Of a stretch of DNA of 31,243 bases, positions 1-31,243 are shown piece after piece. Under the pieces are notes generated by a model that did no database searches, was not told where the DNA came from, and was given only the letters and a program-made list of their open reading frames with translations. A program made the translations under genes and the position numbers. This stretch comes from a virus. How positions within the stretch are numbered: position 1 is the stretch's first letter; the number at the start of each line of letters is the position of its first letter. The stretch spans positions 1 through 31,243 of the IMG/VR virus record IMGVR_UViG_3300010160_002754; one strand, written 5' to 3'.

Positions 1-51
1 GCACCAATGGATTATGAGTCCACTGCTCTAACCAACATGAGCTAACGGCCC
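1..51 (-). tRNA. tRNA with CAT anticodon (Met or Ile2), 3' part cut by window edge
   Basis: Read on the minus strand from position 51, the sequence gives a 7-nt acceptor arm (GGGCCGT), TA, a D stem GCTC/GAGC around a D loop with GG, then a five-pair anticodon stem GTGGA/TCCAT enclosing the loop CTCATAA, so the anticodon is CAT. The variable loop begins and the window then ends, so the T arm and 3' acceptor strand are missing. CTCATAA loops occur both in elongator tRNA-Met and in tRNA-Ile2, whose C34 is modified to lysidine. The two cannot be separated without the rest of the molecule. A sigma70-like promoter lies just upstream on the same strand. Confidence 0.88.
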
Positions 52-70
52 TACACTACAGTATATACTT

Positions 71-99
71 ATTATACACTGATCTCGGGCTTTGGGCAA
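71..99 (-). promoter_or_regulatory. sigma70-like promoter for the tRNA
   Basis: On the minus strand TTGCCC (99-94) is followed after exactly 17 nt by a perfect TATAAT (76-71). The predicted transcription start is near 64, about 13 nt before the first tRNA base. Spacing and the perfect -10 box make this a credible host-RNA-polymerase promoter. Confidence 0.65.
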
Positions 100-390
100 G
101 TGAAATCCAGGCCTAAAACTGTGGCGAAAACCATGAAAAATTGGTCTATATTTGGCCGGTTTTGGTTGATTTTTGGCCACTTTGGGCACCGTTTCCTAGG
201 ATTTTTATAGTAGAAATTGCGGGACCACCGTGGGGATGAGGGGTAATAGTCAAATGGTTTTCCACTTCCCTCTCCACTTTCTCTCCACAGTCCCCCTCAC
301 AATTCCCTCACCATTTTCCCACGGGCTCACACTGCTTTCAGTTCAGATGTTCCCACCTCTGAACTGCGAGCCGACGCAGTGCTCAGACCG

Positions 391-518
391 TACAGCGGGG
401 TATTTGTCAATAGTGCATACTGTGTACATAGTGTAGTCACTGTAGTCTACTGTGCTTATATGCTTGGTGCTACAGCGGGGTATTTGTAGACCACTGTAGG
501 CTACAGCGGGGTATTCAT
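391..518 (+). repeat. three direct repeats of TACAGCGGGGTATTTGT
   Basis: TACAGCGGGGTATTTGT occurs identically at 391-407 and 471-487. A third copy at 502-518 matches the first 14 bases and then diverges (TACAGCGGGGTATTCAT). Start-to-start spacings are 80 and 31 bp. Each copy is followed by related CACTGTAG/GTAGTCTAC-type sequence. The copies lie outside genes, and no CRISPR-like regular spacing is present. They could be binding sites for a phage regulator or replication protein. Confidence 0.7.
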
Positions 519-520
519 TG

Positions 521-537
521 CTGTATAGTCTATACAG
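521..537. repeat. perfect palindrome CTGTATAG-T-CTATACAG
   Basis: Two 8-bp arms, CTGTATAG (521-528) and CTATACAG (530-537), are exact reverse complements around one central T. The short centre makes it more operator-like than hairpin-like. It begins 2 bp after the third direct repeat and lies about 38 bp before a sigma70-like -35 box. Confidence 0.65.
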
Positions 538-574
538 TCTTAATTCTCTGATTAAAAAATTCTTGCGCTTATGC

Positions 575-603
575 TTCGCATCTAGTATACTTGTAGGTAT
601 AAT
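575..603 (+). promoter_or_regulatory. sigma70-like promoter in the noncoding region
   Basis: TTCGCA (575-580) is separated by 17 nt from a perfect TATAAT (598-603). Predicted initiation is near 610, downstream of the only nearby in-frame ATG at 602. Transcription from here might therefore make a non-coding RNA rather than the short ORF that starts at 602. Confidence 0.45.
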
Positions 604-775
604 GTCAAGAAGAATACATTCAAGTCACAGAGGTCCCGATATATGGATTGTTGCGGATACTAGCATACAGAAGCTTGTACATGCTAGTCCTCAATCTCAA
701 TGGCGCAGTCTAGGCTATGACTTTTACTGGTTAGACCCAAAACTGTATCTGTTATTGTTACTGAAAATCTCTTAG
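602..775 (+). CDS. doubtful 57-aa ORF, or region of a small RNA
   Basis: An ATG at 602 opens a 57-codon frame (starting MSRRIHSSHRGPDIW) that ends at 775, overlapping the convergent oxygenase stop by 4 nt. I recognise no family. No Shine-Dalgarno sequence precedes it, and the nearest promoter would start transcription at about 610, inside the ORF. The segment also contains a strong inverted repeat (659-688). The frame neatly fills the gap before the convergent gene, which keeps it possible, but a small RNA explains the promoter and hairpin at least as well. Confidence 0.2.
   Translation: MSRRIHSSHRGPDIWIVADTSIQKLVHASPQSQWRSLGYDFYWLDPKLYLLLLLKIS
659..688 (+). repeat. inverted repeat able to form an RNA hairpin
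   Basis: ACTAGCAT (659-666) pairs perfectly with ATGCTAGT (681-688). An inner ACA/TGT stem closes a 6-nt loop, with a 2-nt bulge between the stems. It lies about 50 nt downstream of the predicted start of the 575-603 promoter and is not followed by a T run, so it is a structural element rather than a classic terminator. Confidence 0.5.
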
Positions 776-1353
776 ATAAACCAAGTTATTATGCTCAAGC
801 GTGTGCCCTGAGTCACAGGCATGATCTGATGTGGATACATAAATGTACTGGGAAACATTATACAGCTACCTTTTGGGAGTTTGTAGCGGATTTGATCATT
901 GAAAAAGCTGAACTCACCGCCCTCATAGTCATCATTGAGTATCCAACTACAGCTCACTGCTCGGGGTTGTTGCGTAAAGCTGTCCACATGTTCTGTGTAA
1001 AACTGCCCGGTTTCATATCTCAGTATTTCATAGCCCGTGTCGTTGCTGATCTGGGCCAAGGGAAAGCGCATATTGTAGGCTGTGATTGCTGAACTAGCTG
1101 ACTTGAACACTGCTTGATCTAACTGAGATCTCAACTCAGAGTTCTTGTGCTCTATGACCCTGGGCTGACTCATGCTTATGACGTCACAGTTGCGAGTACT
1201 TCGGTCTATGACATTGTGTGAGCCCACTTTGGTGGCCTGCCACTCGTCGCTGTGCAGATATTCGCTCAGGAGTGCATCTATAACATCGAGACTCAGGATA
1301 TCTTCAAAAACCTGTATATAAGCTTCTAAGGCTGTGTTCTTGTCCTCTAGCAT
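772..1353 (-). CDS. 2OG-Fe(II) oxygenase, prolyl-4-hydroxylase-like
   Basis: This 193-aa protein has the double-stranded beta-helix signature of the 2-oxoglutarate/Fe(II) dioxygenases. The iron ligands would be H122 and D124 in YTEHVDSF and the distal H175 in MYPHQIMPV, with R185 in TRLSI as the probable 2OG-carboxylate contact. The middle strand SWILNDDYEGGEF is characteristic of the prolyl-4-hydroxylase branch. The family hydroxylates proteins, sugars or small molecules, and the substrate here is unknown. The start codon overlaps the stop of the upstream gene (TAATG), so it should be translated by coupling. It is the last gene of a three-gene minus-strand unit with a GT9-like glycosyltransferase and a DUF6165-like protein, which hints at tailoring of an envelope or virion component. 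Such oxygenases are common in T4-like marine phages. Confidence 0.88.
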   Translation of the reverse strand: MLEDKNTALEAYIQVFEDILSLDVIDALLSEYLHSDEWQATKVGSHNVIDRSTRNCDVISMSQPRVIEHKNSELRSQLDQAVFKSASSAITAYNMRFPLAQISNDTGYEILRYETGQFYTEHVDSFTQQPRAVSCSWILNDDYEGGEFSFFNDQIRYKLPKGSCIMFPSTFMYPHQIMPVTQGTRLSIITWFI

Positions 1354-1727
1354 TAATAGCTCTTTTCTTCTATGATCGTTGAACCCGCTAGGATGTTTAT
1401 GGCACGTTTTAAACTGGCACGTTGATCGTTTTTCAAGTAGACATTACGTGCGGCTTCAATGAATGGCTGGCCAAAATCCTGGGTTCTTTCACAGCCGCGT
1501 TTGAAGTTTTCAATGTCCCAAAGCTCTGCATTTATCTCTTTTAGATCTGACCTAAGCAGAGCTTCTGTGTTCTTGAGATCCAAGCCTTCAAGTATGCTGG
1601 TTAAATGGCCTAGTTCCAGGGCTATGTTAGTGAGTTTAGCGGCTTCGTTGATGCGATCCAGTTTGATTTCCAATATGGTAATCTTATCCACTAGCTCGCC
1701 CACTGATATGGGTGCAGAAACCAACAT
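1353..1727 (-). CDS. DUF6165-like helical protein
   Basis: The 124-aa protein starts MLVSAPISVGELVDK, and the SVGELVDKITILEIKLDRI opening is what I know from the DUF6165 family, which tends to sit in bacterial surface-polysaccharide loci and has no established biochemical role. I chose the ATG at 1727, two nt after the upstream stop (TAAGATG), because the longer frame from 1793 would add 22 poorly conserved residues lying inside the GT9-like gene. The predicted fold is mostly alpha-helical with amphipathic repeats and no catalytic motif. The stop overlaps the oxygenase start. A second, divergent member of the same family is encoded at 23709-24059, also beside glycan-type genes. Confidence 0.75.
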   Translation of the reverse strand: MLVSAPISVGELVDKITILEIKLDRINEAAKLTNIALELGHLTSILEGLDLKNTEALLRSDLKEINAELWDIENFKRGCERTQDFGQPFIEAARNVYLKNDQRASLKRAINILAGSTIIEEKSY

Positions 1728-1728
1728 C

Positions 1729-2493
1729 TTAGCTGGCCCTGAATATAGAAGCATGGGCTTTGAGATCTGGGTTGTGCAACCAAGTCCAATCACCTAGCAG
1801 TGTGGGAGTCAACTGTATGTGATGCTGGGGTATAAAGTAGCGTTCTGGACCTTGGACATTCAATCCATCAACTAGGTTGGCCATCACTGAGTCCGTCATG
1901 ATTAGGGCTTCTGCACCCTCTATGACTGTGAGCCATTCAAAGATTGATCCTTCTTGTGTGATAGGTATGGTCATCCAACCCTCGGGTATCATGCTGGTAT
2001 CAATACGCACAGTCTGCTCGCTACTGCTTAGGTGTGTGACCACATAGGGTGGGTGATCAGTGCCCACCATGCGCTCAAACATACGGGCTTCAGCTTCATA
2101 GTCCCGGCTAATGCACTCTGTTAAACGTAGTTTGTCTGTGAATGGGAGGCCTGCGGCTATGTACTTGTAGCGATCAAAGGCCACATGTTGAAACCAAGGT
2201 ACTTCGGTGAACTCAGGGTGTCCTGTCAGTGCTTGATACAAGCATAGAGTTTGATCACAGCCCAATTGCTGTAACAATGTCATTGGTGTGTCAAAGAAGA
2301 ATGCCCCGGCATCACGCTGTAAGGGGATCCATGTAACCCAGGGCACATACTTGCTGAGTTGGTTGACCCACTGTTCTTCCACGGGCCAAAACACTTCCAT
2401 GTTTTCTTCTTGATGATAGTGCAGGGCTATGGGCAGGGCTATGACTATGTCGCCCAGCCCTCGGCTTTGAATTATTCCTAGTTTTTTACGCAT
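1729..2493 (-). CDS. GT9-like (heptosyltransferase-type) glycosyltransferase
   Basis: The 254-aa product begins MRKKLGIIQSRGLGDIVIA. The GLGD loop after the first beta-strand (residues 12-15) and the following ALPIALHY helix are typical of glycosyltransferase family 9, the ADP-heptose:LPS transferases. A second Rossmann-like half follows, with EWLTVIEGAEALIMTDSVMA (about residues 187-206) in the place where GT9 enzymes bind the nucleotide sugar (compare the usual 'ADLVIGNDSG' pattern). At 254 aa it is shorter than cellular heptosyltransferases (about 320-350 aa), so the activity is uncertain. It has its own sigma70-like promoter and an AAAGGA ribosome-binding site at 2500-2505. It is the first gene of the minus-strand unit ending at 772. 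Confidence 0.7.
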   Translation of the reverse strand: MRKKLGIIQSRGLGDIVIALPIALHYHQEENMEVFWPVEEQWVNQLSKYVPWVTWIPLQRDAGAFFFDTPMTLLQQLGCDQTLCLYQALTGHPEFTEVPWFQHVAFDRYKYIAAGLPFTDKLRLTECISRDYEAEARMFERMVGTDHPPYVVTHLSSSEQTVRIDTSMIPEGWMTIPITQEGSIFEWLTVIEGAEALIMTDSVMANLVDGLNVQGPERYFIPQHHIQLTPTLLGDWTWLHNPDLKAHASIFRAS

Positions 2494-2517
2494 ACTGGTT
2501 CCTTTAGATATCGTATC

Positions 2518-2546
2518 ATTATATACGTATTTAACGTCTAGTACAA
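2518..2546 (-). promoter_or_regulatory. sigma70-like promoter for the GT9/DUF6165/oxygenase unit
   Basis: On the minus strand TTGTAC (2546-2541), 17 nt and a perfect TATAAT (2523-2518) place the transcription start near 2511, about 18 nt before the ATG at 2493. The ribosome-binding site AAAGGA lies between them. Confidence 0.7.
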
Positions 2547-2564
2547 TGGCCTCTGAGAAAAAGG

Positions 2565-2572
2565 GCTAAATA
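2565..2572 (+). promoter_or_regulatory. T4-type late promoter box GCTAAATA
   Basis: GCTAAATA matches the core (TAAATA) of the T4 late promoter TATAAATA. Initiation 6 nt after the box would give a start near 2578 and a 19-nt leader before the ATG at 2597. It opens the structural-gene run on the plus strand, as expected for a late promoter, and sits back to back with the minus-strand sigma70-like promoter. Confidence 0.55.
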
Positions 2573-2596
2573 CCTAACTGAGACCCAAACCCAAAT

Positions 2597-4741
2597 ATGG
2601 CAATAATTATATACGACCCTAATGATCCTAGCACTGGAGGTAGAGCCAGCACTGCCTTTGATCGAGTAAACTTCTATCCAGGCACAGATCTCAAAGGTGC
2701 TCAAATAGAAAACACCACGATCACAGCTAACTGGACCTTGAGCTCCAGCTTTCCAACTCCGATTGCTGGAACAATGACATTTTACGGATACAATCACTGT
2801 ACTCCTAGCCCAATAACAGCTATACCAATTAACTTTGATGCAACTACCACAGGGGTTGAACTTACCTATGCCAGTGTACAGTTTACCATGAGCTTTCCTG
2901 GACAGGCTGCGAGTTATACTCCGGATACTACCTATGCTGGTTGGGCACTGTTATATCGCATAGACTTCAACAGTCCATATTCTGGCAACAATGAAGTGGT
3001 ATACGGACAAACTGATGGACGTATTCTAACACAGGAAGAATACGCGGCCTATATAAATGGTAATACAGGTGTGGTAGCTCCCATGCCCGACCTGATAGCC
3101 AATGTAGCCGCGGCCTTTAAGGTACTGCTGATTGCTAATCAACGACTACGCCCTAATTTCCCCACAGATTTCCAACCTGTTGCGGCCACAGGCGGCACAG
3201 CACCTTATACATACTCAATAATCAGCGGCACATTGCCTACTGGCCTAACCTTAAATAGTGCCAATGGATCGATTAGCGGAACTCCTACAGTCGCAGGCAC
3301 TGAAGTGGTGTTAGTCATGCGGGCTGTTGACAGTGCGGGTGCTAGCGGAAATCAAACATTTACTGTTAGTGTTGATTTACCTACAGGTGCGGGCACTGAA
3401 ATTATTCCTTTGGAAGCATATAACAGCATACAGGCCAAGATCAGTGATATACTAGGTCTAGGAGACAATGGCTACGGTTTTGGCGGAATTAACAGTCGCC
3501 CTGCAAGTCGTAGAAATAGAATTACACGCACACAGTGGAATAGGCTAATCACCGATATTAACTATGCTCATATACACGTTACCAACACTTCAACCACTAC
3601 CCTTACACCCTTGGTAGGTACTCCAATTACCATTGGTATGCATAATACTCTATCCAATACTGTGAATTGGTTAGACGCACACAGATACGAATGCCACCCT
3701 AATCAATATCTATCCAGTAATAACAGCTACATTGACATTGGCTACGGGACCAGTACTAGAACCGCGGTATGGAGTCGTGAAATCAGTCACAAGGTTAGGG
3801 TAGACTTTCCTACCAACAAAATGGCCCGTTATTTCTTTAACACAGGAGGCCAGCTAACTTGGTTTCCCTATTACAACACCACAGCACGGGGTAATGATTT
3901 AGATGTAGCCTGGGCACAATTTTCTGATTATCTATACGACAATGGTAATTGGAGATACACTAGAGATAACTTCCTTAATTCAGGAACAACTACTACATCA
4001 ACTACCTACAGCAGTGGTACACTGAGTGTAAACATATTGGCGGTGCGCGACAACAGCGATGTTAGCCTAGCCAAACGTATTGATCTAACAGCCACATTCC
4101 GTAATGACGGTGTAGGTGACCTCATTGTTGATCCAACTAGTGGTTATTGGAATTACGGTCCTTGGGAGTATTATGCCAGTGCTCCTAACACAAATCATAT
4201 TTCTGGAGTACAGAGTGTGGCAGGATGTTACTCGGCGCAGGGCGGTTTCTCACTGGATAGAGTGCAGGGCAATGTTTGGCTGTACATGGGTGTATGGCCC
4301 ACAGACCCTCCAAACTGCCAAACTTGTAATTGGGAGTGGTTGGCATTTAACGGCAATGGCCTAATAGGCAGTGCTCAGACTGAAAGCAACTTGTATAGAT
4401 ATCAGAATAACCTAAGACCATTTTGGAGTATGGTTGGTTCTGTGAATTTAACCGCATTAACTACCAATCAGGTTGTTGACTACCAAATACCTAGTGGTGT
4501 TAATGGTCCATATTCACATGTAGCCTACACATATAGAATTACCAAAACCAGTGCTACTTCAATAAGCATTAGGACTTATCCTACGGCATGGGGTACTGGA
4601 GACAACGGATCGAGTATTAGTATATATAATTGGTGGAGCAATATGCAACTACTTTGGGGCGGCACACCTCCTACCTATGACGGTGATGGTAACATGCTCA
4701 CAGACTGGACCTTGGGTACCGGAACCTTTACATGGACATAA
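2597..4741 (+). CDS. virion structural protein with Ig-like (He_PIG) domain
   Basis: This 714-aa protein is rich in Thr, Ser, Asn, Tyr and Gly and is built mainly of predicted beta-strands, as in tail-fibre or other virion-surface proteins. Residues about 190-260 form a putative Ig domain of the He_PIG type: GGTAPYTYSIISGTLPTGL followed by GSISGTPTVAG and the closing strand NQTFTVSV. After it comes a conserved-looking block, YNSIQAKISDILGLG then ITRTQWNRLITDINYAH (about 275-325), of the kind seen in marine-phage structural proteins. The rest is low in recognisable motifs, with many aromatic beta-strands. There is no signal peptide and no clear Shine-Dalgarno sequence. A late-promoter box lies 25 nt upstream. 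The exact position in the virion is unknown. Confidence 0.75.
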   Translation: MAIIIYDPNDPSTGGRASTAFDRVNFYPGTDLKGAQIENTTITANWTLSSSFPTPIAGTMTFYGYNHCTPSPITAIPINFDATTTGVELTYASVQFTMSFPGQAASYTPDTTYAGWALLYRIDFNSPYSGNNEVVYGQTDGRILTQEEYAAYINGNTGVVAPMPDLIANVAAAFKVLLIANQRLRPNFPTDFQPVAATGGTAPYTYSIISGTLPTGLTLNSANGSISGTPTVAGTEVVLVMRAVDSAGASGNQTFTVSVDLPTGAGTEIIPLEAYNSIQAKISDILGLGDNGYGFGGINSRPASRRNRITRTQWNRLITDINYAHIHVTNTSTTTLTPLVGTPITIGMHNTLSNTVNWLDAHRYECHPNQYLSSNNSYIDIGYGTSTRTAVWSREISHKVRVDFPTNKMARYFFNTGGQLTWFPYYNTTARGNDLDVAWAQFSDYLYDNGNWRYTRDNFLNSGTTTTSTTYSSGTLSVNILAVRDNSDVSLAKRIDLTATFRNDGVGDLIVDPTSGYWNYGPWEYYASAPNTNHISGVQSVAGCYSAQGGFSLDRVQGNVWLYMGVWPTDPPNCQTCNWEWLAFNGNGLIGSAQTESNLYRYQNNLRPFWSMVGSVNLTALTTNQVVDYQIPSGVNGPYSHVAYTYRITKTSATSISIRTYPTAWGTGDNGSSISIYNWWSNMQLLWGGTPPTYDGDGNMLTDWTLGTGTFTWT

Positions 4742-4746
4742 TTACC

Positions 4747-4754
4747 GGTAAATA
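4747..4754 (+). promoter_or_regulatory. T4-type late promoter box GGTAAATA, ATG at +1
   Basis: GGTAAATA ends exactly 6 nt before the ATG at 4760, so by T4 spacing transcription would start at the A of the start codon. The same octamer is found on the minus strand in front of iscU. It lies just after the stop of the large structural gene. Confidence 0.45.
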
Positions 4755-4759
4755 TTGAT

Positions 4760-4969
4760 ATGACAACAAAAACATGCACCTGTGAAAATGAAGCAGAAAT
4801 CTTATATAAAATGTATAAGCACCTAGGTACCTTACAGGATATTCAATTTACCGGTAAGAGTAGTTGCTGTACTGACGAAGAAGTTACAGTTACTATCATT
4901 GAACATACTGTTACAGTTGCCTATGCTGATGGATCTATATCACGTTACCGAGACGAGGCAGTTAACTAA
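4760..4969 (+). CDS. small Cys-containing protein of unknown function
   Basis: The product is 69 aa with an acidic-polar composition and four cysteines in two pairs: C6-T-C8 near the N-terminus and C36-C37 in GKSSCCTDEE. The C-terminal half (VTVTIIEHTVTVAYADGSIS) looks like two or three beta-strands. I recognise no family. The ATG stands 6 nt after a late-promoter box and has no Shine-Dalgarno sequence. The stop (TAA 4967-4969) overlaps the ATG of the Hint-domain gene (TAATG), so the two are probably co-expressed. The paired cysteines might hold a metal or disulfides; that is inference. Confidence 0.65.
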   Translation: MTTKTCTCENEAEILYKMYKHLGTLQDIQFTGKSSCCTDEEVTVTIIEHTVTVAYADGSISRYRDEAVN

Positions 4970-6105
4970 TGGCATATCCTCCAATTACCTACACGATATA
5001 TAATAATAGTAGTACAGCGGCCACGGTTACTAATTTTGCCTTTGCCACGGATTCAAATATATATCATAGATCTACATTAACAAATTTTGGTCTCGCTGGA
5101 ATCTTCTCTGGCACTACTTTTACTACTAGCACAGTTATACAGCCAAATAGTTCGACTAACTTTATTTCCTGGTATGGTACCAATACAGCAGTATTTGGAG
5201 TATACACAGGTACAGTGGCTATCAGTGCTTCATTAAGGGGAATATCAAATCCAATGACTGTGACCAACACTGTTATTATTTCTCAACTACCTGTGCCCGA
5301 TCCTACCAAATATGTTATTGGCGGCCCTGGCACTGGAGGTGGTGGAGGTGGTGGAGGTGGTGGAGGTTGGGATATTATTCCCTTACTGATTGTTCTAGCC
5401 GCTATTGCTGAGTGTTTTACTGCTGATACCCTAGTTGACATGGCCGACGGAACTACAAAACGCATAGTAGATGTACAAGAGGGTGAACAAGTTTATAATC
5501 ATGACCGTAGTACCGTTAACACAGTGACATTTACTGAATATGATACAGATGATACATATCGAGCCTTGTATTCACCTACACCTGAATATGCTCCGTTTGC
5601 CACAGTTAACCATCCACTGATTGTTGACGGAGAAATGTATGCAGTATATCCAGAAATAAATTATCAGATGTATCCTTGGCTAGGTAAAAATAAGTTATTA
5701 ACTCCTGATAAAGTAATACCTGCAAGCGGTCAACGGGTTTACAGTCTATGGGTTGATGGTGATCATACATTTAGAGTCAACGGATATGGAACACATAGTA
5801 TATTTGGTGATGGTGGCGGCCTTCTTGAAGGTTATAGAAAACAATTATTAACCAAAGACGAAGTGTTGGCAATTAGACGCTTGTTCATTGAAAATGGAAA
5901 TAATGCGGTCTATGGTGGATACCTATATAATACATTTCTAGGCTGGATGAACATAAATGCAATAAACAAGATAAATGCAAAAGTATTTAAAGTAGGATCG
6001 TCTCCTATAGTACAACAAGTTTCTATGAGTTTATTAAAACTATTAGGTATTGTTGCCCTTCCAGTGCTCAAATTAAAACAGATAATAAGGAATAAAAATG
6101 TTTAG
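4969..6105 (+). CDS. virion-type protein with polyglycine linker and Hint (hedgehog/intein) domain
   Basis: The 378-aa protein has three parts. Residues 1-115 are Thr/Ser/Asn-rich beta-strand sequence like the neighbouring structural proteins. Residues 123-133 are eleven consecutive glycines, followed by a short hydrophobic stretch (136-147, IIPLLIVLAAIA). Residues 149-280 resemble a Hint domain: the nucleophile C149 opens block A (CFTADTLVDMADGT), T212-x-x-H215 in FATVNHPLIV fits block B, and VYSLWVDGDHTFRVNG (257-272) fits the block-F strand pair. Hint domains cleave the peptide bond at their own N-terminal cysteine. I see no His-Asn followed by a Cys/Ser/Thr that would permit splicing, so simple self-cleavage after E148 is the likelier reaction. 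About 100 further residues follow, ending in a hydrophobic segment. No Shine-Dalgarno is needed because the start overlaps the upstream stop. Confidence 0.75.
   Translation: MAYPPITYTIYNNSSTAATVTNFAFATDSNIYHRSTLTNFGLAGIFSGTTFTTSTVIQPNSSTNFISWYGTNTAVFGVYTGTVAISASLRGISNPMTVTNTVIISQLPVPDPTKYVIGGPGTGGGGGGGGGGGWDIIPLLIVLAAIAECFTADTLVDMADGTTKRIVDVQEGEQVYNHDRSTVNTVTFTEYDTDDTYRALYSPTPEYAPFATVNHPLIVDGEMYAVYPEINYQMYPWLGKNKLLTPDKVIPASGQRVYSLWVDGDHTFRVNGYGTHSIFGDGGGLLEGYRKQLLTKDEVLAIRRLFIENGNNAVYGGYLYNTFLGWMNINAINKINAKVFKVGSSPIVQQVSMSLLKLLGIVALPVLKLKQIIRNKNV
5335..5367 (+). repeat. GGAGGTGGT microsatellite coding for eleven glycines
   Basis: The 9-bp unit GGAGGTGGT is repeated 3.67 times without interruption and encodes residues 123-133 of the Hint-domain protein. 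Such a tract can change length by slippage in units of three bases without breaking the frame. Confidence 0.85.
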
Positions 6106-6277
6106 TTATACCCCAGAACAAGTAGTTGAAACAATTAGGCTGTTGACCTACGAAGAAAAGATGTTATTATTAACTGGTGTTTCGATACCAGCGGCTGACT
6201 TATTAATAAAAATGTTTCCAGATGATATTTTTATTCAATGGTTTGTAGAACTAAGAAAAGAATTTTCACACAAGTAA
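6098..6277 (+). CDS. small helical protein, paralogue of the next gene
   Basis: A 59-aa ORF starting MFSYTPEQVVETIRLL begins 8 nt before the end of the Hint-domain gene, with AAGGA at 6087-6091 and 6-nt spacing. The product aligns along its length with the following 64-aa protein: an initial MF/MY, an E-x-x-E/R helix, an A-E/D-L pair, a conserved MFPDD/MWPEE acidic turn and an aromatic F-F/W-F helix. I recognise no family. The good ribosome-binding site and the paralogy support it as real. Its position next to a self-cleaving Hint protein suggests a helper role, which is speculative. Confidence 0.65.
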   Translation: MFSYTPEQVVETIRLLTYEEKMLLLTGVSIPAADLLIKMFPDDIFIQWFVELRKEFSHK

Positions 6278-6288
6278 AGGAGAATACT

Positions 6289-6483
6289 ATGTATCATAGA
6301 TTAACATTAGATGAAATTATGCAAAGATTAGAAGCACTGAGTGAAGCTGAGAGAATATTAGCACTTAACGGAACTTCAATGGAAGCCGCAGAGCTATATG
6401 CTAGGATGTGGCCAGAAGAACCAATTTTTGAATTCTTTCTAGCTGAAAAAAGAAGATATGCGGCCACTGGACAAATAAGATAA
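6289..6483 (+). CDS. small helical protein, paralogue of the previous gene
   Basis: The product is 64 aa, starting MYHRLTLDEIMQRLEAL. I chose the ATG at 6289 because a strong AAAGGAG (6276-6282) precedes it by 6 nt. The longer frame from 6238 would run through the upstream gene and its own ribosome-binding site. It is predicted to be almost wholly alpha-helical and ends in a basic tail (EKRRYAATGQIR). Similarity to the 59-aa protein just upstream shows a tandem duplication. Function unknown. Confidence 0.7.
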   Translation: MYHRLTLDEIMQRLEALSEAERILALNGTSMEAAELYARMWPEEPIFEFFLAEKRRYAATGQIR

Positions 6484-6495
6484 GACTAAGATAAT

Positions 6496-8109
6496 ATGCC
6501 AATATCACAGGTTGTAAATTTACCAATAGGCAGTGCATTTGGATTTAAGCGGGCCAAAAATCCTGCTAATCCCTTGCAAGCTGGTGCTCCGTTACCTATA
6601 CAAGAAACTATTAAAGAAATGGATTCTTTAATAACTATTGTAGGAACTAGAGCGAATAGAGATTCAAAAATTATTTCTGTTAGCACTCCTGATGATTTTA
6701 TATTTCCAGCTGGACAAACATCTACTAATACATTGCTTGCTTTACATCCCACATATTATAACGACTATTTAAAATCATGGACTGAAGGATATAAGAAAAC
6801 AATAACAATAACAAATCTCGGTAATGCCGATGTTGTTATGTTTCCTAATCCTCCATATAGACCTTTGTTTTCTGCACCAGAAACTCCTGGAGTATTTCCT
6901 GTGCTACATTCAGTAGGTGGAACCGATACTAGATTTATTAATGGTATTGCTTCACTTAATTCTTATACACTAGGAATAGGACAAACTACTAATGTAGAAA
7001 TTGCATATTATGGCACCGACACCGGAGACTTTTCGAGTCTGGTTAGTATTGAATCAAATGCAGGATCTGGACCAGTGACAGTATATACTTCACAGCTGGT
7101 AGGGGTAGAGACCTATGACTTTAATCTAAGCACCAGTACGGTAGTGACCACAACCGAAGTTCTTGGTAAACAAGCAATCACAAATATTACAATTACTCCT
7201 ATTCGAAACGGATTCTATGATCCAGAGTATTCAGCACCATATACTACATCTATCGTTGGTAATGCAGGTTGGTCAATAAGACCAGGGATAAATGAATTTG
7301 CGCTGATATTTGATCCTGACCTACAACAAAATACCACAGGCACATACTATTCTACAGTAACCGTAACTTCTAATTATATCAGTCATGATATTTCTAATAC
7401 TGCTTATATAAACATTGACTATAGAAATTACAAAACACAGGCACAGTGGATCAGTGCGGCGGCTCCTTATAATGCTGTTGTTGGTATAAGTCTGGATCAA
7501 GAGTTAGTTGTTGACTCTACAGGTGCGGCAAATACATCAACTGTGTTAACCATTGCATTGGGCACTGGCGGCGATGGAACACCGCAGTATGGATATGGCG
7601 GAGCACCATTTGCAGAACTTAGAGATTTAATCTATGATGCGGCAACCATTGATCAACCTTATCCGTATTGGGCTAATGTATACAGTTTTGTGTTAAGCAA
7701 TACAGCAACTTCGTATATAAGCGGAGCATTAGACGAAAACGGAAACTCGTTATATCAAGTTAAATCTACAGAAGGATTTAATTACGCGGATTATTTTGGA
7801 TTTGAACAAAGTCAAGGATCTATCTTTTTAGTGGAACACGATGGTGGCGGTAATGTTACTATTGAAATAAACAATCTGAGAGAAACATCCGGTAATGCAG
7901 AATTTGATACTACATTACAAAACATAACTAAAGCGTTTTACTACTATTCTAATGTTGAAGATCCTCCAAGGTATTATCAACTTGAAGCACCAGTAGTAGA
8001 CGGTTCATTGACTCATTTGTTTAGAGGATTCATATCAACCTACAGTCCAAATTCATTAAAACCGACATTCTCAGTAGATGTAACTACCGTTCCTATTCCA
8101 ACCGCATAA
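6496..8109 (+). CDS. putative virion structural protein
   Basis: This 537-aa protein is Thr/Ser/Asn/Tyr-rich with long runs of predicted beta-strand and no catalytic motif, signal peptide or membrane segment. The part around residues 85-210 has strand patterns such as KKTITITNLGNADVVMF and TTNVEIAYYGTDTGDF, reminiscent of ASH/Hydin-like Ig folds found in virion proteins. Its N-terminus mentions GSAFGFKRAKNP, a basic patch after a short hydrophobic start. It lies between the Hint-domain cassette and the start of the glycosyltransferase/radical SAM operon. The start follows ACTAAGATAAT directly with no Shine-Dalgarno; the same 11-mer precedes the next gene. The structural role rests on composition and position. 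Confidence 0.6.
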   Translation: MPISQVVNLPIGSAFGFKRAKNPANPLQAGAPLPIQETIKEMDSLITIVGTRANRDSKIISVSTPDDFIFPAGQTSTNTLLALHPTYYNDYLKSWTEGYKKTITITNLGNADVVMFPNPPYRPLFSAPETPGVFPVLHSVGGTDTRFINGIASLNSYTLGIGQTTNVEIAYYGTDTGDFSSLVSIESNAGSGPVTVYTSQLVGVETYDFNLSTSTVVTTTEVLGKQAITNITITPIRNGFYDPEYSAPYTTSIVGNAGWSIRPGINEFALIFDPDLQQNTTGTYYSTVTVTSNYISHDISNTAYINIDYRNYKTQAQWISAAAPYNAVVGISLDQELVVDSTGAANTSTVLTIALGTGGDGTPQYGYGGAPFAELRDLIYDAATIDQPYPYWANVYSFVLSNTATSYISGALDENGNSLYQVKSTEGFNYADYFGFEQSQGSIFLVEHDGGGNVTIEINNLRETSGNAEFDTTLQNITKAFYYYSNVEDPPRYYQLEAPVVDGSLTHLFRGFISTYSPNSLKPTFSVDVTTVPIPTA

Positions 8110-8127
8110 TATATTTTGATTGATTAA

Positions 8128-8146
8128 CTACTAAGATAATTAGTAG
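8128..8146 (+). repeat. inverted repeat directly upstream of the 8148 gene
   Basis: CTACTAA (8128-8134) and TTAGTAG (8140-8146) form a 7-bp stem with a 5-nt loop ending one base before the ATG at 8148. It contains the 11-mer ACTAAGATAAT that also stands in front of the 6496 gene. It could mask initiation or serve as a promoter-proximal operator. Confidence 0.5.
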
Positions 8147-8147
8147 T

Positions 8148-10154
8148 ATGTTCGATAGAATACATCAAATACCCACAGAAGAAGTAGCCCAAATTAAATG
8201 GTTGGGCAATGATCTATATTACGACCTACAACTATATGAGTTAGGATCAGGCCATAAAGAGTTCTATGTAGTAAATCCAAATAATGATTATCCCGAACAA
8301 TGGCGACTTGATCTTAAGTATTATGTAGAAGAAGTACCGACTACTAGAAAATGCATTGTAATAACACACAACAATGATTGGATAGTTAAAATATTTAAAG
8401 ATGGGTGGTACCCATATCACGGATATGAGTCTGTTGAAATAGTTAAAACTGAACTAGCATGGACACGTAATCCAGATATTGATAAACTAATAACCTACGA
8501 AGATGATCCGTTTGGCTCGTTTAATCCCAGCAAGTGGGATAGGGATTATAAACTAGTTTGGTACATGGACGAAAGATTTAATCCCTTAGAAGATAAGGTA
8601 TGGGCGTTTAGTTGTCAGCCAATAGGCAAAGAGATACTTGGCACAAAGGATATGGGATATGTTGTACCCGATGTGGCTGTACAGTTTAATGATCATTTGC
8701 CTGACCTAGGCGTTGATGCTAATGATTGTTGCCCTGCATTCTATGACCTAGCACATGAATGTGCCTACGAACTAGATCCCGTACACCAAACTAACAATAA
8801 ACGTCTATGGGTCGTTAAGTTTACACCTATGTGGCGCAAGCCCAAAGAATGGAAATGGCTAGGAGTAGTTACTCCGGAGTTTACTATTGTCTTAAATCCA
8901 GAATTACCAAAGTTAGAATATGATTTAGAATATCTAATACCTTGGCATGACTTTGCATTTGAACACGTTTGGATGTTAGACAGAAGTCATTTAAAAGAAG
9001 GCGAACCCGATATATGGGCATTCACAATACAAGTATCTGATGAACTAGAAGGCAGTAAGATAATAGATTATATTAGTCCAACTGTTGAAGTAACATACAA
9101 TCCAGACTTGCCCAAACTACATTATAATTTAGAATATACCATTCCGTGGCATGACCTAGGCTATGATCATGTTTGGATGCTTGATGACAAGCATTTACAA
9201 AACGGTGAAGAACCAATATGGGCATTCAAAGCCAGTTCAACTGCTGAACCTGCTGGTAGTAAAGTTATAGGAAAGGTAAGTCCTGTGGTCAGTATAACCT
9301 ATAACGAAGACCTTCCTAAACTAGACTATAAAGATGAATACATTGTACCTTGGCACGACCTTGGCTATGATCATATTTGGTATCTGTCTACAAGTACTGC
9401 CAGCGATAAAGTGTGGGCAGTTCGTGCATCTATCTGCGACGAACCTGTTGGAGAAAAAGAAATCGGTACAGTAATACCTTTGTTTGCAAACAAGTTAGAT
9501 GTTGTATTCATTTCCTATAACGAACCTAACGCAGATGTAAACTGGCAACGTGTATTAGAAAAAGCTCCTTGGGCTAAACGTGTACACGGAGTCAAAGGTA
9601 TTTTCAATGCACACAAGGCCGCGGCCAAATTAGCAAAAACTGATATGTTCTTTGTTGTAGACGGCGATGCTTGGCTAGTGGATGAATGGGAATTTAATTT
9701 CCAGCCCGGTATATTTGACAGAGACTGTGCTTATGTTTGGAGCAGTACAAATCCTGTAAATGACTTGACTTATCAGAATGGTGGTGTTAAACTGTTTAGT
9801 AAGAGTATTCTAATGCGTAAGAAGAAGTGGACTACCCTTGATATGTTTACTGGTATAATGCCAAAGATAAAAACTGAAAACGCAATCAGTTGTATTACTA
9901 CATTTAATGTAGATGCATTTTCAACATGGCGTAGTGCATTTAGAGAATCTGTAAAATTGTACACAACAAATCAAATGTCTAAACTGACATCATGGCTTGA
10001 ATCCGATGTTGGACAACCATTTGGTTCCTATGCAGTGTCGGGAGCCCAATGTGGTACACAATTTGCCAAAGATAATATTAACGATCAATCAACGCTGTTA
10101 AAGATCAACGACTACGATTGGTTAGAACAACAATTTAAAAATATAAATGAGTGA
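8148..10154 (+). CDS. repeat-containing GT-A-type glycosyltransferase-like protein
   Basis: The product is 668 aa. The C-terminal part starts with the strand LDVVFISYNEPNADVNW (450-466) and has the GT-A pattern AKLAKTDMFFVVDGDAWLVD, in which DGD (505-507) would be the metal/nucleotide-sugar DxD motif. In front of it are tandem repeats of exactly 68 residues: PWHD occurs at 265-268, 333-336 and 401-404, each preceded by N-x-x-LPKLxYxxEY and followed by HVWMLD and later IWAF. Two more diverged copies can be traced at about 126-180 and 181-249. Repeats of this kind may bind carbohydrate or protein; I do not know their family. The stop overlaps the next start by 8 nt, making it the first gene of the radical SAM/glycan operon. 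Confidence 0.7.
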   Translation: MFDRIHQIPTEEVAQIKWLGNDLYYDLQLYELGSGHKEFYVVNPNNDYPEQWRLDLKYYVEEVPTTRKCIVITHNNDWIVKIFKDGWYPYHGYESVEIVKTELAWTRNPDIDKLITYEDDPFGSFNPSKWDRDYKLVWYMDERFNPLEDKVWAFSCQPIGKEILGTKDMGYVVPDVAVQFNDHLPDLGVDANDCCPAFYDLAHECAYELDPVHQTNNKRLWVVKFTPMWRKPKEWKWLGVVTPEFTIVLNPELPKLEYDLEYLIPWHDFAFEHVWMLDRSHLKEGEPDIWAFTIQVSDELEGSKIIDYISPTVEVTYNPDLPKLHYNLEYTIPWHDLGYDHVWMLDDKHLQNGEEPIWAFKASSTAEPAGSKVIGKVSPVVSITYNEDLPKLDYKDEYIVPWHDLGYDHIWYLSTSTASDKVWAVRASICDEPVGEKEIGTVIPLFANKLDVVFISYNEPNADVNWQRVLEKAPWAKRVHGVKGIFNAHKAAAKLAKTDMFFVVDGDAWLVDEWEFNFQPGIFDRDCAYVWSSTNPVNDLTYQNGGVKLFSKSILMRKKKWTTLDMFTGIMPKIKTENAISCITTFNVDAFSTWRSAFRESVKLYTTNQMSKLTSWLESDVGQPFGSYAVSGAQCGTQFAKDNINDQSTLLKINDYDWLEQQFKNINE

Positions 10155-11583
10155 CGACAAAACAAACATCCGTGGCAATGAAATACTCACAGTCAAGGGC
10201 AAGAATGCTACCAAGTATTTTGTTGATACACAGGAAATTTACGCAAAGTTAAATCAAGTAAGCCCTAGCTTCTGTTTGGCCAAATGGTTTAATGTAAGTA
10301 TTCACATACCTACGGGACAGACACATAGTTGCTATCATCCTAGCAGTCATCATATTCCCCTAAAAGAAATTAAGATAGATGTTAGTGCATTACACAATAC
10401 CAGCTACAAAAAAGAACAACGTGCATTAATGCTCAAAGGTGATAGGCCCAGCGAGTGTCACTTCTGTTGGGAAATAGAAGACAGCGGTAATCAACTCAGC
10501 GATCGTGCTTACCGTAGCAAAGATGTTTGGGAAGAAGGCATTATCAAAGAAGCCATTGATTTGGGTGCCACGGGCAATGCCAGTCCTAGGTATGTTGAAG
10601 TAAATTTTAACCAAGCCTGTAATCTCAAATGTAGATATTGCAGTCCACACCTGAGCACAGAATGGATGAAGGAAATTGAGCGCAATGGCGCATACATATT
10701 AACTGATCGTTGGCACAATGATCTAAGCTGGATGACTGATAATAATATGTGGCCTAACAACAGTCCTGACAATCCTTACTTGTTGGCCTTTTGGGAGTGG
10801 TTTCCTAAAGTGTATCCTACACTGAAAACATTCCGTATGACTGGTGGTGAGCCACTAATGGATAAAAGTACGTTTAAGGTATTTGACTATGTTAAACAAA
10901 ACCCTAGCCAACAGTTACATTTGAGCATTACCAGTAACTGTTGTCCGCCAGGCAACCAATGGGCCAAGTTCATGACCAGCTTGGAAGAACTGACTAATCC
11001 AGGGTCCATTGATCACTTTATGTTATTCTGTAGTTTGGATAGTTGGGGACCGCAGGCTGAATACATTCGCACAGGCCTGCACTTTGATACACTATACAAA
11101 AACATCAAAGAGTTTTTAGTCAAAGGCAATGACAAACATAGCATGTCTTTTATCTGTACATTCAATTTGTTGAGCTATCCTGGTTGGATGGAATACATCA
11201 AGAATATTCTTAAACTTAGACAAGAGTTTAATACAACACGACAGCTAATTTGGTTTGATGTTCCACAGCTACATTATCCAGAATGGCTCAATCCAAAGTT
11301 AATGCCGGAGATGGTTACTGTATTAGAAGATAGTATCAAGTTCATGGAAGATAACAAGGAGACCATGGAAACAGCATTTAAAGGATTCAAAGACTATGAG
11401 ATCAGTAAAGTGCAACGACTTGTTGACTGGATCAAGAGTCCTGTTGAATTTGATAGAGACGCGGCCATACGAAACCTTCTAGCATTTATCGAAGAAGGTG
11501 ATCGTAGAAACCAAACTAATTTTTTAGAAACTTTCCCAGAGTTAAATACATTCTGGACACAATGTAAGGACACACATGGCTGA
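10147..11583 (+). CDS. radical SAM protein with N-terminal auxiliary cysteine module (A)
   Basis: This 478-aa protein holds the radical SAM motif C158-x3-C162-x2-C165 (ACNLKCRYCSP), which binds the [4Fe-4S] cluster that cleaves S-adenosylmethionine, and a GGEP motif at 233-236 contacting SAM. Ahead of the core is a cysteine module (C43, C62, C104, C107; pattern FCxxKW, HSCYHP, ECHFCW) that looks like a SPASM/twitch-type auxiliary cluster site moved to the N-terminus. Enzymes with twitch or SPASM modules modify peptides or sugars by radical chemistry. The substrate is unknown here. It shares the whole layout, including the LHNTxxKKEQR segment, with the next gene, so the two are tandem duplicates. 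Overlaps of 8 nt on both sides indicate coupling. Confidence 0.88.
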   Translation: MSDDKTNIRGNEILTVKGKNATKYFVDTQEIYAKLNQVSPSFCLAKWFNVSIHIPTGQTHSCYHPSSHHIPLKEIKIDVSALHNTSYKKEQRALMLKGDRPSECHFCWEIEDSGNQLSDRAYRSKDVWEEGIIKEAIDLGATGNASPRYVEVNFNQACNLKCRYCSPHLSTEWMKEIERNGAYILTDRWHNDLSWMTDNNMWPNNSPDNPYLLAFWEWFPKVYPTLKTFRMTGGEPLMDKSTFKVFDYVKQNPSQQLHLSITSNCCPPGNQWAKFMTSLEELTNPGSIDHFMLFCSLDSWGPQAEYIRTGLHFDTLYKNIKEFLVKGNDKHSMSFICTFNLLSYPGWMEYIKNILKLRQEFNTTRQLIWFDVPQLHYPEWLNPKLMPEMVTVLEDSIKFMEDNKETMETAFKGFKDYEISKVQRLVDWIKSPVEFDRDAAIRNLLAFIEEGDRRNQTNFLETFPELNTFWTQCKDTHG

Positions 11584-12946
11584 TGATCATAGAGTACAAT
11601 TTGTAAAAAACGTTAGAGATAGATTAAACGCAGTAAGTCCTAGCTTCTGCACACAAAAATGGTTACACCAAACCCTATATTTGCACACAGGTGATAATCA
11701 CAGTTGTTATCATCCAAGGCCACATCATATTGGTCTAGATGAGATTGCGGCTGATCCTAGCGCATTGCATAATACAAAATGGAAAAAAGAACAACGTAAA
11801 AAGATGCTAGAAGGCGAGCGGCCGGACGAGTGTTACTACTGTTGGAACATTGAAGACCTTGAAGGCGATCACATCAGTGATCGCATGATTCACAGTAGCA
11901 GTGATTACTCTGAACCTATTATTGAAAAACTTGCAGAGCTTCCTTGGGATAGAAACATCAATCCTAAGTACTTGGAAGTTAGTTTCGGTAATAACTGTAA
12001 TTTTCGCTGTGGCTATTGCTGTCCACAGGCTAGCACACAATGGGTCAATGAGATTAAAGAATACGGTAATTATGATCTAACCTATAATCAATATGGGATT
12101 GAGTTTTTAGACAGCGGCACATATTATACTGCTAAAGAAGAAAACCCATACATCAATGCGTTTTGGAAATGGTGGCCTAGTCTTAAGGAGGATCTGCATA
12201 CATTACGCATCACTGGTGGCGAGCCATTGATGAATCCTGCGGCCATGCACTTCTTTGATTTGCTAGAAGACGAGCCCGCCCCTAATTTAGAGATTACACT
12301 AAACAGCAATCTAGGTGTTGCTTATGGTAAGATTGATAGACTGTTGGCTCGTATTAAAAGCCTGCTAGATCAAAAGAAAATCCGCAAGTTTAGTTTCTTT
12401 ACTAGTATCGATAGTTGGGGTGAACAAGCAGAATATATGCGTACAGGACTACAATGCAGTCACTGGGAACGCAATGCTAAAGCTGTTATGGACACGGGTG
12501 CTACAGTTAATCTAATGTGTACATTCAACATTCTCTGCGTTACTAATTTCCAACAGCTATTGGAAAAAGTAATTGAGTGGCGCAAGGAACGTGGAATGAA
12601 GTGTGTGGCATTTGACACGCCTTACTTAAAAGAACCACCACACTGGATGATTAAGATTTTAACACCAGACTTTATTCCATACATGGATAATACTCTAAAG
12701 TTCATTCAAGACAACCCAGAATGGTTCACTGGTGTAGAATATGAAAAATTCAAACGTGTTACTAACTTTATGAAAGAACACGACATCAGTGAAGATAAGA
12801 TTCGTGCAGGTCGTCGTGATTTCTACGTGTTCTTTACTGAAAACGACAAGCGTACTGGCACTGATTTATTAAAGACGTTTCCTGAATATGCTGAGTTCTA
12901 TGAACTATGTAAGAGTATATACGAAGAATACGATGAAGAAGTTTAA
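11576..12946 (+). CDS. radical SAM protein with N-terminal auxiliary cysteine module (B)
   Basis: The 456-aa product is a paralogue of the preceding protein. The radical SAM cysteines are C141, C145 and C148 (NCNFRCGYCCP), with GGEP at 214-217. The N-terminal module is C25, C44, C86 and C89, in the same SFCTQKW, HSCYHP and ECYYCW contexts. The C-terminal third is charged and helical (for example DKRTGTDLLKTFPEYAEF) and matches the equivalent part of protein A (NQTNFLETFPELNTF), which argues for a retained common substrate or partner. Adjacent duplicate enzymes could act as a pair or on successive positions. The gene overlaps its neighbours by 8 nt upstream and 14 nt downstream. Confidence 0.87.
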   Translation: MADDHRVQFVKNVRDRLNAVSPSFCTQKWLHQTLYLHTGDNHSCYHPRPHHIGLDEIAADPSALHNTKWKKEQRKKMLEGERPDECYYCWNIEDLEGDHISDRMIHSSSDYSEPIIEKLAELPWDRNINPKYLEVSFGNNCNFRCGYCCPQASTQWVNEIKEYGNYDLTYNQYGIEFLDSGTYYTAKEENPYINAFWKWWPSLKEDLHTLRITGGEPLMNPAAMHFFDLLEDEPAPNLEITLNSNLGVAYGKIDRLLARIKSLLDQKKIRKFSFFTSIDSWGEQAEYMRTGLQCSHWERNAKAVMDTGATVNLMCTFNILCVTNFQQLLEKVIEWRKERGMKCVAFDTPYLKEPPHWMIKILTPDFIPYMDNTLKFIQDNPEWFTGVEYEKFKRVTNFMKEHDISEDKIRAGRRDFYVFFTENDKRTGTDLLKTFPEYAEFYELCKSIYEEYDEEV

Positions 12947-13703
12947 CAGATTCTTTGCCTTTGGCTGTAGCTATACTCAATACGTTTGGCCGACTTGGGC
13001 AGATATTATAGGCTATTCATATAATAACAGTTATTATAACTATGGAGTTGCAGGCGCAGGAAATATATACATTTTTAATATGCTTATGCAAGCAGACCAA
13101 ATGCATAAAATTACCAAAGACGATTTAGTAATCATTCAATGGTCTAGCATATTAAGAGAAGATAGGTATATTGATAACAAATGGATTACCAAAGGTGGCA
13201 TAGTTAACTATTATCCTAAAGATTACATAGAAAAGTATTTTGACATGCGCGGCTACTTTATTAGAGATATGGCAATGATCAAAGCCGCTAAGTCGTTGTT
13301 AGAAAAAATAGGATGCGAATTTCATTTTATATCAATGTGTGGAATAGGAACAGCTAATGTAATTGATGATGTACACTTTAAACCAGTTGAAAAAGAACTT
13401 GATGTAATAGACCTGTATAAAGATGTGTTAGACATTATACAACCTAGTTTTTATTCTGTGTTAGGTGTATACGCTAATCGTCCTTTAACTTTGAAAGACG
13501 GAGTGGTCTTACACGATGCACATAGGATGCCATCAGAACATTTAGAATACATTAAACAAGTATTGCCTGAATTTTTTCCAAAAGATACTGAGTTTGTTAA
13601 AGATGCAGACCTTCAATTAATCGAGGCGCTTTCTAAAAACAGCGAACATGTAAAATATCCTTGGAGAGGGATTAATAGAGGAATTAGATATAAAACATTA
13701 TGA
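12933..13703 (+). CDS. SGNH/GDSL-type hydrolase-like protein
   Basis: I start it at the ATG at 12933 (MKKFNRFFAFGCSYTQY), giving 256 aa. The longer frame from 12888 adds 15 residues inside the upstream gene. Block I is FAFGCSYT with nucleophile S13 (GCS in place of GDS), block II/III is NYGVAGAGN (36-44) with the oxyanion-hole Gly and Asn, and block V is LHDAHRMPSEH (193-203), where D195 and H197 or H203 would complete the triad. SGNH enzymes deacylate or acyl-transfer on carbohydrates, lipids or proteins; here an O-acetyl ester of the glycan is a reasonable guess. It overlaps the previous gene by 14 nt and the next by 4 (ATGA). Confidence 0.78.
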   Translation: MKKFNRFFAFGCSYTQYVWPTWADIIGYSYNNSYYNYGVAGAGNIYIFNMLMQADQMHKITKDDLVIIQWSSILREDRYIDNKWITKGGIVNYYPKDYIEKYFDMRGYFIRDMAMIKAAKSLLEKIGCEFHFISMCGIGTANVIDDVHFKPVEKELDVIDLYKDVLDIIQPSFYSVLGVYANRPLTLKDGVVLHDAHRMPSEHLEYIKQVLPEFFPKDTEFVKDADLQLIEALSKNSEHVKYPWRGINRGIRYKTL

Positions 13704-14929
13704 TAACTGAACAAAATGAACACTCATGGTGTGTCAATGCTTTCCATGGCATGAGCGCCAACAATGATGGTAGCACTAAGATGTGCTGTATGATATCCAA
13801 AGAGTATCGCAGAATGGGCTCTACTGATTATTCAATTGGTAAAGTTTCTATACAAAATAATTTTGACAATCCTTTGGCTGTTTCAATTAGAGAAAATCTT
13901 GACAATGGTATACGTGATGAAGCCTGCACTAACTGTTGGCAAGAAGAAGAAGGTGGCCGTAAGAGCAAACGTATGCGAGATAACGAAAGATATCTACATG
14001 AGTTACAGTGGCAAGAGCGCACTCCCTATTCAGGCCTTGCCAAGTTGGAATTAAACCTAGGAAACACCTGCAATATCAAATGTCGTACTTGCCATCCTAC
14101 TATTAGCAGTCAGTGGATGAAGGAAGCCTACGATTTAGATCATAGCACATCAAAGACCTACAAAGAATACTCTGTGATGATGAAACCATTTCATCAACAG
14201 TATGATGACGAGAGTCCTTTTTGGGACGACCTAATTGATAACCTTAGCACTATTAAACAGTTTGACTTTTATGGTGGCGAGCCTTTCCTAAGTAAGAAGA
14301 TGTGGGAAGTATTAAAGATATGTGTTGATCGTGGATATGCCAAAGACATTGAACTACATTATAATACCAACGGAACAACTTGGCCGGATGCTACAGAACT
14401 TTGGAAGAACTTTAAAAGTGTTAATCTAAGTTTTAGCATAGATGGTACAGAAGAACAGTTTGAATATATGCGCCACTTGGCTATTTGGAAGGAAGTGCGT
14501 GTCAACATGGGTAAAGCATTAGACTTTAAAAAAGCCTATGGCAACCTAAGTCTAAGTTGGTGTGTTACTCTTAGCACAGCTAACATTTATTATCTTCCAG
14601 AGATTATTGATGCATACTATAAAGAGTTCACAGACTTTGGGCTATATCTTAATCTAGTACACGGACCAGAACACTATAACATAAGTTATATTCCAAAGGG
14701 AATCAAAGAAAAAGTTATTGCAAAGTTAGAAACTATCAACAAGGATTACACTCATGCTTGGTATCAGCTACCTGGCATCATTGGATTTATACAAAATGGT
14801 ACTCCTAATATAAAGATATGGAAAACCTTCTTAGAAACAATTAAAAAACATGATGTTTATAGAGAGCAAGACTTCTTTAAAACATTTAAAGAATACGGAG
14901 AACTAATTAATGACAGCATTTTGGAATAA
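13700..14929 (+). CDS. radical SAM protein with N-terminal auxiliary cysteine module (C)
   Basis: The product is 409 aa. The core motif is C124-x3-C128-x2-C131 (NTCNIKCRTCHP), with GGEP at 192-195 in FYGGEPFLSKK. Before it stands the cysteine set C11, C29-C30, C76 and C79 (SWCVNAF, STKMCCMI, ACTNCWQ), the same arrangement as in proteins A, B and E. The sequence NLGNTCNIKCRTCHPxISSQW is the form I associate with twitch-domain radical SAM proteins of phages and surface-glycan loci. It is less similar to A and B than they are to each other. ATGA overlap upstream and 20-nt overlap downstream place it firmly in the operon. Confidence 0.87.
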   Translation: MITEQNEHSWCVNAFHGMSANNDGSTKMCCMISKEYRRMGSTDYSIGKVSIQNNFDNPLAVSIRENLDNGIRDEACTNCWQEEEGGRKSKRMRDNERYLHELQWQERTPYSGLAKLELNLGNTCNIKCRTCHPTISSQWMKEAYDLDHSTSKTYKEYSVMMKPFHQQYDDESPFWDDLIDNLSTIKQFDFYGGEPFLSKKMWEVLKICVDRGYAKDIELHYNTNGTTWPDATELWKNFKSVNLSFSIDGTEEQFEYMRHLAIWKEVRVNMGKALDFKKAYGNLSLSWCVTLSTANIYYLPEIIDAYYKEFTDFGLYLNLVHGPEHYNISYIPKGIKEKVIAKLETINKDYTHAWYQLPGIIGFIQNGTPNIKIWKTFLETIKKHDVYREQDFFKTFKEYGELINDSILE

Positions 14930-16169
14930 ACATGAACTAACTCAAATGCACATTGAGCTGACTAACGGCTGTAATGCAGCCTGCCCAATGTGTGTTAGGT
15001 TTCATAACAATAGTCCGTTAACTCGTCCTGACTTAGAAATAGGACAGATTACTATTGATAAGTTTAAGAAATACTTTCCTCCTCATATACTACAAAAGTG
15101 CAATCTAATATTGTTCTGCGGAGTTCACGGAGATCCGTGTGTAGCTAAAGATACATTAGAGATCTGCGAATACATAATGGAGTCATCTAAAAAGACTGCG
15201 GTTCGTATGAACACTAATGGCGGCATGCGTAAACCCGACTGGTGGAAAAAGCTAGGAGAACTTTTTTCTAAAAGAAATAAAGAATCCGGATTTAACTATT
15301 GGCAAGTGACATTTAGTATTGATGGACTAGAAGATACTAATCACATATATAGACGTAATGTTAATTGGAAAAACTTAAAAGATAACTTTACAGCATTTAT
15401 ATCTGCGGGAGGACTTGCCAATTGGGATTATTTGATTTTTAAACATAACGAGCATCAAATAGAAGAAGCAAAATATCTTGCAGAACAATTTGGTTTCCAC
15501 GAGTTTGTACCTAAGAAAGCGTTAGGTGTAGACAATGGTAGAGAACTAACACCTATGGGTGTATTGAATAAAGAAGGTAAGTTAGAGTATGTTATTGAAG
15601 CCCCTACAGATCCAAAAAACAGAAACTTAGAAAATCCACAAGGCAGTTCTTTGGACACGTTAACTTACTATCCGTTTGATCCTGCAGATTACCGCAAGGC
15701 CAAAGAAACTAAATCAACATTAAACTACTTTCAAGAACAAGTTAAAACAGTTTACGAAGATAGGATATTAAATGAAGATAACTCTAAGTACGATAAATGC
15801 GAGATTAAATGTAAATCTAAAATGGGCAAGTGGGGCAAGGAAATATTTGTAGACCAGTCTGGTAGAGTAATGCCTTGCTGTTATATTGGTACGCACCTTA
15901 ATGGAGTGTACACAGATACTAGAACTCTACAGCTTCATAAACATATGAATGACTATGACTGGGACCATTTTAGTTTGGAGAAACATACTTTAGAAGAAAT
16001 ATTAGATGCAGAGCACCTGGACAGAGTATTTGCTGATTCATGGACTAAAGATTCAGTAGCTAACGGAAAGTTATCATACTGTGCAGATACTTGTGGACAG
16101 GTATCAAGTATTGATAAGATATTCTCACATGAATTAAACGACGGAAACTCTACATTTAAGAAAGTTTGA
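14910..16169 (+). CDS. radical SAM/SPASM-type enzyme with C-terminal cysteines (D)
   Basis: In this 419-aa protein the radical SAM motif lies close to the N-terminus: C21-x3-C25-x2-C28 (NGCNAACPMC). The usual GGEP is replaced by GVHGDP (71-76). The C-terminal part has the classical SPASM order, with C297, C301, the pair C323-C324 in GRVMPCCYIGTHLNG, then C391 and C395, suggesting one or two auxiliary clusters. The Gly-x-Val-x-Pro-Cys-Cys strand pattern is typical of SPASM proteins that act on peptides or on sugar-nucleotides. It differs in layout from its four neighbours, so it probably catalyses a different step. It overlaps the upstream gene by 20 nt and the next by 4 nt. Confidence 0.85.
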   Translation: MTAFWNKHELTQMHIELTNGCNAACPMCVRFHNNSPLTRPDLEIGQITIDKFKKYFPPHILQKCNLILFCGVHGDPCVAKDTLEICEYIMESSKKTAVRMNTNGGMRKPDWWKKLGELFSKRNKESGFNYWQVTFSIDGLEDTNHIYRRNVNWKNLKDNFTAFISAGGLANWDYLIFKHNEHQIEEAKYLAEQFGFHEFVPKKALGVDNGRELTPMGVLNKEGKLEYVIEAPTDPKNRNLENPQGSSLDTLTYYPFDPADYRKAKETKSTLNYFQEQVKTVYEDRILNEDNSKYDKCEIKCKSKMGKWGKEIFVDQSGRVMPCCYIGTHLNGVYTDTRTLQLHKHMNDYDWDHFSLEKHTLEEILDAEHLDRVFADSWTKDSVANGKLSYCADTCGQVSSIDKIFSHELNDGNSTFKKV

Positions 16170-17956
16170 AAATGAAGAAGGTAGAATTAATAACAGTAGT
16201 ATATGCAGGCGATTTAGCTAACCTGTACTATCATGCCAAATCATTAAAGAAAAACTGGATAGACTATAACCCTGCATATTTTAAATGGACAATTGTTGTA
16301 GAGGACAGTATTCTAGAAGGACAAACTAGATTAGAACATTACGTAGATAATAATTATACCATCGACTGGTGTAAAGAGCATATAGTTCCTATTATGATAG
16401 GATGGGAAGTTAGCGTTGTATCATCTCCTTTAACTGCGGCAGTTGATGGTTGGCATAGGCAAATGCTTTGCAAATTGTGGGCCGCGTCAAACTCTACGCA
16501 AGATTGGGTATTAATTTTAGATGCTAAAAATTTCTTAATGACTCCAACTAAGTTTGATGATTTTTTTCAAGATGATAAGTTACTAGTATGTATTCATTCA
16601 GAACGACCTTTACAGAAACCGCATGGTACTGATCATATTAATGCTTGTAAATTATTTGGTATTGATATAAACAATACTGTTGAAACATGGTCTACGACTC
16701 CTTTTATTTGGAAAACACAATTAGTTAGAGACTGCCTAACAGTATTAAATTATAAGAATTATGATGTATTTGCAGAAAGCCAGCCTATTACTGAAATAGC
16801 ATTGTACTGGGTATACGCACAAAATAAATTAGATTGGTTTCCTTGGTCGGGCACCACAGTTGGACAGTACGGTGGCTGTGCAGATGAATTCTGTCTGTCT
16901 CCACAAGACATGTTACAAGAAATAATGAACTTGTCTGTTAATAATTACAAGTTCCTTACATTGCACAGGTTTCATGCAACACCGCAGTCTACAACTATGG
17001 TAAGTGGATTTTTAAAATCTCGTAACATTATTGATAACAAAGACATTGCATTTTATAAAAAAACATTTTTAGAAAATATAGATACAATGCGTCCTTCAGT
17101 AACTGAATTTTTAAAACCTAAATGGGATCCAAAGGAAATAACCCGCAACGGCAGAACTATTAAATTTGATAGAATAGTTGCCTATGGTTGCAGTTTTACA
17201 GCTGGAACAGAACTTGCAGAATTTTTAGTTTCTCCCTCAACTCCAATAGAAGAAATTGATAAAATAAAACGTCGAGATTTTGCAGGCCTACCTAAAAAGT
17301 TCCCACATTACACAGGAGTGTTTAATGATGACATTCAAGCTATCGGGCGTAATTTATCCTGGGCAAAACAGATAGCCAACAATCTTAAAGTAGGATTTGT
17401 GAATAAAGCATTTCCAGGCCATGGTGTGCAGAATATGGTATATGGAATAGAAAAAGATTTAAAAAATGGGTTTTTAACTGAAACTGATTTAATTGTTGTT
17501 GGAATTACATCTGCAGATCGGTGGATGTTCTTTGAAAAAGATGGTAACGCTCAACGTGTGTTGTTTTCATACAGTCATATGTGGCCATCAAAGCAACTGC
17601 ATGAAGATTTTGTAACTTACATTGCCAACGATTATTTTAATTCATACCAATGGTACAATTCTATTAAATACCTAGATATGTTATCAGATAGGATAGGTGG
17701 AAGAATTTTACAATGCTATTTGCATTCAACGTTTAATGAACTTAAGAAAAACAAATGGAATAATTTAAAAAGTGAATTTGTTGATCAATTTGATGAAATG
17801 CAAACATTTGAATCCATAGTTGAACCTAATTTTGCACTGGCTACCGGAATAGATTGGGACAACGAAACACATGGAGGATGGCATCCTAAGATACAATTCC
17901 ATACAAAATATGCAAATCATATTACAAACATACTAACAGGAAAAAATAATGAATGA
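16166..17956 (+). CDS. glycosyltransferase-like / SGNH hydrolase fusion
   Basis: The 596-aa product joins two enzymes. Residues 1 to about 325 look like a GT-A-type glycosyltransferase: opening strand VELITVVYAGDLANL, a central QDWVLILDAKNF (112-123) in the DxD position with only one Asp, and YWVYAQNKLDW in the acceptor half. Residues about 333-596 are an SGNH hydrolase: FDRIVAYGCSFTAGTEL with nucleophile S343, NKAFPGHGVQNM (413-424) for block III, and GGWHPKIQFHTKYANHI near the C-terminus carrying the catalytic His. A fusion implies that one residue is added and an acyl group transferred or removed on the same acceptor. Start alternatives MKMKK differ by two codons. Coupled by 4-nt and 8-nt overlaps. 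Confidence 0.75.
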   Translation: MKMKKVELITVVYAGDLANLYYHAKSLKKNWIDYNPAYFKWTIVVEDSILEGQTRLEHYVDNNYTIDWCKEHIVPIMIGWEVSVVSSPLTAAVDGWHRQMLCKLWAASNSTQDWVLILDAKNFLMTPTKFDDFFQDDKLLVCIHSERPLQKPHGTDHINACKLFGIDINNTVETWSTTPFIWKTQLVRDCLTVLNYKNYDVFAESQPITEIALYWVYAQNKLDWFPWSGTTVGQYGGCADEFCLSPQDMLQEIMNLSVNNYKFLTLHRFHATPQSTTMVSGFLKSRNIIDNKDIAFYKKTFLENIDTMRPSVTEFLKPKWDPKEITRNGRTIKFDRIVAYGCSFTAGTELAEFLVSPSTPIEEIDKIKRRDFAGLPKKFPHYTGVFNDDIQAIGRNLSWAKQIANNLKVGFVNKAFPGHGVQNMVYGIEKDLKNGFLTETDLIVVGITSADRWMFFEKDGNAQRVLFSYSHMWPSKQLHEDFVTYIANDYFNSYQWYNSIKYLDMLSDRIGGRILQCYLHSTFNELKKNKWNNLKSEFVDQFDEMQTFESIVEPNFALATGIDWDNETHGGWHPKIQFHTKYANHITNILTGKNNE

Positions 17957-19145
17957 AACTACATTTTGTGCTTACCCTTTTAACACGCTGTTTCTGGGTG
18001 CAGATGGTGATATTAAACCATGCTGTTCTTCTGGCGCACGATTAGGCAACATTAATGAACTAACAGTGGATGAGATTGTACATGGAAAAATGCTCACTGA
18101 GATTCGAGAATCTATTGTTAAGGGTGAGTGGCATCCAAGTTGTGGCCAATGCGAGAAACTAGAAAAGTATGGCGCACGAACAGAGCGCACAGGCGTATTG
18201 CACAAGTTTGAAGAGTTTAAAGACGCAACTAAAGATACATTTAAACTGCAAAAGTTAGATCTAAGATGGAGTAACACTTGTAATCTATCCTGTAATTACT
18301 GCTATGAATATTTTAGTTCTAAGTGGGCCACTCTTAAAGGTATTAAGGTTAACGCAAACAAAACATCAGCAGAAGATTCTATGTTTAAATTAATAGAACG
18401 ATCAACTGGTACTATTGAAGAATTGTATTTGTTGGGAGGAGAACCTTTGCTACAGAAGCAGAATAATCATTTACTAGATTTGTTACATGATAAAAAATAT
18501 TACATATTAACTAACTTGTCTGTAGATGTTCCTGGCAACCCAATTGCTAAAAAACTATTAGCAAATAAAAATGTAGCCTGGGGTGTTAGCTTTGAAAACA
18601 TAGGAGATAAGTTTGAATACGTAAGACATGGTGCTGATTGGAAAACACTAACTGCTAACCTACAATACATTAAAGATACTAATCCAAAAGAAATAAATGC
18701 ACATCCTTTATATTGTGCATATTCTGCGTTTGATCTGTGTGAATATTATGATTTTTTAATGAGCAGTGATATTTTCACTCAGGCATACTGGTGCGTGATA
18801 CAAAATATTCCTGGATTAAATACATTTACATTACCAGATGGATTGAAAATTAAAGCTCTTGACGAACTTGATCGATGCATATCAAAATTTAAAAATACTC
18901 GCTTTGACATGTCGGCCCTTGAAGAAATTAGAAAGAACCTGTATAATTCATTAATATCTAGTAGGCCAGATGAAGCTCCAGAAGGCATTATTGATTCAAA
19001 TTACAGAGATCGAACTGCATTTTTAATGTGGATTGATACTGTTGAAATGCAATACCTAACTGATAAAAAACATTCCTTTGAAGATTTATGGCCAGCCCTT
19101 TATTCAGAATTAATTAATGAAAAACCCCGTCGAATCCCAGCTTAA
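17949..19145 (+). CDS. radical SAM protein with N-terminal auxiliary cysteine module (E)
   Basis: The 398-aa protein has C111-x3-C115-x2-C118 (NTCNLSCNYCYEYF) and GGEP at 163-166. The N-terminal cysteine module is especially clear and SPASM-like: C7 in FCAYPFNTLFLGADG, C25-C26 in DIKPCCSSGARLGNI and C65-x2-C68 in SCGQCEK. The IKPCCSSGxxLGNI pattern is normally the C-terminal auxiliary-cluster region of SPASM enzymes, so the module order is inverted. The remaining C-terminal half carries no further cysteine cluster that I can see. It overlaps the GT-SGNH fusion by 8 nt and the B12-type radical SAM gene by 29 nt. Confidence 0.87.
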   Translation: MNETTFCAYPFNTLFLGADGDIKPCCSSGARLGNINELTVDEIVHGKMLTEIRESIVKGEWHPSCGQCEKLEKYGARTERTGVLHKFEEFKDATKDTFKLQKLDLRWSNTCNLSCNYCYEYFSSKWATLKGIKVNANKTSAEDSMFKLIERSTGTIEELYLLGGEPLLQKQNNHLLDLLHDKKYYILTNLSVDVPGNPIAKKLLANKNVAWGVSFENIGDKFEYVRHGADWKTLTANLQYIKDTNPKEINAHPLYCAYSAFDLCEYYDFLMSSDIFTQAYWCVIQNIPGLNTFTLPDGLKIKALDELDRCISKFKNTRFDMSALEEIRKNLYNSLISSRPDEAPEGIIDSNYRDRTAFLMWIDTVEMQYLTDKKHSFEDLWPALYSELINEKPRRIPA

Positions 19146-21189
19146 AAAGAATCACGGTTGGAATAAGATTTATACTTTAAAAAAAATAAATCCTAAACCG
19201 ATTAAAGAGGAAGACTATGATGCAAAACACCAAAAGGTTTTAGATGCATTAAAGCCATATGCACGAGCTAAACCTCAGAGTAATTTAACTGAAGTTAAGA
19301 TTGACTATGTTACTCGTAAATCGAGCATAGCATTCTTAGTATTGCCCGAATGGGCAATTAACTTCCCTCCATACAATGTAGCAAGATTAGCCGCAGTTAC
19401 AAAAACTGCTGGCTATAAAACTTATGCATTTGATTTGAATGCCAAAGCTTCTAAGGATTATAAGAACTGGGAAGGCTTGGACTTTAACCCGTGGGATGGT
19501 GCCCGCGAATGGAAATGGATAGGTGATTCTTATCACACTGACTTACATCAGTTTGTTAAACCGTTCATGGAATCATACATTGAAAAGTTAGTAGAGATAA
19601 ATCCAACAGTGATAGGATTTACTTTATATTACTGCAATGAAGAGCCTACTAAATGGATGGCACGGGAATTAAAAAAACGATTACCTAATACTATTATTAT
19701 GGTAGGAGGTCCTCAATGCCATCAAAGTTATTGGACACCTATCAGTGAATATGATTATATCATTAGGGGCGAGGGCGAAGAACTATTGCTAGAAGCCTTA
19801 GAAGAAATTGAATCCGGGGTCAGGCGCACTGAACAGTATTGGTTAAAACAAGAAGAAGGACAACGTTTGGACTTAGATAAGTTACCTGCTCCGGACTATA
19901 GTCATTTTGACTTCAATGATTACTCTATGCCAAATGGAGTTAATGCAGAGATTAGTCGAGGATGTACAGCAAAGTGCGTGTTCTGTAGTGAAACACATTT
20001 TTGGAAATATAGAGGACGTGCGGCTCGTAGTATCCTTGATGAAGTTGCAGAACTTTATTATAATAAGGGCGTTGATGTTATATGGTTCTTGGACAGTTTA
20101 GTTAATGGCAACTTAAATGAACTACGAGCATTCTGCAAAGGCGTTATTGCCCGTGAGATGAAGATTCACTGGACAGGCTATGCGAGGCATGATAAGCGTA
20201 TGGATCTAGAGTATTATAAAGATCTAGCAAACAGCGGTTGCCTAAGTCTCAGCTACGGAATCGAGTCTGGATCTAATAAAGTATTAGAAGATATGGATAA
20301 AGGTGTAACTGTTGACGAGATTGAACAAAATCTCAAAGACGGCGCCAGCGTGGGCGTTGATGCATTTAGCAACTGGATTGTGGGATTTCCAACAGAAAAA
20401 CCACAAGACTTCTATGAGACTATGATGCTGATATGGCGTAACAGAAATTATCTAATGCAGATATCAGCAGGTCATGGCTTTACTATTCCTCCTGATACAA
20501 TCATAGCACAGGATGTAGACAAGTACGGTATTGCTAAAAGTTTCTTTGAAGGCAATTGGATTACTACTAAGTATGACAATAGCAAGGTACATCGATTAAT
20601 TAGATTAAAAACGTTCAATATACTTTTGAATAATTTAATTAACAAGAATAATAACGACTTTAGTAATAGGCATAGCATAGAAAGTCATTACAAGTTAAAT
20701 GTAATCAACACCGCTCCACTTGAGATTGAATTTGAAAATTTTGATTTTAATATTTGCAAACCCAACATAAGTTCTTTTGCAGATTCATTGATCAATGAGG
20801 TATGGCCCTTGCTACGTTTATTCTGGAGAACTCGCGGTGCTTATAATATTGATCTAGTATTTGATGCAGACAAGGACATGAATGAGTTTGGCAACAGAAT
20901 GGGTTGTAATTTTAATGCTAGGATATTGTTTAATATCAATGACACAGGAGAATGGACTGCTGATTTAGATTTTAAATTTGTTCAGTCAGATAATCCTTGG
21001 ACATATCAAGAATATTCTAGAGCAGATTCTACCGCGGCTAAACGGGCACGTACTCTTGCATTACCGGGAAGTAAGGGAGAAACTAACTTTACCTTTCAGT
21101 TATATGACGAAGAATTAGCAAGGAACGATCAACGTAGAAAAATGAATTTAAGTTTTAACTATCAGGATATAATTAAAGGAAATTGGTAA
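19117..21189 (+). CDS. B12-binding-type radical SAM enzyme
   Basis: The 690-aa product has the class B architecture. Residues about 70-235 form a Rossmann-like cobalamin-binding-type domain: SIAFLVLPEWAINFPPYNVA, then INPTVIGFTLYY, NTIIMVGGPQCHQSY and YDYIIRGEGEELL. The radical SAM core follows, with C283-x3-C287-x2-C290 in SRGCTAKCVFCSETHFW. The DxHxxG motif that supplies the lower axial His in many B12 enzymes is absent (FDLNAKASKDY stands there), as in the His-less subset. These proteins methylate unactivated carbons or rearrange rings; the substrate is unknown. The C-terminal 200 residues are unassigned. The first ATG lies 29 nt inside the previous gene, and no nearby later ATG fits better. 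Confidence 0.83.
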   Translation: MKNPVESQLKKNHGWNKIYTLKKINPKPIKEEDYDAKHQKVLDALKPYARAKPQSNLTEVKIDYVTRKSSIAFLVLPEWAINFPPYNVARLAAVTKTAGYKTYAFDLNAKASKDYKNWEGLDFNPWDGAREWKWIGDSYHTDLHQFVKPFMESYIEKLVEINPTVIGFTLYYCNEEPTKWMARELKKRLPNTIIMVGGPQCHQSYWTPISEYDYIIRGEGEELLLEALEEIESGVRRTEQYWLKQEEGQRLDLDKLPAPDYSHFDFNDYSMPNGVNAEISRGCTAKCVFCSETHFWKYRGRAARSILDEVAELYYNKGVDVIWFLDSLVNGNLNELRAFCKGVIAREMKIHWTGYARHDKRMDLEYYKDLANSGCLSLSYGIESGSNKVLEDMDKGVTVDEIEQNLKDGASVGVDAFSNWIVGFPTEKPQDFYETMMLIWRNRNYLMQISAGHGFTIPPDTIIAQDVDKYGIAKSFFEGNWITTKYDNSKVHRLIRLKTFNILLNNLINKNNNDFSNRHSIESHYKLNVINTAPLEIEFENFDFNICKPNISSFADSLINEVWPLLRLFWRTRGAYNIDLVFDADKDMNEFGNRMGCNFNARILFNINDTGEWTADLDFKFVQSDNPWTYQEYSRADSTAAKRARTLALPGSKGETNFTFQLYDEELARNDQRRKMNLSFNYQDIIKGNW

Positions 21190-21190
21190 T

Positions 21191-21940
21191 ATGAAGATGT
21201 ATGCATTTGGTGATAGTTTTGTTGTAGGCGATCAGGATGATTTTTATAACGACCCAAATACTAGCAAGACTAATCCGCCTACTCATGGTATGCTATACAA
21301 TGAAAGATTAGAATACTTAAAGTACAATGTTAGTTTTGTATCTATAATTGCAAAACATTTAAATCTAGAGCTAGTTAACTTTGCAGTCCGAGGTACTGGC
21401 AACTATCCTCAATTAGATAGACTTATAATGAATTTGCTGTCTGGCAATATTAAATCTGGCGACCTAGTATTGTTTGGAATAACAACGTTGATACGAGATA
21501 GAATACAATTAATTGATTTTAACAAAAGTTCTTCTCCAGGTTACGGACCTTGTCTAATTGATCGAGAATTATTGACCGAATATAACATGGATAAAATTTG
21601 TAAAATAGATTTATTGTGTATACTATCAATACTGGAAAGATTAAGTAAAACTTACAATATAAAAATTATAACATTTAATTTGTTTACAAATATATTAACA
21701 GGTATGCCCGAAGAGGATAAAAAACCATATAAAATTGAAAACAATGTAGATATAACCAACGAAGGTAATACATTAATTGATATACTACATGATACATGGG
21801 GACAAGTTACTGATCATCCATATCATGACAGATTAGAAATTATTCCAGGATACGAGCATTTTTATACCAATAAAAAACATCCTAGCATAGACGGACATAA
21901 AAAAATAGCTACCTGGTGGCTAGATAATGTTAAATTTTAA
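21191..21940 (+). CDS. SGNH/GDSL hydrolase-like protein
   Basis: The 249-aa protein starts MKMYAFGDSFVVGD, a canonical GDS block with nucleophile S9. NFAVRGTGN (63-71) provides the oxyanion-hole Gly and Asn, and NKKHPSIDGHKKIA (227-240) is block V, with H230 as catalytic base and Asn in place of the usual Asp three residues before. The start follows the upstream stop by one base (TAATATG). This is the third SGNH domain in the operon and the only one with a strict GDS. A role in esterification or de-esterification of the glycan is likely but unproven. No signal peptide is visible, so it should act in the cytoplasm. Confidence 0.82.
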   Translation: MKMYAFGDSFVVGDQDDFYNDPNTSKTNPPTHGMLYNERLEYLKYNVSFVSIIAKHLNLELVNFAVRGTGNYPQLDRLIMNLLSGNIKSGDLVLFGITTLIRDRIQLIDFNKSSSPGYGPCLIDRELLTEYNMDKICKIDLLCILSILERLSKTYNIKIITFNLFTNILTGMPEEDKKPYKIENNVDITNEGNTLIDILHDTWGQVTDHPYHDRLEIIPGYEHFYTNKKHPSIDGHKKIATWWLDNVKF

Positions 21941-21951
21941 AATAATAGGTA

Positions 21952-22947
21952 ATGCTTACAATAAACACAAACTTAGCACGAGGTATGGGTACTATAATAG
22001 GTTTCCTATCTTTGTTACAACATTATGGAAAGGAAGTAACATTTGAAACTGATGCTCAAGGTTTTATAATCTTAATAAAACTAATTCGAATATATGGATT
22101 AAAAAATATATATCCTGTTGTACAAGAACCAATTGAAAATAGAGATTGGAACAGATTAGGCGACCTAGCAAAGATGTTTAGTCCATACCTATCTCCTACT
22201 AACGTCAACCTGTTTGATAAAGTAATACCCAATCCAACAATTCAACATCATAGAAAACCTTGTATTGGATTTTCGTGTTTCACTAATTCAAATAAGGCGT
22301 TCACTGACAAAGATTGGCTAGAAGGTGATCGCGGATTCCCTAGAAATAGACAATATTCTGTTGATGAATGGGCTAAGATATTTAAATTGATAAAACTTGC
22401 AGGATATGATATTATAACTCTTGATTCTATGCGTATTGATATTGAAACTAAGATGTTATTACTTCGAGAACAATGCGAAGCGGTAATAGGATACGAAGGT
22501 GGGATTGGTCATATTTGCCATACATTAAACATTCCATTTATAATGTTACCTTGGAAAAATTCAGTAGTTTACAATCCTAACATATATATACCTAAAGACG
22601 AACAAGACTGGCACCATTTCCTTCATTTAGATAAAAGAACTTATTTTTTAGAATCTCTCTCTGAATTATTAAGCTGGAACACTAATAAGTTACATGATAT
22701 TATTGATTCATTAAAAGAAGAAAAAGGCAATAACAAAATTCTCAAAGAATCACACATACTAATGAGTCGAGACATGGAAAGATTTATAATAAATGGTAAA
22801 GCACGCCGATTAGTACAAAAAGCACAGTTTAGAGAATTAGAGGAAAGTATCATTAGAATGATTAGTACTGAATCAGGAACGCCTCTTTGCTTTGGCGGAT
22901 TTAATCCACCAACCATTCATTTCGTAGATCATATAGATGAGGTATAA
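21952..22947 (+). CDS. GT-B (GT9-like) glycosyltransferase-like protein
   Basis: The 331-aa product begins MLTINTNLARGMGTIIGFLS, where GMGT takes the place of the GLGD loop of GT9 enzymes. A second Rossmann half has WAKIFKLIKLAGYDIITLDS and CEAVIGYEGGIGHICHTLNI (175-194), the latter equivalent to the nucleotide-sugar site that usually reads like 'DLVIGxDSGxxHLAxAL', then PFIMLPW. This suggests a GT-B glycosyltransferase related in fold to the heptosyltransferases, though the catalytic residues are not clear enough to name a donor. The C-terminus (FGGFNPPTIHFVDHIDEV) is unusual and may be a separate acceptor-binding tail. It starts 11 nt after the SGNH gene, in the same operon. Confidence 0.6.
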   Translation: MLTINTNLARGMGTIIGFLSLLQHYGKEVTFETDAQGFIILIKLIRIYGLKNIYPVVQEPIENRDWNRLGDLAKMFSPYLSPTNVNLFDKVIPNPTIQHHRKPCIGFSCFTNSNKAFTDKDWLEGDRGFPRNRQYSVDEWAKIFKLIKLAGYDIITLDSMRIDIETKMLLLREQCEAVIGYEGGIGHICHTLNIPFIMLPWKNSVVYNPNIYIPKDEQDWHHFLHLDKRTYFLESLSELLSWNTNKLHDIIDSLKEEKGNNKILKESHILMSRDMERFIINGKARRLVQKAQFRELEESIIRMISTESGTPLCFGGFNPPTIHFVDHIDEV

Positions 22948-22955
22948 GTATTAAC

Positions 22956-23708
22956 ATGAAAATAATTGTAGTATCAGGCGGGTTTGATCCTGTTCACAGC
23001 GGTCATGTGTTGTTAATGAATTCTGCTAAAACTTACGGTAATTATCTTATTGTAGGAGTTAACAGTGATGCCTGGCTTGAGCGTAAGAAAGGCCGCGCAT
23101 TTATGCCATACGCCGAACGTAGGGCTGTGGTAAGTAACATGAAAGCTGTAGATGAAGTCATTGAGTTTGACGATGGTGATGGATCTGCTTGCGATCTATT
23201 AGAGAAAGTAAAACAGAATTATCCAGGCCATCAGATTATATTTGCCAACGGCGGTGACCGTACGGCAAACAACATTCCGGAAATGTCTGTAACGAATGTT
23301 ACTTTTGAATTTGGTGTTGGCGGTGAAGATAAAGCAAACAGCAGTAGTTGGATACTCCAAGAATGGAAAGCACCAAAGACTGCACGGGTCTGGGGGTATT
23401 ATAGAGTCTTACACGATGTTAACGGAACTAAGGTCAAAGAATTAACAGTTGAGCCTGGACAAAAATTAAGTATGCAACGACATGCACACAGGGCAGAATA
23501 TTGGCTAGTGTCAGAAGGAAAATGTATTGTTAATTCTATGATGCCAAACGGATATGCGTTACCATTAACTGAATTAGCAACACACGAAACCTATAACGTA
23601 CATAAGGGAGATTGGCATCAACTTACTAATCCCTATGATGTTCCTTGCAGGATTGTTGAAATACAGTACGGGTCGGCCTGTGATGAAGAAGATATTGAAC
23701 GACGATAA
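22956..23708 (+). CDS. cytidylyltransferase-like / mannose-isomerase-type cupin fusion
   Basis: The product is 250 aa with two domains. Residues 1 to about 130 are a nucleotidyltransferase of the GCT/HldE-C type: GGFDPVHSGHVLLM contains the H14-S-G-H17 signature that binds the NTP phosphates, and VGVNSDAWLERKKGR follows as in RfaE/HldE. Residues about 136-250 form a cupin like the C-terminal phosphomannose-isomerase domain of ManC: VKELTVEPGQKLSMQRHAHR, then AEYWLVSEGKCIV, VHKGDWHQLTNP and IVEIQYGSACDEEDI. H152-type residues of the RHAHRAE strand are the expected metal ligands. It probably activates a sugar phosphate for the glycan pathway. Only 8 nt separate it from the previous gene, and it is the last gene before the terminator. 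Confidence 0.85.
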   Translation: MKIIVVSGGFDPVHSGHVLLMNSAKTYGNYLIVGVNSDAWLERKKGRAFMPYAERRAVVSNMKAVDEVIEFDDGDGSACDLLEKVKQNYPGHQIIFANGGDRTANNIPEMSVTNVTFEFGVGGEDKANSSSWILQEWKAPKTARVWGYYRVLHDVNGTKVKELTVEPGQKLSMQRHAHRAEYWLVSEGKCIVNSMMPNGYALPLTELATHETYNVHKGDWHQLTNPYDVPCRIVEIQYGSACDEEDIERR

Positions 23709-24059
23709 CTAGCCGTAACTTTTTATTTCTTTAATAGGATCGTTGAGTTTATCTGCGATCCTATTTTTTATTACATATCGTTCACTGTTGATATTTCTAA
23801 TTTCTATAGCTCTGCGTCCAACTTCTTCTAAACTGTATTGAAGCTCAACAGTGTATTTTTTAAAGTCATCCTCCATGCTCCATATCCTTCTGTGGATATC
23901 AGTTAGTTGAATTAATTCTTCTTTGATATTATCTATACCAATTTGCGATAACTGATCTGTATAAAAATTAAGTTCTGGTTGATTATTGCCTAATTTTTCA
24001 AATTTTAACTTTGCAATGCAGTACCGATCCACTAATTCTATAATTGGAAACTTAAACAT
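23709..24059 (-). CDS. DUF6165-like helical protein, second copy
   Basis: The 116-aa product starts MFKFPIIELVDRYCIAKLKF and is predicted all alpha-helical. ELVDRYxIxKLKFEKL, the middle LIQLTDIHRRIWSMEDDF and the basic helix RAIEIRNINSERYVIKNRI match, in order, the corresponding parts of the 1353-1727 protein (ELVDKITILEIKLDRI, LKEINAELWDIENF, ARNVYLKNDQRASLKRAI), so both belong to one family. Sequence identity is low, so this is an old divergence. Its start overlaps the stop of the methyltransferase by 8 nt. Its stop abuts the stop of the plus-strand operon with no gap, and its last 20 codons contain the terminator of that operon. Confidence 0.7.
   Translation of the reverse strand: MFKFPIIELVDRYCIAKLKFEKLGNNQPELNFYTDQLSQIGIDNIKEELIQLTDIHRRIWSMEDDFKKYTVELQYSLEEVGRRAIEIRNINSERYVIKNRIADKLNDPIKEIKSYG
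23733..23769 (+). terminator. rho-independent terminator ending the plus-strand operon
   Basis: AATAGGATCG (23733-23742) and CGATCCTATT (23756-23765) form a perfect 10-bp stem with a 13-nt loop, and the T run continues to 23769. It stands 25 nt after the stop of the nucleotidyltransferase-cupin gene. The same bases encode part of the C-terminus of the convergent minus-strand gene. There is no T run on the minus-strand side, so it should act in the plus direction only. Confidence 0.85.
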
Positions 24060-25266
24060 TAAACACCTCTACAGTAGGAAAATATTTTACAAACATATCA
24101 TTTTTATTGTGTCGAATTAATAATATCTTTTCACGTATTTCTTCAAAGAAGTTCCATGCTAGAGGAATAAACAATACAGGTTGATCGTTGAGTATATCTT
24201 TTAGTACAATGGAATCTTTAATAATAATATTAGTACCGGGCGTAAACAAATTATGTTTTAACGGATTGTCATCGACTATCAAATCTAATTTGATATCCAC
24301 GTAGTTTAACAATGTATTCCCCTTAGCAGCCGCACCATAGCCAATCAATTGATAATTGTTTTCTTTATAATGAACCAACATATTTTTTAATACCTTTGTA
24401 TTTTGAATAATGTTAGTTCTCCATTTCTTATATGTGTCTATCGAGTATAGACCTAATTGTGATTCTGTGTTAATAATGTTTTCTATGTTGTAATTTTTAG
24501 ATATTGTTTTGCTAAAAACAAATATATAACTGATTCCATGTATTGGACTTTTAATTACATCAATTAAATTTATACCTACTCTGTCGGCTAGTTGTTTCAT
24601 ACTGCGAACATTAAAAAAATTAACATGTTCGTGATATATAGTATCAAACTCGTTGTTCAATATCATATTCGCTTGACTAGTTTGAATAAACAATAAACTG
24701 GTATCGTTCATTAAATTTTTACAATTATTTAGAAATTCAAACGGATTGGGATTATGTGCCATGACGTTTTGGGCAACAATTATATCAAATTGCTGTTGTG
24801 TTTCAGATACATAATCACTGTTAAAAAACCCACAGCTTACCTCATGATTAACGGAACTTGCTGAATACAAGTTTTCTGCTGGATCTATACCAAATGTATT
24901 CCACCCTAGTTTTTTAAAGCTGTCTAATTGCACACCATCATTACACCCAATGTCTAGTATGCTCTTGTTTTTATGTTCTACAAGACTGGTTACATATCCT
25001 GCAAACCAATCGCAGTATTCTTTAATAGTGCGATTTGTTCCGCTTTTATATAGGTAATTCTTATAGATTATTTCCTGTGCAACACTATGGCTCAATTGAA
25101 GATGAAAACATGATTCGCACAAATTAATCATTAATGGATACGTTGTTTCAATAGCCATTGGAGTGATTTGATAATTGTTAGCCAATGGTTGATCTGTTAG
25201 ATCAACCAAAGATTGGAGGTTTAGACTGCCACAGGCAAGGCATTGATGATTTTGGACACAGAACAT
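24052..25266 (-). CDS. three-domain SAM-dependent sugar C-methyltransferase
   Basis: The 404-aa protein has the full layout of the NovU/TylC3-type C-methyltransferases. Residues 1-60 are the zinc-knuckle domain (C9-x2-C12 and C50-x2-C53 in HQCLACGS and NLCESCFHLQ) with the QPLANNY segment of Methyltransf_13. Residues 100-250 are a class I SAM domain with motif I SILDIGCNDGVQLD (102-115) and acidic GIDPA. The C-terminal third is the Methyltransf_14-type domain containing YGAAAKGNTLLNY. These enzymes C-methylate NDP-4-keto-6-deoxysugars. It is probably cytoplasmic and feeds a branched deoxysugar into the glycan. It is the first gene of a two-gene minus-strand unit and has a TAAATA box just upstream. 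Confidence 0.88.
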   Translation of the reverse strand: MFCVQNHQCLACGSLNLQSLVDLTDQPLANNYQITPMAIETTYPLMINLCESCFHLQLSHSVAQEIIYKNYLYKSGTNRTIKEYCDWFAGYVTSLVEHKNKSILDIGCNDGVQLDSFKKLGWNTFGIDPAENLYSASSVNHEVSCGFFNSDYVSETQQQFDIIVAQNVMAHNPNPFEFLNNCKNLMNDTSLLFIQTSQANMILNNEFDTIYHEHVNFFNVRSMKQLADRVGINLIDVIKSPIHGISYIFVFSKTISKNYNIENIINTESQLGLYSIDTYKKWRTNIIQNTKVLKNMLVHYKENNYQLIGYGAAAKGNTLLNYVDIKLDLIVDDNPLKHNLFTPGTNIIIKDSIVLKDILNDQPVLFIPLAWNFFEEIREKILLIRHNKNDMFVKYFPTVEVFNV

Positions 25267-25272
25267 TTCTTC

Positions 25273-25280
25273 TATTTATT
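25273..25280 (-). promoter_or_regulatory. late-promoter-like box AATAAATA for the methyltransferase unit
   Basis: Read on the minus strand AATAAATA (25280-25273) ends 7 nt before the ATG at 25266, nearly the same geometry as the boxes at 4747, 28010 and 30338. The region is AT-rich, so chance is possible. Confidence 0.35.
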
Positions 25281-25307
25281 TGAATTATCAGCCCAGTAAA
25301 TGATAAT
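25280..25307 (+). promoter_or_regulatory. possible sigma70-like promoter for the GT10-like gene
   Basis: TTGAAT (25280-25285) and GATAAT (25302-25307) are 16 nt apart. The start site would fall at about 25314, at the ATG at 25315. The match is partial (4/6 and 5/6) and the whole divergent gap is under 50 bp. Confidence 0.3.
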
Positions 25308-25314
25308 TATATGT

Positions 25315-26451
25315 ATGAATACTAAAAATTTTGTTTACCTGGACAAGGATCATCCGAGCGCCCCTTGGTTATTAAGAACAGATACTCAATCATTGAATCA
25401 ACCAACATTCTTTGATGGTGCTATTTTTATAATTTTTGGTCATGACGTTGAACGAGTCTTCCACCGTCAGCACATAGATCATTTGCATAGAGACCCAACT
25501 AGCAAAATATTGTTAGTGCATGATCATGCTCCGTCTAACGGGGGAATGTATAATTACCTCGATTTTATTATGAAAAAATATAATTTAACATCCTCTCAAG
25601 TAATATTACTGTTAATGCATCCATCAGAAATAGAAACAACTCAGAAAAAATTTAAAGAAGATGGCATCGATGATATAATGATAGTAGCCAGGAATCAACT
25701 GATGATTGAATTAGCACCATTGCATCCGATATTTCCAGTTGTCGAAACAAAGAAGTTTAGTGTACTATCAAGGGCATTAAAAGATTGGAGGTTAACATTC
25801 TTTTTTGAATTGTTTAATAGAAAATTAATCAATGATTGTTCATACAGTTTCAACAATGTTGATCCGTACACTCATGGCAGTCCAACTACAATTGATATCA
25901 AATACTTAAATCTAGATTTAGATAAATGGAATTGGCGAGTCTGTTATAATAAAGCTGATCCTGAGATAATAAATGAAATTAGAACTTGGATAAGTGAAAT
26001 GCCTTACGAAGTAGTAGGTAACGTATTAGATTTGACATCGTTTAAGCTGTTTAATTTAGTAAGACGATCGCATATACATATTGTTCTAGAATCGAGTATA
26101 CATAATGGATGGAATCAATATAACATAACTGAAAAAACTTATAGGGCGATTGCCGCTCAACGTCCGTTTATAATATATGGTACTGTTAATAGTTTAAAAC
26201 ACCTAAGAGACTGTGATGGATTCAAAACGTTTCATCCTTTTATTAACGAAAGCTACGACTCTGAAATGGACACTGACCGCAGAAAAACAATGATTCTTGA
26301 AGAAATGCAACGTATTGCTAACTTATCAGAGTTAGAGTTTACGGCATTAATAGAAAACTGTAAGCCAATTATAATGCACAATTATGAAGTAATCCGCAAC
26401 TATCAAAATTTTGATTGGCCACCTGAATTTAAAAAATTAGGTATTTTGTAA
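25315..26451 (+). CDS. GT10-like (fucosyltransferase-type) glycosyltransferase
   Basis: From the ATG at 25315 the product is 378 aa (MNTKNFVYLDKDHPSAPW). An ATG five codons earlier (25300) is also possible; I prefer the later one because a weak promoter would start transcription there. The C-terminal half has WNQYNITEKTYRAIAAQRPF followed by IIYG, which resembles the nucleotide-sugar-binding signature of alpha-1,3-fucosyltransferases (YVTEKxYxAxxAGxxPI). The preceding HIHIVLESSIHNGWN strand matches the usual 'FxLxFENS' position, with E-S-S in place of E-N-S. The N-terminal half has no assignable motif. The donor is uncertain, but a deoxysugar donor would suit the neighbouring C-methyltransferase. 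Confidence 0.6.
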   Translation: MNTKNFVYLDKDHPSAPWLLRTDTQSLNQPTFFDGAIFIIFGHDVERVFHRQHIDHLHRDPTSKILLVHDHAPSNGGMYNYLDFIMKKYNLTSSQVILLLMHPSEIETTQKKFKEDGIDDIMIVARNQLMIELAPLHPIFPVVETKKFSVLSRALKDWRLTFFFELFNRKLINDCSYSFNNVDPYTHGSPTTIDIKYLNLDLDKWNWRVCYNKADPEIINEIRTWISEMPYEVVGNVLDLTSFKLFNLVRRSHIHIVLESSIHNGWNQYNITEKTYRAIAAQRPFIIYGTVNSLKHLRDCDGFKTFHPFINESYDSEMDTDRRKTMILEEMQRIANLSELEFTALIENCKPIIMHNYEVIRNYQNFDWPPEFKKLGIL

Positions 26452-27003
26452 ATGCATGTGGACAAAGATGCTTTTAGTAGTGGCCAGATTGGCAGCAAGA
26501 TTTGGCTCTGCGAAGAACTAGAAAAGTTATTTGACAGCATTGACTCTGTATGGATTTACGGAGGTTGGTATGGAGTATCGGCTTTCCTATTGAGGAGTCG
26601 AGGCAATCTGCGGATTCAATCAATAAGAAGCTACGACAAAGACTCTCACTGCGAACAAGTAGCAGACATGATCAACGAGAACTGGGTTTATCAAAATTGG
26701 CAATTCAAAGCACTAACTGAAGATTGCAATAAACTGGATACTAAATCCAATCCACCAGACTTGATAATTAATACTAGTACAGAGCATTTTGATAGTTTTG
26801 ATTGGTGGCATAGAATCCCCAAAGGAACCACAGTTGCGTTACAGGGAAACAATATGCCACACACTGATCACTTTGTACACAGTGATAGCCTGGAAGATTT
26901 TGCTAGAGAGTTCCCTCTAAGCACAATCCTATATCAAGGCCAGCGTGAATTTGAATATCCAACTTGGAAATTTACCAGATTCATGTTAATTGGCGTCAAG
27001 TAA
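26452..27003 (+). CDS. methyltransferase-like Rossmann protein
   Basis: The 183-aa protein begins directly after the upstream stop (TAAATG). Residues 33-45 (VWIYGGWYGVSAF) occupy the position of SAM motif I, with G-G-W-Y-G for the usual G-x-G-x-G. D62 in IRSYDKDSHC would be the acidic residue at the end of strand 2, and DLIINTSTEHFDSF fits motif IV. This suggests a class I SAM methyltransferase fold, but the glycine loop is atypical and the active site is not recognisable. It might have lost catalysis. It is coupled to the GT10-like gene and precedes the lysis promoter. Confidence 0.5.
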   Translation: MHVDKDAFSSGQIGSKIWLCEELEKLFDSIDSVWIYGGWYGVSAFLLRSRGNLRIQSIRSYDKDSHCEQVADMINENWVYQNWQFKALTEDCNKLDTKSNPPDLIINTSTEHFDSFDWWHRIPKGTTVALQGNNMPHTDHFVHSDSLEDFAREFPLSTILYQGQREFEYPTWKFTRFMLIGVK

Positions 27004-27012
27004 CGTCACATC

Positions 27013-27083
27013 TTACCAAACTGGTTGATTTTTACCAACTTTGACAGTATAATAGTCATTGTGTACTAATTATTTTACCAACT
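27013..27083 (+). repeat. TTACCAA operator-like repeats around the lysis promoter
   Basis: TTACCAA occurs at 27013-27019, 27032-27038 and 27075-27081. The latter two sit in an identical 11-mer TTTTACCAACT (27030-27040 and 27073-27083). One copy is inside the -35/-10 spacer and one in the 5' leader. The inverse TTGGTAAAA lies in the spacer of the ligase promoter at 30699-30707. Confidence 0.5.
27025..27053 (+). promoter_or_regulatory. sigma70-like promoter for the endolysin gene
   Basis: TTGATT (27025-27030) and perfect TATAAT (27048-27053) are 17 nt apart. Initiation near 27060 gives a leader of about 44 nt with a strong AAGGAGGT (27091-27098) 5 nt before the ATG at 27104. A TTGACA at 27041-27046 is too close to the -10 box to be the -35 element. 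Confidence 0.7.
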
Positions 27084-27103
27084 AACGAAAAAGGAGGTCT
27101 TCA

Positions 27104-27679
27104 ATGACTGAGTTAACGCTAGACAGGGAACAAGCACCTGAAGTTTCTGAAACGGCACTGGCCGCAGTAAAACTTACATTAATGGTGTTAACATTGATCC
27201 TATCAATGTTTATGCTAAAGTGGGTTGTTGTTGACAAGCTCGACAAATATGAATCCGCTGGCAGTTCCCAGATCACTACAGCAATGAGAGAAAGACAACT
27301 AGCTTGTCTATCCAAAAATATCTATTACGAAGCAGGCAGCGAACCTTTCGAAGGCAAGGTAGCAGTTGCCCAAGTAACATTAAACCGTGTAAACAGCGGC
27401 CAGTTTCCCAACGATGTTTGTAAAACAATCTATCAAAAGAATATCTTCTATGAAAAGATCATTTGTCAATTTTCGTGGACATGTGATAGAGATTCTGGAA
27501 GTCGTCCACCTAATAATTCAAACTATCGAGAAAGCGAGGAAGTAGCAAAGAAAGTTCTCCTAGAAGAATTTAGGTTGCCTGGCCTAAAAGAGGCAATGTA
27601 CTATCACGCAGACTATATCAATCCCGGCTGGAAACGTGAAAAGATCACTAAAATTGGCCATCACATCTTTTACAAATAA
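27104..27679 (+). CDS. membrane-anchored SleB/CwlJ-type cell-wall hydrolase (endolysin)
   Basis: The 191-aa protein has an acidic N-terminus, one membrane segment (about 23-43, KLTLMVLTLILSMFMLKWVV) that would act as an uncleaved signal anchor, and a Hydrolase_2 domain from about residue 66. LSKNIYYEAGSEPFEGKVAV contains the expected catalytic E76. VTLNRVNSG, FPNDVCKTIYQ and CQFSWTCD follow in the order typical of SleB/CwlJ lytic enzymes, which cleave the peptidoglycan glycan chain. The N-terminal anchor suggests export by the host Sec system, as in signal-anchor-release endolysins. It has its own sigma70-like promoter with operator-like repeats and the strongest ribosome-binding site in the window. 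Confidence 0.88.
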   Translation: MTELTLDREQAPEVSETALAAVKLTLMVLTLILSMFMLKWVVVDKLDKYESAGSSQITTAMRERQLACLSKNIYYEAGSEPFEGKVAVAQVTLNRVNSGQFPNDVCKTIYQKNIFYEKIICQFSWTCDRDSGSRPPNNSNYRESEEVAKKVLLEEFRLPGLKEAMYYHADYINPGWKREKITKIGHHIFYK

Positions 27680-27688
27680 GGACTTAAA

Positions 27689-28009
27689 ATGAAATTCTTC
27701 GTATCTATTGCACACTTTATTGATCTTGTTTATAGATTCTTCAAGGACCATTTAGGTCATTTAAGTGCTCACACGCTGGGTTGGATTACCATTGTGTTAC
27801 TGCACTTTGCGGCCGTCCCTACACTGCTAGCAATGATCCTAGCACAGAGCGACAAGCTACCCCCTTATGATCTTATGATCTTTGTTTGGGCCGCGTTAAC
27901 TACATTGTTCTTTAAGAGCTTGATCGAGAAGAACTTCCTGTATGTTTCCACAATTTGCGTGGGATTCATCGGGCAAGTAGTAATGTTGGGGATGATTGTA
28001 TTCAAGTAA
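27689..28009 (+). CDS. three-segment membrane protein, holin candidate
   Basis: The 106-aa product has three predicted membrane segments (about 31-52, 60-79 and 84-105), a basic amphipathic N-terminus (KFFVSIAHFIDLVYRFFKDH) and a short C-terminus. This size and topology fit a class I holin, and it follows the endolysin gene by 9 nt with its own AAGGA site (27678-27682). I recognise no named family, so the holin role comes from topology and neighbourhood only. A late promoter box overlaps the end of the gene. Confidence 0.6.
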   Translation: MKFFVSIAHFIDLVYRFFKDHLGHLSAHTLGWITIVLLHFAAVPTLLAMILAQSDKLPPYDLMIFVWAALTTLFFKSLIEKNFLYVSTICVGFIGQVVMLGMIVFK

Positions 28010-28024
28010 TATAAATACTTGAAT
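28000..28024 (+). repeat. 9-bp inverted repeat enclosing a late promoter and the next start codon
   Basis: ATTCAAGTA (28000-28008) and TACTTGAAT (28016-28024) are perfect reverse complements with the 7-nt loop ATATAAA. The loop and 3' arm include the late box TATAAATA, and the 3' arm runs into the ATG at 28023. In an RNA read through from upstream the start codon would be partly paired, whereas an RNA begun at the late promoter lacks the 5' arm. Confidence 0.7.
28010..28017 (+). promoter_or_regulatory. perfect T4 late promoter box TATAAATA
   Basis: TATAAATA is the exact T4 late consensus. It ends 6 nt before the ATG at 28023, so transcription would start on the start codon. It overlaps the stop of the holin candidate and lies inside a 9-bp inverted repeat. 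Confidence 0.65.
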
Positions 28025-28313
28025 GCGAGCACACGAATTTATTGACGAATCAGCGGCCTGGCACCGCAAAGCAGGTAAAAGCAAATCTGGCGGCCTAAAT
28101 GCCAAAGGAGTTGCTTCTTACCGTAGAGAACATCCTGGTAGCAAACTGCAAACAGCAGTGACTACTAAACCTAGCAAACTTAAAGCAGGTAGCAAAGATG
28201 CTAAACGCCGCAAATCATTCTGTGCTAGAATGGGCGGTGTTGATGGACCAATGAAGAAACCTAATGGTGATCCTACTCGCAAAGCATTAGCATTACGTAA
28301 GTGGAATTGCTAA
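28023..28313 (+). CDS. DUF6321 small basic protein
   Basis: The 96-aa product is strongly basic. From residue 13 it matches what I know of DUF6321: WHRKAGKSKSGGLNAKGVAS, the SKDAKRRKSFCARMGG segment, and a C-terminus LALRKWNC. The N-terminus MRAHEFIDESA is the short amphipathic kind often found on T4-like marine phage proteins and may be a target of the prohead protease, though that is inference. The function is unknown; the charge would suit an internal DNA-binding head protein. The start lies 6 nt after a perfect late box, with no Shine-Dalgarno. The stop overlaps the next start (TAATG). Confidence 0.82.
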   Translation: MRAHEFIDESAAWHRKAGKSKSGGLNAKGVASYRREHPGSKLQTAVTTKPSKLKAGSKDAKRRKSFCARMGGVDGPMKKPNGDPTRKALALRKWNC

Positions 28314-28558
28314 TGCGAATCACAGAACTTCTCTCAGAAAAGAAACTAGCTACCCCTACAGCAACCCAATGTTCTGTAGGACATAGTCGTCTAAGTAATG
28401 TTCGTTATGCACAGTGCGTTAGTAATGGAATGTTAAAGCATGATACTAGCCATACGGATGGTACGGGCAAGCAAGGTGTTAAAGGTAGCGGACGTAGCCT
28501 AAAAGGCCGTAAAGCTAAAAGTGAAAAGCACGGCGGCTCTGTTAAAGATTACTCATAA
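28313..28558 (+). CDS. small basic protein following DUF6321
   Basis: I start it at the ATG at 28313, which overlaps the upstream stop (TAATG), giving 81 aa beginning MRITELLSEKKLATP. A GTG four codons earlier is possible but unnecessary. The protein is rich in Lys, Gly and Ser (SGRSLKGRKAKSEKHGG) with two cysteines in TQCSVGHSRLSNVRYAQCVS. The opening MRITELLSEK resembles the MRAHEFIDES start of its neighbour, so the two may share targeting or processing at the N-terminus. The name of the family is not known to me. Its last codons overlap the convergent 41-aa gene by 10 bp. Confidence 0.72.
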   Translation: MRITELLSEKKLATPTATQCSVGHSRLSNVRYAQCVSNGMLKHDTSHTDGTGKQGVKGSGRSLKGRKAKSEKHGGSVKDYS

Positions 28559-28562
28559 TCTT
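28545..28562. repeat. hairpin spanning both convergent stop codons
   Basis: AAGATTA (28545-28551) and TAATCTT (28556-28562) form a perfect 7-bp stem with loop CTCA. The plus-strand TAA and the minus-strand TAA both fall in the stem. There is no T run on either side, so it would be at most a weak or factor-assisted bidirectional terminator. Confidence 0.45.
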
Positions 28563-28674
28563 CGTCGTCATCGTCTTTTGAGTAAGTTTCTACTACCTGC
28601 TCAAGAAACTCGTGAAAATCTAAGTTCCCCCAACGATCATCAAGTTCGTAGACTTTTTCCTCGTCTTGTCCCAT
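28549..28674 (-). CDS. 41-aa acidic protein overlapping its neighbours
   Basis: An ATG at 28674, inside the end of the 94-aa gene, opens a 41-codon frame: MGQDEEKVYELDDRWGNLDF continuing into a helix (HEFLEQVVETYS) and an acidic tail (KDDDDEDYE). The sequence looks protein-like, unlike the 3' end of the overlapping frame. Function unknown. It is the last gene of the iscU operon and overlaps the preceding gene by 55 bp and the convergent gene by 10 bp. No strong ribosome-binding site is visible, so it may depend on coupling. Confidence 0.5.
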   Translation of the reverse strand: MGQDEEKVYELDDRWGNLDFHEFLEQVVETYSKDDDDEDYE

Positions 28675-28904
28675 TCTTCAACACCTAATAGTTCCATTAG
28701 TTCAGTGAACGTAATTGGTTCACCTCGCATATTACTAACCCATATACAAGTTAGGAAACTGCACATGAATACTAGATTGTTGTCATCAATACCGTATTCA
28801 TCACACCATTCGGTAGTTTTTGTAAGATAATAATCTATGTCCTGGATTCGATGTTCTAGTTGGATGATCCATTCTTTTGTATCGTCTCTTGACCAGTATT
28901 TCAT
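28620..28904 (-). CDS. conserved-looking 94-aa protein of unknown function
   Basis: The product starts MKYWSRDDTKEWIIQLEHRI, is predicted mainly helical and has a hydrophobic stretch in the middle (NLVFMCSFLTCIWVSNM, about 43-59) containing two cysteines. TFTELMELLGVEEWDK follows. Its start overlaps the stop of the A-type carrier gene as ATGA, so it is translationally coupled to the Fe-S operon. The last 18 codons overlap another reading frame, and the tail NLMIVGGT looks less protein-like. The true C-terminus could therefore differ if there were a frameshift. I recognise no family. Confidence 0.65.
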   Translation of the reverse strand: MKYWSRDDTKEWIIQLEHRIQDIDYYLTKTTEWCDEYGIDDNNLVFMCSFLTCIWVSNMRGEPITFTELMELLGVEEWDKTRKKSTNLMIVGGT

Positions 28905-29227
28905 ATTCTAAAACTTTCGCCGCAGCCACAGCGGTCACGTTCGTTGGGATTTTTAAAATCAAAACCCTCATTGAGTCCATTACGAACCCAATCCATTTCA
29001 AGTCCGTTAATATAAACAGAGCTTTTTCCGTCTATCCACACCGTTACTCCGTGGCTTTCGTAGACAAACTGATCTCTAGTAACAGGAGCATGATCTACAT
29101 ATTCTAGCACATAGGCCAAGCCACTGCACCCTGTGGTCTTTACCCCAATACGGATACCTATGCCTTTTCCACGCTTGTCTAAATTTTGTTTAATTTTTTT
29201 TGCGGCTAGTTCAGATAAGGTAATCAT
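28901..29227 (-). CDS. A-type iron-sulfur carrier (IscA/HesB family)
   Basis: The 108-aa protein has the three invariant cysteines of A-type carriers: C34 in TTGCSGLAY and C100 and C102 in DRCGCGESF. It has full family length. These proteins hold [2Fe-2S] or [4Fe-4S] clusters and hand them to apo-enzymes. It lies downstream of iscU and a sulfotransferase, with ATGA overlaps on both sides, so it is made together with the scaffold. The other A-type protein (30351-30674) is divergently transcribed and only loosely similar. The likely clients are the radical SAM enzymes of this phage or host proteins, which is inference. Confidence 0.92.
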   Translation of the reverse strand: MITLSELAAKKIKQNLDKRGKGIGIRIGVKTTGCSGLAYVLEYVDHAPVTRDQFVYESHGVTVWIDGKSSVYINGLEMDWVRNGLNEGFDFKNPNERDRCGCGESFRI

Positions 29228-29922
29228 ATTTTATTTTTAAAAAAGTCTATTAATATTTTTTGTTCATTATAGTTGTTAATACATTGTTCAATAGGAACAG
29301 TTCGTTGTTTAGTAAACTTTAACTCGTGGTGCTTTTTACCCAATTCTATCCCTGTATTTTCTAGCCATGGATCTATTAGGGTATGAAATTTTTCATATGA
29401 AAAATCTTCAAGATCTTTTTCATATGACATTTCTAAATAATTTTTATTTAGATCTGATAATTTTCCACGTATGTACCTGTAAAAATTTGTAGACTTTTTG
29501 TAGTAATCTAAAAATCCATGTGGCTCAAAGTCTATCAATACTTCGTTGGTATTAAAAAAACCATATTGTAAAGTTTTTTGAGCTTGCAGTCCGCTAACCC
29601 AAGCTGATAGTTTAATTCTTTCAAGCAATATAACTTCCACATGGGGAAAACTTAGGATTTTATTAATGTCATTGGTCATTAAATTTAATAGTTGATAGCT
29701 TTGAATTTTCATACAGACTACAGTATCTTCTATTTCTAAGTTAGCCATTAAAGTTACTGCATTTTTTGCATTAGAGTAATCAGGACCTTGAGCAAAGTCT
29801 ATATCGCTCCTTGGAAAAAATTCATATAAATTTAAAATAGGGTCATATGAATTTAATGCATCCATGACAAGATTGCTGCCTGTCCTGGCCTCTCCTATAA
29901 CAACTATTACCTTGCCCATCAT
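29224..29922 (-). CDS. sulfotransferase-like protein
   Basis: The 232-aa product starts [20 protein letters not shown]. The ARTGSN loop after the first strand (12-17) is the 5'-phosphosulfate-binding loop of the NodH/Stf0-type carbohydrate sulfotransferases. ILLERIKLSAWVSGLQAQKT is the 3'-phosphate-binding strand and helix, with the R and S that touch PAPS. Such enzymes add sulfate from PAPS to sugars or tyrosine. The second ATG (GKV start) would also serve. It sits between iscU and an A-type carrier with 4-nt overlaps, an unusual place for a sulfotransferase. Sulfation of the glycan built by the other genes is the simplest guess. Confidence 0.75.
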   Translation of the reverse strand: MMGKVIVVIGEARTGSNLVMDALNSYDPILNLYEFFPRSDIDFAQGPDYSNAKNAVTLMANLEIEDTVVCMKIQSYQLLNLMTNDINKILSFPHVEVILLERIKLSAWVSGLQAQKTLQYGFFNTNEVLIDFEPHGFLDYYKKSTNFYRYIRGKLSDLNKNYLEMSYEKDLEDFSYEKFHTLIDPWLENTGIELGKKHHELKFTKQRTVPIEQCINNYNEQKILIDFFKNKI

Positions 29923-30296
29923 GCAATATGCTTTGCTTTATAATCCGCCACAGCGGCTTTGATTGCATCTTCTGCTAGAATAGAACAATGTATCTTCACA
30001 GGTGGAAGTGCCAGCTCTTCGGCAATGTCGCTGTTCTTGATCAACGATGCTTGATCAAGACTCATACCTTTGACCATTTCAGTGATAAGTGAGCTACTAG
30101 CAATCGCTGAGCCGCAACCATATGTTTTAAACCGTGCATCTTGGATAATACCATCTACTACCTTTATTTGCAACTTCATTACGTCACCACATGCTGGCGC
30201 ACCGACCATCCCAGTGCCAATGGATTCGTCAATATCAAATTTGCCAACATTACGAGGATTTTCGTAATGATCTACTACCTTTTCTGAATATGCCAT
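29919..30296 (-). CDS. iscU: IscU iron-sulfur cluster scaffold
   Basis: The 125-aa protein is a full-length IscU. Cluster ligands are C36 in [10 protein letters not shown] (with D38), C61 in [10 protein letters not shown] and H103/C104 in [16 protein letters not shown] (97-101) is the motif by which IscU is held by the HscA chaperone, which suggests use of a host Isc/Hsc system of the proteobacterial type. No IscS desulfurase is present in the window, so sulfur would come from the host. The start has AAAGGA at 30303-30308 with 6-nt spacing and a GGTAAATA late box upstream. It heads a five-gene operon. Confidence 0.95.
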
Positions 30297-30328
30297 GTTT
30301 GTTCCTTTGAGGTTTTTACTGCACTTGG

Positions 30329-30336
30329 TATTTACC
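30329..30336 (-). promoter_or_regulatory. late promoter box GGTAAATA for the iscU operon
   Basis: On the minus strand GGTAAATA (30336-30329) predicts initiation near 30323, a 27-nt leader and an AAAGGA ribosome-binding site before the ATG at 30296. It is back to back, one base apart, with the plus-strand box at 30338-30345. Confidence 0.5.
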
Positions 30337-30337
30337 T

Positions 30338-30345
30338 GATAAATA
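30338..30345 (+). promoter_or_regulatory. late promoter box GATAAATA for the second A-type carrier
   Basis: GATAAATA ends exactly 6 nt before the ATG at 30351, so the mRNA would start on the start codon. There is no Shine-Dalgarno sequence. Confidence 0.5.
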
Positions 30346-30362
30346 TTGTCATGATCAATATT
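30342..30362 (+). repeat. inverted repeat with the start codon in its loop
   Basis: AATATTG (30342-30348) pairs with CAATATT (30356-30362) around loop TCATGAT, which holds the ATG at 30351. The 5' arm overlaps the late box, so a transcript from that box would lack it. Confidence 0.5.
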
Positions 30363-30674
30363 ACATCCAACGCCAAAGCCAAAATCGCAGACCTGTTGTT
30401 AGAGGAAAATAATCCAAAACTAGCACTCCGTACCTTTGTGCAAGGCGGAGGATGCAGTGGATTCAGTTATGGATTTACATTCGACGAAGAAGTAAACGAA
30501 GATGATTTTGAGTTTCCAGTTGGCGAATTTAAAATGTTAGTCGATGCAATGAGTATGCAATATTTGCAGGGTGCTGAAATTGACTACAAAGAAGACTTAT
30601 CCGGAAGTAGCTTTTCAATTAAAAATCCACAGGCTACATCAACATGCGGTTGTGGCTCGTCCTTTTCCGTTTAA
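30351..30674 (+). CDS. A-type iron-sulfur carrier (ErpA-like)
   Basis: The 107-aa protein carries C35 in [11 protein letters not shown] and C99/C101 in TCGCGSSF. The [16 protein letters not shown] context and the acidic loop [10 protein letters not shown] are nearer ErpA than IscA, but I would not fix the name. ErpA-type proteins deliver [4Fe-4S] clusters to enzymes. It is divergent from iscU across a 54-bp gap with two back-to-back late boxes, so both halves of the Fe-S module should be expressed at the same time. Its ATG stands at the predicted transcription start. Confidence 0.92.
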
Positions 30675-30690
30675 AATGATAAAATTTCAG

Positions 30691-30719
30691 TTGACTTCTT
30701 GGTAAAATGGTTGTATAAT
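30691..30719 (+). promoter_or_regulatory. sigma70 promoter for the DNA ligase gene
   Basis: TTGACT (30691-30696) and TATAAT (30714-30719) have a 17-nt spacer, the best sigma70-type match in the window. Predicted start is about 30726. The spacer holds TTGGTAAAA (30699-30707), the reverse complement of the repeat at the endolysin promoter. Confidence 0.75.
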
Positions 30720-30725
30720 ATACAC

Positions 30726-30755
30726 ATGTTCAACCATTTATCTATCACATTATGA
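30726..30755 (+). CDS. possible 9-codon leader peptide before the ligase
   Basis: An ATG at the predicted transcription start opens MFNHLSITL and stops at TGA (30753-30755), overlapping the ligase ATG as ATGA. It could couple translation of the ligase, which has no Shine-Dalgarno of its own. A frame this short may be chance. Confidence 0.25.
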   Translation: MFNHLSITL

Positions 30756-31243
30756 GCAATTGTGCCAGTATTATTCGAATCCTAGAAGATCATCCTAGTC
30801 GTTTAAACAAAGAAGGTATCCTAGAAGCAGAAGCAACTAGTAACAATCAAGAATTGTTTGAGGGTATGCGTATGGCTCTAGATAATCTTTATACCTTTGG
30901 AGTAAAGAAAGTACCTACACATGGAGGCCCGGATGGACAAGGATTGCCCTGGACTGCATTTAAAGAATTGGCTCATTTGTTGTATACCAGACAACTTACT
31001 GGACATGATGCTCGTGATGCTATTGAACTGGCATTGAGTGCGAGCACACAAAGTCAATGGAACGACTGGTATCGTCGTATCCTTATCAAAGACCTACGCT
31101 GTGGTGTCAGTGAAAAGACTGTAAACAAAGTTCTTAAAGACTTTTCCAGTATTAAATCTGTACCAGTGTTTGAGTGTATGTTAGCACATGACGGTGCCAA
31201 TCACGAAAAGAAAATTACAGGTAAAAAACTACTTGAACCTAAA
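30752..31243 (+). CDS. T4 gp30-like ATP-dependent DNA ligase, N-terminal part
   Basis: The frame runs off the window after 164 codons. The N-terminal helical region matches the layout of T4 gene 30 ligase: LLYTRQLTGHDARDAIEL corresponds to the T4 segment with TRKLTGNAAIEEL, and RRILIKDLRCGVSEKTVNKV to T4's RRVMMRDLECGASVSIANKV. The sequence then reads PVFECMLAHDGA and GKKLLEPK. The nucleotidyl-accepting lysine lies beyond the window edge, so the active site cannot be checked. The enzyme seals nicks during phage replication and recombination. It has a strong sigma70-like promoter, as expected for an early or middle gene. Confidence 0.88.
   Translation, partial: MSNCASIIRILEDHPSRLNKEGILEAEATSNNQELFEGMRMALDNLYTFGVKKVPTHGGPDGQGLPWTAFKELAHLLYTRQLTGHDARDAIELALSASTQSQWNDWYRRILIKDLRCGVSEKTVNKVLKDFSSIKSVPVFECMLAHDGANHEKKITGKKLLEPK

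Follow-up and report, generated by a model that had tools for sequence, protein, structure and literature searches.

We analysed a linear viral fragment of 31,243 bases, a single IMG/VR record (the window), in which 12 plus-strand genes between positions 8148 and 23708, with ends that overlap or nearly so in the ORF translations, probably encode a glycan-tailoring pathway, whose substrate, individual reactions, product and acceptor we infer; the gene content, its order and its conservation are firmly established. The radical SAM (rSAM) arrays of T4-like phages, unexplained since 2010, resolve into a conserved, ordered and probably late pathway, and its ties to glycosyltransferases (GTs) and tail genes give a concrete, testable substrate class. 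An initial annotation of this DNA had counted eleven genes in the block, although its own list named twelve, the number found here. The same-strand run begins before the block, with structural-type genes from position 2597. The features of the region are as follows.

2567..2572, plus strand: TAAATAC, resembling a late promoter, 25 nt upstream of the structural gene at 2597
2597-4741, plus strand: He_PIG protein, Ig-like (He_PIG 1.7e-14), structural-type gene
4969-6105, plus strand: Hint-domain protein (Hint 2.3e-4), structural-type gene
6238-6483, plus strand: small ORF among the structural-type genes upstream of the block
6496-8109, plus strand: 537-aa protein among the structural-type genes upstream of the block
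8148..10154, plus strand: gene A, putative beta-repeat stalk (68-residue PWHD repeats) with C-terminal GT-A glycosyltransferase, DGD motif
10147..11583, plus strand: gene B, N-twitch rSAM (NF033640, 304 bits)
11543..11548, plus strand: GTTAAATAC, resembling a late promoter, 28 nt upstream of gene C
11576..12946, plus strand: gene C, N-twitch rSAM, immediate partner of B (NF033640, 299 bits)
12933..13703, plus strand: gene D, SGNH protein, SGNH residues invariant across the D/G/J families
13700..14929, plus strand: gene E, N-twitch rSAM (NF033640, 300 bits)
14910..16169, plus strand: gene F, rSAM with C-terminal SPASM-like cysteines (PF04055, phrog_21308)
16166..17956, plus strand: gene G, DUF6492-SGNH fusion (PF20102, 2.1e-10, and alignment)
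17949..19145, plus strand: gene H, N-twitch/SPASM rSAM (NF033640, 213 bits; PF13186, 7.5e-11, at the N-terminus)
19117..21189, plus strand: gene I, B12-binding rSAM, class B, ApyD/PhpK/BchE-like (PF02310 and PF04055 above cut-offs)
21191..21940, plus strand: gene J, SGNH protein, GDSL-like (PF00657, 0.0014, and alignment)
21952..22947, plus strand: gene K, possible GT-B with a GT9-like GYEGGIGHICH motif (alignment)
22956..23708, plus strand: gene L, RfaE-like nucleotidyltransferase with mannose-6-P-isomerase-type cupin (PF01467, 3.7e-13; PF01050, 4.6e-22)
24052..25266, minus strand: sugar-C-methyltransferase-type protein (Methyltransf_13/23/14)
25300..26451, plus strand: n1, putative GT-B/fucosyltransferase-like (motif resemblance)

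For gene D, which has homologues in phages, a start at 12933 is more likely than one at 12888. The sugar-C-methyltransferase-type protein is a likely partner of the block, and n1, for which a Pfam search gave no match, is repeatedly found beside the module in relatives. The window also carries IscU and two IscA-type genes; IscU occurs in three of ten records, and Fe-S assembly was therefore dropped as a general part of the module.

Conservation and turnover of the gene block

Scanning IMG/VR with gene B yielded 117 relatives, of which 80 were retained, so that at least 117 contigs hold relatives of this gene; the scan with gene I yielded 22. Chance does not account for six rSAM genes in a run of twelve, because the same gene set recurs in about 100 contigs. 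The recurrent order, GT-rSAM-rSAM(-rSAM-rSAM-GT/SGNH), stands behind the tail genes of T4-like (gp23+) phages, and when mapped in full it runs from tail-type genes through a 116-aa ORF, two ORFs of about 280 aa (GT8-like by eye, with no match in family searches) and one or two A-type GTs to B and C, after which E, F and G follow in varying sets. Of nine related records, the three longest encode the gp23 major capsid protein (E 1e-98 to 1e-145), which suggests that the relatives are T4-like phages. Of the 56 dereplicated loci, 48 have an A-type GT immediately ahead of gene B and 43 have C immediately behind it. One group of loci holds eight rSAM genes, 60 of 64 clusters are wholly on one strand, and 96% of 354 gaps measure 30 nt or less (median gap -9 nt). 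Homologues that are scattered and never together would have contradicted the initial annotation, and this pattern was looked for and not seen: in eight records of 56-244 kb, all genes above the curated cut-off of NF033640 (N_Twi_rSAM, twitch domain-containing radical SAM protein; 170 bits, whole protein) fall into one cluster per record.

Comparison with a near-twin phage (L007/L090), 85-96% identical to the window in nucleotide sequence along most of its length, revealed turnover of single genes. Gene G is missing from this site in the near-twin, the breakpoints falling within about 30 nt of the gene's ends. The near-twin sequence also departs from that of the window across the J-K region and the GT half of A, and n1 is replaced, while the rSAMs of the two phages are 93-99% identical. 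When every near-twin with sufficient downstream sequence is taken together, GT/SGNH genes diverge faster than rSAM genes (median identity 46% vs 75%), a trend drawn from about ten non-independent pairs. Exchange also affects genes E and F in some near-twins, and an absolute rule of constant rSAMs and swapped GTs, which holds for the window and its near-twin, fails across all pairs.

Related gene groupings were found in cultured phages. In Vibrio phage K566, a cluster next to pagP, some 25 kb away from the tail fibres, contains four NF033640-type rSAMs (two above the cut-off), two GT8 genes and one GT4-like gene. Three rSAM-like genes occur in Pelagibacter phage Mosig, where they stand among sugar and redox genes adjoining tail fibres and VrlC. 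Campylobacter phage CP220 encodes five rSAMs, an amidinotransferase and two GT-A-fold (SSF53448) proteins in one block; its rSAMs are not NF033640 members and were rejected as orthologues. From these occurrences, the rSAM-GT partnership of large phages seems to have more than one origin, whether by new formation or by re-assembly. A tblastn search of cultured phages with A, G and the 537-aa protein returned nothing.

In bacteria, C-type rSAMs are present in 48 of the 192 Bdellovibrionota genomes sampled, and the surroundings of the bacterial homologues are mixed, with no consistent neighbourhood. One homologue (L219) lies in an O-antigen-exporter-like and another (L120) in a polysaccharide-like context, and a Bdellovibrionales genome (L221) has consecutive genes for an A-like GT, a twitch rSAM, a further rSAM and an F-like rSAM, so that parts of the pathway exist in cells. 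In one Bdellovibrio MAG, two flagellin genes flank a C-type double rSAM; among 30 loci drawn from the 192 genomes (flanks of about 1.5 kb), flagellin appears at this locus only, and the flagellin link was dropped.

Enzymes encoded in the block

The six rSAM genes (starts at 10147, 11576, 13700, 14910, 17949 and 19117), all with the C-x3-C-x2-C motif in their translations as first annotated, match PF04055 with E values of 5.3e-6 to 2.5e-19. The motif is retained in 346 of 346 rSAM homologues counted, as are the auxiliary cysteines in every twitch- and SPASM-type homologue counted, and seven cluster cysteines (C25, C44, C86, C89, C141, C145 and C148) are invariant in an alignment of 21 sequences. 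NF033640 includes B, C, E and H (299-304 and 213 bits) and excludes F, which scores 43.8 bits, and I, which is unlisted. In a tree of 86 sequences, some of them long rows of unsure placement, B, C, E and H each form a phage clade of their own (support of 95 or more for several), and so look like distinct pathway steps; recent tandem duplication was ruled out by the tree, in which the bacterial sisters of B and C are Bdellovibrionota. Gene I has the domains of a class B (cobalamin-dependent) rSAM methylase, a B12-binding domain (PF02310, 34.6 bits against a cut-off of 32.1) preceding the rSAM domain (PF04055, 62.3 bits), and is predicted to methylate. Its best NCBIfam profile is ApyD (113 bits, far under the cut-off), followed by TIGR03975, PhpK and BchE.

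Among the NCBIfam profiles, no equivalog cut-off was reached by any of the rSAMs. This bears on suggestions made earlier for phage rSAM arrays (PMC2853527, PMC5332604), by which the enzymes would enhance the cofactor or energy metabolism of the host, with the adjacent GTs incidental. For the present block we consider such an auxiliary role improbable, since the order with GT and SGNH genes is fixed in dozens of phages and none of the four twitch paralogues (B, C, E and H) reaches the cut-off of a metabolic equivalog.

The glycosyltransferase calls of the initial annotation fared unevenly. Its repeat-bearing GT, gene A, is supported by a predicted structure (pLDDT 88.6) of a beta-repeat stalk joined to a GT-A domain, and found no match in Pfam, PHROG or PDB-sequence searches. 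Nearly all of the fold matches listed for A are GT-A glycosyltransferases, headed by the peptide S-glycosyltransferases ThuS/SunS (E 6e-4; whole-chain TM-scores low) and followed by GtrB and polypeptide GalNAc-transferases; in the DGD motif, which supplies the DxD of the GT-A fold, D507 is invariant and D505 nearly so. The protein first described as GT-B-like, K, has the GT9-like motif, and Pfam and PDB-profile searches found no match for it. The other calls were upheld: the GT-SGNH fusion is gene G, with DUF6492 and SGNH domains, the two further SGNH proteins are D and J, with conserved Ser/Gly/Asn/His blocks, and the nucleotidyltransferase-cupin, L, matches both expected families. In an alignment of D, G and J with 15 relatives, G341, S343, N413, G418 and H573 are invariant, giving the residue blocks of SGNH hydrolases/acyltransferases, with marginal Pfam support.

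The predicted model of gene C (pLDDT 92) has SuiB, SkfB and anSME as its nearest folds, then BlsE, a reminder of sugar nucleoside chemistry, and viperin. Each within a very large superfold, the matches of A and of C are weak hints at peptide or protein substrates. They agree with radical chemistry acting directly on a virion protein or a RiPP-like peptide, in which case the rSAMs would cross-link, epimerise or methylate and the GTs glycosylate the same peptide, and so does the profile proximity of I to the RiPP C-methyltransferases ApyD and TIGR03975. Even so, we regard this reading as unlikely: no precursor gene was found adjacent to the enzymes, the short gaps leave little room for one beside them, the equivalog cut-offs are unreached, and the sugar genes would go unexplained.

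Late-promoter motifs and the candidate acceptor

In relatives, no hexamer is as strongly enriched over the 100 nt preceding genes as TAAATA, the core of the T4-type late promoter (197 vs 13.6 expected, 14.5-fold). It is under-represented in the whole window (18 vs 53.5 expected), and seven of these 18 sites lie within 879 intergenic bases. Among relatives, 69% of the 116-aa ORFs at the head of the GT-rSAM block and 66% of tail-size ORFs are preceded by it, and it is found at most 120 nt upstream of 28% of C homologues; sigma-70 promoters and terminators occurred at chance level only. The block is probably expressed late, a timing read from the motif. Homologues of the gene at 2597 adjoin tail-fibre or tail-pin-like genes in relatives, in one of which (L048) the tail-size ORF matches tail-fibre PHROG 19602 and Pseudomonas jumbo phage proteins annotated as baseplate/tail pin or virion structural protein. 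With the Ig-like and Hint domains, these tail matches suggest that the genes at 2597-8109 encode virion parts. The block directly follows virion-type genes, as initially proposed, and recurs behind tail genes.

Some phage DNA-modification pathways use rSAM enzymes (QueE-type 7-deazaguanine enzymes), and by this precedent the rSAMs and GTs might build a hypermodified nucleotide. Such a role is highly improbable here, given the location behind tail genes, the late-promoter motifs and the lack of any PF00303 (thymidylate-synthase fold) or hydroxymethylase homologue in ten records, all fragments, eight of them longer than 69 kb.

Known seroconversion systems (GtrABC, Oac) need membrane proteins. 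Among 719 module ORFs, 15 have a weak single hydrophobic stretch, and neither a multi-pass nor any other convincing membrane protein was found, the integral membrane flippase, transferase and acyltransferase of Gtr/Oac-type O-antigen seroconversion included. This does not fit Gtr/Oac-type seroconversion and fits cytosolic enzymes acting on virion proteins or on lipid- or nucleotide-linked sugars.

In the pathway that we propose, the nucleotidyltransferase-cupin and the C-methyltransferase would produce an unusual activated sugar, from which several GTs would build a short glycan, and the SGNH proteins would add or remove an acyl group. The rSAM chain would then alter unreactive C-H positions, the twitch/SPASM enzymes by oxidation, dehydration, epimerisation or cross-linking and the B12 enzyme (I) by methylation. 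The acceptor would most likely be a surface protein of the virion that is assembled in the cytosol, such as a tail-fibre protein, and the glycan would thereby mask or diversify the receptor-binding surface of the phage. That the block is a late, soluble glycan-building and radical-tailoring pathway with such an acceptor is our leading interpretation, at somewhat less than an even chance. The late-promoter motifs, the tail linkage and the absent membrane proteins argue for an acceptor in the cytosol, for example a tail fibre, and the proposed pathway is also supported by the conserved module and cluster cysteines, the separate rSAM clades, the faster turnover of GT/SGNH genes and the fold hints of A and C; the distance of the K566 cluster from the fibres, the weakness of the fold matches, the swapping of E and F, a timing taken from a motif and the inconsistent neighbourhood of the bacterial homologues count against it.

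The same enzymes could instead remodel the host envelope: soluble proteins would modify cytosolic lipid-linked O-antigen or capsule precursors, the host would export them, and the altered cell surface would block superinfection or free progeny from debris. The K566 cluster, far from the fibres and beside pagP, and the published reading of the pelagimyophage host recognition cluster with its glycosyltransferases (PMC7029224) favour this, and the O-antigen-exporter-like and polysaccharide-like contexts in bacteria point the same way. The RfaE-like and C-methyltransferase partners agree with it too, although nucleotide-sugar genes suit an envelope glycan and a virion glycan equally well. The want of a convincing membrane protein, unlike in GtrABC/Oac, and late-promoter motifs, which imply poor timing for exclusion, speak against envelope remodelling, and we hold it to be possible and nearly as probable as a virion acceptor. 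Of the initial proposal of a radical pathway decorating a virion or envelope glycan, the rSAM/GT/SGNH module, which proved conserved, the virion-type neighbours and the sugar partners are supported, and the virion or envelope glycan is a candidate target.

Returning to a virion acceptor, we suggest tentatively that tail fibres are coated with glycans that are finished by four to eight radical enzymes, a cobalamin-dependent methylase included, and varied by GT exchange. If virions do bear radical-modified glycans, this would add a new layer of phage-host recognition in lakes and oceans and provide a source of unusual sugar-modifying enzymes, and cultured relatives or analogues are available in Vibrio phages K566/K567, Campylobacter phage CP220 and Pelagibacter phage Mosig.

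Comparison with known systems

Arrays of rSAM genes in T4-like phages have already been reported in 2010, 2017 and 2020 (PMC2853527, PMC5332604, PMC7029224); in the searchable literature we found no definition of a twitch-rSAM/GT/SGNH core, its late-promoter link or its turnover as one conserved pathway. Virus-encoded glycosylation of virions is documented in mycobacteriophages, where phage glycosyltransferases, a feature shared with the block, decorate capsid and tail proteins (Freeman et al. 2023, as cited in PMC12619734); rSAM chemistry is not described in the available part of that source. The 2017 study (PMC5332604) reported a T4-like TARA genome with 12 rSAM genes and an IscA-type Fe-S carrier gene, an array with an Fe-S assembly gene as in the window, but read it as Fe-S metabolism and proposed no glycan pathway. 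Timms et al. 2010 (PMC2853527) called the wealth of rSAMs in CP220/CPt10 highly unusual and proposed a metabolic role. Those T4-like phages share with the present block an exchangeable central module with five rSAM genes and, in CP220, GT-A-fold proteins, whereas their rSAM families differ, an amidinotransferase is present and no SGNH protein is annotated. A further parallel is the host recognition cluster of pelagimyophages and cyanomyophages (PMC7029224), a hypervariable block of T4-like phages that combines tail fibres, glycosyltransferases and rSAM cassettes, lies between VrlC and the neck gene gp14 in pelagimyophages, and for whose glycosyltransferases a change of the O-chain was proposed. 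The module described here likewise has hypervariable content with tail genes and glycosyltransferases. While that account mentions the rSAM cassettes in passing, the present block has a fixed A-B-C(-E-F-G) core with four orthologue groups of twitch rSAMs, and, unlike that account, it is accompanied by SGNH proteins and late-promoter motifs.

Radical SAM genes in related loci

Three related contigs (L072, L073 and L074) each carry eight radical SAM homologues in a single stretch of at most 21 kb. Relatives of gene C of the block, an N-twitch radical SAM gene, were also located in contigs from metagenome-assembled genomes (MAGs):

L117, 9974-12478: C-type radical SAM fused to a second radical SAM, in a Bdellovibrio MAG, with one flagellin gene on either side
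L120, 7196-8617: C-type radical SAM, on a MAG contig that binning assigned to Candidatus Pelagibacterales

The arrangement of a double radical SAM between flagellin genes was absent from the other genomes sampled. The L120 gene is surrounded by glycosyltransferase, SGNH and NDP-sugar genes, and the contig itself may be of phage or bacterial origin.

Genes around the block

Outside the block (window 8148-23708) we identified the following genes:

1353-1793, minus strand: short protein, resembling by eye that at 23709-24059
4969-6105: Hint (autoprocessing) domain protein, among structural-type genes
23709-24059, minus strand: short protein, DUF6165 by Pfam, below its cut-off
28901-29227: first of two IscA/ErpA-type genes, identified by reading
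29224-29922: sulfotransferase-like protein, N-terminal motif GEARTGSN
29919-30296: IscU, identified by reading and PF01592
30351-30674: second IscA/ErpA-type gene, identified by reading

The block has one of the two short look-alike proteins at each end. In the Hint protein a glycine run precedes the Hint cysteine; the protein is 93% identical to its counterpart in the near-twin phage, the only one of the loci of the first scan with a homologue. The sulfotransferase-like protein had no PHROG match.

Comparison with known systems

The phage encodes Fe-S cluster assembly (28901-30674) near the six Fe-S enzymes of the block, and IscU was present in three of ten related records. A comparable pairing of Fe-S assembly with Fe-S enzymes has already been described (PMC5332604). 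Within 33 kb of a Bdellovibrionia MAG (L214 and L215; genome G010, contig C192, approximately 22-55 kb), 14 radical SAM genes scored above the cut-off of the twitch family NF033640, together with repeated glycosyltransferase-like and SGNH-like proteins and an amidinotransferase-like gene. In Campylobacter phage CP220, radical SAMs are likewise paired with an amidinotransferase.
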